Position numbers and translations under genes: made by a program. The notes beneath the pieces are model-generated. The model saw nothing but the letters and a program-made list of their open reading frames with translations. It had not been told where the DNA came from and searched no databases. A stretch of DNA of 64,000 bases from Desulfovibrio sp. JC010 (lineage in GTDB: Bacteria; Desulfobacterota; Desulfovibrionia; Desulfovibrionales; Desulfovibrionaceae): positions 150,243 to 214,242 of the forward strand of contig NZ_VOIQ01000008.1 of the NCBI RefSeq assembly GCF_010470675.1. Reading direction: 5' to 3'. Below are positions 1-64,000 of the stretch, piece after piece (positions within the stretch are counted from its first letter, which is position 1; each line of letters opens with the position of its first letter).

Positions 1-146
1 TCTTCGAAAGAGACGTGGACAACTTCATGAAACGTGTGGTTGCACTGGCTGAACCAATGCTGCTGCTGTTCATCGGCATGCTCATCGCGTTCATTGTTGT
101 CGCCATCATGGGCCCCATTTTCGACCTCACCTCACTCGTAAAGTAG
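1..146 (+). CDS. gspF: Type II secretion/type IV pilus inner-membrane platform protein, GspF/PilC family (3' end only)
   Basis: Only the last 47 codons are in the window, ending at the TAG at 144-146. They encode a charged stretch, then a hydrophobic helix and a tail with PIFDL followed by a short polar end (ending SLVK). The order AEPMLLLFIGM, a long transmembrane helix, then GPIFDLTSL is typical of the extreme C-terminus of GspF/PilC proteins, which form the inner-membrane platform above the secretion ATPase. The kdsD start lies six bases downstream, so the two are probably co-transcribed. A gspE and a gspD lie about 49-53 kb further on, on the opposite strand. GspF and PilC cannot be told apart from this fragment. 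Confidence 0.75.
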   Translation, partial: FERDVDNFMKRVVALAEPMLLLFIGMLIAFIVVAIMGPIFDLTSLVK

Positions 147-152
147 GTAAAA

Positions 153-1151
153 ATGACCGAAAAACAACTTTCCGACTTCATAAAACGAGGCAGGGAAGTC
201 CTTGAAATTGAAGAAAAAGGACTGGCCTCCATCCGCGAATCACTGGACCTTGATTTTGCAAAAGCCGTTGAAATGCTGGCCGGCTGCAAAGGCAGGGTAA
301 TCATCACCGGACTGGGCAAATCAGGACTGGTAGGTCGCAAGATAGCCGCGACCATGTCCTCCACCGGAACCCCCTCCTTTTTTCTGCACCCTGTTGAAGG
401 TGCCCACGGGGACCTCGGCATGGTCCGCAGAGAAGACGTGGTAATCTCCATTTCCAACAGCGGGGAGACCGACGAACTCAACGCCCTGCTTCCGGCTATC
501 CGGTCCTTCGGTACCAAGATAATTTCCATCACCTCTGAAACAGAGTCCACCATGGGCCGTCTCTCGGATATCGTCATCAGGACCAAAGTCCCCTGCGAGG
601 CCTGCTCCCACGGGCTGGCCCCCACATCATCCACCACCGCAGCCCTTGCCATGGGCGACGCGCTGGCGGTCTGCCTCATGGACCACAAAGCTTTTGACAG
701 TCAGGATTTTAAAAAATTTCATCCCGGCGGATCACTGGGCCGCAGGCTGACCCTGTGCATCAGCGAACTCATGCACACGGACAACATACCCGCCGCCGCG
801 CAGAACGCACCGCTCTCCGAAGCCCTGACCGTTCTCGACAAAGGCGGCCTCGGCCTCGTTGCCCTCACCGACGGCAGCAAACTTTCCGGGGTCATCACCG
901 ACGGAGATGTACGCCGCATGGTCTGTTCCGGCAATTTTGACGCACAAATTTCCGCCCGCGAAGTCATGATCGAAAATCCCCTGCGCATAACCCCGGACAT
1001 GTCCGCAGCGCAGGCCCTCGACATCATGGAATCCAAAGAGATCACCGTGCTGCCTGTTGTAAACGAAGAAGGCACGCTCACAGGCATGATTCATCTGCAC
1101 GATCTTCTGGGTAAAGGCAGATTAAAATTCGCGGATAATACGCGCAATTAA
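153..1151 (+). CDS. kdsD: Arabinose-5-phosphate isomerase (KdsD/KpsF family)
   Basis: 332 residues, the normal length for KdsD. It converts D-ribulose 5-phosphate to D-arabinose 5-phosphate, the first step of Kdo synthesis for LPS inner core or capsule, in the cytoplasm. The N-terminal SIS domain (about residues 35-195) carries GLGKSG at 53-58, the ISNSGET phosphosugar-binding loop near 100, the LAPTSSTT segment near 155 and HPGGSLGRRL from 190. Two CBS domains follow (about 205-260 and 268-325). The ATG at 153 has only a weak upstream GTAGGT. Translation is probably coupled to the preceding gspF-like gene, six bases away. The assignment is firm. The alternative GutQ paralogue has the same activity. 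Confidence 0.95.
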   Translation: MTEKQLSDFIKRGREVLEIEEKGLASIRESLDLDFAKAVEMLAGCKGRVIITGLGKSGLVGRKIAATMSSTGTPSFFLHPVEGAHGDLGMVRREDVVISISNSGETDELNALLPAIRSFGTKIISITSETESTMGRLSDIVIRTKVPCEACSHGLAPTSSTTAALAMGDALAVCLMDHKAFDSQDFKKFHPGGSLGRRLTLCISELMHTDNIPAAAQNAPLSEALTVLDKGGLGLVALTDGSKLSGVITDGDVRRMVCSGNFDAQISAREVMIENPLRITPDMSAAQALDIMESKEITVLPVVNEEGTLTGMIHLHDLLGKGRLKFADNTRN

Positions 1152-1234
1152 GCCTCCGGCGGCCCTGCCGGGGGCCTTAAACCCTTTTTGTAAAAAGGGT
1201 TTAAGAATCCCAAAAACTTTTATTAAGCTTCGCT
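1152..1234. repeat. Dispersed intergenic repeat, copy 1 (GCCTCCGGCGG + hairpin)
   Basis: Directly after the kdsD stop. It begins GCCTCCGGCGG, continues to a nearly perfect hairpin TTAAACCCTTTTT / AAAAAGGGTTTAA (1177-1189 and 1192-1204), then GAATCCCAAAAACTTTTATTAAGCTTCGC. The same order recurs in the same orientation at 61294-61360. No U-run follows the hairpin on the plus strand, so it is not a classic intrinsic terminator, although it could end or stabilise the kdsD transcript. Confidence 0.75.
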
Positions 1235-1291
1235 GGGCTAATAATTAAAATATTTCAAATACCCCCAACTAACACGTTTTGGGAAAGGGGT

Positions 1292-1380
1292 GAGGAGTCC
1301 AGAGGAGAGGGGAAAACACTTTTTGGCGTTAGCAAAAGGGTTTTCCCCTCTCCTCTGGTTCCCGAAGGGCCGCCGGAGGC
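1292..1380 (+). repeat. Long perfect inverted repeat and GGCCGCCGGAGGC box upstream of asnB, carrying its ribosome binding site
   Basis: A 19-bp perfect stem: CCAGAGGAGAGGGGAAAAC at 1299-1317 pairs with its reverse complement at 1340-1358, around a 22-nt loop. It is followed by CCCGAAGGGCCGCCGGAGGC. The GGAGG at 1375-1379 lies five bases before the asnB ATG, so the repeat end supplies the Shine-Dalgarno sequence. A degenerate relative (GAGTCCAGAG ... GGAGGGCCGTCGGAGAC) is at 62848-62907. The hairpin would fold in the asnB leader and may act as an attenuator, stability element or transcription boundary. Confidence 0.75.
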
Positions 1381-1384
1381 AACT

Positions 1385-3352
1385 ATGTGTGGAATCGCTG
1401 GTTTTATTGATCTTACCAAATCTTCAGATGCGAAACGTCTGGAACGTATTGCCCATAAAATGGGTGACGCCCTGAACATGCGCGGCCCGGACGGCTGCGG
1501 CCAATGGTCCGATCCTGAGTGGGGCGTAGGGCTGGACCACCGCCGACTGGCCATCATCGACCTGACCGAAGAGGGCGTGCAGCCCATGCATTCCAGGTCA
1601 GGCCGCTATGTCACTGTCTTTAACGGCGAAATCTACAATTACCGCGACCTGCGTACAGAACTTGAACAGACCGAAGGCTTTCCGGGCTGGCGCGGCCATT
1701 CCGATACCGAAGTCATGCTGGAGGCCGTTGAACAATGGGGATTTGAAGAAGCCCTGAAACGGTTTAGCGGCATGTTCGCCATTGCCATCTGGGACCGCAA
1801 AGAGCACTGTCTGCTCCTTGCCCGCGACCGCATGGGCGAAAAGCCGCTCTATTATTCCCGGCAGGGTGATAATTTTCTCTTCGGCTCGGAGCTTAAAGCT
1901 CTCATGGGCTACAAAAAATATTTCAAACGCACAGTGGACCGCGACTCGCTGGCCGCTTATCTACGCTATTGCTACGTTCCCGCCCCGCACACAATTTTCA
2001 AAGATACATTCTGTCTGATGCCCGGCACATGGACCTGTTTACGCGCTAATGGCGAGCTCATGGAGCCCCGGCCATACTGGTCCCTGCTGGACTGTGCCCG
2101 TGAAGCTGAAAACAAAATTTTCACTGCCCCGGATGATGCGATTGTTGAAACGCTGGAAGACCTGCTGCTCAAAGTCATTGAGCGGGAAATGATCTCCGAT
2201 GTACCGCTGGGCGCGTTCCTTTCCGGCGGGGTGGATTCCTCGCTTATCGTCTCCCTGATGCAGCAATGCGCACTGGCACCGGTTAAGACCTTCACCATCG
2301 GCTTTGATGATGAAGCATACAATGAAGCGGATGACGCCAAGGCCGTGGCCAAGCATATAGGAACCGAGCACACCGAACTGTACGTCACCCCCAAGGACGC
2401 GCTGGACGTAATTCCGCAGATTGCACAGATCTGGGACCAGCCCTTTTCCGATTCCTCGCAGATTCCCACCCACCTAGTCTCGCGCATGACCCGTGAACAT
2501 GTGACCGTGGCCCTTTCCGGTGACGGCGGAGATGAACTTTTCGCGGGCTACAACCGTCATTTCAAAGGCTGCTCCCTGTGGAATAATCTTAAAAACATTC
2601 CCGCCCCGCTGCGCAGAATGCTTGCCGGCTGGATTTCATCGGTACCGCCGCAAAGCTGGAACAAAGTGTTCAAGATGTACGGCCCGTTCCTGCCGTCCAG
2701 CCTGCAGATACGTTTACCCGGTCAGAAAATACATAAGCTGGCCAATGTGATGGGCGCATCGTCTGCTGCAGACTATTATCGCGATCTGACTTCAATCTGG
2801 CTGAATCCCGAAACCGTGGTGCCGGGTGCCCGTGAGTTCAAGGGGCCGTTCCAGAATCCTAACCGCCAGCCGGAACAGGACAACCTGACCGCGTGGATGC
2901 AGTTCATGGACGCGGCCAACTACATGACCGACGACATCCTGACCAAAGTGGACCGGGCAGCCATGGCTGTCAGCCTTGAGACCCGCGCACCGTTTCTGGA
3001 TCATGAGATAGTGGAATTTTCCCAACGTCTGCCCATGCATCTGCGCATAGCCAACGGTCAGGGCAAACATATTTTGCGTCAGATTCTGTACAAATACGTG
3101 CCGCAGGAAATGATCGAACGCCCGAAAATGGGCTTCGGCGTACCCATCGACTGCTGGCTGCGCGGCCCGCTGCGTGAGTGGGCCGAAGAACTGCTGGCCC
3201 CGGACCGTCTGGATAACGAAGGGTATTTCAACGTGGGAGAGGTGCGCCTTGCATGGAACGAACACCTGACCGGGATCAAGGATAACCAGTATAAAATCTG
3301 GAGTGTATTGATGTTCCAGAGCTGGTGCGAGCACTGGGAGATCGGGTCATGA
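1385..3352 (+). CDS. asnB: Asparagine synthetase-type glutamine-hydrolysing amidotransferase (first of three)
   Basis: 655 residues in the standard AsnB layout. The N-terminal class II glutaminase has Cys2 exposed after Met removal (MCGIAGF) and the FNGEIYNY and RDRMGEKPLYY signatures. The C-terminal ATP-pyrophosphatase domain has the PP-loop SGGVDSS at 280-285 and a later LSGDGGDELFAGY motif. It uses glutamine and ATP to amidate a carboxylate. In surface-glycan loci such enzymes often amidate uronic acids or related sugars instead of aspartate (family knowledge). A strong GGAGG five bases upstream fixes the start. It heads the plus-strand glycan operon and overlaps the next gene by an ATGA. 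The actual acceptor here is unknown. Confidence 0.9.
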   Translation: MCGIAGFIDLTKSSDAKRLERIAHKMGDALNMRGPDGCGQWSDPEWGVGLDHRRLAIIDLTEEGVQPMHSRSGRYVTVFNGEIYNYRDLRTELEQTEGFPGWRGHSDTEVMLEAVEQWGFEEALKRFSGMFAIAIWDRKEHCLLLARDRMGEKPLYYSRQGDNFLFGSELKALMGYKKYFKRTVDRDSLAAYLRYCYVPAPHTIFKDTFCLMPGTWTCLRANGELMEPRPYWSLLDCAREAENKIFTAPDDAIVETLEDLLLKVIEREMISDVPLGAFLSGGVDSSLIVSLMQQCALAPVKTFTIGFDDEAYNEADDAKAVAKHIGTEHTELYVTPKDALDVIPQIAQIWDQPFSDSSQIPTHLVSRMTREHVTVALSGDGGDELFAGYNRHFKGCSLWNNLKNIPAPLRRMLAGWISSVPPQSWNKVFKMYGPFLPSSLQIRLPGQKIHKLANVMGASSAADYYRDLTSIWLNPETVVPGAREFKGPFQNPNRQPEQDNLTAWMQFMDAANYMTDDILTKVDRAAMAVSLETRAPFLDHEIVEFSQRLPMHLRIANGQGKHILRQILYKYVPQEMIERPKMGFGVPIDCWLRGPLREWAEELLAPDRLDNEGYFNVGEVRLAWNEHLTGIKDNQYKIWSVLMFQSWCEHWEIGS

Positions 3353-4458
3353 AAATTGCAATTATCGGCGGGTACGGCCCGTCACTCATAAATTTCCGTG
3401 GCCCTATGCTGCGTGCCATGAAAAATGCCGGACATGAAGTCTACGGCATTGCCCCGCTGGATTCCCCGGACGTGCCTGAAAAGCTGGCCGCCATGGGTAT
3501 TAAATTCATTGAGGCACCCATCCAACGAAAAGGCATGAATCCGCTTAAAGATTTGGTGGCTCTTTTCGCTCTGATAAAAATACTCAGACAAACTAAACCG
3601 GACGCTGTACTTTCGTATACCATCAAGCCTGTTATCTACGGCTCCATCGCTGCTAAGCTGGCCGGGGTTAAAAATATTTATTCCATGATCACCGGGCTGG
3701 GCTATGCCTTCGGTCAGACCTCCGGCAAACGGGGACTGCTCTTCAAGCTGGTCAAAAATATGTACCGCGCCGGACTGGCCTGTAACAACACAGTCATGTT
3801 TCAGAACCCGGATGACCGGGATTTGTTTAAAAATACTAGTATCATCCCGCAGGATAAAGTTACTGTGATTACCAATGGATCCGGGGTTGATCTAGGGCAC
3901 TACGCAAGCTCCCCTGTTCCGCAGGGCGATCCTGTGTTCCTGTGTATTTCACGGCTGCTCAAAGAAAAAGGCGTGCGTGAATTTGCCGAAGCAGCTGTCC
4001 GCTTGAAGAAAAAATATCCGCAGGCCCGGTTCAGGCTGGTCGGCCCCCATGACCACGGACCGGATTCAATAAGTGACGATTTAATCGCAACATGGCAGAA
4101 TGGCGGAGTTGAATGTGTCGGCCCGGTTGATGATGTGCGCGAAGAACTAAAGAATTGTTCGATCTACGTACTGCCGTCATACCGTGAAGGAACACCGCGC
4201 TCGGTGCTGGAAGCCATGGCTTCCGGACGGCCTATTGTCACCACTGATACCACCGGATGCCGGGAGACTGTGCGTGAAGGGCAGAACGGATTCATGGTTC
4301 CGGTAAAGGACATTGCTGCATTGGAGCAGGCTATGGAAAAATTCATTCTTCAGCCAGAATCCCTGCAGTACATGGGTGATGCTTCGCTGGAATATGCGGC
4401 TGAAAAATTTGATGTTAACAAGGTCAATGCGACCATTATGCAAGCCATGGGGCTGTAA
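3349..4458 (+). CDS. pglA: GT4-family glycosyltransferase, PglA-like
   Basis: 369 residues. The start at 3349 is chosen because its ATG overlaps the asnB TGA (ATGA) and begins directly with the Rossmann strand KIAIIGGYG. The N-terminal half is a GT-B acceptor domain. The C-terminal half has CISRLLKEKGVREF, and YREGTPRSVLEAMASG, which holds the EX7E donor motif of GT4 enzymes. In Campylobacter PglA adds GalNAc to undecaprenyl-PP-diNAcBac on the cytoplasmic membrane face. The gene order here (pglA, C, D, E, F) matches that pathway, and the spacing of motifs around GSGVDL also fits PglA. Sugar specificity cannot be read from sequence, so the symbol marks family and context. Confidence 0.8.
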   Translation: MKIAIIGGYGPSLINFRGPMLRAMKNAGHEVYGIAPLDSPDVPEKLAAMGIKFIEAPIQRKGMNPLKDLVALFALIKILRQTKPDAVLSYTIKPVIYGSIAAKLAGVKNIYSMITGLGYAFGQTSGKRGLLFKLVKNMYRAGLACNNTVMFQNPDDRDLFKNTSIIPQDKVTVITNGSGVDLGHYASSPVPQGDPVFLCISRLLKEKGVREFAEAAVRLKKKYPQARFRLVGPHDHGPDSISDDLIATWQNGGVECVGPVDDVREELKNCSIYVLPSYREGTPRSVLEAMASGRPIVTTDTTGCRETVREGQNGFMVPVKDIAALEQAMEKFILQPESLQYMGDASLEYAAEKFDVNKVNATIMQAMGL

Positions 4459-4461
4459 AAT

Positions 4462-5064
4462 ATGACTGTTAAAAGATGCTTTGACCTTGTTGTTTCCATC
4501 ACTGCGCTGATCATTTTCTTTCCCGTACTGCTGGGCGTAGCCATCGCCATCCACAAAAAAATGGGCGGCGGTATCTTTTTCATCCAACGCAGGCCCGGTC
4601 TGCACGGCAAGCCCTTCAACATCATCAAGTTCAAAACCATGTCCGACGCCAAAGATGAGCACGGCAAGCTGCTCCCGGATTCGCAGCGGTTGAGCAGGTT
4701 CGGTAAAATACTGCGCTCCACTTCACTTGATGAGCTGCCGGAACTGGTCAATGTTATCTTCGGAGACATGTCTCTGGTCGGCCCGCGCCCCCTGCTCATG
4801 CAATACCTTGAACGCTACAGCCCGGAACAGTCCAGACGCCATGACGTCCTGCCCGGCATCACCGGATGGGCACAAATCAACGGACGCAATGCAATTTCAT
4901 GGGAAGACAAATTCAAGCTTGATGTCTGGTATGTGGATAACCACAACCTGTGGCTGGATATAAAAATCCTCTACCTGACCGTGGCCCGAGTTTTCAAACG
5001 TGAAGGCATCTCCCAGCCCGGGCAAGCCACCGCTCAGGAATTCATGGGTAACGGGGATAAATAA
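4462..5064 (+). CDS. pglC: Undecaprenyl-phosphate phosphoglycosyltransferase, PglC-type
   Basis: 200 residues, the same length as the minimal monotopic phosphoglycosyltransferase PglC and lacking the extra membrane domain of WbaP/WcaJ. Visible features are KRCFDLVVS at the start, a re-entrant hydrophobic helix (about 8-30), IQRRPGLHGKPF at 41-52, FKTM at 57-60, the catalytic Asp-Glu dyad in SLDELPEL (90-91), and LVGPRPLL and LPGITGWAQ. It transfers a phosphosugar, predicted phospho-diNAcBac, from UDP-sugar to undecaprenyl phosphate and so starts the lipid-linked glycan. It follows pglA by three bases and precedes pglD by one, indicating translational coupling. Confidence 0.92.
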   Translation: MTVKRCFDLVVSITALIIFFPVLLGVAIAIHKKMGGGIFFIQRRPGLHGKPFNIIKFKTMSDAKDEHGKLLPDSQRLSRFGKILRSTSLDELPELVNVIFGDMSLVGPRPLLMQYLERYSPEQSRRHDVLPGITGWAQINGRNAISWEDKFKLDVWYVDNHNLWLDIKILYLTVARVFKREGISQPGQATAQEFMGNGDK

Positions 5065-5065
5065 G

Positions 5066-5683
5066 ATGAAAAAAATCATCATCATGGGTGCCGGAGGACA
5101 CGGACAGGTCGTAGCTGATGCCCTGCTACAAATGGAAAAGGCTACCCCTGTTGCCTTTGTGGATGAAAGCAGAGAACTGCACGGTAAGGAATTAATGGGC
5201 ATTCCTGTTCCCGGCGGCAATGCGGAGATCAATAAAATTGAACATGACGGCATTGTCATCGCCCTTGGCAACAATGAATTACGCAGACGGATTTTCAGTG
5301 AACTGAAACAGGCCGGGGAAAATTTGTTCACAGTCATCCACCCAAGGGCAATCATTGCGCCGGATGTTACAATCGGCGACGGCTGTATGATTCTGGCCGG
5401 AGCGGTCATCAATACTCAGGCCGAGATCAAAGACAATACCATCATCAACACCAACTCCACCATTGAACATCACAATGTTATCGGACCGCACGCACACATT
5501 GCCCCGGGAGCGACTCTGGGTGGCGAGGTCACAGTGGAAGAAGAGGCCATGGTCGGCATCGGAGCTACAGTTCTGCCACGGACGGTTATAGGCTCACAAG
5601 CTGTGCTTGGAGGCGGCTCTACGGCGATCAAAGACCTGCCTGACGGCTCAACAGCAGCAGGAGTGCCTGCCCGCATCAAATAG
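5066..5683 (+). CDS. pglD: Sugar O/N-acetyltransferase, PglD-like
   Basis: 205 residues from the ATG at 5066. A longer reading from 5000 would run through the end of pglC and lacks support. An N-terminal nucleotide-sugar domain begins KKIIIMGAGGHGQVV. A C-terminal left-handed beta-helix follows, with hexapeptide repeats and the paired histidines in TIEHHNVIGPHAHIAPG, where PglD has its catalytic His. It is predicted to acetylate the 4-amino group of UDP-4-amino-sugar with acetyl-CoA, giving UDP-diNAcBac. GGGGAT upstream can serve as ribosome binding site. A 140-bp gap follows before pglE, the longest inside this set. Confidence 0.88.
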   Translation: MKKIIIMGAGGHGQVVADALLQMEKATPVAFVDESRELHGKELMGIPVPGGNAEINKIEHDGIVIALGNNELRRRIFSELKQAGENLFTVIHPRAIIAPDVTIGDGCMILAGAVINTQAEIKDNTIINTNSTIEHHNVIGPHAHIAPGATLGGEVTVEEEAMVGIGATVLPRTVIGSQAVLGGGSTAIKDLPDGSTAAGVPARIK

Positions 5684-5823
5684 CACTTCCTTTGCAGGAC
5701 AATATAAAGACAATCATTACAACTACTTTAGTAGGGATTGCGTCGTAACTGTACTAAAGGTTGAAAATATAATATCAGACCCGTTGTTGCTTATAATTAT
5801 CAGCCGTAAAGGATTTTTTTCAA
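5684..5823 (+). promoter_or_regulatory. AT-rich gap with two TATAAT hexamers before pglE
   Basis: 140 bp without a credible ORF inside an otherwise packed operon. TATAAT occurs at 5768-5773 and 5792-5797. No convincing TTGACA-like -35 is found at 16-18 bp from either, so a sigma-70 promoter is only possible. AAAGGA at about 5808-5813 is the likely ribosome binding site for the GTG start of pglE. Confidence 0.3.
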
Positions 5824-6963
5824 GTGTCCGCAAATAAGAATAAACGCATATACCTTTCCCCTCCGCACATGGGAGGCAAAGAGCAGGAATATGTCCGCCA
5901 GGCTTTTGAAAGCAATTTCATTGCCCCGCTTGGTCCCATGGTCAACGGTTTTGAACAGGATTTTTCAGAGTTGACCGGGTTCGGACATTGTGCGGCACTT
6001 TCCAGCGGGACCGCTGCCTTGCATCTTGCCCTGCGCATTGTGGGAGTTGAGCCGGGGGATGTGGTTATCGCCTCTTCCCTGACCTTTATCGGCAGCGTGA
6101 GCGCGGTAACCTTTATGGGTGCTGAGCCTGTATTCATTGATGCGGATTACAAATCATGGAACATGGACCCGGAGCTGCTGACTGAAGCTGTGGACCATTA
6201 TATTTCAAAAGGACGCAAGCCAAAAGCGGTCATTCCCACCGACCTTTACGGGCAGTGCGCGGATTATGACCGCCTCCTTGAAATTCTTGAGCCGCACGGT
6301 ATCCCGCTGATTGTGGATGCCGCCGAATCCGTAGGTGCCACCTACAAGGGCAGACATGCGGGCAAAGGCGCGCTCATGGCCGCTTACTCCTTTAACGGCA
6401 ACAAGATCATCACCACTTCCGGAGGCGGCCTTCTGGCTTCGGATGATGAGGAAATGATCAGCCGGGCGCGCTGGCTTTCCCAGCAGGCCAAAGAACCGGA
6501 ACCCTATTACGAACACAAGGAAATCGGCTACAACTACCGCATGTCCAATCTGGTAGCAGCTGTGGGGCGCGGACAGGTGGAAGTAATTCCTGACCGGGTG
6601 AAGCGTAAAAGGGAAATTTTTGATTACTATGAGCAGGAGCTTGGCGGCTGTCCCGGCATATCCTTCATGCCTGAAGCGGATTACGGTCAGTGCAACCGCT
6701 GGCTTTCTGTAATGCTGATTGATAAAAAAGAGTTCGGTGCCGGACCGGAAGAAATCCGCCTTGCATTGGAAGCTGAAAACATCGAGTCCCGCCCGGTCTG
6801 GAAACCCATGCATAAACAGCCGGTATTTAATGACAGCACAGTTTTCGGTGGCAAAGTCAGCGAAGACTTGTTTAAACGCGGCCTCTGCCTGCCTTCCGGC
6901 ACAGCCATGACAGCAGAAGATATGAAAAGACTTGTAGACTTGATAAAAGGGTGCGGAAAATAA
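5824..6963 (+). CDS. pglE: UDP-4-keto-sugar aminotransferase, PglE-like (DegT/DnrJ/EryC1/StrS family)
   Basis: 379 residues starting at a GTG. It is a PLP-dependent sugar aminotransferase: the opening IYLSPPHMGGKEQEYVRQAF, SSGTAALHLAL for phosphate binding, DAAESVGATYKG, and the Schiff-base lysine K194 in YSFNGNKIITTSGGG. PglE uses glutamate to aminate UDP-4-keto-6-deoxy-GlcNAc from PglF. The IYLSPPHMGG opening is close to the PglE subgroup. It lies three bases before pglF and downstream of pglD, so the three UDP-diNAcBac enzymes are contiguous. The GTG start is supported by AAAGGA upstream and by agreement with the family N-terminus. Confidence 0.9.
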   Translation: MSANKNKRIYLSPPHMGGKEQEYVRQAFESNFIAPLGPMVNGFEQDFSELTGFGHCAALSSGTAALHLALRIVGVEPGDVVIASSLTFIGSVSAVTFMGAEPVFIDADYKSWNMDPELLTEAVDHYISKGRKPKAVIPTDLYGQCADYDRLLEILEPHGIPLIVDAAESVGATYKGRHAGKGALMAAYSFNGNKIITTSGGGLLASDDEEMISRARWLSQQAKEPEPYYEHKEIGYNYRMSNLVAAVGRGQVEVIPDRVKRKREIFDYYEQELGGCPGISFMPEADYGQCNRWLSVMLIDKKEFGAGPEEIRLALEAENIESRPVWKPMHKQPVFNDSTVFGGKVSEDLFKRGLCLPSGTAMTAEDMKRLVDLIKGCGK

Positions 6964-6966
6964 GAT

Positions 6967-8838
6967 ATGATCCACAACCTGCGTAATGCGAATTTTTATC
7001 TCATGGTCCTTTTGGACCTGCTTATATTTGTAGGTGCTTTTTACGGGGCCTACCTCTTCCGCTTTGATTTCAACGTGCCCGAATTTGCGCAACTTCAATG
7101 CCTTGAGTTGCTCAAATACACTGTGGTCATAAAATTTTCAGTGTTTCTGGGACTCGGACTTTACCGGGGCATGTGGCGTTACACCAGCCTGCGGGACCTC
7201 TGGCACATTCTGGAAGCAACTTTTCTGCAAACCCTGATTCTGGTCACTGTGGTGCTCTATAAATTCGGTTTCGACGGATTTTCTCGTGGCGTATTTATCA
7301 TCGACTGGATGCTGACTGTCTTCATGTGCGGCGGCATGCGAGTCATGATCCGCTCTTTTTTCGCCTTCAAAGACGGTAACGCGATCCAGTTCTCCCCTGA
7401 CACCTGCCCCATTGACGGTGAAAACGTCCTGATCATCGGAGCTGGGCGAGCCGGGGAAAAGGTTGTCCGCGAAATCAGATCCAGCGGACAGCTCAAATAT
7501 TTACCCATCGGTTTTCTGGACAACGATAAGTCCAAAAGAGGCCGGACCATCCATGGAGTACCTGTTCTCGGTCCTTTGAGCGACCTGCAGGAGCTGGTGA
7601 AAAACAAATGCGTCAATGAAATCCTCATTGCTGTGGCCGAGGCTTCCGGCGAACAGATGCGCGAAATAATCGACGCCTGCAAAGAAACCGGACTGCCTTA
7701 TAAAATCCTGCCCGGCATGGATGAAATCATCAACGGCAAGGTCGGCATCAAGGCCCTGCGTGATGTCAGTTATCAGGATTTGCTGGGCCGCGCTCCGGTG
7801 CAGCTGGATACCACCGCCATCAGCGAGTATCTTTCCGGCAAAACCGTACTGGTCACCGGATGCGGCGGGTCCATCGGTTCCGAGCTGGTCCGTCAGGTGG
7901 TGCGCTTCAATCCTGCGAAACTTATCCTCGTGGATTCCAGTGAAGCCAACCTCTACGGCATCCAGATGGAACTGCACCACGAACTTAAATTTCATGATTA
8001 TGTGACCGTGCTCGGCTCCGTTCAGGATGAACAACTCATGGACGAGACTTTCGGCACATACAAGCCTCATACCGTATTTCATGCTGCCGCCTACAAGCAT
8101 GTTCCCATGATGGAGCGCAACCCGTGGCAGGCAGTGCACAACAACATCTGCGGCACCAAAAACGTCATGACCGCAGCAGACAAACACGGCGTGGCCCGAT
8201 TCGTCACTGTCTCCACTGACAAGGCTGTGCGCCCCACCAACATCATGGGCGCGTCAAAACGCGTAACCGAACTGCTCATGCGGCTGTTCCATGATTCCAA
8301 GACCACTTTCATGGCCGTGCGTTTTGGTAACGTAGTGGGTTCTTCCGGATCGGTAGTGCCGCTGTTCCGCAGGCAAATTGAAAAAGGCGGCCCGGTTACC
8401 GTCACCCATAAAGACGTAACCCGCTACTTCATGTCCATATCCGAAGCGGCCCAGCTCATTCTGCAGGCCGGGGTAATGGCTGACGGCGGTGAAATTTTCA
8501 TTCTCGAAATGGGTGAACCCGTCAAAATCGCCGACATGGCCCGTGACCTGATCCGCCTTTCCGGCAAGGAACCGGACAAAGACATTGAAATCATCTTCAC
8601 AGGTCTGCGCGAGGGTGAAAAACTCTATGAAGAGCTGATCACCGAAGGCGAAGGCATTGTCCGCACCGAACATGACAAGATTATGGTTCTCAAAAGTATT
8701 GAAAATGATCTTGAAGCCTACTGCGCCAAATTTAAAAGCCAGCTGGTCGAAATGAAGAAAGAAGCTGACGCATTCCACGCAGATGGAGTACGCGTAGTTC
8801 TGCATGACGTGGTGCCTGAGTTTGATGAGGAAGGGTAG
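6967..8838 (+). CDS. pglF: Membrane-bound UDP-GlcNAc 4,6-dehydratase, PglF/WbpM family
   Basis: 623 residues. Four transmembrane helices (about 9-130) precede a CoBE-type Rossmann domain (VLIIGAGRAGEKVV) and a short-chain dehydrogenase domain with the NAD motif VTGCGGSIGSE (296-306). The active site reads T417-D418-K419 and M427-x3-K431. Methionine in place of the usual tyrosine is the hallmark of large membrane-anchored dehydratases such as PglF, WbpM and FlaA1-long. It converts UDP-GlcNAc to the UDP-4-keto-6-deoxy sugar, the first step toward diNAcBac. It overlaps nothing and starts three bases after pglE. The product could also feed other 2,4-diamino sugars. Confidence 0.93.
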   Translation: MIHNLRNANFYLMVLLDLLIFVGAFYGAYLFRFDFNVPEFAQLQCLELLKYTVVIKFSVFLGLGLYRGMWRYTSLRDLWHILEATFLQTLILVTVVLYKFGFDGFSRGVFIIDWMLTVFMCGGMRVMIRSFFAFKDGNAIQFSPDTCPIDGENVLIIGAGRAGEKVVREIRSSGQLKYLPIGFLDNDKSKRGRTIHGVPVLGPLSDLQELVKNKCVNEILIAVAEASGEQMREIIDACKETGLPYKILPGMDEIINGKVGIKALRDVSYQDLLGRAPVQLDTTAISEYLSGKTVLVTGCGGSIGSELVRQVVRFNPAKLILVDSSEANLYGIQMELHHELKFHDYVTVLGSVQDEQLMDETFGTYKPHTVFHAAAYKHVPMMERNPWQAVHNNICGTKNVMTAADKHGVARFVTVSTDKAVRPTNIMGASKRVTELLMRLFHDSKTTFMAVRFGNVVGSSGSVVPLFRRQIEKGGPVTVTHKDVTRYFMSISEAAQLILQAGVMADGGEIFILEMGEPVKIADMARDLIRLSGKEPDKDIEIIFTGLREGEKLYEELITEGEGIVRTEHDKIMVLKSIENDLEAYCAKFKSQLVEMKKEADAFHADGVRVVLHDVVPEFDEEG

Positions 8839-8878
8839 CACCAGCTCTCATTTGAGTTAGTTGTTTGCCCGTTAAACG

Positions 8879-8907
8879 TTGACAGTTCGTTCAGAACAAC
8901 TTAACAA
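8879..8907 (+). promoter_or_regulatory. Candidate sigma-70 promoter for the winged-helix regulator
   Basis: TTGACA at 8879-8884, a 17-bp spacer, then TAACAA at 8902-8907 (weak -10). Transcription from it would begin within a few bases of the ATG at 8917. No Shine-Dalgarno sequence precedes that ATG, so the message may be leaderless. Confidence 0.35.
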
Positions 8908-8916
8908 ACTCACATC

Positions 8917-9444
8917 ATGCTGAAAGAACTATTTACATCCAAAACTAGAATCAAGCTGCTGTTAAAACTTTTTCTGAACCCTGACGTATCTTCATATCTC
9001 AGGGAATTAGCTGCTGAATTTGATGTTTCACCCAATGCCATGAAGGAAGAACTGGATGGCTTGAGTGAAGCCGGCTATCTCAATAAGAAAAAAGAAGGCC
9101 GCTACATATACTATAACGCGAACTCCACCCATCCCTTTTTTCCTGAAATCAGCTCAATTGTGCGCAAATATATCGGCATAGACCGTGTTTTGGAATATAT
9201 CCTGTCAACCATCGGTGATGTGGATTCAGTCTACGTGCTTGATGACTATGCCAAGGGCATTGATTCCGGCATTATCGATGTACTCATCATAGGCGATGAG
9301 ACCGATTCCGAACGAATTGTGGAACTTTGCAACAAAGCCGAAGAAGCCATCCAGCGCAAAATCAGAATCATGGTCCTGAACAGGACCGAATTCGAGAAAA
9401 CCAGTGACATTTATTTAAGACGACCCAATTGGAAGGTCATCTAA
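8917..9444 (+). CDS. Winged-helix transcriptional regulator with nucleotidyltransferase-like C-terminus
   Basis: 175 residues. Residues about 5-70 form an ArsR-like winged helix (KTRIKLLLKLFLNP, a recognition helix around VSPNAMKEELDGLSEAGYL, and a wing KKKEGRYIYYNAN). The rest (about 85-175) reads like the degenerate nucleotidyltransferase fold often fused to such helices: a beta strand VDSVYVLDDYAKG, then DVLIIGD. Its position between pglF and the downstream glycan genes suggests local control of the cluster. No Shine-Dalgarno sequence is visible before the ATG, and a TTGACA lies 33-38 bp upstream, hinting at a leaderless transcript. DNA target and ligand are unknown. Confidence 0.7.
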   Translation: MLKELFTSKTRIKLLLKLFLNPDVSSYLRELAAEFDVSPNAMKEELDGLSEAGYLNKKKEGRYIYYNANSTHPFFPEISSIVRKYIGIDRVLEYILSTIGDVDSVYVLDDYAKGIDSGIIDVLIIGDETDSERIVELCNKAEEAIQRKIRIMVLNRTEFEKTSDIYLRRPNWKVI

Positions 9445-9480
9445 AAACATATAACTATGCATTTAGTGGAGAATTAATCC

Positions 9481-10638
9481 ATGAATATTCCTTTTATTGA
9501 CTTGAAAAAACAGTTTTCGCGGGTTGAAAAACAGGTCCGTGAAAATATGGACACAGTACTGGATCACGGTGCCTACATCATGGGTCCGGAAATACCGGCC
9601 ATTGAAGAACAACTGGCCGAATACTGCGGCACCAAACATGCACTGGGTTGTGCCTCCGGAACTGACGCCCTGACCCTCGCACTCATGTCTCTGGACGTAA
9701 AACCCGGCGATGCGGTTTTCACCACCCCGTTCACCTTTTTTGCCACTGCCGAAACTATTGCTTTGGCTGGCGCAACTCCCGTATTTGTTGATATTGATCC
9801 GGTGACTTTCAATATTGACCCTGAAAAACTGGACAAGACCATCGAAGCCCTCAAAGGCACAGACAACGGTTGCGTGCTCCCCAAAGTGGACGGACTGACC
9901 GCAAAGGGAATCATTTCGGTTGATATTTTCGGCCTGCCCGCTGACTACGAAGCAATCAAAGCCGTGGCAGATAAGCATGGCCTCTTCCTCATTGAAGATG
10001 CTGCCCAAAGCTTCGGCGGAGAATACAAAGGCAAACGCGCCTGCTCTCTGGGCGACATCACCTGCACCTCCTTTTTCCCAGCCAAGCCGCTGGGCTGCTA
10101 CGGCGACGGCGGTATGTGCTTCACCGACGACGACCATCTCATCGAACGTCTGCGCTCCCACCGCGTCCACGGCATGGGACCGGACAGATATGACAACGTC
10201 CGCCTCGGTATCACCGGCCGTCTGGATTCCCTGCAGGCAGCAGTCCTGCTGGCTAAATTTGAAATCTTCCCCGAGGAAGTGGACCTTCGCGACAAGGTTG
10301 CAGCAACCTACGCCGAGCTTCTCGCGGATATCGAAGGTGTCACCGCTCCCTCTGTTCCCGAAGGATACCGTTCTGTATGGGCACAGTACTGCCCGCTGGC
10401 AACCGATACCGCACATCGTGAGCGCATCCAGAAGGCACTGGGAGAAAAGAACATTCCCTCTCCCATCTACTACCCTATTCCCATGCATCTGCAGACTGCA
10501 TTTAAGGACCTCGGCTACCAGATGGGCGACTGCCCGGTAAGTGAAGATGCTGCCAGCCGCATTTTTGCTATTCCCATGCATCCCTACCTTGAAAGGGAGC
10601 AGCAGGAATTTATTGCTGATATTATCAGGAATGCATAA
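9481..10638 (+). CDS. Sugar 3-aminotransferase, WbpE/GnnB-like (DegT family)
   Basis: 385 residues with a GTGGAG ribosome binding site. PLP aminotransferase signatures: IPFIDLKKQ at the start, ASGTDALTLAL, TPFTFFATAE, IEDAAQSFGG and the PLP lysine K202 in SFFPAKPLGCYGDGG. That lysine context and the N-terminus are those of WbpE/GnnB-type enzymes, which aminate C3 of UDP-3-keto-GlcNAc(A). A matching UDP-GlcNAc 3-dehydrogenase-like gene is at 56568-57572. Together they could make a 3-amino sugar (WbpB/E or GnnA/B chemistry). It is the first gene of the segment after the regulator and lies four bases before a glycosyltransferase. Confidence 0.85.
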   Translation: MNIPFIDLKKQFSRVEKQVRENMDTVLDHGAYIMGPEIPAIEEQLAEYCGTKHALGCASGTDALTLALMSLDVKPGDAVFTTPFTFFATAETIALAGATPVFVDIDPVTFNIDPEKLDKTIEALKGTDNGCVLPKVDGLTAKGIISVDIFGLPADYEAIKAVADKHGLFLIEDAAQSFGGEYKGKRACSLGDITCTSFFPAKPLGCYGDGGMCFTDDDHLIERLRSHRVHGMGPDRYDNVRLGITGRLDSLQAAVLLAKFEIFPEEVDLRDKVAATYAELLADIEGVTAPSVPEGYRSVWAQYCPLATDTAHRERIQKALGEKNIPSPIYYPIPMHLQTAFKDLGYQMGDCPVSEDAASRIFAIPMHPYLEREQQEFIADIIRNA

Positions 10639-10642
10639 CTAA

Positions 10643-11788
10643 ATGGACAAAACCCTACTTGTCATCATAACAGATCGCCTTTCCCATATCATTGGGAAAG
10701 GCGAACTGATTGACCGCTACTACAATCCCGGCGGGGTCTTCAGTGATGTCCATATTCTGATGACTAATGATGACAGGCCGGACAAAGCCGCACTGCAGAG
10801 AACTGTCGGCGATGCAAAACTGACCCTGCATAATCTTCCGTCCGGAAAAGGGTTGCTCATGAAAACCCTCTGGCGTCCTTTTTTGCTGCGCAGCTGGGCA
10901 GAGCAGGCAATCGGGCTTGCCCGGAAAATCAAGCCGGACCTGATCCGCTGCTATGGGAATTTCCTGAACGGATATGCCGGGGCGAGAATAAAGGAAGAAT
11001 TTGGAACTCCCCTTTTTATTTCTCTGCACACCCAGCCCGATCAGACCAGAGCCAATCCTGACGTGGATTTCAAAACCAAAGTCTTTTACGCCCTTTCAAA
11101 AGCTGTTGAGAAATACAGTCTGCAGAGAGCGGACAAAGTCAGCGGTGTTTACGGTTCAATCATGGATTACGCCCGCAACAAAGGAGCTGCAGCTCCTTTT
11201 GTAGCCTACAATGTGATTAACCCGGACAACATTATGCCCAAAAAAGATTACGGGTGTTCCGGACCTCTCAAAATTTTATACGTAGGCAGGGTTATTCCGG
11301 CCAAGAATCCGGAGAATATCATCCGCGGACTGCAGGGAATTAATGCCGAGCTCACTGTTGTGGGCAGCGGTTCAAAAGAACAGGAACTGGCGGAACTTGT
11401 CAGCGAACTGAAACTCGACTCCAAGGTCCGTTTCGTCCCGGCCATGGCTAACGATGAACTTTGCCGGACCATGCACCAGTACGATATTTTTGCCGGACAT
11501 TCACAGTACAGCGAGTTTCCCAAGACAGTGCTGGAGGCTTCTTTATGCGGATTGCCCATTCTGTTCAATTCGCGTAGGGGAACGCCTGTCCCTGAATTTG
11601 AAAATAATATTGCAAAGATGGTTGAGGATTCCCCGGCCGGATACCGTTCAGGGATTGAATTCTTTTTAAGCGAGGCGAGACGCGAAGAATTCGGCACAAA
11701 TGCTGCGCGCTATGCGAACGCGCACTGGGACCCCGCACAGGCGGAAAAAATCTTTGCAGATATTCACAGGGAATTGACTGGCAAATGA
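10643..11788 (+). CDS. GT4-family glycosyltransferase
   Basis: 381 residues with GT-B architecture. An acceptor-side half includes a segment naming a substrate cleft around LIRCYGNFLNGYAG. A donor-side half has ILYVGRVIPAKNPENIIRG and SEFPKTVLEASLCGLPI, carrying the EX7E-type donor motif. No transmembrane segment is apparent, so it should act at the cytoplasmic membrane face on a lipid-linked acceptor. It starts four bases after the aminotransferase and overlaps the next gene by ATGA, so it is within the same unit. It probably adds one residue of the glycan started by PglC and PglA. Donor and linkage are unknown. Confidence 0.8.
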   Translation: MDKTLLVIITDRLSHIIGKGELIDRYYNPGGVFSDVHILMTNDDRPDKAALQRTVGDAKLTLHNLPSGKGLLMKTLWRPFLLRSWAEQAIGLARKIKPDLIRCYGNFLNGYAGARIKEEFGTPLFISLHTQPDQTRANPDVDFKTKVFYALSKAVEKYSLQRADKVSGVYGSIMDYARNKGAAAPFVAYNVINPDNIMPKKDYGCSGPLKILYVGRVIPAKNPENIIRGLQGINAELTVVGSGSKEQELAELVSELKLDSKVRFVPAMANDELCRTMHQYDIFAGHSQYSEFPKTVLEASLCGLPILFNSRRGTPVPEFENNIAKMVEDSPAGYRSGIEFFLSEARREEFGTNAARYANAHWDPAQAEKIFADIHRELTGK

Positions 11789-12963
11789 AAAAATCAATCC
11801 TCTTCATAACATACGATTTTCCACCGATTCTTTCACCGGAATCCATTCAGGTCCAGCGACGCGCATGTGCACTAGCCCGTAATGGGCACCGGGTACATGT
11901 CCTGACCTGCTGCGATAACCCTGATTTTGAATTTCTTGACCGGAAACTCAGCCGCGACCATGAGAATCTGACCATCCACCGGGTAAACAAATTGCCCGGT
12001 GAAAAATGGCTGCACTACCTTTGCGGCGGTATGGAAATCACCGACCGCAAATTCTGGTGGAAATTTCCCGCAGCGGGTGCAGCCGTCAAACTGATCAAAG
12101 AATTTCAGATCGACGCCCTTTACACCCACTCCACCCCGCTGGTGAACCACCTGGCCGGACTGGCGGTGAAGGAAACCGATCGCAATCTGCACTGGACCGC
12201 GCATTTTTCCGACCCGTGGACCCTGAACCCGTATCTCTCATACCGCACCGGAATTCAGCGCAAGATAAATAGACTTTACGAAAAAGCGGTGATCTCACGG
12301 GCTGACACCCTCACCGTCACCTCTGAAAAAACCAAAGAGCTTTTCGTGAAAGGACTTGAAGCTGACGGCAATAAGATAAAAGTCCTGCCCCATGTCTTTG
12401 ATCCCGACCTGTACACCCGCAGGCAGACTGATCCGCAGAAAAAAATCGTCGCCCATACCGGAAATATTTACGGACTGCGTTCAGCTGCGCCGCTTATTGA
12501 GGCTGTCCACAAGGTTAAGCCGCAGAATCTCGAATTTCATTTTTACGGACGCATGAAAGAAGATGAACGGCAACTGGCGGAACAGAAGTGCCCGGAGCTG
12601 ATAAAATTCTTTGATCCTGTGCCCTATCTGGATTCCATTAAAGTGCTTTCCGAAGCGGACATCCTGCTGGTTCTGGATGCCCCGCTCAAAGATTCTCCGT
12701 TCTTTCCTTCCAAGCTCGCCGATTACATAGGTGCGGGCAAACCCGTGGTGGCCCTGAGTCCTCTTTCATCCACCACCACCCAGATCGTGCGTGACATCCA
12801 GAAAGAACTGCTGGTGGCAGACAGCGCCGATGTACCGTCCATTGCCGCCCTTGTTCGCCGGTTGGACTCCACAGAGCCGGCTGCACTGCGTGACGAAGGA
12901 AAAGAATTTTACAACATGAACAACAGCTACGAAAATATTCGCGAGGCTCTTTTCAATGAATAA
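11785..12963 (+). CDS. GT4-family glycosyltransferase
   Basis: 392 residues. The N-terminus FITYDFPPILSPESIQVQRRA is the glycine-poor variant of the GT4 opening in which the first loop follows YDFPP. The C-terminal half holds IVAHTGNIYGLRSAAPLIEAV and PFFPSKLADYIGAGKPVVALSP, where the donor-binding glutamate of many GT4 enzymes is replaced by the SKLADY version seen in WbuB-like transferases. No signal peptide or membrane helix is evident. It overlaps the previous gene by four bases and the next by eight, so all three are translationally coupled. Likely role: extension of the lipid-linked oligosaccharide. Specificity is unknown. Confidence 0.78.
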   Translation: MKKSILFITYDFPPILSPESIQVQRRACALARNGHRVHVLTCCDNPDFEFLDRKLSRDHENLTIHRVNKLPGEKWLHYLCGGMEITDRKFWWKFPAAGAAVKLIKEFQIDALYTHSTPLVNHLAGLAVKETDRNLHWTAHFSDPWTLNPYLSYRTGIQRKINRLYEKAVISRADTLTVTSEKTKELFVKGLEADGNKIKVLPHVFDPDLYTRRQTDPQKKIVAHTGNIYGLRSAAPLIEAVHKVKPQNLEFHFYGRMKEDERQLAEQKCPELIKFFDPVPYLDSIKVLSEADILLVLDAPLKDSPFFPSKLADYIGAGKPVVALSPLSSTTTQIVRDIQKELLVADSADVPSIAALVRRLDSTEPAALRDEGKEFYNMNNSYENIREALFNE

Positions 12964-13915
12964 TGCCAAAGTGCTTGTAACCGGCGGTGCCGGTGCCATC
13001 GGACTCAATCTGATTGAAAGACTGCTTGGAGCCGGAGCATCTTCCGTAATGGTTCTTGATGACCTTTCTTCCGGATACAAAAACTACCTGCCCGACGACG
13101 GACGGATCACCTTTGTCAAAGCCGACATCGGTCAGATTGAGACTTATCGCGAAGAAATGGACGCGTTTAAGCCGGACTATGTTTTCCATCTAGCCGCGCA
13201 CTTTGCCAACCAGAACTCAGTGGACCATCCTTTCAGGGATGTACAGGCCAATATCATCGGCACCATGAATCTGCTGGAAATCTGCAAGGAGAACAAAGGG
13301 CTGAAAAAATTCGTCTACACTTCCTCTTCCTGCGTGTACGGCAACGCTGAAGTCATGAACGAAAGGGATTACATCTACCCCCATGAAACCCCCTACGCCA
13401 TCAACAAATATACTGCGGAATTGTACGTGAAGTACTATGCTTCCATGTTCAATATTCCGTCTGTTTCCATCCGCGTTTTCAACACCTACGGACCGTATGA
13501 ACCGCACGGGGCCTACCGCAACGTAATCCCCAACTTCATTGTCCGGGCCATGAAGGGCGAACCTCTTTTCATTACCGGAGACGGCACCGAGACCCGCGAT
13601 TTCACCTTCGTGGGCAACACCGCCCAACTGCTGACTCTGGCCGCACTCTCAGAAGTAGCCGACGGTGACATTTTCAACGGCGGCACAGGCAAGCCGACCA
13701 AGATCATCGACCTTGCCAGACTGATCATCGAATTTACCGGATCTTCCTCTGAAATAGTCTTCAAAGAACGACGCAACTGGGATGCGGTAAAAGACCGCCT
13801 CTCCGACATTTCCAAATCATGGAAAGTTCTGGGTTATGACCCGGAAGTGCCTCTTGAGGAAGGACTCAAAAGGACTGTGGACTGGTACATGAATGATTAC
13901 GAAATTGAAGACTAA
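12956..13915 (+). CDS. NAD-dependent nucleotide-sugar epimerase/dehydratase
   Basis: 319 residues of the extended short-chain dehydrogenase family. NAD-binding VTGGAGAIG is at the N-terminus, the acidic residue of the second strand lies in VLDDLSSG, the catalytic serine region is YTSSSCVYGN, and Y147-x3-K151 is in YAINKY. The substrate-side text RVFNTYGPYEPH and RDFTFVGN is typical of UDP-glucose/GlcNAc 4-epimerase or UDP-glucuronate decarboxylase relatives. It overlaps the upstream glycosyltransferase by eight bases, so it probably prepares the donor for it. Epimerase versus dehydratase cannot be decided from sequence. Confidence 0.82.
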   Translation: MNNAKVLVTGGAGAIGLNLIERLLGAGASSVMVLDDLSSGYKNYLPDDGRITFVKADIGQIETYREEMDAFKPDYVFHLAAHFANQNSVDHPFRDVQANIIGTMNLLEICKENKGLKKFVYTSSSCVYGNAEVMNERDYIYPHETPYAINKYTAELYVKYYASMFNIPSVSIRVFNTYGPYEPHGAYRNVIPNFIVRAMKGEPLFITGDGTETRDFTFVGNTAQLLTLAALSEVADGDIFNGGTGKPTKIIDLARLIIEFTGSSSEIVFKERRNWDAVKDRLSDISKSWKVLGYDPEVPLEEGLKRTVDWYMNDYEIED

Positions 13916-13933
13916 AAGGACAGCACTGCCGAT

Positions 13934-15688
13934 ATGATCAAAAAGATCAAAGCACTTTTAACACCGGCCCAGAAACGAAGCATGATCGGGCTGGTCTTTA
14001 TGTCCATCCTTATCTCCGGCATTGAGACAGTGGGCATCTCGGCCATACTGCCTTTCATTTCCGTTGCCGGTGATTTTTCATTGTTGCAGAACAATGAATA
14101 CTATCACTTTGTCTACACCTTTCTGGGCTTCAGCACTGCCACATCATTCGTGATCACATTTGGGGCCGTGCTGATCGGCTTTTATATTTTCAGGGGCATA
14201 TTCAACCTCAGTTATATGTACCTGATCCATAAGTATTCTCAGGGCATATGCCTCTCGCTGGCAACCCGGCTGTTCTCCAATTACGTTCATATCAAATATC
14301 AGGATATGACCACCCGCAACAGCTCCGACCTGTCCAAAAAACTTATCACCGAAACCAGCTTTGCAGCCACTTATTTTTATTCCCTGCTGCTGCTCATTTC
14401 AGAGCTTTTTGTCTCATCTTTTCTGTATATCGCTTTGCTGGTGGTCAACTGGAAAATAACACTGGTCATTACCGTATTTCTGGGCGTAATGGTCCTTTTC
14501 TTGGTCAAAGTGGTAACGTCCCTGATCAAAAAAGAGGGTCTGAAACGCAACGCTCATCAGGAAGTTTACTACCGCACAATCAGCGAAACACTGGGCAACC
14601 TGAAATTCATCAAGCTGCTCTCCGGCGAGAAGACCGCTGTGGATGCCCTGCATAAATCAGGACAGGGTTACGTAAGCGCGCTGGTCCTGAACAGCACTTA
14701 CAACAACGTACCCCGGCTCTCACTGGAAAGCATCGGCTTTTCCATGCTCATCGCCGCCATGATCTTCGCGCTGATGCACGGCTATAACATTACCGAAGTC
14801 ATCCCCGTTGTTTCACTCTTCGCGCTGGCCATGTACCGTCTACTGCCTTCGGTGAACCGCATTCTGAGCAGCTACAACAACATGGTCTACTACACCAAGA
14901 CCATCGACCTGCTCTACGAAGATTACAACATCGAGACCCATGATCTTGGTGACGAACCTCTTGAGTTCAACAAAGAAATCAGCATCAAAGACCTGACCTT
15001 CGGCTACACGGAAGAACCGGTCCTGAAAAATATTTCCATGAACATCAAAAAGGGTGAGAAAATCGCCCTCATCGGTGAAAGCGGTGCCGGGAAGTCCACC
15101 CTCGCCGACATCATCATCGGCATGTACACCTCCTATGCGGGAGAAATTAATATCGACGGCCAGCGCATGTCCGAAGAAAACCTGCTCTCATGGCGCAGCA
15201 GGATCGGTTACATCCCGCAGTCCATTTATCTTGTTGATTCCAATGCCGCCAACAACGTTGTTTTCGGCCGCGAATACGATGAAGACAAAGTCCGCCGTTC
15301 ATTTGAAAAAGCAGAGATCATGGACTTCCTGAACACCCAGCAGGGACTGCAGACCATGGTCGGCGAAAACGGCATGCAGCTTTCCGGGGGCCAGAAACAA
15401 CGCATCGGCATTGCCCGCGCAATTTACGGCGATCCGGATGTTTACATTCTTGATGAAGCCACTTCGGCTTTGGACAAAGAGACCGAAGCAAGAATCATGG
15501 ACCAGATTTTCGAAGTCAGCGCAGGTAAAACCCTGATCATCATTGCCCACCGCCTTTCCACCATTGAGCGTTGCGACAAGGTCTACCGCATCGAGGACAA
15601 GGGAATTTCCCGGATCGACAAAAGCTCTATCTCCGAACTGACCCTGCCCGAAAACACGGAAGAGGAAGAATCATGCGCATCGGAATAA
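13934..15688 (+). CDS. pglK: ABC-type lipid-linked oligosaccharide flippase, PglK/WlaB family
   Basis: 584 residues, a half-transporter with six predicted helices in about 1-320 and one ATPase domain (Walker A GESGAGKST at 381-389, signature LSGGQ at 483-487, Walker B ending ILDEATSALD, H-loop IIAHRLST). The N-terminal region follows Campylobacter PglK in arrangement: a first helix reading GIETVGISAILPFISVAGDFS and later YRLLPSVNRILSSYNNMVYY. PglK uses ATP to flip undecaprenyl-PP-oligosaccharide to the periplasm, where PglB acts. It is in the same operon as pglA-F here, while pglB is at 47-49 kb. The recognition as PglK-like is by remembered family pattern. Confidence 0.88.
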   Translation: MIKKIKALLTPAQKRSMIGLVFMSILISGIETVGISAILPFISVAGDFSLLQNNEYYHFVYTFLGFSTATSFVITFGAVLIGFYIFRGIFNLSYMYLIHKYSQGICLSLATRLFSNYVHIKYQDMTTRNSSDLSKKLITETSFAATYFYSLLLLISELFVSSFLYIALLVVNWKITLVITVFLGVMVLFLVKVVTSLIKKEGLKRNAHQEVYYRTISETLGNLKFIKLLSGEKTAVDALHKSGQGYVSALVLNSTYNNVPRLSLESIGFSMLIAAMIFALMHGYNITEVIPVVSLFALAMYRLLPSVNRILSSYNNMVYYTKTIDLLYEDYNIETHDLGDEPLEFNKEISIKDLTFGYTEEPVLKNISMNIKKGEKIALIGESGAGKSTLADIIIGMYTSYAGEINIDGQRMSEENLLSWRSRIGYIPQSIYLVDSNAANNVVFGREYDEDKVRRSFEKAEIMDFLNTQQGLQTMVGENGMQLSGGQKQRIGIARAIYGDPDVYILDEATSALDKETEARIMDQIFEVSAGKTLIIIAHRLSTIERCDKVYRIEDKGISRIDKSSISELTLPENTEEEESCASE

Positions 15689-16368
15689 TCGTTCAGGCCC
15701 GCATGAGTTCATCCCGTTTGCCGGGCAAAATGATGATGGAAGCGGACGGCAAACCCATGATCTGGTATGTCATGAGCAGCCTTGCCAAATGCAGTGGTGT
15801 GGACGAACTCATCCTTTCCACTTCCGACCTTGAATCCGACGATCCACTTGCGGAATATAGCGCAGCGCAGGGCTATCCGGTTTTCCGGGGACCGCTGGAA
15901 GATGTTGCAGGCCGTTTCATGCGTACCATCGAAGAATTCAAGCTGGACGCATTCGTACGCATCTGCGGGGACAGCCCGCTGGTGGACAATCGCCTAGTGG
16001 ACGAAGCGGTCTCACTCTTCAAATCAGGTGAATACGACATCGTCTCGAACATAATCAAGCGGACCTACCCTAAAGGACAATCCGTTGAAGTCATTTCCTC
16101 CCCAACGTTCAAAAGGCTTTTCGACGCAGGCATGGACGAACATGACCGTGAACACGTGACTCCGAAAATTTACCGTAATCTGGAATCGCTGAAATCTTTC
16201 AGTATGGAATCAGAAAATAATTGCGGAACTGTGCAGCTTTCGGTTGATACTCCCGAAGATTTTGCTTCTTTTGAAACCATGCTGGCAAAGATGGATAAAG
16301 AACATTTCGAATATACATGGCAGGAAAAACTGACCCTGCTGGATAAGGATAAAAAATGCTTAAAGTAG
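15673..16368 (+). CDS. SpsF/NeuA-like cytidylyltransferase
   Basis: 231 residues from the ATG at 15673, which overlaps the end of pglK by 16 bases. Upstream in-frame codons only read pglK in another frame. The nucleotidyltransferase N-terminus IIVQARMSSSRLPGKMMMEADGKPMI is the SpsF/CMP-sugar synthetase signature. A mid-protein RICGDSPLVDNRLVDEAV holds the metal-binding aspartate, and LSVDTPEDF is near the end. It probably activates an acidic sugar as a CMP derivative. No separate NeuA is found near the NeuB homologue at 20958, so this is the best candidate for that step. The actual sugar is not known. Confidence 0.8.
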   Translation: MRIGIIVQARMSSSRLPGKMMMEADGKPMIWYVMSSLAKCSGVDELILSTSDLESDDPLAEYSAAQGYPVFRGPLEDVAGRFMRTIEEFKLDAFVRICGDSPLVDNRLVDEAVSLFKSGEYDIVSNIIKRTYPKGQSVEVISSPTFKRLFDAGMDEHDREHVTPKIYRNLESLKSFSMESENNCGTVQLSVDTPEDFASFETMLAKMDKEHFEYTWQEKLTLLDKDKKCLK

Positions 16369-17354
16369 GCGTAATCGGTCTTGGGGTCGGCGAGGCCCAC
16401 GCATATAACTTCGCAGCGGATGAACGTTGTGAAGTGATCGCCCTTTGCGACTTCGATTCAGAAAAAATGGACAAGGTCGCCGGAAAAATTCCAGATGCCG
16501 CCCTGTTCACTGATGCCGACAAGCTCCTTGACCTGGATCTCGACATTGCCGTGGTTGCCGGATTCGATGATTCCCATCATGCGCAGATCATGAAAGCTCT
16601 TGGACGCGGAATGCATATTTTTGCGGAAAAACCCATGTGTCTCTTTGAAAAAGAGGCAATCGAGATCAGGAAAAAGGTCGCTGAGACAGGTAAATTCATC
16701 AGCTCCAACCTCTGTTTGCGCACCGCTCCTTTGTTTACAAGCGCGCGCGAAGCTGTGCAAAGCGGAAAAATGGGCGATATTTTCCATATGGAAGGGGACT
16801 ATCTCTGGGGCAGGCTACATAAACTGGACGGCGGCTGGCGCAGTAAAATGGATTTTTATTCCATCACCTACGGCGCGGCTGTCCACATGATCGATCTGCT
16901 CATGTGGATTTACGGCAAAAAGCCGGTTGAAGTATTTGCCTACGGCAACAACATCGGCGGGCGGGCTGTAAAATTTCCCTTTGATGATTTTTCCGTGGCC
17001 CTGCTCAAATTCGAAGACGGAGTCACCGCCAAGGTCACTGCCAACGGCGGCTGCGCCCATCCCCATTTCCACAAGGTGGAGATAATGGGTACAGATGCCA
17101 CCTTCAGCCACACCCCGCTGGGCAGCAAGTGGACCCAGTCCCGTGACTACAACGACACCCCGCGCGATGCCGGGGACGGCTACCCCGCCCGCGAGGAACG
17201 CTGGAAGGTGATTTCCACCTTTGTTGATTCCATAACAAACAATAAGGAAATGTCGCTTATCAGCGGCAACGATGTATTTGATACCATGTCTGTCTGCTTT
17301 GCGGTGGAACGCTCTCTGCAATCAGGCAAGGCTGAAACCGTTAAATATTTATAG
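16356..17354 (+). CDS. Gfo/Idh/MocA-family NAD(P)-dependent sugar oxidoreductase
   Basis: 332 residues. The N-terminal Rossmann strand KVGVIGLGVGEAHAYN is followed by CDFDSEKM, and the conserved EKPMCL supplies the family lysine near residue 95. The C-terminal alpha/beta domain has HKVEIMGTDATF. It overlaps the cytidylyltransferase by 13 bases and precedes an aminotransferase, so a keto-sugar made here could be aminated by the next gene product. Comparable trios occur in legionaminic-acid and related clusters. Cytoplasmic. Its substrate is not predictable. Confidence 0.85.
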   Translation: MLKVGVIGLGVGEAHAYNFAADERCEVIALCDFDSEKMDKVAGKIPDAALFTDADKLLDLDLDIAVVAGFDDSHHAQIMKALGRGMHIFAEKPMCLFEKEAIEIRKKVAETGKFISSNLCLRTAPLFTSAREAVQSGKMGDIFHMEGDYLWGRLHKLDGGWRSKMDFYSITYGAAVHMIDLLMWIYGKKPVEVFAYGNNIGGRAVKFPFDDFSVALLKFEDGVTAKVTANGGCAHPHFHKVEIMGTDATFSHTPLGSKWTQSRDYNDTPRDAGDGYPAREERWKVISTFVDSITNNKEMSLISGNDVFDTMSVCFAVERSLQSGKAETVKYL

Positions 17355-17366
17355 AAGGAATCCGTT

Positions 17367-18512
17367 ATGAGAAAAGTAACTTTCGGAAAACCTATCATCG
17401 GCGATGAAGAAAGAAACGCCGTACAGAAAGTCCTTGAAGGCACCCTGCTGGTTCACGGTCCCATTGCCAAACAGTTCGAAGCGGACTTCGCATCCTACAC
17501 CGGATCCGAAGCCTGTGTTTCCGTTTCCTCCTGCACCGCAGGTCTGCACCTCTGCTATTTCGATATGGGCCTCGGCGCAGGCGACGAAGTTATCGTTCCC
17601 GCCCAGACCCACGTTGCCACCGCCCACGCGGTCGAACTCTGCGGTGCCAAGCCCGTGTTCGTAGACGCTGAGATCAAATCCGGTAACATCGATATCTCCA
17701 AAATCGAAGAGCGCATCACCCCGCGCACCAAGGCCATCAGCGTTGTCCACTTCCTCGGCCTGCCCGTTGCCATGGACAAAGTCTGCGCCATTGCTGAAAA
17801 GCACGGCCTCAAAGTAATCGAAGACTGCGCGCTGGCCATCGGCGGACGCTACAAAGGCAAGCATGTCGGACTCTGGGGCGATGCCGGTGCCTACTCCTTC
17901 TATCCGGTCAAGCACATCACCACCGCAGAAGGCGGCGTGGTCATCACCAAACACGAAGACCTGGCTGCGCGTCTGGTGCACAAAAAAGCTTTCGGCGTTG
18001 ACCGCAACGTTACCGAGCGCAAAGAGCCCGGCATCTACGATGTAACCGACCTCGGCTTCAACTACCGCATGAACGAAATGCAGGCCGCCATCGGCATCGA
18101 GCAGATGAAACGCATTGACGGCTTTCTCGAAAAAAGAAAAGCCAACTACGACACCCTCTACGCCGGACTGGAAAACATCGACGGCGTCACCCTCTTTGAA
18201 AAACCCGGTGCAGATTTCGAAAACAGTCACTACTGCCTTAGCATCATCCTTGATGAAAAGATGCGCGCCGACCGCTCCAAGCTGGTCAAAGCCATCAACG
18301 ACAAGGGCGTAGGCACCAGCGTATACTACCCCAGCCCGGTTCCCTACTTCACCTACTACAAGGAAAAGTACCCCGTAACCGGCGACGAGTACCCGGTAGC
18401 AAGTGCCATCAGCTACGGTTCCATCGCCCTGCCCGTAGGTCCCCACCTCGGCGCGGAAGATATGGAATATGTTGCTGAAATGGTTAAAAAGAGCGTTGGC
18501 GAAGTATTCTAA
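17367..18512 (+). CDS. PLP-dependent sugar aminotransferase (DegT/DnrJ/EryC1/StrS family)
   Basis: 381 residues with a good AGAAGGAA ribosome binding site. Family features: FGKPIIGDEERNAV at the start, SSCTAGLHLCYF, VPAQTHVATAHAVEL, IEDCALAIGGRYKGK, and the PLP lysine K182 in YSFYPVKHITTAEGG. The overall pattern is that of perosamine/4-amino-4,6-dideoxysugar synthases and the LegC type. It lies 12 bases after the Gfo/Idh gene. Codon use is GC-richer than its downstream neighbours. Amino donor is most likely glutamate (family knowledge). The keto-sugar is unknown. Confidence 0.85.
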   Translation: MRKVTFGKPIIGDEERNAVQKVLEGTLLVHGPIAKQFEADFASYTGSEACVSVSSCTAGLHLCYFDMGLGAGDEVIVPAQTHVATAHAVELCGAKPVFVDAEIKSGNIDISKIEERITPRTKAISVVHFLGLPVAMDKVCAIAEKHGLKVIEDCALAIGGRYKGKHVGLWGDAGAYSFYPVKHITTAEGGVVITKHEDLAARLVHKKAFGVDRNVTERKEPGIYDVTDLGFNYRMNEMQAAIGIEQMKRIDGFLEKRKANYDTLYAGLENIDGVTLFEKPGADFENSHYCLSIILDEKMRADRSKLVKAINDKGVGTSVYYPSPVPYFTYYKEKYPVTGDEYPVASAISYGSIALPVGPHLGAEDMEYVAEMVKKSVGEVF

Positions 18513-18526
18513 GATTAAATTGAAAA

Positions 18527-18559
18527 CAGCCGTTCCCCTCATAAAAGGGGGAACGGCTG
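18527..18559 (+). terminator. GC-rich hairpin between aminotransferase and formyltransferase genes
   Basis: CAGCCGTTCCCC (18527-18538) pairs with GGGGAACGGCTG (18548-18559), a 12-bp perfect stem. No U-run follows on the plus strand, so it is not a classic intrinsic terminator. It may moderate expression or protect mRNA ends within the operon. A T-run does follow on the minus strand. Confidence 0.45.
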
Positions 18560-18599
18560 GCTCAAAACCACTGCCTGAGACAGCCCCGGAGAGACAAGA

Positions 18600-19310
18600 G
18601 TGAAGATCGCCCTTTTGACGACTGAAACCAAACACCACTGCCTGTTTGTGGAAAAGTTTTTAAAATATTTTCCCATCGACCTGATCATTGTCGAGACCGA
18701 ATCTGTTTCTGCTCCCTTTGATACAGCGCATTCCTTTGAGGCTGAACGGGAAGACTTTGAACTGGAACAGTTTTTCAAGGGCGACACCCCCTCATTGGAA
18801 AATTACTGCCCGGTCCATGAATCCCGGAATATCAATGAACCGGGAGTACTTGAAGCCATGGGCAGACATAACATTGATACCGTCATCGTCTTCGGAACTT
18901 CCTTTATCAAAGGAGAGCTGCTCAGCAGATACAAGGGCTCGATGATCAATCTCCATGGCGGGGATACCGAGCTTTACAGGGGACTGGATACCCACCTCTG
19001 GGCCATCTACCACAACGATTTTGATTCCGTAGTGACCACCCTGCACCTTGTGGATGAAAATCTGGACACCGGCCATATTATCGCCAAAGGTCAAATCAAT
19101 CTTTCCAATGTAAACACTTTGGCGGAGTTACGGGCGGAAAACACCCTGCTCTGCGTGGAACTTACCGTCAGTGCCATTGCACACTTTGAAAAGCTGGGCC
19201 GCTTTGTAACCTCAAAACAAAGAAGCCTTGGCCGCTACTACTCTTTCATGCCCAAAGACCTTAAAGATGTCTGCGTTAGAAAATACAATAGATACAGGGA
19301 CAAATTATAA
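18600..19310 (+). CDS. Formyltransferase-domain protein (sugar N-formyltransferase-like)
   Basis: 236 residues from a GTG start preceded by GGAGAGAC. The middle reads MINLHGGDTELYRGLDTHLWAIYHND, the formyltransferase pattern in which Asn and His of N-x-H are catalytic, followed by LHLVDENLDTGHII, where the aspartate near DTG completes the triad. The N-terminal 90 residues lack the usual compact folate-domain motif set. Sugar formyltransferases use N10-formyltetrahydrofolate to cap amino sugars. It is directly coupled to a polysaccharide deacetylase (one-base overlap). The product could be a formyl sugar processed by that enzyme. This is one of three formyltransferase-like genes in the window. 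Confidence 0.75.
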   Translation: MKIALLTTETKHHCLFVEKFLKYFPIDLIIVETESVSAPFDTAHSFEAEREDFELEQFFKGDTPSLENYCPVHESRNINEPGVLEAMGRHNIDTVIVFGTSFIKGELLSRYKGSMINLHGGDTELYRGLDTHLWAIYHNDFDSVVTTLHLVDENLDTGHIIAKGQINLSNVNTLAELRAENTLLCVELTVSAIAHFEKLGRFVTSKQRSLGRYYSFMPKDLKDVCVRKYNRYRDKL

Positions 19311-20230
19311 TGATAAAAAAATACGTAGACAGCCTTGCCGACGATAAGCTGGTCATTTTCCTGTTCCACGGTGTAATCACTGACGACACCACCTATCAGG
19401 TGCGTAACTACATCCGCAAACACCTGAACGAATCTTTTTTTGACCAGCTCATTGCCGAACTTGCAAAAACAGGCACCCCTGTTTCAATGGATGAGGTGGT
19501 TAATATTTCCAGTGGTAAAATGGAAGCTCCTGTAAAACCCTATGCCATCACCTTTGATGACGGCTTTGAAAATAATTTTTCCATCGCGGCGCCTATTCTT
19601 GAAAAGCACAACACCCCGGCAACATTCTACATTTCCACCCAGCTCATTGATGAAAATGAGATGTCATGGATCGATAAAATTGAATGGTGCTTTGAAGAAC
19701 TGGACAGCTTTTCAATTCAGCTGCCGGGAACATCTGAAAAATCCCTGCTAAGCGATGCCGAGTCCAAAATGGACGGACTGCGCCAGATCAGAAAATACGT
19801 GAAAAGCAATTCCGATGTGAACCCGGATGAGGTTGTCGGTGATATTTTTCAGCAGCTTGGCCTTGAGGTCATTACTGACAGCAGTGATCCCATCGATCAG
19901 AAGATGTCATGGGAGCAGGTCGGCAAGTTGGCGGAAAACCCGCTGTTCATTGTCGGCGGACACACCCATACCCACACCATCATGTCCTACCTTTCAGCTG
20001 AAGGACTGGCCGAAGAGGTGGACACCTGTCTTGGACTGATCAACCAAAACTGTGCGTTCAGCCCGACCCATTTTTCATATCCTGAAGGTCAGGAAAACCA
20101 TTACTCACCGAAAGTAATCAGCTACCTGAAAAACAAAGGGATTATTTGCAGCCCGACGGCAATAGACGGAGTTAACAATCTCAACACGGATCCGTTTGAG
20201 TTGAGACGAATTTCAGTTGTTGACCAGTAG
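19310..20230 (+). CDS. Polysaccharide deacetylase (NodB-homology, CE4)
   Basis: 306 residues. NodB motif 1 is ITFDDGFENNF (metal-binding second Asp) near residue 80, and motif 2 is GGHTHTHTIMSYL near 220 with the metal-binding histidines. No signal peptide is seen, so it is probably cytoplasmic or acts on lipid-linked intermediates. CE4 enzymes remove N-acetyl, or as ArnD N-formyl, groups. The immediately upstream formyltransferase-like gene overlaps it by one base, so deformylation or deacetylation of the same sugar is plausible. The stop is followed by a 54-bp gap. Confidence 0.82.
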   Translation: MIKKYVDSLADDKLVIFLFHGVITDDTTYQVRNYIRKHLNESFFDQLIAELAKTGTPVSMDEVVNISSGKMEAPVKPYAITFDDGFENNFSIAAPILEKHNTPATFYISTQLIDENEMSWIDKIEWCFEELDSFSIQLPGTSEKSLLSDAESKMDGLRQIRKYVKSNSDVNPDEVVGDIFQQLGLEVITDSSDPIDQKMSWEQVGKLAENPLFIVGGHTHTHTIMSYLSAEGLAEEVDTCLGLINQNCAFSPTHFSYPEGQENHYSPKVISYLKNKGIICSPTAIDGVNNLNTDPFELRRISVVDQ

Positions 20231-20284
20231 ACTAAAATCGGTTGTCTACTCTGTATCACTCTTGCATAACCAAGGAGAATATCG

Positions 20285-20929
20285 ATGAGAATTTCATTTC
20301 TTGTACATCCCTTAAGCTGGCTGAGCCCGGAAGAAGCTGAAAAAAGATTCAAGCCTATGCTCAGCAAATACACCGCTGAGGACAATATTTCATTTCTGGA
20401 TAAGCCGGAAGGAGAAGGCGATATAATGATTGCCCTTCACTATCCCAGACTTATTCCTGAACAAGCTCTTACATTACATAAGCACAACATCAATATTCAT
20501 GCGGCAGACCTTCCCACAGGAAGAGGCAGATCCCCCATCCACTGGCAGGTGGAAGAAGGAAAGAATGAAATTGTCATTTCCCTTTTCGAAATAGCCGCCG
20601 GAGCAGATGACGGGGATATTTACCACAAATCCATATTCAGACTTGAAGGCCATGAACTTCTGGAAGAAATAAGAGACAAAGTCATTGCTAAAGAGATTGA
20701 AATGATTGAATACTTTCTCGCAAACTACCCTCTAGAAGCGAACAAACAGGTTGGCGAACCATCCTACTACGAAAAACGGGGGCCTGAATGCCAGAAAATT
20801 GACCCAGATCTTTCAATACGTGAACAGTTCAACCAGTTCCGGGTAGCTGACAACAGCAAATATCCAATCTGGTTTGAGCTTGACGGTCATAAATATGTTT
20901 TAAAAATTGAAGAAAAAAATAAAAATTGA
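20285..20929 (+). CDS. Short formyltransferase-like protein, incomplete N-terminal domain
   Basis: 214 residues, ribosome binding site AAGGAGAATATCG. The segment INIHAADLPTGRGRSPIHWQVEEGKNEIVISLFEI ends in an acidic stretch (GADDGDIY) and matches the C-terminal half of the formyltransferase catalytic core: N-x-H, the loop before the substrate pocket, and the aspartate in DDGDI. The folate-binding N-terminal half looks shortened to about 70 residues. It might be a specialised sugar formyltransferase or a non-catalytic relative. It is followed by the NeuB homologue. AT content is slightly higher than in the preceding genes. Confidence 0.6.
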   Translation: MRISFLVHPLSWLSPEEAEKRFKPMLSKYTAEDNISFLDKPEGEGDIMIALHYPRLIPEQALTLHKHNINIHAADLPTGRGRSPIHWQVEEGKNEIVISLFEIAAGADDGDIYHKSIFRLEGHELLEEIRDKVIAKEIEMIEYFLANYPLEANKQVGEPSYYEKRGPECQKIDPDLSIREQFNQFRVADNSKYPIWFELDGHKYVLKIEEKNKN

Positions 20930-20957
20930 CATTATAAGTAGCAATAAAGGAGGCAAT

Positions 20958-21968
20958 ATGAAAATAAAAAATAAGGATATATCTAATAAAATTTTCATTA
21001 TCGCAGAAATCGGTAATAACCATGAAGGAGACACCGATATAGCGCGCCGATTGATTGACGAAGCAGTCGATGCCGGCGTGGACGCGGTAAAATTTCAAAC
21101 TTTTGTGCCGGATGAATATGTATCTGCCGACCAGGTTGACCGTAAAGCCATGCTTAAAAAATTCCAGCTTTCATACGCTGAGTTTTCTGAACTGGCTGAT
21201 TACGCTACCCAAAAAGGTGTGATATTTATGTCCACACCTTTTGACGAAGGTAGCGCTAACGCTCTGAATAAATTCGTACCGGCCTTCAAAATCGCCTCCT
21301 GCGATGTCACCTTTTACTCCCTGCTGGAGACTGTAGCCAAAACAGGCAAGCCCATAGTCATGTCTACAGGTGCGGCAAGCGAAGCTGAAGTTCTCGCCTC
21401 CTGCAAATATATTGAATCCTGCTGGGAAAAAGAAGGGATCAAGAACCCCGGTCTGGCCCTGCTGCATTGCGTGTCCAGCTATCCGACCCCGGAAGACGAA
21501 GCTAATCTCAAGGCAATTCAGACCCTTGCTGAAACAGGCTACATCAGCGGATACTCCGATCATACTCTGGGTATTGATGCCGCAGTGCTTAGCGTGGGAC
21601 TGGGAGCAAGAATAATTGAAAAACATTTCACTGTAGATAAAAACTATTCCGATTTCCGTGACCACCAGCTCTCCGCCGACCCGGAAGAATTGAAACTGAT
21701 GGTCCGGAAAATACGTTCCGCCGAAGCCCTGCTTGGCAGCGGGGAAATTGATGTTGCCGACTGCGAATTCGCCAACCGCGACCTGATCCGCAGATCCGCC
21801 GCCGCCCGCGGAGATATTGCCGCAGGCGAGGAAATCACTGCGGATATTCTGCGCTGGGTACGTCCCGGCACAGGCATAACCCCGGCTCAGGTGGAAAATA
21901 TTCTCGGCAAAAAAGCTGCCAAAGATCTCAAAGACGGAGAACTGATCACGGCGGAGGACCTTATCTAA
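20958..21968 (+). CDS. neuB: N-acetylneuraminate synthase-family enzyme (NeuB/SpsE/LegI/PseI type)
   Basis: 336 residues from the ATG at 20958, chosen because a perfect AAAGGAGG lies just upstream. An in-frame ATG at 20907 belongs to the previous gene. The TIM barrel has FIIAEIGNNHEGD, DAVKFQTF, STPFDEGSANAL, IASCDVTFY and GYSDHT. The C-terminal antifreeze-like (SAF) domain is about residues 275-336, with RRSAAARGDI and VRPGTGI. The family condenses phosphoenolpyruvate with a hexosamine-derived aldose to a nonulosonic acid (Neu, Leg or Pse). No hydrolysing 2-epimerase (NeuC/LegG) was recognised, so the product cannot be named. It overlaps asnB by one base. Confidence 0.88.
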   Translation: MKIKNKDISNKIFIIAEIGNNHEGDTDIARRLIDEAVDAGVDAVKFQTFVPDEYVSADQVDRKAMLKKFQLSYAEFSELADYATQKGVIFMSTPFDEGSANALNKFVPAFKIASCDVTFYSLLETVAKTGKPIVMSTGAASEAEVLASCKYIESCWEKEGIKNPGLALLHCVSSYPTPEDEANLKAIQTLAETGYISGYSDHTLGIDAAVLSVGLGARIIEKHFTVDKNYSDFRDHQLSADPEELKLMVRKIRSAEALLGSGEIDVADCEFANRDLIRRSAAARGDIAAGEEITADILRWVRPGTGITPAQVENILGKKAAKDLKDGELITAEDLI

Positions 21969-23800
21969 TGTGCGGAATAGCAGGCTATATCGGCAAAGAG
22001 CGGATCAGCGAGACCAGCATAAATAAATGTCTGGAACTCATGGACCGCCGCGGCCCGGACGGAACCGGGATCTACACCCATTCCTATGCGCAAGACCGCA
22101 ATGTCTGCCTGCTGCATTCGCGCCTGTCCATCATCGACCTTGATGAACGGGCAGCCCAGCCTTTCAAGATCGGAAACGAAGTCATCACCTACAATGGCGA
22201 GCTGTATAATTATAAAGAGCTTGCCGCAGAGCTTGAAAAAGACGGTGTCGCTTTCCGCACGGAAAGCGACACCGAAGTAATGCTGGCCCGCCTTTCACGC
22301 CACGGCCTTGAAGCCATCGACAGTTGCGAAGGCATGTGGGCTTTTGCCAAATACAGCGAACAGAGCGGTGAACTGGTTCTCTGCCGGGACCGTTTTGGAG
22401 AAAAACCCCTGTACATCTACGAGGATGCCCGGGGTCTTTACTTTGCTTCCGAAGTAAAATTCCTCTCCGCCCTATCCGGCGTAAAATTCACAGCAAATGC
22501 TGAACATATTCAACGTTTTCTGGTCAACGGTTACAAGTCCATCTACAAAGGCAATCACGGTTTCTATGAAGGTGTTGAAGAACTGAAACCGGCCCAGTTG
22601 CTCAAAATCGATTCTAAGGGGACTAAAGAGACCAGACCATACTGGACCCCCGAATTTTGCCCAGACGAGTCCATGAGCTATGAAGAGGCCGTAGCAACCA
22701 CCCGCGAAAAACTCATCGAATCAGTTAAACTGCGTTTGCGGGCCGATGTACCGCTTGCTTTCTGCATGTCCGGGGGGGTGGATTCCAACTCGCTCATTTC
22801 CATTGCTAAAAAAGAGCTGGATTATGACGTACACGGGTTCACCATTGTCAGCAGTGATGAACGCTACGCCGAAGCGGAGCTGGTCAAGGAAGTGATCAAG
22901 GAACTGGGCGTCAAACACACTGCCATCCCATTGAACACTTCCGGATTTCTGGAAAGGATGCGTAAGCTGGTCAGCTACCACGACGCCCCCATCTACACCA
23001 TTTCCTACTACGTGCATGAACTGCTAATGGATGCCATTGCAGATAACGGCTACAAGGTCTCCATCAGCGGAACCGCCGCCGATGAAATTTTCTCCGGCTA
23101 CTACGACCACTACAGCCTGCATATGGCCGAGATGCACAAACAGGACGGTGGGCTTTACGAAACATCTTTGAGCGACTGGAATGAGCACATCAAACCCATT
23201 GTGCGCAACCCCTTTCTTCAGGACCCGCAGGTTTTCGTAAAAAATCCCGGCGAACGGGGACATATTTACCTGAACTATGAAATTTTCGAAGAATTTCTAC
23301 AGCAGCATTTCCATGAAGAGTTCAGCGAACAACGCTACTGCGGTGACACCATGCGCAGCCGTATGCTCAATGAACTCTGTCAGGAAATCGTTCCGGTTAT
23401 CCTGCATGAGGATGACATGAACGCCATGTATCACTCAATCGAGAACCGCTCGCCGTTTCTGGACCGCAATCTGGTGGATTTCTGCAACACCATTCCCACC
23501 CGGCACCTCATCCGCGACGGCTACAACAAAAAAGTACTCCGCGATGCCATGAAAGGAATCGTCCCCGATTCCATCATCGAATGCCGGCGCAAAGTGGGAT
23601 TTAATGCTTCCATCCTTGAACTGCTGGATGTAAAAGATAAGGCCGTACGCGAGCAGTTGCTTGATGACAGCCCCATATTTGAAATCGTAAAACGGGATAA
23701 GATTGAAGCTTTGTTGGGCGAAACTTCCATGTCCAACAGCTTCAGCAAATTTCTGTTTTCTTTTTTGAGTTGTAAGATGTTTTTGGAAGAGTGCTGTTAA
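21968..23800 (+). CDS. asnB: Asparagine synthetase-type amidotransferase (second of three)
   Basis: 610 residues. Glutaminase Cys2 (MCGIAGY), YNGELYNY, CRDRFGEKPLYIYE, then the PP-loop SGGVDSN starting at residue 268. The one-base overlap with the NeuB homologue suggests that it amidates the sugar acid made there, for example a carboxamide on a nonulosonic or uronic acid (inference). Seven consecutive G bases (22772-22778) encode part of the PP-loop, so replication slippage there would inactivate it. Shorter than the first copy by 45 residues and clearly not a recent duplicate. Confidence 0.88.
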   Translation: MCGIAGYIGKERISETSINKCLELMDRRGPDGTGIYTHSYAQDRNVCLLHSRLSIIDLDERAAQPFKIGNEVITYNGELYNYKELAAELEKDGVAFRTESDTEVMLARLSRHGLEAIDSCEGMWAFAKYSEQSGELVLCRDRFGEKPLYIYEDARGLYFASEVKFLSALSGVKFTANAEHIQRFLVNGYKSIYKGNHGFYEGVEELKPAQLLKIDSKGTKETRPYWTPEFCPDESMSYEEAVATTREKLIESVKLRLRADVPLAFCMSGGVDSNSLISIAKKELDYDVHGFTIVSSDERYAEAELVKEVIKELGVKHTAIPLNTSGFLERMRKLVSYHDAPIYTISYYVHELLMDAIADNGYKVSISGTAADEIFSGYYDHYSLHMAEMHKQDGGLYETSLSDWNEHIKPIVRNPFLQDPQVFVKNPGERGHIYLNYEIFEEFLQQHFHEEFSEQRYCGDTMRSRMLNELCQEIVPVILHEDDMNAMYHSIENRSPFLDRNLVDFCNTIPTRHLIRDGYNKKVLRDAMKGIVPDSIIECRRKVGFNASILELLDVKDKAVREQLLDDSPIFEIVKRDKIEALLGETSMSNSFSKFLFSFLSCKMFLEECC

Positions 23801-23827
23801 TTTCTAAAACGTAAACATAATAATACT

Positions 23828-24532
23828 ATGAGCAAGAAAAAAGTAGCGATACTCCAGTCCAATTATATCCCCTGGAAGGGATATTTCGATATGATTGCCG
23901 CTGTGGATGAATTCATTTTATATGATGACATGCAGTATACCCGCAGGGACTGGCGTAACCGCAATAAGATAAAAACTCCGCAAGGGACAACCTGGCTTTC
24001 GGTGCCGGTAAAGGTCAAAGGAAAATACCACCAGACTATTGCCCAAACCGAAATTGACGGTACTAACTGGGCGGACCAGCACTGGAAATCCTTAAGCATG
24101 CACTACCGCCGAGCCCCTTACTTTGATGAAATCATTGAAATGCTTGAGCCGCTATACAAAAAGGATTACAAATACCTCTCCGAGCTGAACAGGTCTTTAA
24201 TTGAATGTGTGTGCAACTATTTGAATATTGATACAAAAATAAGCAGTTCACAGGACTACACCCTCATTGAAGGAAAAACTGAGCGCTTAGTTGACCTTTG
24301 CATTCAAGCTGGCGGCACTGAATACATTTCCGGACCTGCAGCCAAGGACTATGTCGATGAAACAGTTTTTGAAAAAAACAATATTAAACTGACATGGTTT
24401 GAATACGGCAAGTATCCGGAGTACCCTCAGCTTTGGGGAGACTTTGTGCATCAGGTAAGTATTGTTGATATGCTTTTTAATTGTGGCCAGAATGCAGGTA
24501 AATATATGAATGTTGCTGCGAGAAATTTATAA
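23828..24532 (+). CDS. WbqC-like family protein
   Basis: 234 residues. The start VAILQSNYIPWKGYFDMI, then DEFILYDDMQYTRRDWRNRNKI, is the WbqC family signature. The C-terminus reads QLWGDFVHQVSIVDMLFNCG, also conserved. WbqC proteins occur in O-antigen and capsule clusters and their biochemical role is not firmly known. They have been suggested as sugar-modifying enzymes. There is no signal peptide. It sits 27 bp after asnB at the boundary where base composition turns AT-rich. A 92-bp gap follows. Confidence 0.82.
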   Translation: MSKKKVAILQSNYIPWKGYFDMIAAVDEFILYDDMQYTRRDWRNRNKIKTPQGTTWLSVPVKVKGKYHQTIAQTEIDGTNWADQHWKSLSMHYRRAPYFDEIIEMLEPLYKKDYKYLSELNRSLIECVCNYLNIDTKISSSQDYTLIEGKTERLVDLCIQAGGTEYISGPAAKDYVDETVFEKNNIKLTWFEYGKYPEYPQLWGDFVHQVSIVDMLFNCGQNAGKYMNVAARNL

Positions 24533-24624
24533 TTTACAAAACTCGCGACACACAATTCTGCATATAACACAATCTACTGAACTGGATTCAGCATTGAATA
24601 TATAATTTATAGAGAATAGTTACA

Positions 24625-25551
24625 ATGAAACTGTCTATTGTTGCAACACTATACCAATCTGCCCCATATATTGACGAATTTTGCAACCGTTCAGGTGCAA
24701 TTGCACAATCTTTGTTCGGAAAAGATTACGAAATAATTTTAGTCAACGATGGCTCTCCAGATGAAAGCTTAGAAGTGGCCTTGCAAATATCAAAAAACAA
24801 TTCGCATATAACAGTAGTAGATCTTTCGCGTAATTTTGGTCACCACAAGGCTATGATGACCGGATTAAGCCATTGCTCAGGAGAATTGGTTTACCTAATT
24901 GATAGCGACCTCGAAGAGGACCCCGAATGGCTTACTTTATTTTATAACGAAATGACTACTAACGACTGGGATGTTGTATACGGTGTCCAGAACTGTCGCA
25001 AGGGGGGGATTTTCGAGAGAATCAGCGGAGAAATTTTTCATAAATCATTTAAAGCCCTTACAGGCCTAAAAATGACTGAAAACTTCGTTACTGCACGACT
25101 GATGACTAAACGTTACGTTGAATCTTTAGTGCAGCATAAAGAACGCGAACTTATGATAGGCGGCCTTTGGGAAATTACCGGCTATTCACAATGTCCTATA
25201 GTGGTGAAAAAACATTGCAGCAGCCAAACCACGTACTCACTGAGCAAAAAAATACAATTATTTGTTAATTCAATTACAGCATTCAGCAGCTTTCCTTTGG
25301 TAGCTATTTTTTATTTTGGATTCTTAATTTCTTTTCTTTCGTTTACCTACGCTGGTTTTTTGATTCTTAATTGGATTCTATTTTCTACGCCTTTAACTGG
25401 CTGGACTTCGGTAATCACATCAATTTGGCTACTAGGTGGATTAATAATTTTATTTATTGGCGTTATCGGAGTTTACTTGGCAAAAGTTTTTTCAGAAACC
25501 AAACAAAGACCGTATGTAATTATTAGGAAAATTTATGGCAAAAACAAATAA
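24625..25551 (+). CDS. GT2 glycosyltransferase with C-terminal membrane helices (ArnC/GtrB/DPM1-like)
   Basis: 308 residues. The catalytic GT-A domain is at 1-220: LSIVATLYQSAPYI, ILVNDGSPDESL, DLSRNFGHHKAMMTGL and DSDLEEDPEWL (metal-binding D-x-D/E region). Two strong transmembrane helices follow (about 230-255 and 268-295), the layout of polyprenyl-phosphate sugar transferases that make Und-P-sugar (GtrB, ArnC). The RNFGHHKA motif is typical. A G7 tract (25002-25008) lies inside the gene. It overlaps the methyltransferase by 17 bases. It is predicted to charge undecaprenyl phosphate with a sugar for the SMR-type flippases and GT-C-like transferase nearby. Confidence 0.88.
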   Translation: MKLSIVATLYQSAPYIDEFCNRSGAIAQSLFGKDYEIILVNDGSPDESLEVALQISKNNSHITVVDLSRNFGHHKAMMTGLSHCSGELVYLIDSDLEEDPEWLTLFYNEMTTNDWDVVYGVQNCRKGGIFERISGEIFHKSFKALTGLKMTENFVTARLMTKRYVESLVQHKERELMIGGLWEITGYSQCPIVVKKHCSSQTTYSLSKKIQLFVNSITAFSSFPLVAIFYFGFLISFLSFTYAGFLILNWILFSTPLTGWTSVITSIWLLGGLIILFIGVIGVYLAKVFSETKQRPYVIIRKIYGKNK

Positions 25552-26170
25552 CCTACTTTCGGATGTATCCGACTACTATACAGATAAAGTGGAGCAATTC
25601 GGAGCTTCTCCACAGGGTGTAGACTGGAACGGAGAAGAAAGCCAAAATTTAAGATTTGACCAATTAAGTAAAATTTTAGAGGAACCTCAATCCTGCTCAC
25701 TTAATGATTTGGGATGCGGGTATGGAGCATTTGTCGACTATATTTCAACTAAAGATTGGAGTATAGACTATGCTGGGTATGATGTTTCAGAAAAGATGAT
25801 CCATATAGCCCAAAACAAATTTTCTGAGGTATCTAACGCGAATTTTTTTGTCGGCAGCAGCCCTTCGAGAGTAGCTGATTTCAATATTGCAAGTGGTATT
25901 TTCAACGTAAAAATGAAACGAAAAAAGGATGAATGGGAAAATTACATCCTAACAACTTTAGACATACTGCATGAGACATGCTCAACGGGCTTCGCATTCA
26001 ACTGCCTTACAAGCTACTCCGATAGTCATAAAATGAGAACAGATCTGTACTATTCCGATCCATGCTGGCTTTTCGATGTATGCAAAAAACGTTACTCTAG
26101 AAACGTTGCATTGCTGCACGACTATGATCTTTATGAGTTCACAATTTTAGTAAGAAGACATCATGCTTAG
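25535..26170 (+). CDS. Class I SAM-dependent methyltransferase
   Basis: 211 residues. Motif I LNDLGCGYGAF (about 58-68) binds S-adenosylmethionine, followed by YAGYDVSEKMI, the second strand with its acidic residue. No further specific domain is evident. It overlaps the GT2 gene by 17 bases and the formyltransferase by eight, so it probably modifies the same sugar (O- or N-methylation). Cytoplasmic. The substrate is unknown. Confidence 0.8.
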   Translation: MAKTNNLLSDVSDYYTDKVEQFGASPQGVDWNGEESQNLRFDQLSKILEEPQSCSLNDLGCGYGAFVDYISTKDWSIDYAGYDVSEKMIHIAQNKFSEVSNANFFVGSSPSRVADFNIASGIFNVKMKRKKDEWENYILTTLDILHETCSTGFAFNCLTSYSDSHKMRTDLYYSDPCWLFDVCKKRYSRNVALLHDYDLYEFTILVRRHHA

Positions 26171-26939
26171 GATAATTTGCTTTGTCGACCATGAGATTGG
26201 ATATAGGATTTTAAAATCCTTACTACAAACTCAAAGTGACATTAAAATTGTTGCAGTGGTTACTACTACAGATAACGCTACTATGTGGTGGCCATCAGTA
26301 GAAAAACTTTGTACTCATTTTTCAACACCGTGTTTTATATATCCTGATTCTAAAAAAACAATCATCAATTTTGGCAACATAGACTACATCTTTTTGTTAA
26401 GCTGGAAACATATAATTCCAAAAGAAATCTTCAACATGCCAGCTAAAGCTACAATTAATCTACATTATAGTTTGTTGCCGAAACTAAAAGGAGTATACCC
26501 TGTAAATTGGGCTATAATAAAAGGAGAGACATACACCGGAATTACTTTTCATGTAGTTGATGAGACAATTGATGGCGGACCTCTTCTTCTTCAAAAGAAA
26601 ATTTTGATACATAGTTCTGACACTGCAAGAACATTACAATTAAGACTGGACGACCTCGCCGTAAAAGGCTTTGCAGAACTTCTCGAGAAGGCCAAAAAAG
26701 GAAGTCTTTGCCCTATTCCACAAAAAGAACAGCAAAATCAATCTTATTACACAAAAAAAGATTACGAAAAGAGTAACGAGCTAGACCTAAACGAAATAAC
26801 TTCTGTCAGTAAAATTATCAACTTAATTAGAGGCAAGACATTTCTTCCTGAAAACAAATCTCTATATTTTAGATGCCCTCAAACAGGAAGCAAATGCTAT
26901 ATACGACTTGAATTGGATTGCAGCTCCGATGAGAAATAG
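26163..26939 (+). CDS. Formyltransferase (methionyl-tRNA/ArnA-type fold), probable sugar N-formyltransferase
   Basis: 258 residues. The catalytic triad is complete: INLHYSLLPKLKG gives Asn and His, and VDETIDGGPLL gives Asp. The N-terminal LRIICFVDHEIGYRIL is the usual Rossmann start. The C-terminal about 60 residues form a small domain. Unlike true Met-tRNA formyltransferase it is shorter than 300 residues and sits in a sugar cluster beside an ArnC-like GT2. In the Ara4N pathway the ArnA formyltransferase caps the 4-amino group before transfer to Und-P, and the same logic may apply here. It is the last plus-strand gene, converging on the minus-strand block 54 bp away. Confidence 0.82.
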   Translation: MLRIICFVDHEIGYRILKSLLQTQSDIKIVAVVTTTDNATMWWPSVEKLCTHFSTPCFIYPDSKKTIINFGNIDYIFLLSWKHIIPKEIFNMPAKATINLHYSLLPKLKGVYPVNWAIIKGETYTGITFHVVDETIDGGPLLLQKKILIHSSDTARTLQLRLDDLAVKGFAELLEKAKKGSLCPIPQKEQQNQSYYTKKDYEKSNELDLNEITSVSKIINLIRGKTFLPENKSLYFRCPQTGSKCYIRLELDCSSDEK

Positions 26940-26992
26940 ACACTTTGCTAACACTTAAAAACGATTCAACCCTAGCAGCATTAAAACGATTC

Positions 26993-27337
26993 CTATAAAT
27001 AAGCAACAAATGATCCAATTACAATAAACCCCATACCTAATATTTTTTTATTAGAAAACTGTTCCTTTAAAAAAAGATATGAAAACAATGGCACGAGGAC
27101 ATAGCTAGCCGGAACAATTAAAGTCATATCTTTTAAAGGGACTACTCCCATAGCTTTTATGCTTAATAGCAGAGCAGCGAACAACCCCCCAAGTCCAAAA
27201 AGAACATACAAATTGAATTCTATCCCCAAAAATCTATATGTTTTTTTTTGGACACCAACCTTAAGTAAAACCTGCGCAGTGGACGATATGAGTACTGCAA
27301 AATATGCTACTAAATAATACACATAAGAATCACTCAT
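26993..27337 (-). CDS. Small multidrug resistance-type membrane protein (ArnE/EmrE-like), subunit 1
   Basis: 114 residues, four hydrophobic helices. The start at 27337 has AGGTGAAGTTC upstream and overlaps the next SMR gene by eight bases. A longer reading starting at 27373 lacks a ribosome binding site. The SMR/EamA pattern includes AQVLLKVGVQKK in helix 1 and VVPLKDMTLIVPASYVLVPL in the middle. Pairs of such genes (ArnE and ArnF) form heterodimeric flippases for undecaprenyl-phosphate-aminosugars. The companion at 27330-27695, the ArnC-like GT2 and the GT-C-like protein support that role more than drug efflux. Confidence 0.75.
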   Translation of the reverse strand: MSDSYVYYLVAYFAVLISSTAQVLLKVGVQKKTYRFLGIEFNLYVLFGLGGLFAALLLSIKAMGVVPLKDMTLIVPASYVLVPLFSYLFLKEQFSNKKILGMGFIVIGSFVAYL

Positions 27338-27695
27338 GAACTTCACCTGTCTCACTTCTAAAAACAAAAACAATCCCCAAAATGATCAATGCGCCACCAA
27401 TGAGATTCCCAATAGTGAGAGTTTCATTAAAAACAATCTTGGCAAGCACAAATCCGGATAAAACATTAATACTGGTAAATGGATAGGCATTCGATAACGG
27501 CGTATTCTTCAACACATTAATCCAAACTCGTGTTTGGATGTAGTACAAAAAACACCCTAGATAAAACATCCAGCTGGTAAATACAGCAAGATAACTGCCG
27601 CCTTCAATATTTAGCGCAAGAAATTTAAAAACAACCTGTACGACAGCAGAGACAGATAGAAAGATAAAGATATTAAAAAAGACAATTTTACACAT
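27330..27695 (-). CDS. Small multidrug resistance-type membrane protein (ArnF/EmrE-like), subunit 2
   Basis: 121 residues, four hydrophobic helices. Motifs: VVQVVFKFLAL in helix 1, then YIQTRVWINVLKNTPLSNAYPFTSINVLSGFVLAK, whose core (NTPLSNAYP) matches the SMR family central motif. The start at 27695 is chosen from in-frame candidates and the upstream ribosome binding site is weak. An earlier TTG at 27725 is possible. It overlaps the partner SMR gene. Together they probably make a heterodimeric inner-membrane flippase for lipid-linked sugar. Confidence 0.72.
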   Translation of the reverse strand: MCKIVFFNIFIFLSVSAVVQVVFKFLALNIEGGSYLAVFTSWMFYLGCFLYYIQTRVWINVLKNTPLSNAYPFTSINVLSGFVLAKIVFNETLTIGNLIGGALIILGIVFVFRSETGEVHE

Positions 27696-27770
27696 ATAAG
27701 ACTTATTTCCCTGTGAGAAGCTCAATCAGGCCCAGTACCTATAAATTTAATAATCACAAAAATCGTAACC

Positions 27771-29597
27771 CTACTTTCTCTCATACGGTCCTTCCAGAAA
27801 GTACGTAAAAATCTTTCCTTCTCGTTGATTATTAAACACACCAACATTCAATGTCTCAAAGCCAGAGAGCTTGCGCACACCTTCATCAAAACAGGCCCTT
27901 GTCTCGTCGGGGATTTGTTTACCTTTCAAGATATACACCTTGCCTCCCGCGACAGGCTTCTCGGCACTAAACAAAACGCAGTCCTGCTTTGATGAGATGT
28001 CAGTCGACCATACCGGACCGTAAGCCTTAGCGCCTGCTGCTGCAAGAAAACCTGGCGATGCAGGAAAAACATAGACTTTATCCTTCGTGCGATCAAAATT
28101 CACACTTTCAAGAATTGCAAGCAAACTATCGATAAATTTGGCCTGACCTATCTCAATCCGAACTCCTGAAAGAAATTTTGAGCTAGAGTAAGCTGTCTGT
28201 TCGGCGAGAGGTGCGGAACGATAATAATGGTACGTGATATTGTTATAAAGATTAAGGGTTGATGTAATTGAAAAGAGTAGCAAGACGACACTGAGAAGCC
28301 TAGAGACAGCTGTCTTGGAAGGCAGGTACAACAACGCAAAAACAACACATGGAGCTGCGACCAACCCACTAGCAAAACGTAGAGCACGGGTTAGCTGTCC
28401 TGTTGTGCCTGCGGTCATAGCATACCCCCCCAAAAGACACACGAGGATGAGCACAAAACCTTTTACAAGAGATGGGTTTACCTTTTTCTTTTGACTGCCG
28501 GAACTTAGCAAAATGCAGATCCCTAATGATAGAACAAAACAGACCCACTTAGCCCAAACAGTATCAGCTGACACAGAAAAAATCTTAGCTATTGGGATTC
28601 CGAATAAGGATTGGCTATATATAGCATTGGGAAAAAGCCGAGAGTCAGAAAATGTAAAGTAGAAGATTCCAGTTAAGACTAAAACTGCGCATGCCTTTAA
28701 TGACAGTCCCCTGAGAAAAGAAATATTTTTTTTGCTTTTTTTGACAAACCATAGCACTGCGTACCAAGCAAAACAGTACAATGCTAGATAAACAAAAACA
28801 AAAACAACAATATCACGGACATGCCGCATCAAAACCAAGGTTAAACTGTGCGGACTGCCTGCACCAACCGCACTCTTATACACGGAAAAAACCTCAATAA
28901 CATTTTCTCCAAGAAAAAGCATATAGCCGGCTAAAACCGCCACTGTTGATACTAGCAAGCATAAAATATATCGCGCAGGTATATTCTTTTCATATAACAA
29001 ACGAAAAAAAAGAGGCATTAAAAACAAAGCACCTAGAACAAATGCACATCCAGTCGAAGCCTTTGCCATCAGACCAATCAATACGGCAGAACAATAAAGA
29101 AAAATGGCAAACCCAAAAAGGAACCGTGTTGGCCGGGAGAGGACAAGCAGCAAAGCAGAACACCACAAATAAGCAGCAAATGAACCCATACTGTTATATG
29201 TAGTCATCGCGATCGACACCAAACACAGCTGCGCGGAAAAAACAGAAAACAGAATGATTGCAATCTTAGTCAACTTAGATTCTGTAAAAAATTCTCGATA
29301 ATAATAATAGATTGCGAGTGTTAACGCTATCACTCCCAAAAATGATAAAAAGTAGAAGCAATAACGATAATCAAGCAGCGTCCCCCCTAGCAAAGACCCC
29401 ATCCAGTTAACTAAGTAATGATACTGCTGGAAAGAAAAAACGTCTGAACCCCAGTATGCCAGATATGCCCCAAGACCTTCATCTGAAACATCAAAGAACG
29501 CTCCGATCCCAGTAAAACATATAGCGAGACATACCATTGACCATATGAAAGAAGCCAACAGCCAATATGTATATCTTTGCTGACCATCAGTATTCAT
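27771..29597 (-). CDS. Polytopic membrane protein, candidate GT-C glycosyltransferase
   Basis: 608 residues with about eleven to twelve hydrophobic helices and a soluble C-terminal tail of about 120 residues. An acidic motif in the first periplasmic loop (FFDVSDEGLGAYLAYWG) is of the kind that carries the catalytic Asp in GT-C enzymes. No close family was recognised. Good ribosome binding site AAGGGAAAATTTCA. Position directly upstream of the SMR pair suggests an ArnT- or GtrC-like function: moving a sugar from undecaprenyl phosphate to a periplasmic acceptor such as LPS. A C7 run (28425-28431, G7 on the coding strand) lies inside the gene. Function is inferred from context. Confidence 0.6.
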   Translation of the reverse strand: MNTDGQQRYTYWLLASFIWSMVCLAICFTGIGAFFDVSDEGLGAYLAYWGSDVFSFQQYHYLVNWMGSLLGGTLLDYRYCFYFLSFLGVIALTLAIYYYYREFFTESKLTKIAIILFSVFSAQLCLVSIAMTTYNSMGSFAAYLWCSALLLVLSRPTRFLFGFAIFLYCSAVLIGLMAKASTGCAFVLGALFLMPLFFRLLYEKNIPARYILCLLVSTVAVLAGYMLFLGENVIEVFSVYKSAVGAGSPHSLTLVLMRHVRDIVVFVFVYLALYCFAWYAVLWFVKKSKKNISFLRGLSLKACAVLVLTGIFYFTFSDSRLFPNAIYSQSLFGIPIAKIFSVSADTVWAKWVCFVLSLGICILLSSGSQKKKVNPSLVKGFVLILVCLLGGYAMTAGTTGQLTRALRFASGLVAAPCVVFALLYLPSKTAVSRLLSVVLLLFSITSTLNLYNNITYHYYRSAPLAEQTAYSSSKFLSGVRIEIGQAKFIDSLLAILESVNFDRTKDKVYVFPASPGFLAAAGAKAYGPVWSTDISSKQDCVLFSAEKPVAGGKVYILKGKQIPDETRACFDEGVRKLSGFETLNVGVFNNQREGKIFTYFLEGPYERK

Positions 29598-29664
29598 TGA
29601 AATTTTCCCTTCTGATATTACAAAGTCTTATTAAAGTATCATAACTATAAAATTTAAGACAAAA

Positions 29665-30201
29665 CTACTTGATATTGTCGTCCAACACTCTGTCTTTAAT
29701 AATTCTAGCTGGAATTCCTGCTACAATTTTATATGGGGGAACATCTTTCGTCACAACCGATCCGGCTCCAACAATACCCCCTTCTCCTATTGTAACTCCC
29801 TGAAGAATTGTGGAGTTTCCCCCAATCCAGCAATAATCACCAATTGTTATTTTCGCACCTGTATCCGGCAATTTTAAGCTAGTATGATCATGTCCGGCTG
29901 CTAACAGACAGACATAAGGTCCGAGTGCGACATTATTTCCAATTTCTATTTCTGCATTTTTTGCCATTAACCCCGGAATTAGCTTACACCCTCTGTTTAT
30001 AACAGAACTATTGCCGATTGAAACTTTGTGCGGATACCTAATGTATGTAGTGTAATCAATCATGCTTCCTTGCCCCAGATGCTTGAGCAAAACTTTAAAG
30101 ACACAATAGCGTACAAACTGAGGCATTACTTCCAACACACAGAATATAATATTAAAAACCCATGAGTACGTTTGAAATAAAAACCATTTTATATTATGCA
30201 T
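29665..30201 (-). CDS. Left-handed beta-helix acyltransferase (WbbJ/maltose-acetyltransferase family)
   Basis: 178 residues. Hydrophobic N-terminal helix (about 10-40), then hexapeptide repeats from IGNSSVINRGC onward, with the His in LLAAGHDHTS and ending IGGNSTILQGVTIGEGGIVGAGSVVTKDVPPYKIVAGIPARII. The family uses acetyl- or acyl-CoA to O- or N-acetylate sugars. It follows wecE by 46 bp in the direction of transcription, and in the ECA pathway a separate acyltransferase (WecD) acetylates the WecE product. Here the beta-helix enzyme may do this. Confidence 0.82.
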   Translation of the reverse strand: MHNIKWFLFQTYSWVFNIIFCVLEVMPQFVRYCVFKVLLKHLGQGSMIDYTTYIRYPHKVSIGNSSVINRGCKLIPGLMAKNAEIEIGNNVALGPYVCLLAAGHDHTSLKLPDTGAKITIGDYCWIGGNSTILQGVTIGEGGIVGAGSVVTKDVPPYKIVAGIPARIIKDRVLDDNIK

Positions 30202-30247
30202 AACTTACCTAAACACACCATAAATACCACAATAAGCTATTTAAAAA

Positions 30248-31393
30248 TTATTTATTTTTATAAAAGTCCAAAATAGAATCGATAACCGTATCCTGATCCC
30301 TTTCACTCAATTCATAGTAACATGGCAACCTCAGCAACCTTGCACTGATGTCGTCAGTATAGGGCAAATGTTCCTCGCTGGTACTGATTTTCCTGCCCAT
30401 TGGCGAGCTATGCAAAGGCAGGTAGTGAAAAACAGCATTGATGGATTTATTTCTAAGATGCTCAATTAAACTGTCCCGCTCCTCAGCTGTCCGCGTAATA
30501 ACATAAAACATGTGCCCATTATGGTTGCAGCATTCAGGTGTATGAGGCAACCGCAATTTGCATTCATTTGCAAGCGGCGCAAGCGCAAATGAGTAACGGC
30601 TGAAAATCTCAGTACGCTTTTTAGTGATCTTGCTCGACTCTTCCAGCTGGGCATACAAAAAGGCTGCGATGATTTCTGAGGGCAGATAAGAAGATCCCAA
30701 ATCTACCCATGTATACTTATCAACCTCACCACGGAAGAACTTGCTTCTATCAGTCCCTTTTTCACGTATAATTTCAGCCCGCTCAACAAAACGCTCATCA
30801 TTTACAGCCAAGGCTCCGCCTTCACCGGAAATAAAATTCTTGGTTTCATGAAAACTGTAACATCCCATATGCCCTATGGAGCCTAAAAACTTACCATTGT
30901 ATGTAGCGTTAACAGCCTGTGCGGCATCTTCGATGACCAGCAGGTCCTTATCCGCAGCAAGATCCATGATATAATCCATTTCACACCCAACCCCGGCATA
31001 GTGAACAGGTACTATGGCTTTGGTTTTAGATGTGATCGCAGCCTCAATCAACTGCTCATTGATATTCAAGGTGTCAGGACGGATATCCACAAACTTAACT
31101 GTAGCCCCGCGCAAGACAAACGCATTCGCCGTGGAGACAAAGGTGAACGAAGGCATGATCACTTCATCTCCGGGACCCACGTCAGCAAGCAAAGCTCCCA
31201 TTTCAAGGGCTGCCGTACAGGAATGAGTCAATAAAGCTCGCTTAATATCAAACCTTTCCTCCATCCACTTGTGACATTTATCTGTAAAAGCCCCGTCACC
31301 GGAAATATTCCCCTGCAAAACAGCTTTCGAGATATAGTATAACTCTTTGCCAACAATATACGGACGATTGAACGGAATCAGACTGCTATTCAT
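30248..31393 (-). CDS. wecE: dTDP-4-amino-4,6-dideoxygalactose transaminase, WecE/RffA
   Basis: 381 residues. The ATG at 31393 with AAGAGG upstream is preferred over a GTG two codons earlier. Closely follows WecE: IPFNRPYIVGKELYY, GDGAFT, SFTFVSTANAFVLRGA, AIVPVHYAGV, IEDAAQ, PLP lysine K185 in CYSFHETKNF, IREKGTDRSKFFRG, DKYTWVDLGSSYL. WecE makes dTDP-Fuc4N from dTDP-4-keto-6-deoxyglucose. No rmlA or rmlB is in the window, so the donor would come from elsewhere. The amino group it installs is a natural target for the adjacent ACP/AMP-ligase/AAC(3)-like acyl module. Confidence 0.9.
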   Translation of the reverse strand: MNSSLIPFNRPYIVGKELYYISKAVLQGNISGDGAFTDKCHKWMEERFDIKRALLTHSCTAALEMGALLADVGPGDEVIMPSFTFVSTANAFVLRGATVKFVDIRPDTLNINEQLIEAAITSKTKAIVPVHYAGVGCEMDYIMDLAADKDLLVIEDAAQAVNATYNGKFLGSIGHMGCYSFHETKNFISGEGGALAVNDERFVERAEIIREKGTDRSKFFRGEVDKYTWVDLGSSYLPSEIIAAFLYAQLEESSKITKKRTEIFSRYSFALAPLANECKLRLPHTPECCNHNGHMFYVITRTAEERDSLIEHLRNKSINAVFHYLPLHSSPMGRKISTSEEHLPYTDDISARLLRLPCYYELSERDQDTVIDSILDFYKNK

Positions 31394-31441
31394 ACACACC
31401 TCTTGAATGACAACTTAATACGTACTCCCGCATTAAGCTCA

Positions 31442-32116
31442 CTAATCAATCACAACAGCAAAACACCGGGCAGGAGCACCGTCCCCGCCGCGGATTTTCA
31501 ATGGAGCAACCACAAGATCAAAATGTCTCGCTCCAATTTTTTTCAAATCAACCAGATACTCAAGTATTACAACTTGGTTGGTCAGAAAAATCTTGTGCAC
31601 GGGAGAATCTGTCGGTCCTTGACGACCATTCACCGGATTGTCGGGCATGGCCACGTCAAGCCCTATAAGCTTGCACCCTTTATCCACCAACCACTGAGCG
31701 GCCTCATCTGTAAGCCAGGGCTGATCCTCATAGTAAGCCATGGTCCCGAGTCTTTTTTCACCATCAAACCGGATAAGCACCCTTTCTACAGAATCTGTGC
31801 CGACAGCGTCCTCAAGCATGCTTCTGGTCACGCAGGAACAATCATCCAAATCCGAAAAGTCCAAAAGAATAGCCGGACCGTTCATATTCTCCAAGGGAAT
31901 TTCATCAACGGTCATTCCATCGGGAACAAAATGACGCGGTGCATCCACATGGGTCCCAGTATGAGTTCCCAAAATAAGTTTCCGTGTCTCTCTGTTCTCA
32001 ATTCCATGCCTGCCAAGCTGGGTAACTTCAACAAAAGGATGCCAATAAGTCTGAAAAGTCTGCATTCCTTCATGGACATCCATAGTCAAATCGATGATTC
32101 TTCTCTGCTTAGACAT
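31442..32116 (-). CDS. Cyclase-family metal-dependent hydrolase (kynurenine-formamidase-like)
   Basis: 224 residues. The family metal motif is LGTHTGTHVDAPRHF (HxGTHxDxPxH) near residues 49-63. Start ATG at 32116 preceded by AAGGG. Cyclase/KynB-like enzymes hydrolyse amides, formamides, lactones or imides at a metal centre (family knowledge). Located between wecE and the acyl-carrier protein, nine bases from the latter, so it may process the acyl precursor, for example opening a lactone or removing a formyl group. Specific substrate unknown. Confidence 0.8.
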   Translation of the reverse strand: MSKQRRIIDLTMDVHEGMQTFQTYWHPFVEVTQLGRHGIENRETRKLILGTHTGTHVDAPRHFVPDGMTVDEIPLENMNGPAILLDFSDLDDCSCVTRSMLEDAVGTDSVERVLIRFDGEKRLGTMAYYEDQPWLTDEAAQWLVDKGCKLIGLDVAMPDNPVNGRQGPTDSPVHKIFLTNQVVILEYLVDLKKIGARHFDLVVAPLKIRGGDGAPARCFAVVID

Positions 32117-32125
32117 CCCTTACAC

Positions 32126-32350
32126 CTATTCTTTATGCATACGGATTGCAGCCACAACACTATCCACCGATGTGCTCAGGACCAACTGCTCAGGGGTCAT
32201 TTTAATCTCAAACTTTTTCTCAACATCCAAAATAAACTGGACATGTTTGAGAGAGTCCCATCCGGCCAATTCAGTAAATAAAAGCGCATTATCAAACGAA
32301 TTGCCCAGCTCTGCGTAGTTAGCTAAAATTTCTGAAACAATCTTCTCCAT
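32126..32350 (-). CDS. Acyl carrier protein
   Basis: 74 residues from ATG at 32350. A longer reading starts with hydrophobic codons unlike ACPs. The phosphopantetheine serine S33 is in AGWDSLKHVQFI, the typical four-helix layout. Ends MTPEQLVLSTSVDSVVAAI. A stand-alone ACP in a glycan cluster, immediately beside an AMP-ligase and an AAC(3)-like acyltransferase, suggests carrier-bound activation of an acyl group for sugar N- or O-acylation rather than fatty acid synthesis. The upstream ribosome binding site is weak. Confidence 0.85.
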   Translation of the reverse strand: MEKIVSEILANYAELGNSFDNALLFTELAGWDSLKHVQFILDVEKKFEIKMTPEQLVLSTSVDSVVAAIRMHKE

Positions 32351-32385
32351 AACAATAATCAACCCCATAGCTATATTCAATATGT

Positions 32386-33366
32386 CTAATCAGAGACCGT
32401 TCCACGAGGAAGCAATTGCCCTGAAGATTCCACAAAAAAAGACTTTAAGACTAATGGACGAATCAGAGTATTCAACATAAATGTCTTAAGATACATACGC
32501 TTGAACGGCGCATCCTCAGAAGTATAGATTGCCGGGAGCTCTTCATAGAATTTTTTGCAATCATGTACATAAATTGTAACACCATTCAGAACTGATTGTT
32601 TAAGTATCCCCCTCTCCATCAGCAAAGAACGGAAAGCATCGGTTCTAAAATAGCAATCAAACTTCACAAAAGGGTTATCCGCATAGAACGGAAACTGCCT
32701 TACTTCATCGCCGACCTTCAAACGATTCAGAATCGGCTTGTCGATCTTGCCGGTTATAGTAAACTGGTCTTCAATAAAATGCTGCCCGGTACTCGCATGA
32801 TTCAATCCAACAATAACTTCTTTCCCGCTGCTATGCTTATACAGGTGGGCAAATGGCGACTCTTCGGAATAAGTATGAGGATTCATATGATGTCTGGACG
32901 TTATGTCCTTACTATGGCGACCGTAGACAGAAACGGAGTGGGTAGGGTGCAAACTCCGTGAAACAGAATCCATCCTCCGAAAAATTTCGTTGCACAAACC
33001 TATTGTAGTCGGGGTATTTTCAGGATCAAAAACATTGTCCAGAGACAAATACATCAAAGGACTGCGATCAAAGGAGTAAGACAAGCTCATTATATGCCCG
33101 CCTCCACCATCAGCATAATCAAACAGCCCGCCATAAAACCCCATCAAACCATCACTCAGGTAGGGAGAAACCTGGTTGGACATCCGCAACAGGATATTAT
33201 CAGATCCTGAAACTCCCATCTGCTCCAAGTGGCCGGCAAAATCCTTGAAGGAAAAGGGCGCGGTCGGCATAAACAGATGTGAAAATTGATCCGCCTTATC
33301 CTTCAGCCGAATCTTCTCCCGCCCAAGACGATAGTCGCGATATTTACTGTATACTCTAGAAATCAT
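32386..33366 (-). CDS. Aminoglycoside 3-N-acetyltransferase (AAC(3)/YokD)-family protein
   Basis: 326 residues. Recognised by the family blocks VFDPENTPTTIGLCNEIFRR, SLHPTHSVSVYG and SPFAHLYKHSSGKEVIVGLNHAST. AAC(3)-family enzymes N-acylate amino sugars. Stand-alone members in surface-polysaccharide clusters probably act on nucleotide- or lipid-linked amino sugars, not on drugs (inference). Flanking genes encode an ACP and an acyl-AMP ligase, so an acyl-ACP donor is plausible. Not to be read as a resistance gene without test. Confidence 0.72.
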   Translation of the reverse strand: MISRVYSKYRDYRLGREKIRLKDKADQFSHLFMPTAPFSFKDFAGHLEQMGVSGSDNILLRMSNQVSPYLSDGLMGFYGGLFDYADGGGGHIMSLSYSFDRSPLMYLSLDNVFDPENTPTTIGLCNEIFRRMDSVSRSLHPTHSVSVYGRHSKDITSRHHMNPHTYSEESPFAHLYKHSSGKEVIVGLNHASTGQHFIEDQFTITGKIDKPILNRLKVGDEVRQFPFYADNPFVKFDCYFRTDAFRSLLMERGILKQSVLNGVTIYVHDCKKFYEELPAIYTSEDAPFKRMYLKTFMLNTLIRPLVLKSFFVESSGQLLPRGTVSD

Positions 33367-33402
33367 TATAAATAACCATATAGGATGAAACAGAAAAGCT
33401 GA

Positions 33403-34944
33403 CTATGACTTGATAAATGTATCACCTACACTTTCATGCAACTTTACTGCTACAACATCCTTCAGAACATTTTTTTTAATCTTCCCGCTGCTGCCCATGG
33501 GAAAATTGTCAATCTGGAAAAACACAGACGGCACCTTGGTAGACGTAAGTTCAGCATTGCATATATCCAAAATTTCGCTCTTGATTTCTTTAAGCTGAAT
33601 TCCTTCCTTCAAGGACACCACTGCGACAACATCCTCGCCATTTATTCGATGGGGAACTCCGACCACTGCACATCCAGTCACAGATTCATGCTTCTGGATA
33701 ACATTCTCCACGGCCAACGGGCTGATGTTTAATCCTGATCGGATAATCAGGTCCTTCTTACGACCGGTGATGAACAATTGTCCATCCTGAAAATAACCCA
33801 GATCACCGGTCCTGAAAAAACCATCATCAGTCAACACACTGTCAGTATTGACATAATCTGCCATTAAATATGGAGACTTGACCAGTATTTCCCCCTCTGC
33901 GCTCCGGGAAATATCAGCGGAGTCCTCTCCATCAACCTGAACCTCAATGTCACCCAGAATCCGCCCGACCCCTTTGTTGTCCGGAGCACCAAATTTGTTA
34001 GCCGTTATCCACAGGGTTTCTGAAAGGCCATAGTTCTGCAGGAGTTCAACGCCGTACTTTTCTTCAAAGCCATCTTTAACAGTCTCCATGAGCGGAGCTG
34101 TGCCGATGAAGGCGCATTTAACATTTTCCTTGCAATAGCTACTTCCCGCCTCACTACGGTCAAACTCCAGTACAATCGAAACAATGGTGGGAACAAGCCA
34201 CAATGTGTTTACCTTTCTTTCGATAATGGGAGACCAAAAATCCATTGCGGAATGGGGACTGAAGGCTTCCCCGATAACAACGGAAGCACCGGAGACAAAG
34301 GGCAGCAGGAGCAGGTTGTAATACCCCCCCAGATAGGACATGGACAATACGTTGTAGAACCTGTTTTCAGACCCCACACTATTGGACTCGGCAAAAAGCA
34401 GGGCGTTATTGACCAGACTACCGATACGATGTGCGACTCCCTTGGGAGTGCCTGTTGTGCCGGAGGTAAATACGATGGTCATAATGTCGTCTTCATGTAC
34501 GCCGTCAAACCATTTAATTGCGGCACCTTCTTTCGGCGAAAAGTCCTCTACTAAAAAATCTTCAAAAACTATTTTCACGTCCACATCAGCGGACAGCTCG
34601 GCAACCTTATCTGCTGATTGCGTGTCAAAAATAAACTTGCTGATTTTTCCCTCATCCAGAATCGTGTCTATTTCCTTGCCGGTCAGAACTCTGTTTACCG
34701 GTACAGTTATAATCCCAAGGGACAGACATGCGATTAAAAGCACAGCATGATCAACAGAGTTAGGCAACATTATTGCGAGCTTGTCACCTTTTGACAGACC
34801 ACGCCCCGACAACTTAGCCGCAAGCTGCAACGCTTTCTTATGAATATCCGAATAAGTGAACTCATCTCCGCTGGCGGCATCGATCAAAAAAACTTCACTG
34901 GAATATAAGTCAACGATATCTTTAAGTTTGGAAATAGCGCTCAT
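33403..34944 (-). CDS. Acyl-AMP ligase / acyl-CoA synthetase family (ANL superfamily)
   Basis: 513 residues. ATP-binding motif VFTSGTTGTPKGVAHR, then LQNYGLSETLW, the hinge FRTGDLGYFQDGQLFITGRKKDLIIRSG, and the C-terminal catalytic lysine in SSGKIKKN. Strong GGGGACGAA upstream. The enzyme adenylates a carboxylic acid and transfers it to CoA or ACP. Its neighbours (ACP 34 bp past the AAC(3)-like gene) make carrier loading likely. A C7 run (34324-34330) lies in the gene. Substrate might be a product of the adjacent aldolase, but that is inference. Confidence 0.88.
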   Translation of the reverse strand: MSAISKLKDIVDLYSSEVFLIDAASGDEFTYSDIHKKALQLAAKLSGRGLSKGDKLAIMLPNSVDHAVLLIACLSLGIITVPVNRVLTGKEIDTILDEGKISKFIFDTQSADKVAELSADVDVKIVFEDFLVEDFSPKEGAAIKWFDGVHEDDIMTIVFTSGTTGTPKGVAHRIGSLVNNALLFAESNSVGSENRFYNVLSMSYLGGYYNLLLLPFVSGASVVIGEAFSPHSAMDFWSPIIERKVNTLWLVPTIVSIVLEFDRSEAGSSYCKENVKCAFIGTAPLMETVKDGFEEKYGVELLQNYGLSETLWITANKFGAPDNKGVGRILGDIEVQVDGEDSADISRSAEGEILVKSPYLMADYVNTDSVLTDDGFFRTGDLGYFQDGQLFITGRKKDLIIRSGLNISPLAVENVIQKHESVTGCAVVGVPHRINGEDVVAVVSLKEGIQLKEIKSEILDICNAELTSTKVPSVFFQIDNFPMGSSGKIKKNVLKDVVAVKLHESVGDTFIKS

Positions 34945-35005
34945 TTCGTCCCCATAAAAATTGAAAGTTTATTGCAACTAAAACATCAAGATCAAACATC
35001 GAACT

Positions 35006-36826
35006 TTAAATAGTGTCTGCAATCATTTTTATCTGATGAGCCACCCCTTCATATGCTGAATTTAAATCAACGTGAATCATACGGCTATCAGGTTTAAATT
35101 CATACAAATTATGGGGATTGATAATCCTGCCGTTTTCCCCGGTAGCCTTGAGCAATTTATCAAGTGTCTGTCTGTTGGGAGGCTCGGCGATATATATCAA
35201 ATCTGCAGTCATATTCAATTGGACCCAGTCATTAACGGCAGTCACCGGAACCACGCCTTGCCGGTGGTAGGGTTCAGGGTCAACCACGTAAATCTGATCG
35301 AAAAAGGAGGTGTTCAAAAGATGGTCAACAAGAAACTTGTTGTTTCCATATATAACCAGAGAACGACATTTCAGCCGCGACGCCATCTGGCAGAGCACAT
35401 TGGAAGAAAAGAGGACTTTCATCCAGCCCAGATCTATAGTGTAGGTTCTGTCAGCACCGAGATCGTCAATCAATCTTTGCAGCACGGACTCACTGAAGCG
35501 GCTTTTCCCCGGATCGACAACACAGCTGTAATCCATTCCGGTAAACCTTCTGGCTGCCTCAATAAGAGCGTCGTACCCCCCCGATGTGATCCGACCCAAT
35601 ACAATGTTGTCACTATCCCAGACACATTCGGCCGCGACATAGTCATCATTTTCATCACCGGTGTAGACAACCTCCAGCACAGGAAGCGCATTTTTACGCT
35701 TGGCAGCGGTCACCGAGATTCCCTTGACAAATTCGTCCAGTTCCACCCGGTCAAAAAATATCTGATCCTGATATCCGTCCAATCCCGGATATGACACCAA
35801 GTCAAGAGATTGGTGCACATTCTTAGTATCCTTGAGCCGGGCGGCTTCCTCATCAAGCCTGGTCGCGTCAATATCAACAGGATCTATTTTTCCCATCTTG
35901 ATAATCAGCTGCTTTTCATCAGCATTGTACTTGCGGCTGGCCCCCATGATCATAGGCATATGACTGGAATGCATCTTACCATATCCCATGGCAACTTCCT
36001 TGGTATTGTACATGGGCAAATTCTTAAGCAGCGGAGCCACGTATGTATCGGCTACATTCAGAAGCTCAACAACATCAATACCGGTATCAACACCATCTTC
36101 CTCAAGCAGGCAGGCCAGGGCTTCCGATGCCGCATTACCGGCCCCGCGACCGATACCCATAATTGTTGCATCCAAAAACCGTGCACCGCACTCATAAGCC
36201 TTGAGTGTATTGGCAACGGCCATTTTGAGGTTATCATGACCGTGAAAACCAAGCTCACAATTACACCGGCGTTTGGTTTCATTGTAATACAATTCAACCT
36301 CAGCAGGAGTCATTCCTCCCACTGAATCAACCAGATAGATAATATCCGCCCCGGCATCCACAGCATTTTTTGCCATAACTCCATACTCGGCAGCAGTAAC
36401 GGAGTAACTTTTCATAAAATTCATACCTACGGTGAGCCCGAGTTTCTTTGCATACGCAATATCAGGCAGAACCTCATCAGCTTCAGTGGCATTGGCTCCT
36501 ATGCGTACAAAATCCAGTCCAAGATCAACCGCCTCTTTCAAGCTTTCATGCGAGGAAAGAGCAGGGATATAAAACATGCCTATATTAGCTTCAGTTGAAC
36601 TCTTTGCAGCCTTAAGCAAAGAAAAATCATCATGCGGCATGATCCCTTTTCCTGACTGGGAAGCCCCAAGGCCAAGGCCATGGCCGATCTCAATCCAGTT
36701 AAAACCTAAGTTGGAAATTTTCTTTGTAAGAAGGGAAGTATCAAAAGAGGTAAAATTGAAATCAATAGCATAACTTCCATCCCTCAAAGTACACTCTAAA
36801 ATTTCAACATCTCTAAGATTAAGCAT
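35006..36826 (-). CDS. HMGL-like/4-hydroxy-2-oxovalerate-type aldolase fused to an unidentified C-terminal domain
   Basis: 606 residues from ATG 36826 (AGGAGGG-type site CGGAGGGTGAT directly upstream). An earlier in-frame codon lacks this. TIM-barrel pyruvate aldolase in about 1-300: LECTLRDGSY (10-19, catalytic Asp/Arg) and the divalent metal motif HGHDN (195-199). The C-terminal about 300 residues are not recognised. They contain two Rossmann-like stretches (TYTIDLGWMKVLFSS and LVIYGNNKFLVDHLL) and a repeated ITSGGYDALIEA-like strand. The aldolase may build the carboxylic acid that the downstream AMP-ligase activates. A C7 tract lies at 35576-35582. Confidence 0.75.
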   Translation of the reverse strand: MLNLRDVEILECTLRDGSYAIDFNFTSFDTSLLTKKISNLGFNWIEIGHGLGLGASQSGKGIMPHDDFSLLKAAKSSTEANIGMFYIPALSSHESLKEAVDLGLDFVRIGANATEADEVLPDIAYAKKLGLTVGMNFMKSYSVTAAEYGVMAKNAVDAGADIIYLVDSVGGMTPAEVELYYNETKRRCNCELGFHGHDNLKMAVANTLKAYECGARFLDATIMGIGRGAGNAASEALACLLEEDGVDTGIDVVELLNVADTYVAPLLKNLPMYNTKEVAMGYGKMHSSHMPMIMGASRKYNADEKQLIIKMGKIDPVDIDATRLDEEAARLKDTKNVHQSLDLVSYPGLDGYQDQIFFDRVELDEFVKGISVTAAKRKNALPVLEVVYTGDENDDYVAAECVWDSDNIVLGRITSGGYDALIEAARRFTGMDYSCVVDPGKSRFSESVLQRLIDDLGADRTYTIDLGWMKVLFSSNVLCQMASRLKCRSLVIYGNNKFLVDHLLNTSFFDQIYVVDPEPYHRQGVVPVTAVNDWVQLNMTADLIYIAEPPNRQTLDKLLKATGENGRIINPHNLYEFKPDSRMIHVDLNSAYEGVAHQIKMIADTI

Positions 36827-36938
36827 ATCACCCTCCGCTACGGCATGGCTTCTCATAATTTACGCAATAAAAAATAGTACCTACTGAAAAAGACTGGCCT
36901 CAATCCACCATGTTGTCAAGAAAAACTGAACGAAAAGA

Positions 36939-37796
36939 TTACACCATGTCCCGATACAACACGGTTTCAAGTTTACCCAACTGCTCAAGAACCCTTTCAA
37001 TTTTTCTATTTTTTACAATATCATAGGGGTCGAAATAATGAGTGAGAAAAAGATTGTTTTGAACGATGAAATCAATAGTCTGCGCAAACTCCTTAACAAA
37101 GAGGTCGTCATCACCCAGAAAAGGGTTCTGCTTACGGAGCATGTTCCACGAATCAAAAATAGCGAATGGAAAATTAAGGCTGCACCCGGTAGGAATTTCC
37201 ATGACACCGTGTGAATGCATGGCAGGAGCACCATAGCCCTTGTATGCGCATGCAGCTGTCGAACTGCTGTATTTGTAACCCAGCTCAGACAAAATAGGAT
37301 AAACACTCTCAGTATGCAGGTTGCCGTAATGCGGAGTCCTGAATCCGACACATTCAACGCTCAAAACATCGTGGATGACTTCATGTGCGCGTGCGATTTC
37401 GTCCTTTTGTTCAGCATATGACAGTTTATTAAAAAACCTGTCCGGAGCCCAATGGGGGTTATCCGGATGGGTGTACGTATGGTTGATGATCTCGTGACCC
37501 TCATCAACTGCGCGTTTGTGGATATCAGGATATTTCTCCACAAACTTCCCGATCACCGCCATGCCGGCTTTAATATCATGGGCATTGAGAAGATCCAGCA
37601 ACCGGGGAAAAGCTTCGATATCTTTTTCAAAATCAAAGTCAAAAGTTAATGCGTAAGCAGGCCTTCCCAGCGGGTTGACCTGCTTACGCATAAAATTTTT
37701 GAAATAAAACTGGGGACAACACCTGTGGACCAGCCGCCTGACCGCATAGGCAAGATATTTATTTCGGTAGGGACGGATCAACGGTCTATAGAGCAT
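36939..37796 (-). CDS. Polysaccharide deacetylase (NodB homology, CE4)
   Basis: 285 residues. TFDFDFEKDIEAFP replaces the usual TFDDG motif but keeps the acidic pair. HEIINHTYTHPDNPHW carries the His motif. FRTPHYGNLH corresponds to the arginine/pro motif. The first NodB motif deviating (FDFD rather than FDDG) is seen in some family branches. No signal peptide is visible, though an N-terminal basic patch is. It overlaps the upstream gene by 19 bases. May deacetylate an intermediate of the glycan. Substrate unknown. Confidence 0.75.
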   Translation of the reverse strand: MLYRPLIRPYRNKYLAYAVRRLVHRCCPQFYFKNFMRKQVNPLGRPAYALTFDFDFEKDIEAFPRLLDLLNAHDIKAGMAVIGKFVEKYPDIHKRAVDEGHEIINHTYTHPDNPHWAPDRFFNKLSYAEQKDEIARAHEVIHDVLSVECVGFRTPHYGNLHTESVYPILSELGYKYSSSTAACAYKGYGAPAMHSHGVMEIPTGCSLNFPFAIFDSWNMLRKQNPFLGDDDLFVKEFAQTIDFIVQNNLFLTHYFDPYDIVKNRKIERVLEQLGKLETVLYRDMV

Positions 37797-39217
37797 GGAA
37801 GAACCATATCCTCATATAAAGCAATCTCCTTCCTAAGAGCATCAACCAGCACAGGAGCAGCCTCGACCCCCTTTTCGTACTCCTCATCCGACAGGAAAGA
37901 CGGATAGTCATATGAAGCATCGTAAAGAGCTGCAAAAAAATGACGCTGCTCTTCCTTATTGAACTCAAGATCAGGAAGAACATCCCAGACATTTTGCGGC
38001 CTTTCTATTTTACAAACATTCTTGCTGCAGCTGATATACGGATCACCATAAGTAATTATAGGAATCCCTAAGGCCATTGCTTCAAGGGAAACAGTTGTTC
38101 CGGTTGCAACAACAACAGCCTTGCTTCGCAATAAAATATCTCTGGTAGGGTATGTGGGCGGCAAGAGAACAACATTGCTGAGCAGGCTCAATTCCTTGTA
38201 AAAACGTTTTGTGTGGTTACCAAAACATGCAGGATGCTCTTTCACCAAAATCTTATAACCGCACTTGCCATACAGAGCCATGAGTTCAATGACAAATTCC
38301 TGATTTGCATATTCCGGCTGTTCAGCCATGAGTCCGGCCTCAGGTACCAGTTGAAGAAAAAAGGAAATATTTTTATCACCCTCTATGGAATCAGAAAAAT
38401 ACTGTCGAGCACGAAATCTATTTATCTGCCTAATCATAAACGGACGCAGACTTTCTCCATGTAAAACGTCTCTCATTTTTTTAAATATTTGAGAATATGA
38501 ATATTTTTTAAAAAGACTGACCTTGTCTCGGTTGATTTTATCATATTCTGAGAGTTTCGCCTCTTTACTCATATTGGCTAAAATTTTATCAGACCAAGCG
38601 TATGCCTCAGAACTTAGATGCCCACGTGCATGTACATAGTCAAATTTAGGACTTTTACTTGTTAGCCCGGAAGCCAGTCTTACCCGTAAATCTCCTCCCA
38701 CAGAAATCAAAATTTGACAAAAAGCCTGTTTAATCATTCCTGTATCGATCATTGCATTAAGAATGAAGGACTCAATAGTATCTATAAACTCATAAAAACA
38801 ATAATCCACTTGATACTTTTCAACTACTTCTTTCAAAAAAGAAGTAAGAAACGGAAAAATTTTCTCAATATTGGCATTCCGTGAGCGATGTCCACTTGTT
38901 CTGCTGTATCTCAATACATATTTTTCATATAAAATATAATTTATATTCAATGAGTAGCAATTCTTGTTCAAAAATTCCTCAGCCAATGCTCCTTGCTGAA
39001 TATATTCGTCACTATCGGCGCTGATAACGTCGTCCAGTTGGCTTGAGGTCGGCATTCTTTCTACCTCAATGCCATCTATTTTAAAAAAATCAGACGTACT
39101 ATCTTCATGGAGAAGCACAAGAATCGAAAATTCATTACGCAGCAGCTTTGCTAGCCGCATATAAAATGAATCAAGCCTTGGACGACTTAAAAACATTAAA
39201 ACAGGACGTTTTTTCAT
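37778..39217 (-). CDS. Capsule-polysaccharide-type glycosyltransferase (KpsC/KpsS-like)
   Basis: 479 residues. GT-B-like layout. The C-terminal half has FFLQLVPEA, ILVKEHPACFGNH and a VVVATGTTVSLEAMALGIPIITYGDP segment, which resemble the capsule synthesis (KpsS/KpsC-type, Kdo-transferase-like) family. The N-terminal region is mainly helical with no recognised motif. GAGGTATTA before the ATG. AT-rich in the N-terminal half. It overlaps the deacetylase start by 19 bases. Donor unknown. Confidence 0.65.
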   Translation of the reverse strand: MKKRPVLMFLSRPRLDSFYMRLAKLLRNEFSILVLLHEDSTSDFFKIDGIEVERMPTSSQLDDVISADSDEYIQQGALAEEFLNKNCYSLNINYILYEKYVLRYSRTSGHRSRNANIEKIFPFLTSFLKEVVEKYQVDYCFYEFIDTIESFILNAMIDTGMIKQAFCQILISVGGDLRVRLASGLTSKSPKFDYVHARGHLSSEAYAWSDKILANMSKEAKLSEYDKINRDKVSLFKKYSYSQIFKKMRDVLHGESLRPFMIRQINRFRARQYFSDSIEGDKNISFFLQLVPEAGLMAEQPEYANQEFVIELMALYGKCGYKILVKEHPACFGNHTKRFYKELSLLSNVVLLPPTYPTRDILLRSKAVVVATGTTVSLEAMALGIPIITYGDPYISCSKNVCKIERPQNVWDVLPDLEFNKEEQRHFFAALYDASYDYPSFLSDEEYEKGVEAAPVLVDALRKEIALYEDMVLPCSIDR

Positions 39218-39232
39218 TAATACCTCAATTAT

Positions 39233-39583
39233 TTAAACGGCCCATTCATCAAGCCAGCTTATGACACGCGAATCATTTTGTTCAAGATAAGCTAAAAATT
39301 CATCGACCTTGTCTTCCTCTACCAGATTAACCACAATCTTAGGTACACCTGTCAACATACTCATTACAATCGCGGTCTTATAGCCCTGCTTTTTAAGGCT
39401 CGCATTTACTGAATTGGACAGGTACCAGCCCCATTCCTTGCGTGTGAGGTCGTGTCTTTTTCCAGTTTCAGTCTCAAAGGTAAATTGCTCATCAGCATCC
39501 AAAAAAATAGTCCCACAATCCTTGAGTGTTACTTTAGGGGTAGCTTTGAATTCACGCGGTGTCTCTTTGATATCCATCTTCAT
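39233..39583 (-). CDS. Conserved small protein of unknown function in glycan cluster
   Basis: 116 residues from ATG 39583 with GGGAGAACATT ribosome binding site. A reading from 39628 would overlap asnB. Soluble, mixed alpha/beta, no motif recognised. Contains VTLKDCGTIFLDADEQFTFETETG and, near the C-terminus, KTAIVMSMLTGVPKIVVNLVEEDKVDEF. It lies 29 bp after the third asnB and 15 bp before the KpsC/S-like gene. Its consistent position next to asnB suggests a partner or accessory role. I do not assign a function. Confidence 0.6.
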   Translation of the reverse strand: MKMDIKETPREFKATPKVTLKDCGTIFLDADEQFTFETETGKRHDLTRKEWGWYLSNSVNASLKKQGYKTAIVMSMLTGVPKIVVNLVEEDKVDEFLAYLEQNDSRVISWLDEWAV

Positions 39584-39612
39584 AATGTTCTCCCAAAAAA
39601 TCACGTTAATAA

Positions 39613-41526
39613 CTATACAGAGCCCCAAAATTGCTCATGCCACACACACAGGTTAATATACTGCCAGAAAAACATGTAATGATCCTCGCCGGCGAGATGC
39701 CTGGCGTAGAGATCTTTCAGTTTTCCATGATCGTAAATTTCCTCGTTCACATAGGAACGGGCATTTATCAACTCTTCCATCTGGGCCCGGTTCTCATTAC
39801 GAATCCATTCATCAAAGGGAGCAACGAAGCCGGCCTTATCTGTTCTGGTCCGAACTTTTTCAGGCAGAATTCCTTTCATGGATTCACGCAGCAGCCATTT
39901 CCCGAGTCCGTTGCGGATCTTATACTCATTACCAATATTGAAACAGAAGTCTGCAAGACGGTAATCTAAGAAGGGCACCCGGTTTTCAATGGAAAAGGCC
40001 ATCATATTTCTGTCTTCAGAACGCAGGGACGCTGGAATGGTTTCGTTGAACATTTCCAAGTAGAGACGTTTGGCAAGTTCGCCATCCATGTCCGGTCGAT
40101 CAATTTCCTTGCGGATTCCCTCGGTCAATCTTCCGGACAGATGTCCAACATACTGGGAAAACTTGTTCAACGCGGCCCGGCGGTCCGTCATAAGTGACTC
40201 AATATAGTTCCTTTCGCGCACACACTCCTGCGGATCGCGGCCATGATTGGCCAACCAGGCATCCATTTCATATTTATCGCTACCACCGGCAGCCCGAATA
40301 TCGTGAAAATTATAGTGATAGTGATCCCAATAACCACCGAGCAGCTCATCCCCACCGTGTCCGGTAAGAATTACAGGAATATCCTCTTTGGCTATTTCGC
40401 GGATGATCACATAAATACAGTACCAGGTAACAGTACAAATCGGCTCGTCGTGATAAGCCATCATCTCACGCAGCACATCGAACATTTCGTTGGGCTTAGG
40501 ATAGATATACTTATGAGTCGTTCCGGCCTTTGCAACCACAGAATCAATATACTCTGATTCATCGTAACGTCCTGTGCCAGTCACTCCGGAAAACGTATGC
40601 ATGTCTGCAGAATGGTTGGATGCCATGCAGGTAATTGAGGTGGAGTCCATCCCCCCGCTGAGCATACATCCTACGGGCACATCACTACGCAATCTGACAC
40701 GTACCGCATCTTCAAGCAATTCCCGGAACATGACTACAAGGTCCTTTTCCGAAGCTGTTGCGAGTTCAGGACGACTTGCCACATCCCAATATTTTTCCAC
40801 TCTACTTGAACCAGCCCCGGTAATGCTCAGGACATGTCCTTTAGGAACCTGATTGATGTCCTTGAAAAAGGATTCATCGTCATCATCAACATAACGGTAG
40901 TTACGTCCGGCGTAATCCACGATTTTGCTTTCGTTGACTTCTTTAGGCGTATCCTGCCGGGCAAACAACGACTTTATTTCTGAGGAAAAAAGAACGTGAC
41001 GCCCGGATTCGTAGTAATAGAGAGGCTTTTTGCCGAAACGGTCGCGCGAAAGGTGCAGTACGTCACTGCGGGGGTCATAAATAGCCAGCCCCCACATACC
41101 GTTGAAACGGCTGAAACAACCGATTCCCCATTCCACATAGGCTTTGAGCACCACCTCGGTATCGGTGGTGGTCTCAAAGCTGTGGCCCAGTTTCTTCAAT
41201 TCTTCAGCAAGCTCCACGTAGTTATAGACCTCGCCGTTAAAAACGATCCAGACCCCGGTCGCGCTATGGCCCATGGGTTGCTGGCCGCGTTCGGAAAGGT
41301 CAAGAATGGAGAGCCGCCGGTGCCCGAGACCTATCTGGCCATATTTGAGAGACGGAGAGTTCTCATCATCCCTGAACATGGCATGCTCGCCAGAACTTTT
41401 ATCAATGAGCAGACATCCGGAATCATTGGGACCACGATGTTTGATGGCCCGGGTCATGTCTTTGATCTCGGCCTGACTGATGCGACTGTCGCCATTAATA
41501 GCGAAGAAGCCTACAATTCCACACAT
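39613..41526 (-). CDS. asnB: Asparagine synthetase-type amidotransferase (third of three)
   Basis: 637 residues. MCGIVGF with catalytic Cys2, VFNGEVYNY, SRDRFGKKPLYYYE, and the PP-loop SGGMDS at 290-295 with Met replacing the Val of the other two copies. Located 20 bp after the WbpG-like N-acetyl-sugar amidotransferase. WbpG-type enzymes normally get ammonia from HisH/HisF-type subunits, which are absent here. This AsnB could alternatively be an independent amidating enzyme. Sequence is distinct from the first two copies. Confidence 0.87.
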   Translation of the reverse strand: MCGIVGFFAINGDSRISQAEIKDMTRAIKHRGPNDSGCLLIDKSSGEHAMFRDDENSPSLKYGQIGLGHRRLSILDLSERGQQPMGHSATGVWIVFNGEVYNYVELAEELKKLGHSFETTTDTEVVLKAYVEWGIGCFSRFNGMWGLAIYDPRSDVLHLSRDRFGKKPLYYYESGRHVLFSSEIKSLFARQDTPKEVNESKIVDYAGRNYRYVDDDDESFFKDINQVPKGHVLSITGAGSSRVEKYWDVASRPELATASEKDLVVMFRELLEDAVRVRLRSDVPVGCMLSGGMDSTSITCMASNHSADMHTFSGVTGTGRYDESEYIDSVVAKAGTTHKYIYPKPNEMFDVLREMMAYHDEPICTVTWYCIYVIIREIAKEDIPVILTGHGGDELLGGYWDHYHYNFHDIRAAGGSDKYEMDAWLANHGRDPQECVRERNYIESLMTDRRAALNKFSQYVGHLSGRLTEGIRKEIDRPDMDGELAKRLYLEMFNETIPASLRSEDRNMMAFSIENRVPFLDYRLADFCFNIGNEYKIRNGLGKWLLRESMKGILPEKVRTRTDKAGFVAPFDEWIRNENRAQMEELINARSYVNEEIYDHGKLKDLYARHLAGEDHYMFFWQYINLCVWHEQFWGSV

Positions 41527-41546
41527 ATTACTATTCCAGTATGTTG

Positions 41547-42671
41547 CTAATCTTCAAGGTGACCGGGAATGTACCAGTTGCCGGATTCGTCTTTTTTCCA
41601 AATATTTGTGTCGCGGTAACTTTCAACCACTTCAAAAAAACGCTCGCGGCTGATACCGATGAACTCGCAGAAATCGTTCACATATTCATCGGAGAGCGGC
41701 TCAAGGTCATATTTGCGAACCAATTCCTTGGCTTCATCGCGACTCAGAGTTCCAAGGCGGATGTCTTCACAGGCATGGTCGGTTCCGCGACCGTATCCGA
41801 ATTTAAGGACTTTGAAGTACTGGTGGATACGGTTGATTTTTTCATCAATGCCCACATAGGTACGGTAGGTGCCTTCACGTGGCTCGGAAAGTTCTTTAAA
41901 CCCGTATTCCTTGGCTATTTCGCGATGCGCTTCAGAATCCCAATAGAAATAGTAGCTTGAAAATGCAGTTACTATATCAGACTCCTCAATCTCATCAGGG
42001 AAGTCATAGTTAACCAGCTTTTCCATGGGGATATTGTATTCTTTTGAAATAAAAGCCGCATCATGTCCGCTGTTTGCAGCATATTTGGAAAACCACTTTC
42101 TGGTCATCTGAGCAAGCCCGGAGATATCATCATCGCCGCCGTATTCGAAAGCAGAATTTTCTCCTAGAAAAACAAGAGGAATTTTAAAAGCAAGAGCAAC
42201 TCGCAGCGGGTAACCGTGAAGCATGGTGTGGCTGAGCAGATCAGGATCACCGAAATCTTCATAGCCGATGCGGATCAATTCCTTTTGAAGCTTCAACTCA
42301 GGCCGGAATATCTGCAGGGAAGCACCCATATTTTCGGGAATGCATTTCAGGTTTTCAATACCGATTTCAGTTTTAATGCCGTAATCAACATTTACAGCGA
42401 GAATGCGCAGATCATATTCCAGCATCCTGTGGACCTGAGTCATGCTGTCTTTGCCGCCGCTGACCGGAACCAACACATCAAAAAAAGGTGCTTTCTTAGC
42501 CTTGATCTTTGCAACCAGCTCATCAAGCTCAGCTTTGCGGGCATCCCAGTCAATGCCGTCTACAGACTGTTTTTCTTCAGCAGCCACCTTACAGGCACTG
42601 CAAACACCCTCATCATCAAATACAATGTAGGGCTTCGTGGACGGCATCAAGCACTTGGAACAATATTTCAT
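41547..42671 (-). CDS. N-acetyl-sugar amidotransferase, WbpG/PseA-like
   Basis: 374 residues. A four-cysteine zinc-ribbon start (CSKCLMPST, CSAC) is followed by a PP-loop VSGGKDSMTQV (69-79). WbpG/PseA family enzymes convert an N-acetyl group to an acetamidino group, usually with HisH- and HisF-like ammonia-supplying partners. None were seen. The start codon is directly adjacent to the stop of the upstream acetyltransferase gene (no gap), and asnB follows by 20 bp, so the three are tightly coupled. An acetamidino modification of a surface sugar is the best guess. Confidence 0.82.
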   Translation of the reverse strand: MKYCSKCLMPSTKPYIVFDDEGVCSACKVAAEEKQSVDGIDWDARKAELDELVAKIKAKKAPFFDVLVPVSGGKDSMTQVHRMLEYDLRILAVNVDYGIKTEIGIENLKCIPENMGASLQIFRPELKLQKELIRIGYEDFGDPDLLSHTMLHGYPLRVALAFKIPLVFLGENSAFEYGGDDDISGLAQMTRKWFSKYAANSGHDAAFISKEYNIPMEKLVNYDFPDEIEESDIVTAFSSYYFYWDSEAHREIAKEYGFKELSEPREGTYRTYVGIDEKINRIHQYFKVLKFGYGRGTDHACEDIRLGTLSRDEAKELVRKYDLEPLSDEYVNDFCEFIGISRERFFEVVESYRDTNIWKKDESGNWYIPGHLED

Positions 42672-43298
42672 TTATTTTCTCTCCGAAACTTTTTTGGCTG
42701 GGATGCCTACATTGACAGAATAAGGTTCAGTATCCTTTGTGACAACAGCCCCGGCCCCTACAATACTACCTTTAGCAAGGGTAACGCCTTTCATTACCGT
42801 AACATTGGCAGCAAGCCAGCAATCATCTTCGATGTATATCGGTTCATGGACAAATCCAGCCTCACGCACCGGTGTATCGCGCTTAAACACATGTTCATTG
42901 GCGTTCAGGCTCGTTCTAGGGCCAATAATGCATTGTCTACCGATAATCAAGTCCGCCCCACCATTGATAATAGCAAAAGACGTGACAATGGAGCCTTCAC
43001 CCACTGCAATTGTTCCCTCACGGGCAGAGACGAATCTGCAATTACCTTCAATGGTAACATTGTCCTTGAAAACTATTTTACCGTTTTCACGGTTACGCAG
43101 ATCTATCCCGCCGAGAATGGAAACATTGTTACCGATAACAATATTGGACCCCTTTCCCCTGATCTTAAGAAGAGGAATTCCTTCCATATAAAAATCTGAT
43201 CCAACCTGTATCCCGTAAAGCCGCAGGATAAATTTCATGATCAGGCTGTGCAGAAGCCAATATTTTTTATTCGTAATTAAGGCCAAAAAATCAAACAT
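42672..43298 (-). CDS. Hexapeptide-repeat sugar acetyltransferase (LbH family)
   Basis: 208 residues. Left-handed beta-helix repeats from IRGKGSNIVIGNNVSI on, with a central NGGADLIIGRQCIIGPRTSL and a C-terminal IVGAGAVVTKDTEPYSVNVGIPAKKV, which is typical of maltose/galactoside-type acetyltransferases. Acts on sugar O- or N- positions with acetyl-CoA. Sits between the terminator-like hairpin after the epimerase and the WbpG-like gene. The stop TAA abuts the WbpG ATG. Confidence 0.82.
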   Translation of the reverse strand: MFDFLALITNKKYWLLHSLIMKFILRLYGIQVGSDFYMEGIPLLKIRGKGSNIVIGNNVSILGGIDLRNRENGKIVFKDNVTIEGNCRFVSAREGTIAVGEGSIVTSFAIINGGADLIIGRQCIIGPRTSLNANEHVFKRDTPVREAGFVHEPIYIEDDCWLAANVTVMKGVTLAKGSIVGAGAVVTKDTEPYSVNVGIPAKKVSERK

Positions 43299-43349
43299 TG
43301 CTAACCTTTCAATTTCAGGCTGTAAAATTTATTTCGTCGCTCCAAAAAG

Positions 43350-43376
43350 CCCTCCCCCTGCAAGGCAGGGAGAGGG
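43350..43376 (-). terminator. Intrinsic terminator between epimerase and acetyltransferase genes
   Basis: Stem CCCTCCCCCTGC (43350-43361) and GCAGGGAGAGGG (43365-43376), one mismatch, 3-nt loop. On the minus strand it is followed by CTTTTTGG, a T5 run. It could end the epimerase transcript and limit read-through into the minus-strand glycan unit. Confidence 0.65.
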
Positions 43377-43402
43377 ACTCAATCTTCGTATAAAACCAAT
43401 TA

Positions 43403-44458
43403 TTAACCGTAAGTAACAGGCATTTTGCCGTCTTTGGTCAGATCTGCAGGCAGGCTTTTGTACCATTTAATGTATTCAACAAACCCCTTTTCAAGAGGCC
43501 ATTGCGGATCATAACCGATAAGTTCTTTGGCCTTATCTACGGAAAGAGTTCCGCGATCGGGCATGAGACGGTCTTTGGGAATATACTTGATATTCACTTC
43601 AGGAAACTCGGCTTTGATGAGCTCGGCCATCTGGGCAAGACTTCTTGAATCACCATAAGTCAGGTTAAAGGTCTGGTTAAATGAATTTTCATTTTCAATA
43701 ACCTTGACCATACCGTTAACCATGTCCTGAATATAGGTAAAGTCGAGCTTATCGGAACCGTCGCCGGCGATGGTGATGTCCACGCCCTTAAGAGCATTTT
43801 CAACAAAAATCTGGCCGACCCTGCGGCTAACGCAGCGCTCACCGTAAAGAGCGGAAGGACGGATAATTGTATAAGGAAGATCAAAAACCTGATTGTATGC
43901 AACAACAAGCTTCTCACCACCGAACTTAAGCGCACCGTACACACCAATCGGATCACAGGGTGTTTCCTCGGTAACAAAGCCGCCGTCAAAGTTGCCGTAA
44001 ATCATGCTTGAAGAAAAATATACAAAGTGCTCGACACCGGAATCTTTTGCACGAGAGATGTCGAGCATATTTTCCAGTGTGCGGAAACTGTGATCAAAAG
44101 TGCTGTGCGGAGTCTTGTTTGACTTATTAGCATGGGAAACAGCTGCAAGATGAACAACCGTTTGAGGCTTGATTTGACCCATAAGATGAGAGGTGGCGTG
44201 GTAGTCGCGCACATCCTGAATATACACAGGAACACCGGCTTCTCGGAGCAACCGCTGCCTTTCATTCAGAATAGCAAGATAAAGATCGCGGTTGGCGATA
44301 TCCTCTTCAGTGGAAGAAAAGGCCAACAGGTTGTTAACCTGTAAACCATCGACGACACATACTTCAGCACCGAGCTTTTTCAACTGCAAGGCAAGATTGT
44401 GCCCGATAAATCCTGAACCGCCCACAAGGGCAATACGTCTACCTTTAATCTCCATCAT
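43403..44458 (-). CDS. NAD-dependent nucleotide-sugar epimerase/dehydratase
   Basis: 351 residues (ATG pair at 44458/44455). Rossmann VGGSGFIGHNLALQL, catalytic region YFSSSMIYGNFDGGF and YGALKFGGEKLV (Tyr-x3-Lys), and RPSALYGERC. Related to UDP-glucose 4-epimerases and GDP/TDP-sugar 4,6-dehydratases. It is the first gene of the minus-strand glycan block, with an operator-like palindrome and promoter candidates upstream and a terminator-like hairpin after it, so it may have separate control. Substrate unassigned. Confidence 0.82.
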   Translation of the reverse strand: MMEIKGRRIALVGGSGFIGHNLALQLKKLGAEVCVVDGLQVNNLLAFSSTEEDIANRDLYLAILNERQRLLREAGVPVYIQDVRDYHATSHLMGQIKPQTVVHLAAVSHANKSNKTPHSTFDHSFRTLENMLDISRAKDSGVEHFVYFSSSMIYGNFDGGFVTEETPCDPIGVYGALKFGGEKLVVAYNQVFDLPYTIIRPSALYGERCVSRRVGQIFVENALKGVDITIAGDGSDKLDFTYIQDMVNGMVKVIENENSFNQTFNLTYGDSRSLAQMAELIKAEFPEVNIKYIPKDRLMPDRGTLSVDKAKELIGYDPQWPLEKGFVEYIKWYKSLPADLTKDGKMPVTYG

Positions 44459-44493
44459 AACTATCTACCTCTTAGGCTTCTTAGTTCTTTACA

Positions 44494-44578
44494 AATATAG
44501 CAAGACACTTGTCTTAAACTTTAACTTTACTTAAACACGTTGAGCTAGTTTGTAAGGTTATTCTGTACAAACTGTCAA
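44494..44578 (-). promoter_or_regulatory. Candidate promoters and 14-bp palindrome upstream of the minus-strand glycan unit
   Basis: On the minus strand TTGACA (44573-44578) is followed after 17 bp by TTACAA (44550-44555), a weak -10. Nearer the gene a perfect inverted repeat AAGACA-CT-TGTCTT lies at 44502-44515 and a TATATT hexamer at 44494-44499. The palindrome would suit an operator overlapping a second promoter. AAGAGG near 44470 may be the ribosome binding site. Confidence 0.4.
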
Positions 44579-44640
44579 CTCAAATTCTTAATCTCTAACT
44601 GAAGCCTCTTTACTCATAACCCCGCAAACAGAAAGAAATA

Positions 44641-44664
44641 GGGCCACCCCCTAAGGAGTGGCCC
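44641..44664 (-). terminator. Terminator downstream of the sequon-rich protein gene
   Basis: Stem GGGCCAC (44641-44647) / GTGGCCC (44658-44664), extendable with one mismatch to 10 bp, 35 bp after the stop of the minus-strand gene. The minus-strand flank reads TATTTCTTTC, moderately T-rich. Placement after the last gene of the protease-gspDE-pglB unit supports transcription termination. Confidence 0.6.
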
Positions 44665-44698
44665 ATGTTTTCGGTAAGTATTTTATCGGATCAGTATG

Positions 44699-46930
44699 CT
44701 ACTTCTTGAAGCGGCTGCGAACAACAGCTACGAGAGGAGCAACCATCAGGAGCAGCCATTCCAGACCGAAGCCAGCTGCGGGGTTGAATACACAACCGGA
44801 GGAGCTGGAGGAGGAACCGGCAATGGAACCGAGAACAACCGGGTCAATGAACTGACCAACGGAACCGTCGTTCTTAGCATCCAGAGTACCCTGACTTTCA
44901 ATTACGTAGTTAACGTAATAAGTGGTACCGGCATCAAGCTCGGAGTTAGAACCTTTGTAACCGGTGGTCGGGGCATCGGAAATCCACCATGCACCATTTG
45001 TGCCCTTCGCTGCATCAGCGGAAGAAGCGTAGGTAAGAGCATGAGAGTTGGCACTGTCAACCATGAGCTTGTAAAGAGCCAGAGTAGAGATCTTACCGGA
45101 TACACCCTGAATGGTGAACTGGAAGGTCATGTACAGCTTGTTAGTGTTGGTAGCCAGCATATTAGCGGTCATATCTCCGAGAGTGGAGTTAAAACCGATA
45201 GCAGGAGTTACAGGAATAAAGCTGGAAGGTACGCTGGTCCATCTTTCACGGATTTCACTCAGAGTGTAATCGGTGGAGTTGGGGGTAATAACGTTACCAG
45301 CTGCAACGAGCAAGTTGTTGAATGCTGCGGTACCGTTGGTCTGGTAGGTAGAACCAGCAGTTGCAGCTTCGGAAACGAGAGCGGTATCAGGAATCAGAAC
45401 TGCGAGACCGAAAGCAGAACGCTCACCATCGGTACCAGCAGGCTCGTAGATACCAACTGCGTAGTCTTTATCAGTAGCGAAGCGACCATAGAAGTTACCA
45501 GCAAGAGAAGAACCGTCGCTGGAGGTAATGGTCATGTTGGACTGAGTCAGGGACTTGAACTGGCCGGTGCTTGCAACAGCAGCGGAGTAACCGTTCAGGT
45601 GAACCTGTCTCTGCTGCATTTCATCACCGGAAGTGGCAGTGTCAGCTTCGTTGTATACGAGACCACCATCGATAATGCTCAGGTTGCTGTCAAAGTTCAT
45701 AGCCATGATACCCTGAGTAGCGTTCTTGGAACCATGATCTTCACCCCAACCGGCGTAAACCATTTTGTAACCACGGTTCTGCAGGTCGCTGGTAGCGATG
45801 CTCTTGGAATCTTTAATCATGATAGCGTATGCACGAACAGGTCTGGCGTTGAGAGCGTTACCATCTACCAGATTGTAAACAATACCGGAGATCATGTTGC
45901 GGTCTTTGTTGAGAACACCGTACTGCATAAGGTTAAAGGAACCACCTGCACCGTCACCATCGATTTCGATGAGACCGGCAGCTGCATCAGGAGAAGTTGC
46001 GTTATAGTGGTACCATTTATCGGTACGGTCAGCTTCTTCAGAGCGGTCATCGTTGTAGTAAACGACTTTTGCCTGAGCGTTGTAAGTGGTGGGAGCTGTG
46101 TCCAGAGCAGTAGGAGCGGAGTTGAATTTAACCTGACCAACACCGTAGAAGGTTTCCTGCTCGGTTCCGTAGTCGTAACCAACTACATAGTAAGACCAGG
46201 TGGTGTTATCAAATACGCAGTTTGTAACAGTACCGTTCTGGTAGCTGAGCATGAAGGTGGAACCTTCAACATCAGCACTCTGATCGTATGTAGCACCGCC
46301 ACCGGCCAGAGTCGCGTTACCGAGACCTGCCATCAGCTTAGCACCGGCGGTGGAGATGAAATTAACAGGAAAGTAGAAGGGAGTTTCACCAACTTTGGCA
46401 GCAGCGTCCAAGGTGGCGTTGACGTTGGACATCATGGTCAGACCACTGATTTTGTAACCAGGCTCAGTGGTAACTGCGCTCATGCGTCTGTTGTTAAGGT
46501 TGAAGCTGGTTGCGTTTTCAGACTGGAAATCTGCACTACCGTTGTTCTGGTGGATTACACCAATAACGTTGGCAATAGCTGCTTCGTCAGTGGAGTTGAA
46601 GAAACCAAAGTCAGCACTCACAGAGGAGTTACCACCAGGTCCGTTACCGTCAATAACTTCAGAAGTGACACTGAAAATCTTAACGTGAGATGCGTTGAAA
46701 GGAATAAAAGTGGAGTTAAAAGAACCGTCATCAGCATCACCAAGAGAGGCGTTAGCTGTAAAACCTGTAAATACACGCAGGTTAGCGGTCCAATCATCAG
46801 TGTTGACGGTCTTCTGCGCAGCGTCAATTGAGTAGGTTCCGTTCAAGGATTTGGGGAACACTACATCTGCCCAGGCACTGGTGGCAGCCAGCAGCATGAG
46901 CACTGTAAAGAGAACTGTAATCTTTTTCAT
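44699..46930 (-). CDS. Secreted, sequon-rich protein with JDVT-CTERM-like C-terminal sorting signal
   Basis: 743 residues. Sec signal peptide (MKKITVLFTVLMLLAATSAWA, cleavage before DVV). The mature part is low in cysteine, rich in Asn, Ser, Thr, Gly and Ala, with no recognised domain. I count 19 N-X-S/T sequons (X not Pro), 14 of them N-X-T. Only one, D-S-N-L-S, has an acidic residue at -2. The C-terminus is tripartite: SSSSS-G-C-VFNPAAGFG, a hydrophobic helix, then RSRFKK. This follows the CxxNPxAxF pattern of JDVT-CTERM sorting signals. It lies 99 bp downstream of pglB on the same strand with AGGGAG as ribosome binding site. A terminator follows. Predicted surface or secreted glycoprotein. 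Actual function unknown. Confidence 0.85.
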   Translation of the reverse strand: MKKITVLFTVLMLLAATSAWADVVFPKSLNGTYSIDAAQKTVNTDDWTANLRVFTGFTANASLGDADDGSFNSTFIPFNASHVKIFSVTSEVIDGNGPGGNSSVSADFGFFNSTDEAAIANVIGVIHQNNGSADFQSENATSFNLNNRRMSAVTTEPGYKISGLTMMSNVNATLDAAAKVGETPFYFPVNFISTAGAKLMAGLGNATLAGGGATYDQSADVEGSTFMLSYQNGTVTNCVFDNTTWSYYVVGYDYGTEQETFYGVGQVKFNSAPTALDTAPTTYNAQAKVVYYNDDRSEEADRTDKWYHYNATSPDAAAGLIEIDGDGAGGSFNLMQYGVLNKDRNMISGIVYNLVDGNALNARPVRAYAIMIKDSKSIATSDLQNRGYKMVYAGWGEDHGSKNATQGIMAMNFDSNLSIIDGGLVYNEADTATSGDEMQQRQVHLNGYSAAVASTGQFKSLTQSNMTITSSDGSSLAGNFYGRFATDKDYAVGIYEPAGTDGERSAFGLAVLIPDTALVSEAATAGSTYQTNGTAAFNNLLVAAGNVITPNSTDYTLSEIRERWTSVPSSFIPVTPAIGFNSTLGDMTANMLATNTNKLYMTFQFTIQGVSGKISTLALYKLMVDSANSHALTYASSADAAKGTNGAWWISDAPTTGYKGSNSELDAGTTYYVNYVIESQGTLDAKNDGSVGQFIDPVVLGSIAGSSSSSSGCVFNPAAGFGLEWLLLMVAPLVAVVRSRFKK

Positions 46931-47029
46931 TGAAAAGATCTCCCTAGTTAAAAATTAAAAAAACAACAATTCAAAACACTTACCAAAAAACACAGAAACA
47001 TATTACACTTAAGCCCTTCCCCAATCAAG

Positions 47030-49156
47030 CTATTTTTCAGGATTTTGGTTAAGAACTTTATAAATTCTCACAGAGGGACATCCTTCATAAATCAGTTCAA
47101 ACCTACCTTTTAATTCAGGAGAATCAGCTGCCCCCCAGAGCAAGCGAGCCATGGTACTGTCATGAACAGCGTCATCTATCAGATATGCTTGAGAGTTCTG
47201 ATCATTGAAAATTAGATGTAATCCACTGTGATTCTTAAATGTCCCGGACTTATTTCCAGAAGAGTTCAAGATATTATATGAACTCAGCGGCAGAGGTTTA
47301 TTATTGCCTTCAAATAAGTTGCCACTATTGAAATCCACCTGGAATTGATTCCTGACGGTACCCACAAAGGGATGCTGGCTGCTTCCTGTAGAAATATTCC
47401 ACATACCGTAATACAAAATCCACCGTGAAAGGGCGATATCTTTCCAGGTAACCACCAGATACTGATCCTCGTCCCCCTTAAAAAGGTAATCATTTGCTCC
47501 CAGAGCACCGATAATACTTTGAACTTCGCCCACCGGCATTTTGCTCCATGTACTAGCCGGGTTGTTGCCCTGAGTAGCCGAGTATTTAATCAACTGACTC
47601 GATTGAAGCAATGAGGGTGTGGACATGGCTAGAGCAAGAGGATAAAGCACCGGACCGGCATGATTACCCCCGTTAGCAAACGAATTCTGCCCGGTGTAAT
47701 ACATAGTTGCATACCCCCAGTCCCACCAGGTCCAGACAGTGCTGCTTGCAGACATTGAATCAGCAGACTCGATAAGCCCTACAGCGTGTTCTTTTGAAAT
47801 AATCGGGGTGACAGGTGTCTTTGTATAAAAATCAAAATTCGCACCAACCAAGTATACCACCAGACAACAACTGGTCAGACCTGCAACTAAGGTTTCCTTT
47901 TTATCCTTAAAAAATCTATTCACCAAAAATATAGCCCAGTAACCGAGCCCTATCCCGACCGGTATTCCAGCGAACATGGCGAACCGCCCCCCCATAAAAG
48001 GGGAAACCATAGCGGCAGCCGCAAACGGAAGCAGCAGAATTGAGAGAGGAGAATAATAGATGCATGCTGCGAAGCACACAAAAGCCGCTGCACCTACGTA
48101 GACATTGCCGCCGCTGGTAGAAAAAAAATCGGCCCATTTAACATTCTGGGCTTCAATAATACTCTGGGCGATCCCCGGATAAACAGGCCCTGCTGCTTTT
48201 ACTGCATCAGCTGTCGGCTTTGTGTAGGATGTAATCCTATTCAACACTACAAAAAAAAGCTTTGTACCGAGACCGCTGAACAGACTTAAAGCAATAAAAA
48301 GCACCAGATAAACATATAGATTTTCATAGTTGGAAATTTTTTCAAACTGCGGACTGAGATAAAAACAAATCAAAGCCAAAGCTACAACAACCCCTGCAAA
48401 CCCGAACATGCCGGACGCTGCAAAAACGAGCAGTCCACGCATGGCAATAAGTCTTTGATTTGACTTACTGCAAAAAAGGGCCAAAAAAAGGCCGATAAGA
48501 AAGGTCCCAAATCCGAAAACCTGAACAACCCCATGCCATGAATCACCATAACAGGTTAATATTCCGGCAAAAAAAGGAAGCAGGTAATCCGTCAACACAG
48601 GCTGATAATCATCGCTCTCTTCTTTTTTAAACCAGCTGGACTTGGTTGTCATAACCAGCCAACGGGCCATCAAGACAGTAATGAGCAGCGGGAAAAGCAG
48701 AGAAATCAAGTCGGTATCGTAGTACGAAAGACGTGTGCGAAAATAAAAATGCGGAACTGAAGTAGCAAAAACAGAAGCCACAATCCCGGTCCACGGACCG
48801 CCCAGCAGCATACCCCATGCAAAGGCGGCTACTGCTGTGAATCCGCAAAAGACAGCCGGGAGCCAGAAAGCGATATTTCCGTAAGGGGCGCCGGTGATAC
48901 TGCCTAGGACACGCAACAGCCCGGCCATGGGATTGTCTACGGCACTGCCCACACCCTTGGCTCCGGCCAGCCAGAAATAGGCATCATGGGTACCCATGAT
49001 ATATTCGCCGTTAACCATGAAGGCGGGATTGTCCCATTTGGGAAAATCAATACAGCGCAGTCCGAAGGCAAACGCAAAACTGATCAAGGAAAAAAGGAGA
49101 AAAATCTTCCAATCCGCCATCCAATCGGGACGGCGCAGATGTTCGCGGATATTCAT
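47030..49156 (-). CDS. pglB: Bacterial oligosaccharyltransferase, PglB/STT3 family
   Basis: 708 residues, close to the 713 of Campylobacter PglB. About eleven to thirteen N-terminal transmembrane helices and a soluble periplasmic domain. Metal/acceptor motifs are present: the first external-loop Asp D58 in GTHDAYFW, D147-T-D149 in SYYDTDL, and the sequon-binding WWDWGY at 477-482. The enzyme moves lipid-linked glycan to Asn in N-X-S/T on periplasmic proteins. Desulfovibrio PglB has been described with relaxed acceptor needs (established literature, recalled not searched). It lies 38 bp after gspE and 99 bp before the sequon-rich protein. C7 tract at 47987-47993. It is separated from pglACDEFK by over 30 kb. 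Confidence 0.95.
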   Translation of the reverse strand: MNIREHLRRPDWMADWKIFLLFSLISFAFAFGLRCIDFPKWDNPAFMVNGEYIMGTHDAYFWLAGAKGVGSAVDNPMAGLLRVLGSITGAPYGNIAFWLPAVFCGFTAVAAFAWGMLLGGPWTGIVASVFATSVPHFYFRTRLSYYDTDLISLLFPLLITVLMARWLVMTTKSSWFKKEESDDYQPVLTDYLLPFFAGILTCYGDSWHGVVQVFGFGTFLIGLFLALFCSKSNQRLIAMRGLLVFAASGMFGFAGVVVALALICFYLSPQFEKISNYENLYVYLVLFIALSLFSGLGTKLFFVVLNRITSYTKPTADAVKAAGPVYPGIAQSIIEAQNVKWADFFSTSGGNVYVGAAAFVCFAACIYYSPLSILLLPFAAAAMVSPFMGGRFAMFAGIPVGIGLGYWAIFLVNRFFKDKKETLVAGLTSCCLVVYLVGANFDFYTKTPVTPIISKEHAVGLIESADSMSASSTVWTWWDWGYATMYYTGQNSFANGGNHAGPVLYPLALAMSTPSLLQSSQLIKYSATQGNNPASTWSKMPVGEVQSIIGALGANDYLFKGDEDQYLVVTWKDIALSRWILYYGMWNISTGSSQHPFVGTVRNQFQVDFNSGNLFEGNNKPLPLSSYNILNSSGNKSGTFKNHSGLHLIFNDQNSQAYLIDDAVHDSTMARLLWGAADSPELKGRFELIYEGCPSVRIYKVLNQNPEK

Positions 49157-49194
49157 AAATAAACCCTGTTCTTAAAATTTGGAAAACCGGAAAT

Positions 49195-50676
49195 TTACAG
49201 CTTGGTAACCCTGACCACTTCTTCAAGGGTGGTCACGCCTTCTTTGACCAGTCTTACACCATGGTCAACCATGGTCTCACGGCCCATTTCTTTGGCGTAA
49301 GCTTTAATCTGATCGGAAGAAGACATTTCCATGATAAGACCGCGCATGTCTTCGGTGACCGGAATAAGTTCATAAACCCCGCGACGTCCGCTGAAGCCAG
49401 TAAAGTTGCAGTGCTCGCATCCGGCTCCGGCAGTCTGGGTTGCGGGCAACCCTTCTGCTTCCTCAAAAAGCTTGTAGGTGTTCTCGGAAACATCCACAAT
49501 CCGTGAGCAGTGCTTGCAGTTGACACGCACCAGACGCTGCCCGAGAACAAGGGAAAGGGAGGACGCCAAAAGGAACGGCTCAATGCCCATATCGAGCATT
49601 CTGGTCACAGCGGTTGCGGCATCGTTGGTATGCAGGGTTGAAAGCACAAGGTGACCGGTAAGCGATGCCTGTACGGCGGTGCTGGCAGTTTCCTGATCTC
49701 GAATCTCACCCACAAGGATGATATCCGGGTCCTGACGCAGAAAGGATCGGATGGTGGTGGCAAAAGTCATGCCTGCGGCCTTGTTGACCTGCACCTGGTT
49801 GATCCCTGAAAGCTGGTATTCCACCGGGTCTTCTACGGTGACGATATTTTTATCGTCACGCGGCAATTCACTGAGTCCGGCATAGAGGCTGGTTGTTTTA
49901 CCGGAACCGGTAGGACCGGTAACCAGCACAATGCCGTGGGGCTGAGCCAAAACTTTACGGAAAAGCTCAAGGTCCGCCCCTTTCAGGCCGAGATCTTCGA
50001 GATTAAGAATATTCTTGGAGCGGTCCAGAATACGCAGAACAGCCTTCTCGCCGCTCATGGTCGGAATGGTGGAAACACGGACATCAACCTCTTTCTGCCC
50101 GAGCTTAAGAAAAATACGTCCATCCTGCGGTTTGCGGCTTTCAGCTACGTCCATCTCGCCCATAACCTTAAGACGGGCAATGACTGTAGGCTGCAGCCCT
50201 TTATCCAGACGCTTGACAGTTTTTAGAACCCCATCCTGTCGGTAACGAACCACGAATCCATTGCCCTGACCTTCAAAATGGATATCACTGGCCCCGGTGG
50301 AAATAGACTGATGCAGGGTCTTGTTCACCAGCCGGACAATGGGTGCATCGTCATGGGACCAGCCGAGAAGATCCTGCCCGTCTTCACCTTCCTCCCCATC
50401 AGAATCGGATTCAATAGCACTTTCTTCTTCCCAGACAGTAAGAGCCTGCTCAAGCAAAGGAAAAAACTCTTCTTCGGCTACAATCTCAGAAACAACATTT
50501 TTACCCATTTTCCAGGCCAGAAAGTCAGCCATAGGCAAAGAAGTTTCATTCTGTAGCAGAAACTTGATTTCCTTATCCCGCACTTCCACAGGAATGAATT
50601 CATTGCGCTGCGGGAAGGTCAGAAACAGGTCCACAACCTCACGGGGGACAAGGTTCAAATCATAAGAGTTGCTCAA
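49195..50676 (-). CDS. gspE: Type II secretion ATPase GspE
   Basis: 493 residues. N-terminal GspE/PilB domain, an acidic linker (EEESAIESDSDGEEGED), then the ATPase: Walker A GPTGSGKTTSLYA, Asp box EDPVEYQ, Walker B region ILVGEIRDQETA and His box STLHTNDAA. A C-terminal four-Cys zinc element (CKHC, CEHC) is typical of GspE/PilB. It drives pseudopilus assembly from the cytoplasm. Twelve bases after gspD on the same strand. T2SS and T4P ATPases are similar. The adjacent secretin with N0-N3 layout and the gspF-like end at the window start favour T2SS. Confidence 0.92.
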   Translation of the reverse strand: MSNSYDLNLVPREVVDLFLTFPQRNEFIPVEVRDKEIKFLLQNETSLPMADFLAWKMGKNVVSEIVAEEEFFPLLEQALTVWEEESAIESDSDGEEGEDGQDLLGWSHDDAPIVRLVNKTLHQSISTGASDIHFEGQGNGFVVRYRQDGVLKTVKRLDKGLQPTVIARLKVMGEMDVAESRKPQDGRIFLKLGQKEVDVRVSTIPTMSGEKAVLRILDRSKNILNLEDLGLKGADLELFRKVLAQPHGIVLVTGPTGSGKTTSLYAGLSELPRDDKNIVTVEDPVEYQLSGINQVQVNKAAGMTFATTIRSFLRQDPDIILVGEIRDQETASTAVQASLTGHLVLSTLHTNDAATAVTRMLDMGIEPFLLASSLSLVLGQRLVRVNCKHCSRIVDVSENTYKLFEEAEGLPATQTAGAGCEHCNFTGFSGRRGVYELIPVTEDMRGLIMEMSSSDQIKAYAKEMGRETMVDHGVRLVKEGVTTLEEVVRVTKL

Positions 50677-50688
50677 TTTATTGCCCTG

Positions 50689-52725
50689 CTACCCGTCAGA
50701 CGAGGAAGAAGTAACATTATTTATATCCGATTCATCAGAGTCATTTTTGTAGGTGTTGAATTCCTTATCAATAAAGGTTTCAAAACGCTTACGCTGGCTG
50801 CGGTACTTGTCCATTTTGGCCTTGCTGATGGCCTCAAGCTGCTCCGTTGTCTGGATGATACGGGCTGAGAGAAAAACCATCAGGGTACTTTTGTTGCCGC
50901 TATTGCTGGTTGTTTTGAAAAGCCAGCCCAGCAAAGGCAGATCAGAAAGATATGGAACCCCTGCCTCAGTACGAGTCTGCTCAGCCCTAATCAAACCGCC
51001 TATAACCATGGTTGATCCATCCGCAAGCAGAACTGTGGTATCAGTGGTTCGATCATTTGTAATCGGCAATTCAGATGTACTGGCCTCAGAAACAGTATTG
51101 TAGGTCTGATAAACCTTAAGCTTAATCAACCCGTCTTCGCGATTGATGCGAGGAGTAATCTTCAGCTTTATACCGACATCTTTATAGGAATAGGTGGAAA
51201 CAACGGAATCACCGCTGGTAGAACTTTCCCCGGATTTGTACGGCCTGTTCTGACCTACAAAAATCTCTGCCTCAGCATTGTCAAGCGTCATAATCTGGGG
51301 AGCGGAGATGAGATTAAAATCTGTAGCTGATTTAGTAAAATTAACCAAAGCCCCGATAGTGGGAAAAGTTTGGCCGGCATAGGAAATCGTGTCACCGAGC
51401 ACGCCCATGGAGTATCCACCGGGGACATTGGAAGGATTTGATGCATAGGACGAAAGCTTGCTGCTCTCCGTTTTAGTGTAGCCCAAGGTGGCCACACTGC
51501 CGCCCATATCAATACCGCCCTGCCATTCCACGCCGAATTCTTTGGAGTTATCCAGAGTGGTCTCAAGAACAAGAGCTTCAATATAAACCTGATCCTGTGC
51601 CTGATCGAGTTGATCCACAAACTTGTCAATCTGGGGAAGCTGGTCAGGACTGGCCATAACAATCAGGGTATTTGTTGTTTCATCTGCGGAAACTTGAACA
51701 TCGCTGGAATCATCGGAGGAACTGGAATATCCGCCGGAGCCGGATGCAGTTGTTCTGGAGGCCGAAGAGGCTCCGGAACTGGAAGAAGCCCCGCCATCTT
51801 TAGATTTTCCGGAAGAAGGAATCCCTCCACCACTGACAAGGCTCTTCAGCACATCACCTGCCACAACGGCTTCAATATTGTGCAGTCTGTAAATTTTCAT
51901 CTTGGAGTAAGCTTCACTGGCCCGGTCAAGCTTTGAAATCAACCTTTTAATAGTATCAATCTGGTCAGCACTACCGGAAACCAGCAGGCTGTTTGCCCAG
52001 TCAAGGGATTCAATTACCGGAGGAGTGCCGGACTTTCCGGATGTAGACAATTTTTTATAAAAAGAAGACAATTTGCTTGCCACAGTCTTGGCATTTGTTT
52101 TTTCCAATTCAATCAGAGTCGATTCCTGCCGGGCTCCGGCTCTCTTCAGGATGCCCAACAGGGTCTTCATCTTATTTACATTACTTTGTAAATCACGGAT
52201 CATCACCGCATCAGCCATGGGCACAGGGGTAACCCTGCCGATTCTGGAGGCGACCTCTTTCAATACACCCTGAACTTTATCAGGCGCTATCTTGCCCTCA
52301 AGCTGAAAAATTGAAGTAATGATTTCCTCACCGTCTCCAGAGGAAGGAGCAGCTTTAACATCAGGGGAAATAGTTTGCGCATCCCGCAAAGGCAGCACGT
52401 AAGTTACATTATCCCTGCTGACTGCCTGAAAACCAGACCCGCTCAATACCTGCTGGAAAACAGCCATCAATTCCGGTTCGGACAAGGACTGCCCTGCATA
52501 GACACTGATATTTGTTCCCGGTAATTGCCCGGCATTAAAAACGATATTTCTGCCAGTATAGCGACCTACGAATTTAATAAACTCAACAAGGGAAATGCTT
52601 TCCAGATTGGCATGAACACCGTCGCCGCCTTCAGGCTGGGCCACGGCCACAGAAACCATGAGGACCACGGACAAAACCAGACTCACGACTAATCTACAAA
52701 AATTCTTCAGCATATTCAGCGCCAT
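50689..52725 (-). CDS. gspD: Type II secretion outer-membrane secretin GspD
   Basis: 678 residues from ATG 52725, preceded by GGTGGAG. In-frame codons before it lack a ribosome binding site. Signal peptide (about 1-28, ending SVAVA). N0 domain starts near VHANLESISLVEFIKFVGRYTGRN, then N1-N3 repeats, and N3 is interrupted by a Ser/Gly-rich segment (SGKSKDGG ... SDDSSD). The secretin core begins near ALVLETTLDNSKEFGVEW and runs through ITPRINREDGLI and TTVLLADGSTMVIGGLIR to LPLLGWLF. Forms the outer-membrane channel. A tail of about 60 residues follows, rich in basic, Ser and acidic residues. It is the second gene of the protease-gspD-gspE-pglB unit. Confidence 0.92.
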   Translation of the reverse strand: MALNMLKNFCRLVVSLVLSVVLMVSVAVAQPEGGDGVHANLESISLVEFIKFVGRYTGRNIVFNAGQLPGTNISVYAGQSLSEPELMAVFQQVLSGSGFQAVSRDNVTYVLPLRDAQTISPDVKAAPSSGDGEEIITSIFQLEGKIAPDKVQGVLKEVASRIGRVTPVPMADAVMIRDLQSNVNKMKTLLGILKRAGARQESTLIELEKTNAKTVASKLSSFYKKLSTSGKSGTPPVIESLDWANSLLVSGSADQIDTIKRLISKLDRASEAYSKMKIYRLHNIEAVVAGDVLKSLVSGGGIPSSGKSKDGGASSSSGASSASRTTASGSGGYSSSSDDSSDVQVSADETTNTLIVMASPDQLPQIDKFVDQLDQAQDQVYIEALVLETTLDNSKEFGVEWQGGIDMGGSVATLGYTKTESSKLSSYASNPSNVPGGYSMGVLGDTISYAGQTFPTIGALVNFTKSATDFNLISAPQIMTLDNAEAEIFVGQNRPYKSGESSTSGDSVVSTYSYKDVGIKLKITPRINREDGLIKLKVYQTYNTVSEASTSELPITNDRTTDTTVLLADGSTMVIGGLIRAEQTRTEAGVPYLSDLPLLGWLFKTTSNSGNKSTLMVFLSARIIQTTEQLEAISKAKMDKYRSQRKRFETFIDKEFNTYKNDSDESDINNVTSSSSDG

Positions 52726-52880
52726 AAGCTCCACCGGAACCCCGGTAAGAATCATTTTTATCTATATGAAATTCTCAGCCATCCAGCTGAAAATTCTTAA
52801 ATTCTACATCCAAAGAGTTGCATCCCTGCAAACATCCTATACTTATAAAAACCCGTCAAGCTTAACCCGATACGGACAAA

Positions 52881-53333
52881 TCACATAAACTGATAAAACA
52901 AAAATGCGTTATAGGCAAAGTGGATAAGGGTCACCGAAACCAGACTGCGGTATCTCTGCCAGATATATCCGAAAGCCAACGAGGGGAAAAAGGTAAGCAA
53001 GGCCCAATGAGCGGGCTGGTGAACCAAATGCACGCAGGCAAAAGTCATAGAAGCCAAAAGGTTTGCCAGACTGAGCGGCCCCAGCTTCCATCCGTATCTG
53101 AAAAGACGATCAATCCCCTCCTGCAGCAGGAATCTGAAAAAAAACTCCTCAAAAAGAGCCTTGAGAAAAAGAATCCCCAAAGACAGCTTAATGTCAGGTT
53201 CAGGCACATACAGGCCTACAAATCCCAAGGAAAAAAATAAATAGAAAATGGGGTCAGTAAGGCTTATCGCCCCCCATTTGAACTGACACCAAATCCCTTT
53301 CAAGATTCGGTTTACGATAAAATCATAAACCAT
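52881..53333 (-). CDS. CPBP-family glutamic intramembrane protease, candidate JDVT-CTERM sorting protease (MrtJ-like)
   Basis: 150 residues, four to five hydrophobic helices. All three CPBP motifs are present: EEFFFR (62-67), F98-x3-H102 in FACVH, and H138-x3-N142 in HFAYN. Short CPBP proteins act as dedicated processing proteases in several C-terminal sorting systems, including the JDVT-CTERM system (NCBI name MrtJ, recalled). A JDVT-CTERM-like client is encoded four genes downstream on the same strand. A 155-bp gap separates it from gspD, so it could be the first gene of the unit or independent. The weak AGAAG site supports ATG 53333. Confidence 0.75.
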   Translation of the reverse strand: MVYDFIVNRILKGIWCQFKWGAISLTDPIFYLFFSLGFVGLYVPEPDIKLSLGILFLKALFEEFFFRFLLQEGIDRLFRYGWKLGPLSLANLLASMTFACVHLVHQPAHWALLTFFPSLAFGYIWQRYRSLVSVTLIHFAYNAFLFYQFM

Positions 53334-53426
53334 ACGCTTCTATATCTACCCAATTATTATATTATTCAGACACTTGAAAAGGACAAAACCATCATCCCGG
53401 TCAAGAGATTTCCTCTTGTAGCAGGT

Positions 53427-54521
53427 TTACACCCTCTCTAAAACCCTTAAAAGCACATCTTCCGGCATAACTTTTGTCAGACAGGCCAGATCGCCCCGAT
53501 CACAACTTTCTTTACCGCAGGGCTCACACTCAAGGCCGGCAACAACTTCCTCGTGTTCAGGGGACGGAAAGACCCAACTCCCGGAAGACCCTGGCATAAC
53601 GATGCTCTGCGTGCCCACGGCCACGGCAAAATGCCTTGGAGCGGAACAATTGCCTATATGCAGCTCCGCTCTTTCTATCAGGGCAGCCATGATTCTCAAC
53701 GAACCGGGCTTATCCACCATCACACACTTATCGGCAACTCCGGATTCTTCCATTACCTTAAGCGCGACGTCCTTTTCCCCGGGACCGTAGAGCAGGAAAA
53801 ATTTAAACTGCGGACGCTTTTCCGCAATCAAACGGATCAACCTCCCGTAATATTCCTCCGGCCACTTACGAGTATGCCTGCGGTGGGACGCATCTATGGT
53901 AATCAGCGGTTCATCTGCACCGACCCCCAAAGAGTCCAGACAGGACTCAGCTTCGGCCCGTTCCTGATCGGAAACGAATATTTTCGGGAGTTCCTGATTC
54001 CAGTCAATGCCCAAAGGCTTAAGTACTCCGGCCTTGTACATTGCTGCGTAACCATCGGGAATTGATTCCGGCCAGTTGGTATACAGCCAGCGGTTGTACC
54101 ACGGCGGCATTTCAGCCAGCTTCACCGGGGCATCGCTAAAAAGCACCACCCAGCGACAACGGGGCAACTGCTGAAAATCCACAATCAAGTCATAGCCGGC
54201 ACGCCCCACCTTCCAATAGAAAGCCAACGCCTTGACCGGATTGCGCAATTTTTCCTTTTTAATTGCCCAGATATGACTGACAGCCGGATTGTTATCAAAC
54301 ACCTGTGTGCATTTATCTTCAGTGAGAACATGAATCTCTGCGTCGGGGAATTTTTTATGTAGAAGGGAAACAGAAGGAGTGGCCAGCACCACGTCCCCGA
54401 TCTGGCGCAGCTGGCAGACAAGAATCTTCTTTGGATTAATGGATGAAATATCTTTCACGTAAAAAAGCTCACAAATCTTGTTTTGAACAGCAATGATGTC
54501 AGGACGGACGGAATAAAACAC
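53427..54521 (-). CDS. GT9-family LPS heptosyltransferase-like enzyme
   Basis: 364 residues. After a poorly conserved 30-residue N-terminus the GT9 strand begins KKILVCQLRQIGDVVLATPSVSLL. The donor side carries TIDASHRRHTRKWPEEYYGRLI, the HIGNCSAPRHFAVAVGT loop and a VFPSPEHEEVVAGLECEPCGKESCDRGDLACL cysteine-rich stretch near the end. GT9 members (WaaC/F/Q, RfaQ) add heptose to LPS core from ADP-heptose. Monocistronic in appearance, 93 bp from the CPBP gene. The specific position in the core is not predictable. Confidence 0.85.
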   Translation of the reverse strand: MFYSVRPDIIAVQNKICELFYVKDISSINPKKILVCQLRQIGDVVLATPSVSLLHKKFPDAEIHVLTEDKCTQVFDNNPAVSHIWAIKKEKLRNPVKALAFYWKVGRAGYDLIVDFQQLPRCRWVVLFSDAPVKLAEMPPWYNRWLYTNWPESIPDGYAAMYKAGVLKPLGIDWNQELPKIFVSDQERAEAESCLDSLGVGADEPLITIDASHRRHTRKWPEEYYGRLIRLIAEKRPQFKFFLLYGPGEKDVALKVMEESGVADKCVMVDKPGSLRIMAALIERAELHIGNCSAPRHFAVAVGTQSIVMPGSSGSWVFPSPEHEEVVAGLECEPCGKESCDRGDLACLTKVMPEDVLLRVLERV

Positions 54522-54658
54522 AACCTCTCGGCAAAGTCCAGACGAAGTAAAAGGAAAATAACTGCCCCAGAAAGGTCCCTACTCGCCAGCCTGCAAATAA
54601 TCCAGCGCAGTCTCAGGGTCAAGTTTCAGTAAAAAGAGCACCGTTTTTAAAATCAACT

Positions 54659-54688
54659 TTGACAAAAAGAGGCCAGATCAATTAGATT
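54659..54688 (+). promoter_or_regulatory. Candidate sigma-70 promoter for the periplasmic protein gene
   Basis: TTGACA at 54659-54664 and TAGATT at 54683-54688 (18-bp spacer, 4/6 match to TATAAT). It lies about 50 bp before the ATG at 54740. The intergenic region 54522-54739 is divergent, so it could also hold the promoter of the GT9 gene. Confidence 0.4.
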
Positions 54689-54739
54689 ACAACTAAGTAT
54701 GTTCCCACAATCATTTCATCAAGTAAAATGGGAGAAACC

Positions 54740-55321
54740 ATGAAAAAAATGACCATGAGCTTAATTGCTCTGCTTTTAATGGCTGTAATTTATCCTCAAA
54801 CGGCTTTTTCCGCAGACAAAATGAAAGACACCACCTTAAACCTGAGCTACACCCCCATCAGCATCGCCCTTCCCCCGTGTCCGGTCAAAATTGCGGTGGT
54901 CAAATTCACGGAAAGCAAACCCATTAAACAAATCGGGAAGAGCAACCTGTTTAATTATCTTCCTTCTGTGGATATCGGCACATGGATGGGACGGGCCGTC
55001 TACGCCCAGTTAAAAGCAGAAGGATTGGATGTCGAATATTTCGAAACCATGGATGATGCCGGAGAGATGTTCATAGTCACCGGAATTGCCAACAAAGTAT
55101 ACATCAACCGTCCCGGTCAGCTGGAGGTGCAGTACAAAGTCCGTCTTGACGGCATGGTCACCAGAAACAACAAACTGCTTTTCGCCCAGAACTACATCTC
55201 AAAGCAAAAGAAAAACATGAGCAACACCGGGGATAACGCTGGTAAACTTATGGCCGGCCTGCATGATATTTTCAGCATGTTTCTGCCTCAGGCCATAAAA
55301 ACAATTAATGAAAACAAATAA
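54740..55321 (+). CDS. Small periplasmic protein of unknown function
   Basis: 193 residues from ATG 54740 with GGGAGAAACC. Signal peptide about 1-25 (MTMSLIALLLMAVIYPQTAFSA-type, ending FSADK). No lipobox cysteine. Mature part: LPPCPVKIAVVKFTESKPIKQIGKS, then GTWMGRAVYAQLKAEGLDVEYFE, a layout that recalls ABC-transport auxiliary or YajG-like periplasmic proteins, without a firm match. It stands alone between divergent and convergent genes, with a strong hairpin after it. Not assigned. Confidence 0.65.
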   Translation: MKKMTMSLIALLLMAVIYPQTAFSADKMKDTTLNLSYTPISIALPPCPVKIAVVKFTESKPIKQIGKSNLFNYLPSVDIGTWMGRAVYAQLKAEGLDVEYFETMDDAGEMFIVTGIANKVYINRPGQLEVQYKVRLDGMVTRNNKLLFAQNYISKQKKNMSNTGDNAGKLMAGLHDIFSMFLPQAIKTINENK

Positions 55322-55345
55322 CTGTTTATCACATAATGTAAAATA

Positions 55346-55380
55346 TAATGCCCGGCATACACCCTGTATGCCGGGCATTA
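55346..55380 (+). terminator. Terminator after the periplasmic protein gene
   Basis: Perfect 15-bp stem: TAATGCCCGGCATAC (55346-55360) / GTATGCCGGGCATTA (55366-55380), 5-nt loop, 25 bp after the stop. It is followed by TATATACATT, moderately T-rich. Symmetric, so it may work on both strands. Confidence 0.7.
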
Positions 55381-55537
55381 TATATACATTAGAGAAGGTA
55401 TGCTATTTTAACAGCTTATGCTTGCATAGTGCATAAATAACCGCTATTAGAACCCTCCCCGAACAAAACATTTCCGACACACTATCCCATTAACATCCTT
55501 CCCATGAAGGAATGAGCAGCAATACACTGCAAGAACA

Positions 55538-56512
55538 ATGAATAATTTTATCAACAATATAGAATATCATCTCCCGGAACAGACAATAGACTGCCATGAA
55601 CTGGATAAAACCAAGCCCCACTGGCATGTCCGCAACTCACTGCCCAAAACCGGGGTCCGCTATCTCCATCACAGCGCAAAAGATGAAACAACCCTGCAAC
55701 TGGCCCATAAAGCCGCTTCCAAAGCTCTTGCAGGACTTTCAGAAAATGAATTGCCGGACACCCTGATTGTCTGCACCCAGACCCCGGACAGCCTGCTGCC
55801 CCATGTTTCAGCCTGCCTGCAGCACGAACTGGGCCTGCCGACTTCCACCAAATGTTTTGACATCAGCCTCGGCTGCAGCGGATACTGCTACGGGCTTTCC
55901 GTTGCTTACGGCTACATGGCTGCCGGTATTTCCGAGCGTGTTCTGCTGGTGACCGTAGACAACTACTCCAAAGCTATTGATCCGGAAAACAAGACCTCAT
56001 TCCTTATTTTCTCTGACGGATCCGCAGCCACAATTATCGATAAACCTGAAGCCGGGCCGTCATTTCTTTTCGGAACTGATGGTAGCCGCAGTGACTCCAT
56101 ACGCTGCCTGAATTCAGGAATCAGCGTTGCAACCGGTAATACAGACGACACTCCCATCGCCAAACCTGATCTGCAGATGGACGGGTTCAAGGTTTTCCAG
56201 TTCACAGTAAAAACCATTCCCGGAGAAATAGAGAAACTGGCAGAGCAGGCCGGAACGGGCATGGAGGGCATAGACCTGTTCGTATTTCATCAGGCCAGCA
56301 ACAAGGTACTTGAATCTCTTGCCGGCAAACTGGATATCCCGGATGAAAAAATGATCATGGATCTGTATGAAGTGGGCAACACAACCTCTTCCACCATACC
56401 CATCGCCCTCAAAAGGGCGGAAGAAAGCGGTAAGCTGCGCCGGGGCGACACAATTATGCTTTTCGGTTTCGGAATAGGGCTGAGCTGGTCCGGGGCAGTG
56501 CTGAAATATTAA
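55538..56512 (+). CDS. Beta-ketoacyl-ACP synthase III (FabH)-like thiolase-fold enzyme
   Basis: 324 residues. Catalytic triad visible: C113 in DISLGCSGY, H251 in FVFHQASNK and N281 in EVGNTTSST. FabH condenses acyl-CoA with malonyl-ACP. FabH-like enzymes outside fatty-acid operons often start or finish special acyl chains or act as acyltransferases. There is no fab gene beside it. Neighbours are a terminated small gene and a divergent oxidoreductase. A link to the ACP acyl-sugar module at 32 kb is possible but unproved. AAGAA before the ATG is a weak site. Confidence 0.85.
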   Translation: MNNFINNIEYHLPEQTIDCHELDKTKPHWHVRNSLPKTGVRYLHHSAKDETTLQLAHKAASKALAGLSENELPDTLIVCTQTPDSLLPHVSACLQHELGLPTSTKCFDISLGCSGYCYGLSVAYGYMAAGISERVLLVTVDNYSKAIDPENKTSFLIFSDGSAATIIDKPEAGPSFLFGTDGSRSDSIRCLNSGISVATGNTDDTPIAKPDLQMDGFKVFQFTVKTIPGEIEKLAEQAGTGMEGIDLFVFHQASNKVLESLAGKLDIPDEKMIMDLYEVGNTTSSTIPIALKRAEESGKLRRGDTIMLFGFGIGLSWSGAVLKY

Positions 56513-56515
56513 AAA

Positions 56516-56544
56516 AGCCTCCACCGTGAATCACGGAGGAGGCT
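56516..56544 (-). terminator. Intrinsic terminator between convergent genes
   Basis: AGCCTCC-A-CCGTG (56516-56528) pairs with CACGG-A-GGAGGCT (56532-56544) with one internal mismatch. On the minus strand it is followed by TTTTTT, giving a strong terminator for the oxidoreductase gene that ends at 56568. It begins just after the KAS III stop, so it may serve both genes. Confidence 0.75.
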
Positions 56545-56567
56545 GATAAAATCATATCCAATCAGAT

Positions 56568-57572
56568 TTAATCACTTATTTTCTTACATCCGCAGTTGTA
56601 GTTGTTATCTACAATTTTGAGCGCGAGACTGAGTGCTTCCAGACCGTCTTCCCCGGTTACCAGAGGAGTAGAATTCTCTTCACAGCACTTAAGGAAGGAT
56701 TCAATCTCCACACGCAGGGGTTCCCGTTTTTCAACTCTGAAACGGGTGAAATCACCTTCTGCAACACCGAACTTAGCTTTAAACCAGTCGCTCTGGTTTT
56801 CATTCTGCTCGGCTGCGTAGTTGGAGTTGAAAGTCAAGTTCTGGTTCAGATAATCGACAGTAAACATGCCGTTTTCACCGGTTACAGAAATTTCCCTGAT
56901 CTTGGTAGGGGTAACCCAGTTTACATCAAGAATACCGAGAATGCTGTTCTGAAATCTGAGCAAACCAAAGACAATATCTTCGTTGTCAGTATTCATTACT
57001 TTTGAAATTTCAGCAGTCATGGAATCGACTTCTGACTGCGCAACGTAACGCATCATGTCGAGTTCGTGGGTTGCAAGATCGCTTGCCACGCCAACATCGG
57101 TGATACGTCCCGGATAAGGAGACTGACGTCTGGAGTGGATGGTAAAAATTCTCCCCAACTGACCGTCGGCGAGTCTTTCCTTAAGCTGGGTTACAGCCGG
57201 GTTGAAACGTTCAATGTGCCCCACTTTCAGGACTCGGCCCACTTCTTTGGCCTTGGCGATCATTTCACGGGCCTGCTCCACTGTCTTAGCAATGGGTTTT
57301 TCAACCATGACGTGGACTCCGGCATCAAGGCAGTCCATGGTTGCCTGATGGTGGAAGGAGGTAGGCAGGGCAATGGTTACGGCATCTGGTTTTTCCTTGT
57401 CCAGCATTTCCCGGTAGTCTGTGTAGGGGCGTCCACCGTAAAGAGCGCAGAGCCGATCGGTCTGGGCTGTGTTATGATCAACGACACCAACGAGTTCGGA
57501 ATCTTTAATATCGGAATAAAGTCGAACATGGTGCTGTCCCATTGCACCTGTTCCGATAACAGCTGTTTTCAT
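56568..57572 (-). CDS. Gfo/Idh/MocA oxidoreductase, UDP-GlcNAc 3-dehydrogenase-like (WlbA/GnnA)
   Basis: 334 residues from ATG 57572 with AAGGAAATAACA upstream. A longer reading to 57614 has no site. N-terminal KTAVIGTGAMGQHHVRLY and EKPIAKTVEQAREM (catalytic Lys), then GHIERFNPAV with the family motif and a C-terminal YNCGCKK Cys pair. The GHIERFNP signature fits UDP-N-acetylglucosamine 3-dehydrogenases. The product, UDP-3-keto-GlcNAc, is the substrate of the WbpE/GnnB-like aminotransferase at 9481. Flanked by a terminator and a 220-bp AT-rich promoter region. Confidence 0.82.
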   Translation of the reverse strand: MKTAVIGTGAMGQHHVRLYSDIKDSELVGVVDHNTAQTDRLCALYGGRPYTDYREMLDKEKPDAVTIALPTSFHHQATMDCLDAGVHVMVEKPIAKTVEQAREMIAKAKEVGRVLKVGHIERFNPAVTQLKERLADGQLGRIFTIHSRRQSPYPGRITDVGVASDLATHELDMMRYVAQSEVDSMTAEISKVMNTDNEDIVFGLLRFQNSILGILDVNWVTPTKIREISVTGENGMFTVDYLNQNLTFNSNYAAEQNENQSDWFKAKFGVAEGDFTRFRVEKREPLRVEIESFLKCCEENSTPLVTGEDGLEALSLALKIVDNNYNCGCKKISD

Positions 57573-57792
57573 TGTTATTTCCTTATGTTCTGATTTGGAT
57601 AATATTACAGGCAAAAACGTTCAGTAATTCCAAATATAGTCATGCTTACCGATACTGGTAAGAACAAAATTGAGATTTTAAATTATCAAGATTGATTCAC
57701 GTGAGCAGTAGATAAATCAGAAACAAACGCAGGGCAATAATTAAATCCAAGCTGAATATTTTTAAACTATATGCCTAAAAACCAGTTCGTTT

Positions 57793-58392
57793 TTAAATTT
57801 TCACTTTCTGCAAAATAAACTCTTTTACCCGTGTCACTGATTCTTCAAGGGTTTCCTTATCTGTTTCCACAATCAGATCCGGATTTTCAGGAGCTTCATA
57901 CGGGGCGGAAATACCGGTGTAATTCTTAATTTTTCCTTCACGGGCCATTTTGTAAAACCCTTTCACGTCCCGCTCTTCGCATACTTCGAGCGGGCAGGTG
58001 ACAAATATTTCATAGAAATCATTATCCCCGATAATTTCCCGGGCCATCTGGCGGTCACTGAGTAATGGAGAAATAAAAGCACAGAGACAGACGGTGCTGT
58101 TTTCAACAAACAGCTTCGCCACCTCGGAAATCCGGCGGATATTTTCAGTACGGGCGGTAGGGGCAAAACTCAAATCAGCACACAAGCCATGACGCACATT
58201 GTCTCCGTCAAAAACATAGACTCTCATCAAATCATCAAAAAGCTCCTTCTCCACAGCATGGGCAATGGTTGATTTACCGGAACCCGAAAGGCCGGTAAAC
58301 CAGAACACAGCTGCCCGGTGTCCGTGGATATTCTCCCTGTCCTCACGAGAAACTTCGCCGCGAAACTTCTGAATATTTTTGTTTCCTGACAT
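57793..58392 (-). CDS. cysC: Adenylylsulfate kinase CysC
   Basis: 199 residues from ATG 58392, six bases before the end of mscS, with GGAGG ten bases upstream. A TTG at 58401 would overlap that site. P-loop GLSGSGKST (34-42), then FDGDNVRHGL and the APS-binding LLSDRQMAREIIG region. CysC phosphorylates APS to PAPS. In sulfate reducers APS is normally reduced directly, so this enzyme points to sulfation or an assimilatory need. It is coupled to the MscS-like gene. Cytoplasmic. Confidence 0.9.
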   Translation of the reverse strand: MSGNKNIQKFRGEVSREDRENIHGHRAAVFWFTGLSGSGKSTIAHAVEKELFDDLMRVYVFDGDNVRHGLCADLSFAPTARTENIRRISEVAKLFVENSTVCLCAFISPLLSDRQMAREIIGDNDFYEIFVTCPLEVCEERDVKGFYKMAREGKIKNYTGISAPYEAPENPDLIVETDKETLEESVTRVKEFILQKVKI

Positions 58393-58397
58393 TAAGC

Positions 58398-60044
58398 TCA
58401 ATCCTCCACCTTATGTAAATACACATCCTGCTGCGGGAAGGGCATGACGATTCCTTCAGCGTTGAACCGCTTGTATATGTCGCGGCTGAGAGTATGGATC
58501 AGCTTGCCCCGGTCATGGGGCCGGGCAGCCCAGCAGAGCAGTTCAAACTCAAGGGCTGAATCACCGAACCTGCGAAACCGGACCCGTGGTTCCGGTTTTG
58601 AAATGGCATAAGAATTACCATGCGCCAGTTCCATAAGAATTTCTTCGACCCGGTCAACATCAGAACCATAAGCCACCCCAAGCTTGATGCGTACCCTGAA
58701 ATGAGGATGAGGTCTGCTCTGGTTGACCACTTTACCATTGGTGATAACCGAGTTGGGAATGGTAATCATGATGTCATCACGGGTCTGAATTTTGGTACTG
58801 CGCATGCCCACAGCTTTGACTTCACCGCGATCCCCGTTATCAAGTACAATATAATCCCCGGCCCTGAACGGACGGTCCATAAAGATTGAAACCCCTCCGA
58901 AAAAGTTGGCCAATGTTTCACGGGCGGCCAGGGCAATGGCCATACCTGCGATACCTGCAGAAGCGAAAATCGCGGTTACCGGAATACCGAAATAGCTGCC
59001 GACATTATAAAAAAGCACAAATACCAGACCGAATGAGACCAGCCTGCACCCTAGCTTGATCACATCGGCATCAAGAGCTTCTTCCTTGATTTTAGAAGTA
59101 TGGAGAATACCGCGCATGACCACATCACCGCCAATGAGAATTGCTGTTCCGGCATAAATCGCGAAAACCAGCTCCATCATCATGGTGACAAAAGAAAGAA
59201 CATCGCCGGTAATATTGATCTGATCATCGGCTATGTACTCAATGACAATACAGACCATCATGGCATAGAGGGGGAAAAGCAACCGCTCCAGACGCCAACT
59301 CCACTTGCAGGACCTGCCTTTCAATGTCCGGTGCCACAGCCAGAAACCCCACATATTCAATCCACCCAGCACCATCAGCACGACCAGCGCAATCCACTGC
59401 CAAAGGGCCTGTCCTTCATACCCTTCCAGCATCCAGTCAGGAAGGTTCTTTAAAAATCCGTCAGGAATCATCCACCCGGAGGAATAAATATACTGCTCAT
59501 AAAAACCGGTATAATTCTCGCCCTTGTCAGCGCGATATGGAAGATGGTCCACTTCACCGTAATACTCCTCAAGTCTACGTACAGTCTCGGGAGTAAACAG
59601 ATAAGAGCCCATGCGCGGACCGTCAGGGCAACGGCCGATGGTGATTTCAGTATGCGGAATGCGCCAGAGCAGAATCTTTTGCTTCTTAACTTCATGCTTG
59701 TCAGGCACGTCCGCCATATCCGGCAACTCAATGCGGTCGAGAACCTCGCGCAGACGAAGTACGGACTCAATGCTTACATCGTTGACTATTGTGGGCGGAA
59801 CCTTGCTGAAATCAAAACAACGCTCCGCACGCTGCAAAAATTCACGTTGAAGAAACAGATCACCTTCAGCTGCTGTGGCCGCCTCGTAAAGCTTGTCAGT
59901 ATAATGGATGAAGCTGGAAAAAGTTGCTCTCGGACTGGAGGTATCCGGAGGCTCCAACGGGAAAATATTTGAAGCACATACCTGCTGTGTCAACAGAATC
60001 AAAAACATCAGTGTAGAAAAAATATAACGAACGCTGAATGACAT
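58398..60044 (-). CDS. Large MscS-family mechanosensitive channel
   Basis: 548 residues from ATG 60044 with AAGGGGATATTC. Signal-peptide-like start (ending VCAS), a periplasmic domain of about 180 residues, several membrane helices, and the MscS core with the pore-lining GIAGMAIALAARETLANFFGG and the beta domain beginning DRPFRAGDYIVLDNGDRGEV, followed by an alpha/beta C-terminus. Larger than E. coli MscS, like MscK/YbdG relatives. Gates on membrane tension. The cysC gene starts directly after its stop. Confidence 0.9.
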   Translation of the reverse strand: MSFSVRYIFSTLMFLILLTQQVCASNIFPLEPPDTSSPRATFSSFIHYTDKLYEAATAAEGDLFLQREFLQRAERCFDFSKVPPTIVNDVSIESVLRLREVLDRIELPDMADVPDKHEVKKQKILLWRIPHTEITIGRCPDGPRMGSYLFTPETVRRLEEYYGEVDHLPYRADKGENYTGFYEQYIYSSGWMIPDGFLKNLPDWMLEGYEGQALWQWIALVVLMVLGGLNMWGFWLWHRTLKGRSCKWSWRLERLLFPLYAMMVCIVIEYIADDQINITGDVLSFVTMMMELVFAIYAGTAILIGGDVVMRGILHTSKIKEEALDADVIKLGCRLVSFGLVFVLFYNVGSYFGIPVTAIFASAGIAGMAIALAARETLANFFGGVSIFMDRPFRAGDYIVLDNGDRGEVKAVGMRSTKIQTRDDIMITIPNSVITNGKVVNQSRPHPHFRVRIKLGVAYGSDVDRVEEILMELAHGNSYAISKPEPRVRFRRFGDSALEFELLCWAARPHDRGKLIHTLSRDIYKRFNAEGIVMPFPQQDVYLHKVED

Positions 60045-60121
60045 GAATATCCCCTTATTCAATTTATGCCGCACGTTAACATAATCCGTATAAGGATTAC
60101 CATTGTAAAATCATTAAAAAA

Positions 60122-60150
60122 AGCCTGTTTCTGCTAAACAGAAACAGGCT
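60122..60150 (-). terminator. Intrinsic terminator after wecB
   Basis: AGCCTGTTTCTG (60122-60133) and CAGAAACAGGCT (60139-60150), 12-bp perfect stem, 5-nt loop. On the minus strand it is followed by a run of seven T. It lies between the wecB stop and the mscS promoter region. Confidence 0.85.
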
Positions 60151-60188
60151 TTCGCATTAAAGATCATTCCAAGCTGAAATCAGACAAA

Positions 60189-61286
60189 TCACCCCAGAAA
60201 GTCCATCAGAACTTTCCAGATACGCTCTGAGGCGTGGCCGTCCCAGCCGTCTATTTTCGGGACCGGATTTCCGGTCTTCTTCAGCGCATTCCCCGTCTCG
60301 CGCAGAATATTTTCACCGGAAATCCCGGCCAGAACATTGGTACCCTGCTCGATGGTCACCGGGCGTTCAGTATTTTTACGAACAGTCACACAGGGCACGC
60401 CCAGCGCGGTTGTTTCTTCCTGCAATCCGCCGCTGTCGGTGATGACCACCTGCGCGTCCTTCCAGAGATACAAAGATTCTCTGAACGAAAGGGGCGGCAG
60501 GGTGTGCACGTTTTCGGAAAAGGAAATCCCGAACTGCGTCATCATCTTCTCAGTACGTGGATGGATGGGAAAAATCAGAGGCATGTCTTCAGCAATCTTG
60601 TTCAGTGCCTCAACAATCCCTTCCAGAACCTCACGCTTATCAACATTTGAAGGACGATGCATGGTCATGAATCCATAACGCCCGATCTTCTCCTTCAATT
60701 CACGGCTCTGATAATTATCCACAACCTCAGGTCCCAAACGGTCCACATTATGAAAGAGGTTGTCGATCATCACGTTGCCCACATGGAAAATAGTGTCCGC
60801 ATCCTTGCCCTCGCGGAGCAGGTTTTCGCGGCCATGCTCTTCAGTGGTAAAAAAAAGATTGCTGATGGAATCCGTAACCATGCGGTTGATTTCTTCAGGC
60901 ATGTCCATATCGCCGCTGCGCAGTCCGGCTTCCACATGGGCTACCGGAATATGCAGCTTGCGCGCAGTAATTGAACAAGCCAGCGTGGAATTAACATCGC
61001 CCACCACCACAACAAGGTCCGGTTTTTCATCTATGCACATTTTCTCGAAAGCGACCATGATCGCCCCGGTCTGTTCGGCATGGGTTCCGGTGGATTTGCC
61101 CATATTGAACTTGGGCTTAGGGATATCCAGATCTTCAAAGAACACCTGCGACATCTGGCGGTCGTAATGCTGCCCGGTATAGACCATCTGACACTCAACG
61201 CCCGCAACATCACGCGATGCACGAAAAATAGGCGCGACTTTCATCAAATTAGGCCGCGCACCCGCAACAAGAAATACTTTTTTCAT
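60189..61286 (-). CDS. wecB: UDP-N-acetylglucosamine 2-epimerase, non-hydrolysing (WecB)
   Basis: 365 residues from ATG 61286 with GGAGGC 8 bp upstream, lying in repeat GCCGCCGGAGGC. A reading from 61340 would extend through the repeat. Blocks: VAGARPNLMKVAPI, VVVGDVNSTLACSI, HVEAGLRSGDMDMPEEINRM, TMHRPSNVD, VITDSGGLQEE and VTVRKNTERPVTIEQGTN. Interconverts UDP-GlcNAc and UDP-ManNAc for surface glycans. Monocistronic with its own terminator. Confidence 0.95.
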   Translation of the reverse strand: MKKVFLVAGARPNLMKVAPIFRASRDVAGVECQMVYTGQHYDRQMSQVFFEDLDIPKPKFNMGKSTGTHAEQTGAIMVAFEKMCIDEKPDLVVVVGDVNSTLACSITARKLHIPVAHVEAGLRSGDMDMPEEINRMVTDSISNLFFTTEEHGRENLLREGKDADTIFHVGNVMIDNLFHNVDRLGPEVVDNYQSRELKEKIGRYGFMTMHRPSNVDKREVLEGIVEALNKIAEDMPLIFPIHPRTEKMMTQFGISFSENVHTLPPLSFRESLYLWKDAQVVITDSGGLQEETTALGVPCVTVRKNTERPVTIEQGTNVLAGISGENILRETGNALKKTGNPVPKIDGWDGHASERIWKVLMDFLG

Positions 61287-61293
61287 CAGGAAT

Positions 61294-61360
61294 GCCTCCG
61301 GCGGCTTAAACCCTTTTGCAAAAGGGTTTAAGAATCCCAAAACCTTTTATTAAGCTTCGC
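61294..61360. repeat. Dispersed intergenic repeat, copy 2
   Basis: GCCTCCGGCGGCTTAAACCC then CTTTTGCAAAAGGGTTTAAGAATCCC and AAAACCTTTTATTAAGCTTCGC. Same order as copy 1 at 1152-1234, lacking the CCCTGCCGGGGGC insert. The GCCGCCGGAGGC end, read on the minus strand, supplies the wecB ribosome binding site. The hairpin TTAAACCCTTTT/AAAAGGGTTTAA sits between wecB and radA. Confidence 0.8.
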
Positions 61361-61389
61361 TCTGTTATGCACAGAGCGTCATATTTATA

Positions 61390-62709
61390 TTACTCAGGAC
61401 CAAACAATTTAGCCTGCAATTCATCCAAAGTGCGGCAGGTCTCGGACTGGAAAATTGGTCCATACCCTAGTCGCTGGGCCTGCTTGAGACGGGTCTCGCC
61501 ACCTGATGCAGGCCGGATGCGTCCATTCAAATCCACTTCGCCCCAGAAAACAGCTCCAGGCTGCAAGGGACGATCATAGAACGAGGACAGCACTGCTGCC
61601 ACCACACCCAGATCAAGGCCGGGATCACGCATGGCCAAACCGCCGCCGATCTTGGCATAAATATCCAGCTGACCCAAGTTCAAATTTAGCCGTTTTTCCA
61701 GCACTGCCAGAATCAGGTTCAAACGGTTGGTATCAAAGCCCAAGGCGGTCCGGCGGGGAATGGAAAGAACCGTTCGGCTGGCCAGAGCCTGCACTTCCAC
61801 GGCAAAAGGCTTATGCCCGTCCATGGCCATAACCACCGCCGCCCCGGAACATGAATCGTCCCGGTCGCCGAGAAATAAAGTCGAAGGATCTTCCACAATC
61901 TCCATGCCCGCTTCACGCATGGAAAAGACCACCAGTTCATCACTGGGACCGAACCTGTTCTTGAGCACACGCATGATACGCATCATGTGCTTGCGGTCGC
62001 CCTCAAGGTACAGAACCGTATCAACCATGTGTTCCAACAGCTTCGGCCCGGCTATCTGACCGTCTTTGGTCACGTGACCCACGATAACCAGTGTGGTGCT
62101 GGTTTTCTTAGCCGCTTCCACCAGTTCCGATGAAACCGCACGCACCTGACTGACGCTGCCCGGAATGCCGTCCGCACGGGGCGAGGTCAAAGTCTGCACC
62201 GAATCAATGATCATCAAATCCGGCTTTTCCAGTCCTTCCAGAATGGAGAGAGCTTCTTCCGCATTGGTGGATGCCACTGCCAGCAGGCCCGATTGCAGCA
62301 CGCCCAGACGGTCCGCACGGCCACGAATCTGAGCCAGCGATTCCTCACCTGAAAAATAAACAGCCTTATTGCCCATACGGCATTGCTCGGCTGCCAGCTG
62401 CAACAGCAAAGTGGATTTCCCGATGCCCGGTTCACCACCCACAAGCACGGCACCGCCCGGAACAAAACCCTTGCCCAGCACGGTATCAAGCGGCTTAAAC
62501 CCCGTAGAACGGGCCTCAGTATGCTCAACAGGGATATCCGCCAACGCAACGGCCAGTCCCTCCGCAGGGGCATGGCTCACACCGCCCTTGCGACGCACAA
62601 CAACCTTCTCCTGCAAGGTATTCCACTCGCTGCAACGAGGACACTGGCCCTGCCACTTCAAAGCCTGCGCCCCGCAATTAGAACAAACAAAAACGTCTTT
62701 AGTTTTCAT
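61390..62709 (-). CDS. radA: DNA repair protein RadA (branch-migration helicase)
   Basis: 439 residues from ATG 62709 with only a weak upstream site. C4 zinc motif CSNCGAQALKWQGQCPRC, Walker A GGEPGIGKSTLLLQL, the RadA-specific KNRFGPSDE and a C-terminal LonC-like domain with MAMDGHKPFAVEVQALAS. Chromosomal housekeeping gene for recombination, no relation to the glycan genes. The intrinsic terminator 36 bp before the start separates it from the upstream DUF3426-like gene. Confidence 0.96.
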   Translation of the reverse strand: MKTKDVFVCSNCGAQALKWQGQCPRCSEWNTLQEKVVVRRKGGVSHAPAEGLAVALADIPVEHTEARSTGFKPLDTVLGKGFVPGGAVLVGGEPGIGKSTLLLQLAAEQCRMGNKAVYFSGEESLAQIRGRADRLGVLQSGLLAVASTNAEEALSILEGLEKPDLMIIDSVQTLTSPRADGIPGSVSQVRAVSSELVEAAKKTSTTLVIVGHVTKDGQIAGPKLLEHMVDTVLYLEGDRKHMMRIMRVLKNRFGPSDELVVFSMREAGMEIVEDPSTLFLGDRDDSCSGAAVVMAMDGHKPFAVEVQALASRTVLSIPRRTALGFDTNRLNLILAVLEKRLNLNLGQLDIYAKIGGGLAMRDPGLDLGVVAAVLSSFYDRPLQPGAVFWGEVDLNGRIRPASGGETRLKQAQRLGYGPIFQSETCRTLDELQAKLFGPE

Positions 62710-62745
62710 AGGTTGATGCCCTAAAATTAAATTCACATATAAAAA

Positions 62746-62780
62746 GGCGGGAGATTCAGCCCAAAAGCAAATCTCCCGCC
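62746..62780 (-). terminator. Intrinsic terminator between the acidic-repeat protein gene and radA
   Basis: GGCGGGAGATT (62746-62756) / AATCTCCCGCC (62770-62780), 11-bp perfect stem, 13-nt loop. On the minus strand it is followed by TTTTTATATG. It lies 36 bp upstream of the radA ATG. Confidence 0.85.
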
Positions 62781-62847
62781 GGTAAATTACATTTCTAACA
62801 GCACAATCTCACAAGCTATGCCCAATTAAAAACTATTAAAAGTTTTT

Positions 62848-62907
62848 GAAGAGTCCAGAGAAACTTTTTCCAAAAAGTTTCTTTGGCCCCCGGAGGGCCG
62901 TCGGAGA
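62848..62907. repeat. Degenerate copy of the asnB-leader repeat
   Basis: GAAGAGTCCAGAGAAACTTTTT, CC, then AAAAAGTTTCTTTGGCCCC, CGGAGGGCCGTCGGAGAC. It shares the GAGTCCAGAG and GGAGGGCCG.CGGAG.C ends with 1292-1380, and a short inner hairpin. It lies just downstream of the acidic-repeat protein stop. Confidence 0.6.
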
Positions 62908-62911
62908 CATC

Positions 62912-64000
62912 TTACTTCTTAGGCGGATTCTTGGCGTCTACTACGTTGATGACATACTCTTTAACTGCGGGCGAGGGCTTGAAGAAGACGACCATGAACG
63001 GCGTATCCATACCCGGCTTAAGCAGCGTGTTGTTGGAGAGTATGCCGACCTTGGAGCCAAGTCCGGCCTCAATTTCTTCCTTGGACTGCACTTCCAGCTG
63101 GAACAGGGAAAGGGTGTTTCCGCAAAGCAGTCGCTTGGAATCGAGCACCTGTCCCTTGTCGTCGAAAAGCTGTGCTTCGACTTCAATCAGTTCCTTGGGC
63201 TGGTTGAAATTATTTACAACCTTACCTTCGATGATGAACAGCTGTCCGGCCTTGTCGTTGTTGACATAGAACTGGCGCAGATCCTTGAAAGAGAACCTGC
63301 TGAACCGCTTGGAAGGCGGCTCGTTGGAATCAGCGGTTCCGGCATCATCGGAAGAAACAAAGGGGATGCTGAATGGCAGGGATTCCCAGACCTTGAAGTA
63401 CCATGCCGCTCCGGCACCGCCACCGAAAAGGAGCAGCAGCACGAGGGTGATGATCAGCCCTTTCTTGCCTTTCTTTTTCTTCTTGAACGGAGCTTCGTCA
63501 AGGTCGTCATCAAGATCAAATCCGGCTATTTCACCGTCATCAAGGGAAAGACCGTCGTCGTCATCCAAATCATCTTCGGAGAAATCCTCTTCTTCGAAGT
63601 CCTCGTCTTCCGCTTCAAAAGTTCCGTCATCTTCCTCAATCTCTTCGTCATCATCAAAAAGATTATCTTCGGAAAGATCTCCGCCGTCTTCGTCATCACC
63701 GAACAGGTCGTCATCGTCAAAGAGATCAGAACCGTCATCTTCGTCTGCTTCATCAGCAGCGGGTGCGGCGGCTTCTTCGGCGGCAGGCTCATCGTCGTCA
63801 TCGCCGAAAAGCTCGTCATCTATATCAAAATCTTCTTCAGCCTCAGCTGCGGGAGCAGCAGAAGCTTCTTCTGCGGCAGGTTCCGCAAAAGGATCATCAT
63901 CGTCATCATCAAAAAGGTCGGCACCTATTTCGGCATCAGCGGAATTATCATCAGAACCGAAAAGATCATCTTCCAGATCATCGGAATCTTCAGCAGGGGC
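62912..64000 (-). CDS. Acidic-repeat, single-pass membrane protein with DUF3426-like C-terminal domain (5' end outside window)
   Basis: The reading frame is open from the window edge, giving 362 visible residues. An N-terminal acidic low-complexity region repeats (D/E)-x-L-F-(G/D)-D-D about six times, separated by Ala/Glu-rich spacers, then a Lys-rich patch (PFKKKKKGKK), one transmembrane helix (LIITLVLLLLFGGGAGAAWYF) and a periplasmic domain of about 150 residues (FYVNNDKAGQLFIIEGKVVNNFNQPKELIEVEAQLFD), typical of DUF3426. The cytoplasmic tail may bind partners. The start codon is not in the window. An internal TTG at 63568 is not a true start. Confidence 0.8.
   Translation of the reverse strand, partial: APAEDSDDLEDDLFGSDDNSADAEIGADLFDDDDDDPFAEPAAEEASAAPAAEAEEDFDIDDELFGDDDDEPAAEEAAAPAADEADEDDGSDLFDDDDLFGDDEDGGDLSEDNLFDDDEEIEEDDGTFEAEDEDFEEEDFSEDDLDDDDGLSLDDGEIAGFDLDDDLDEAPFKKKKKGKKGLIITLVLLLLFGGGAGAAWYFKVWESLPFSIPFVSSDDAGTADSNEPPSKRFSRFSFKDLRQFYVNNDKAGQLFIIEGKVVNNFNQPKELIEVEAQLFDDKGQVLDSKRLLCGNTLSLFQLEVQSKEEIEAGLGSKVGILSNNTLLKPGMDTPFMVVFFKPSPAVKEYVINVVDAKNPPKK

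Follow-up and report, generated by a model that had tools for sequence, protein, structure and literature searches.

A candidate surface-glycoprotein locus of Desulfovibrio linking N-glycosylation, C-terminal sorting, and type II secretion

N-glycosylation, C-terminal sorting by CPBP-family proteases, and type II secretion are each known separately. In the 64-kb stretch of Desulfovibrio DNA analysed here (the window), genes for all three adjoin the gene for a secreted protein rich in N-X-S/T sequons (the client), which raises the question of whether they act on that protein by a common route. The arrangement is best read as a probable surface-glycoprotein locus joining the three processes, with glycosylation, cleavage, and export of the client as predicted steps.

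The original prediction placed a CPBP-family protease gene, gspD, gspE, pglB, and the client gene in this order of transcription on one strand, followed by a terminator. The coordinates bear this out: each of the five genes lies on the minus strand, the protease gene is mrtJ, and a terminator-like hairpin follows the client (Table 1). The predicted intergenic gaps of 155, 12, 38, and 99 bp were correct for the last three; the first measured 125 bp, and in our reading the larger figure arose because gspD had been started at its eleventh codon. Similar hairpins, as judged by eye, were present 3' of the client in congener loci. An Rfam search of positions 40000–56000 gave no match.

Table 1. Coordinates of features discussed in the text (window positions)
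Feature	Position	Strand	Remarks
gspF, 3' end	1..146	+	gspC and gspG-M(N) further left, beyond the window
pglC-like initiating phosphosugar transferase	4462..5064	+	200 aa; PF02397 213.7 bits
pglD-like sugar acetyltransferase	5000..5683	+	TIGR03570 225 bits, above cut-off 160.8
pglE/LegC-like aminotransferase	5824..6963	+	TIGR04181 357 bits, below cut-off 420
pglF-like nucleotide-sugar dehydratase	6967..8838	+	PF02719 400.9 bits
pglK-like ABC flippase	13934..15688	+	PglK NF050066 566 bits, best NCBIfam match
Intrinsic-terminator-like hairpin 3' of client	44641..44664	-	GC-rich hairpin at 44664-44641, then T-rich stretch
Client, secreted	44699..46930	-	743 aa; 19 sequons; beta-rich model; Cys-containing CTERM tail
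Client CTERM tail	44702..44815	-	Ser run, G-C713-VFNPAAGFGLEW, hydrophobic helix, RSRFKK
Client signal peptide	46868..46930	-	residues 1-21; recognised by eye in translation
Client promoter-like site	47000..47028	-	TTGATT-17-TAATAT; 8/12 consensus matches
pglB, STT3/PglB-type oligosaccharyltransferase	47030..49156	-	708 aa; PF21436, PF02516
gspE, T2SS ATPase	49195..50676	-	493 aa; TTG start; PF00437
gspD, T2SS secretin	50689..52755	-	688 aa; TIGR02517; Secretin and GspD N0 domains
mrtJ, CPBP-family intramembrane glutamic protease	52881..53333	-	150 aa; NF033192, PF02517

The CPBP-family call was upheld by a score of 79.5 bits against the MrtJ model NF033192 (curated cut-off 75). Residues E62, E63, R67, H102, H138, and N142 were invariant among 20 homologues and match EExxxR, H, and HxxxN, which we take to be the CPBP catalytic motif. 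CTERM tails were found in 18 of 58 genomes, and all 18 had MrtJ above cut-off; on the basis of this co-distribution, MrtJ is predicted to cleave the Cys-containing tail. With the same tail model, six further MrtJ genomes yielded no tail. No gspD, gspE, or pglB was found near mrtJ in another family of the order (L049–L053), in G047 (L054), or in G031 (L048, on a contig that stops some 260 bp past mrtJ); thus the presence of MrtJ is not by itself a predictor of the locus.

The client sequence contains both a signal peptide and a C-terminal helix. Its tail was near-invariant in 15 clients with overall identities of only 33–65%, and the Cys was invariant in 26 aligned tails. The hallmarks found were this Cys, the hydrophobic helix, the basic end, and the pairing with MrtJ. 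The last 42 residues scored 14.4 bits against the JDVT-CTERM model NF033191, below its curated cut-off of 27, and so the predicted JDVT-CTERM-like tail holds as JDVT-like only. Assignment of client function by fold was tried and set aside: the AlphaFold2 model had a pLDDT of 67, and its Foldseek PDB matches (AttH, fHbp, the NHBA barrel, and TbpB) were weak, with model-normalised TM scores of no more than 0.15 among the 50 matches listed. The C-terminal domain alone (pLDDT 84) had no PDB match below E 0.26, and searching Pfam and the PDB with the client sequence yielded no useful match.

GspD exceeded the TIGR02517 cut-off (430 bits against 351). GspE exceeded that of PF00437 (458.7 bits) and fell under that of TIGR02533 (559.5 bits against 630). 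Together with the remaining T2SS genes, about 50 kb distant, gspDE complete a T2SS. In the genome gspF, gspG, and gspM scored over cut-off, and the gspK match was weak; the gspC position holds a PDZ-like protein below cut-off, gspH-J were assigned by methylation motif and position, and gspL and gspN by position only. A Pfam search of the gspN-position ORF (L159, 1898-2644) gave no match.

PglB scored 56.4 bits against PF21436 (cut-off 23) and 31.3 bits against PF02516 (cut-off 24.5). With the NCBIfam equivalog NF050801 it reached 62.1 bits, under the cut-off of 1300, and it is therefore an STT3/PglB-type relative outside that equivalog. WWDWG at 477-481 and D58, D147, D149, and E335 were invariant among 16 homologues; these correspond to the WWDxG motif and acidic catalytic residues that we assume to be STT3 hallmarks. 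From its family, PglB is predicted to transfer a glycan to Asn. It is the single pglB match in its own genome, and the same window holds pglC-, pglD-, pglE-, pglF-, and pglK-like genes. The TIGR03570 match to the pglD-like ORF begins at residue 25, and its true start is probably later than 5000; the pglK-like gene scored below the NF050066 cut-off of 1000.

The client had been predicted to be sequon-rich, and its 19 sites were confirmed. Because shuffles of its own composition gave 10.4 expected sites (p = 0.0045) and the reversed motif occurs 12 times, the excess in this single protein is modest; across client orthologues it is large. The 15 pglB-linked clients contained 325 sequons vs 134 reversed motifs and 157 expected, compared with 227 sequons vs 291 reversed and 259 expected in 32 unlinked tail proteins. 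Median observed/expected ratios were 2.02 and 0.86, respectively (Mann-Whitney p = 6e-8, with homologues that are non-independent). The unlinked group omits ten ORFs (two tail-less in the genus, eight from G031 loci, some of them tailed) and leaves uncounted tail matches without an ORF (L104, L128, one ORF of L122). Nine sequon columns were kept in 13–15 of the 15 linked clients; conserved sites in the window's client include N60, N112, N205, N403, N465, N532, and N551. The +2 position was Thr in 254 sequons and Ser in 71. Just 13 of the 325 had D or E at −2, which fits the relaxed Desulfovibrio PglB enzymes as presented in the available text of PMC4894442.

Sequon excess was also found in the clients of G634 (25 vs 9.9 expected) and G500 (28 vs 13.1). 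Tail proteins of G031, which has a weak pglB match only, showed no excess (e.g., 7 vs 5.6, 6 vs 4.6, and 8 vs 7.4). Linkage to pglB and enrichment did not always coincide. The pglB-linked tail protein of G010, placed in neither group, had 13 sequons, 12.3 expected, and 13 reversed motifs, a chance level, so linkage is not always accompanied by enrichment; the unlinked tail protein L129 was strongly enriched (19 vs 9.5), and linkage is therefore not required for it.

A search for conserved neighbourhoods, proposed with the original prediction, recovered the order mrtJ-gspD-gspE-pglB-client in 14 of 16 congeners and rearranged linkage in three other genera of the family, where pglB adjoins gspF, and mrtJ lies near T2SS genes or pglB. 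In G500 one strand carries client, an IS-like gene, gspC, gspD, gspE, gspF, and pglB, and a second pglB lies beside mrtJ and gspN-G. G634 has gspD-gspE-gspF-pglB with mrtJ 6 kb on and the client on a different contig from pglB. In G716, gspG is followed by one gene, mrtJ, and gspC-gspD-gspE; gspF and pglB stand side by side and divergent. Further pglB matches in G500 and G716 lie away from gspF. Among the congeners, G002 keeps mrtJ and pglB and lacks at this locus the client and gspDE, which are missing together with the genus-type gspF/G. In G010 the block is likewise broken: pglB has another location, where a tail protein again comes after it. The joint absence in G002 favors the linked reading; its retained mrtJ and pglB, the separate contigs of G634, the pglB matches away from gspF in G500 and G716, and the divergent pair in G716 count against it. 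In tail-less genomes, tblastn (20 kb, E 1e-4) found T2SS genes in none of nine pglB neighbourhoods, a small control with queries from the window's genome, so that divergent T2SS genes could be missed.

Within the genus, which is probably Maridesulfovibrio, pglB and the client are hypervariable and exchanged. Mantel correlations with gspE were 0.85 for mrtJ and gspD and 0.00 for the client; client and pglB, given gspE, correlated at r = 0.38 (p = 0.005). Strict co-inheritance of pglB and client is weakened as an idea by the close pair L039/L045, with pglB 78% and clients 33% identical.

The adjacency might also be a neighbourhood without a pathway, in which a glycan-island pglB borders T2SS genes by chance and modifies many periplasmic proteins, and client export is unrelated. 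Consistent with this, the glycan island borders the client and varies from species to species, identity falls inside pglB in three of the four close pairs profiled, and G500 has two sequon-rich, tail-less ORFs near pglB. We consider it unlikely, since pglB and T2SS genes adjoin in four genera in differing arrangements, against none of the nine controls, and, apart from L129, only clients of the linked type and proteins related to them showed strong sequon excess. Still less probable is that the sequons reflect Asn/Thr-rich beta structure instead of glycosylation. The client does have 56 Asn in its 743 aa and a beta-rich model, but the shuffles hold composition constant, the reversed motif is unenriched, Thr exceeds Ser at +2, and the genus's unlinked tail proteins, taken together, are not enriched in sequons; we give this reading very little credence.

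The form originally predicted, with one polycistronic operon devoted to a single client, appears improbable. Short gaps (9–13 bp for gspD-gspE and 38–66 bp for gspE-pglB across loci), the terminator-like hairpin after the client, and the one tail protein in the window's own genome at E 0.001 agree with it. In all 14 loci tested, however, a TTG-N3-N17-TA site with 17-nt spacing lies at the same alignment position between pglB and the client, and because this conserved promoter-like site separates them, simple co-transcription of the five genes is unsupported. A stricter promoter scan did not report the client site. The client 5' UTR usually carries a covarying hairpin. Nor is a route dedicated to one client supported, because further tail proteins are common (at least two in 15 of 16 congeners at E<=0.001) and the 32 unlinked ones are not sequon-enriched as a group; only glycosylation therefore looks client-specific. 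A stronger version of the linked locus, in which the oligosaccharyltransferase is built into the T2SS locus, glycan synthesis and client export form one process, and client and PglB are exchanged as one cassette that alters the cell surface, in the way O-antigens are, is a tentative possibility.

Under the surface-glycoprotein reading that we favor, the signal peptide would take the client across the inner membrane, and the C-terminal helix would keep it tethered. On the periplasmic side, PglB would transfer to many of the client's N-X-T/S sites an oligosaccharide that the pglC/D/E/F-like enzymes may assemble and the pglK-like transporter may flip. By the MYXO-CTERM/MrtX model, Cys713 would be lipidated and the helix removed by MrtJ. 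The T2SS, including GspDE, would then carry the folded glycoprotein to the surface, as judged from MYXO-CTERM and GlyGly-CTERM proteins. We propose that tail, MrtJ, and GspDE owe their conservation to serving as a common route, and that pglB and the client body are swapped by recombination at the edge of the variable glycan island, thereby diversifying the cell surface. Transcription of the client would start, at least in part, at a promoter of its own.

In this group of sulfate-reducing bacteria, the locus points to a single assembly line for a decorated cell coat and provides a model, amenable to testing, for the production of a variable surface glycoprotein by a Gram-negative bacterium. It physically links a myxosortase-type protease to the T2SS, and its client is likely to be a natural substrate of a Desulfovibrio-type PglB. 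In archaea, archaeosortase ArtA, AglB, and the S-layer glycoprotein similarly combine an STT3-type enzyme with C-terminal processing of an abundant N-glycoprotein; that system differs in having an unrelated protease, no outer membrane, and no T2SS. A two-gene MrtJ/JDVT-CTERM neighbourhood was reportedly described by Haft in 2024.

One similar system is MYXO-CTERM/MrtX of Myxococcus, with T2SS-dependent surface localization, a CPBP-family protease, and a tag with an invariant Cys, helix, and basic end (available text of PMC11980579). Unlike the locus here, that model includes no oligosaccharyltransferase, the main text of PMC11980579 never mentions glycosylation, and the system serves dozens of clients in another phylum. 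GlyGly-CTERM/rhombosortase also pairs a C-terminal tag and an intramembrane protease with the T2SS; the protease is a rhomboid, the study identified no rhombosortase-marked T2SS subclass, and a pglB link is not encountered in the available text (PMC3237569). The Desulfovibrio PglB enzymes of PMC4894442 belong to the same oligosaccharyltransferase family as pglB here and were tested on engineered acceptors; its available text has no CTERM client or T2SS link. GspN-dependent lipoprotein export, by which the T2SS takes acylated proteins to the surface, resembles the present case in the gspN-position ORF and differs in using an N-terminal lipobox instead of a C-terminal Cys (available text of PMC12802150). 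In the open-access literature, with most subscription papers outside the search, we found neither PglB, T2SS, and N-glycans combined nor an oligosaccharyltransferase, T2SS, and intramembrane protease combined. The MrtJ/JDVT-CTERM pair, as given in the available text of PMC11980579, shares the protease family, here over cut-off, and a nearby client gene; it differs from our locus, which has T2SS genes and pglB in the neighbourhood, several tail proteins in most congeners, and a tail below the curated cut-off. The plain two-gene mrtJ/client form was found in G267 (L196; tail judged by eye).

The original prediction of five genes in one orientation was borne out. mrtJ (CPBP-family intramembrane protease), gspD and gspE (T2SS secretin and ATPase), pglB (STT3/PglB-type oligosaccharyltransferase) and the gene for the client, a 743-aa secreted protein, follow one another on the minus strand. 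The expected gaps of 12, 38 and 99 bp (gspD/gspE, gspE/pglB, pglB/client) were found, whereas the mrtJ/gspD gap was 125 bp, not 155 bp. The client has an N-terminal signal peptide and a C-terminal tail with a Ser run, an invariant Cys, a hydrophobic helix and RSRFKK. Because this tail scored 14.4 bits against the JDVT-CTERM model, under the cut-off of 27, it is named JDVT-like; the proposed likeness stands in that form.

Genes of the five-gene locus and their family assignments
Gene	Position	Strand	Assignment
mrtJ	52881-53333	minus	NCBIfam MrtJ, over cut-off
gspD	50689-52755	minus	NCBIfam GspD, over cut-off
gspE	49195-50676	minus	Pfam clear; under NCBIfam equivalog cut-off
pglB	47030-49156	minus	Pfam clear; under NCBIfam equivalog cut-off
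client	44699-46930	minus	No meaningful match in family searches

Judged by sequence, the machinery parts are all in, or close to, known families, and the client body matches none. Glycan transfer, lipidation, tail cleavage and export of the client are predicted roles. The closest tested pathway is MYXO-CTERM, in which MrtX cuts the tail, the Cys is proposed to be lipidated and T2SS delivers the protein to the surface (PMC11980579); for GlyGly-CTERM proteins, the protease is a rhomboid and T2SS is again used (PMC3237569). Compared with these accounts, the present locus adds two things: the protease gene is physically linked to T2SS genes, and pglB is present together with a client rich in sequons. 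The whole combination (PglB, T2SS, CTERM protease and sequon-rich client) was not known to have been described, and no description was found in the open-access papers searched.

The predicted 19 N-X-S/T sequons were counted in the client, against 10.4 expected from shuffling and 12 reversed motifs, by itself a modest excess. Pooled over 15 clients, sequons numbered 325 where 157 were expected, and reversed motifs 134. In 32 tail proteins of the genus not adjoining pglB (picked by tail pattern, ten ORFs excluded), there were 227 sequons against 259 expected, and 291 reversed motifs. Median observed/expected ratios were 2.02 for clients and 0.86 for unlinked proteins (Mann-Whitney p 6e-8, which overstates independence because the proteins are related). 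Clients of two other genera were likewise enriched (25 vs 9.9 and 28 vs 13.1 sequons). There were two counter-cases: a pglB-linked tail protein in G010 was at chance (13 vs 12.3), and an unlinked one in G012 (L129, 305-2302) was strongly enriched (19 vs 9.5), making it a possible second glycosylated client. Sequons occupied 69 columns among the clients, nine of them in 13-15 of the 15. The +2 position was Thr in 254 and Ser in 71, and D/E stood at -2 in 13 of the 325; this scarcity fits the relaxed specificity reported for Desulfovibrio oligosaccharyltransferases (PMC4894442). Within a few kb of pglB in G500 (L212, 1-4119), two ORFs that are tail-less by eye have 25 sequons (11 reversed motifs) and 12 sequons (6 reversed motifs). 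Tail proteins from L099-L126 share, besides the tail, a C-terminal beta domain of ~150 aa in the last ~190 residues, perhaps a secretion domain; the client's version matched nothing in Pfam, and nothing in the PDB below E 0.26.

Of 58 genomes searched, 24 have an MrtJ over the cut-off, among them every one of the set's 17 members of the window's genus; the surroundings of mrtJ were compared at 23 loci, the 24th being the window itself. As predicted for a conserved neighbourhood, the order mrtJ-gspD-gspE-pglB-client was intact in 14 of 16 congeners. In one of these, G014, the client frame is broken (L045, about 10270-12393) and the other four genes are full-length. At the G002 locus, mrtJ is followed directly by pglB, with gspDE and client absent. 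G010 has mrtJ-gspD-gspE only; its pglB is elsewhere in the genome, 282 bp ahead of the gene for a different tail protein of 1226 aa. gspDE and pglB were not found near mrtJ at any of seven loci outside the genus, at one of which (L048) the contig stops just past mrtJ. The five top-scoring MrtJ homologues (L049-L053, family f5) have other genes as neighbours, such as a translation-factor-like ORF (by eye), and no window-type tail was found in their genomes.

A client profile searched against 348 genomes of the order gave relatives at E<=1e-20 in four further genera, and regions round client, pglB or mrtJ were compared for three. In G500, one strand carries client, an IS-like gene, gspC, gspD, gspE, gspF and pglB; a second pglB adjoins mrtJ and gspN-G on a different contig. 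G634 combines gspD-gspE-gspF-pglB with an mrtJ some 6 kb further, and its client, on a separate contig, lies next to pglK- and pglF-like genes. In G716, gspG is followed by one gene, mrtJ and then gspC-gspD-gspE; on another contig, gspF is next to a divergent pglB. Additional pglB matches occur elsewhere in G500 and G716. In the fourth genus (G031), both tails and MrtJ are present, but its pglB match is weak and partial (1.4e-9), and its tail proteins showed no sequon excess (4 vs 3.7, 0 vs 3.1, 7 vs 5.6, 6 vs 4.6, 4 vs 5.0 and 8 vs 7.4 expected). As a control, a tblastn search (1e-4) whose queries came from the window's genome detected T2SS genes in none of nine 20-kb pglB neighbourhoods from tail-less genomes (L090-L098; five of the same family, four of others, chosen from pglB matches). 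In the phylum sample, 3 of 395 genomes exceeded the MrtJ cut-off, the window's own included; another has a plain pair of tail protein and MrtJ, and in the third a tail protein is encoded roughly 2 kb upstream of mrtJ (tails by eye). In another family of the phylum (G131), a sub-threshold mrtJ-like gene adjoins gspG (L195, 41-1512).

The left window edge falls within gspF; immediately beyond that edge, at a distance of about 50 kb from gspDE, are gspC, gspF and gspG-M(N) (C called from a sub-threshold PDZ match, K weak, L and N by position). In G001, G004 and G010, gspD and gspF are some 57 to 86 kb apart. Because no second GspG was found in G004, its gspDE seem to belong to its only T2SS; G002 has one T2SS only, of a different kind. 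A second, divergent T2SS-like cluster is present in the window's genome (L160, G000:C11). Between the window's two T2SS halves is a glycan island that contains genes resembling pglC, pglD, pglE, pglF and pglK (E and K short of NCBIfam cut-offs), a set that in outline would suffice for building a lipid-linked oligosaccharide and flipping it.

Across 15 loci, pairwise identity averaged 89% in gspE, 80% in mrtJ, 73% in gspD, 52% in pglB and 42% in the client; in L035 and L036, gspE is 99% alike, pglB 64% and client 41%. Profiles of four close pairs showed, for three of them, a drop in nucleotide identity within pglB, at differing positions, from 80-90% to about 40-65%, with recovery at the client tail; the fourth (L034/L047) had no sharp break. 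Distances of mrtJ and gspD track gspE (r 0.85), those of the client do not (r 0.00), and client correlates with pglB given gspE (r 0.38, p 0.005). Genes 3' of the client vary among species (by eye). From these breaks, correlations and varying genes, we conclude that pglB and client are at the border of an exchanging glycan island. The conserved tail would keep a new client MrtJ-compatible.

Co-transcription of the five genes, as proposed, is not supported in its simple form: a conserved promoter-like site, a leader hairpin and a terminator argue against it, although read-through is compatible with them. The same features suggest that the client is expressed separately, perhaps strongly. A TTG-N3-N17-TA site lies 98-126 nt upstream of the client start at all 14 loci tested (G014 left out), with a mean score of 7.8/12 against 5.5 in shuffles; because 74% of shuffles also yield the loose form and ties were resolved toward spacing 17, its weight rests on common position and spacing. 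Rfam gave no match at window positions 40000-56000, and neither the window nor L044 showed the leader hairpin. This 5' UTR hairpin aligned at 12 of the 14 loci (L032, L034-L040, L042, L043, L046, L047), about 20-90 nt ahead of the client start, with a loop around CAUNGGG. Two-sided changes occur at seven of eight core pairs, 95.8% of cells are paired, and none of 500 shuffles attained any of five measures. By eye, sensor-like and response-regulator-like genes adjoin gspC in the window's genome (L159, 8711-10878) or trail pglB in G500 (L212, 4142-6433), and possibly regulate the T2SS/pglB locus; in G634 only a response-regulator-like gene was noted (L214, 11970-12872).
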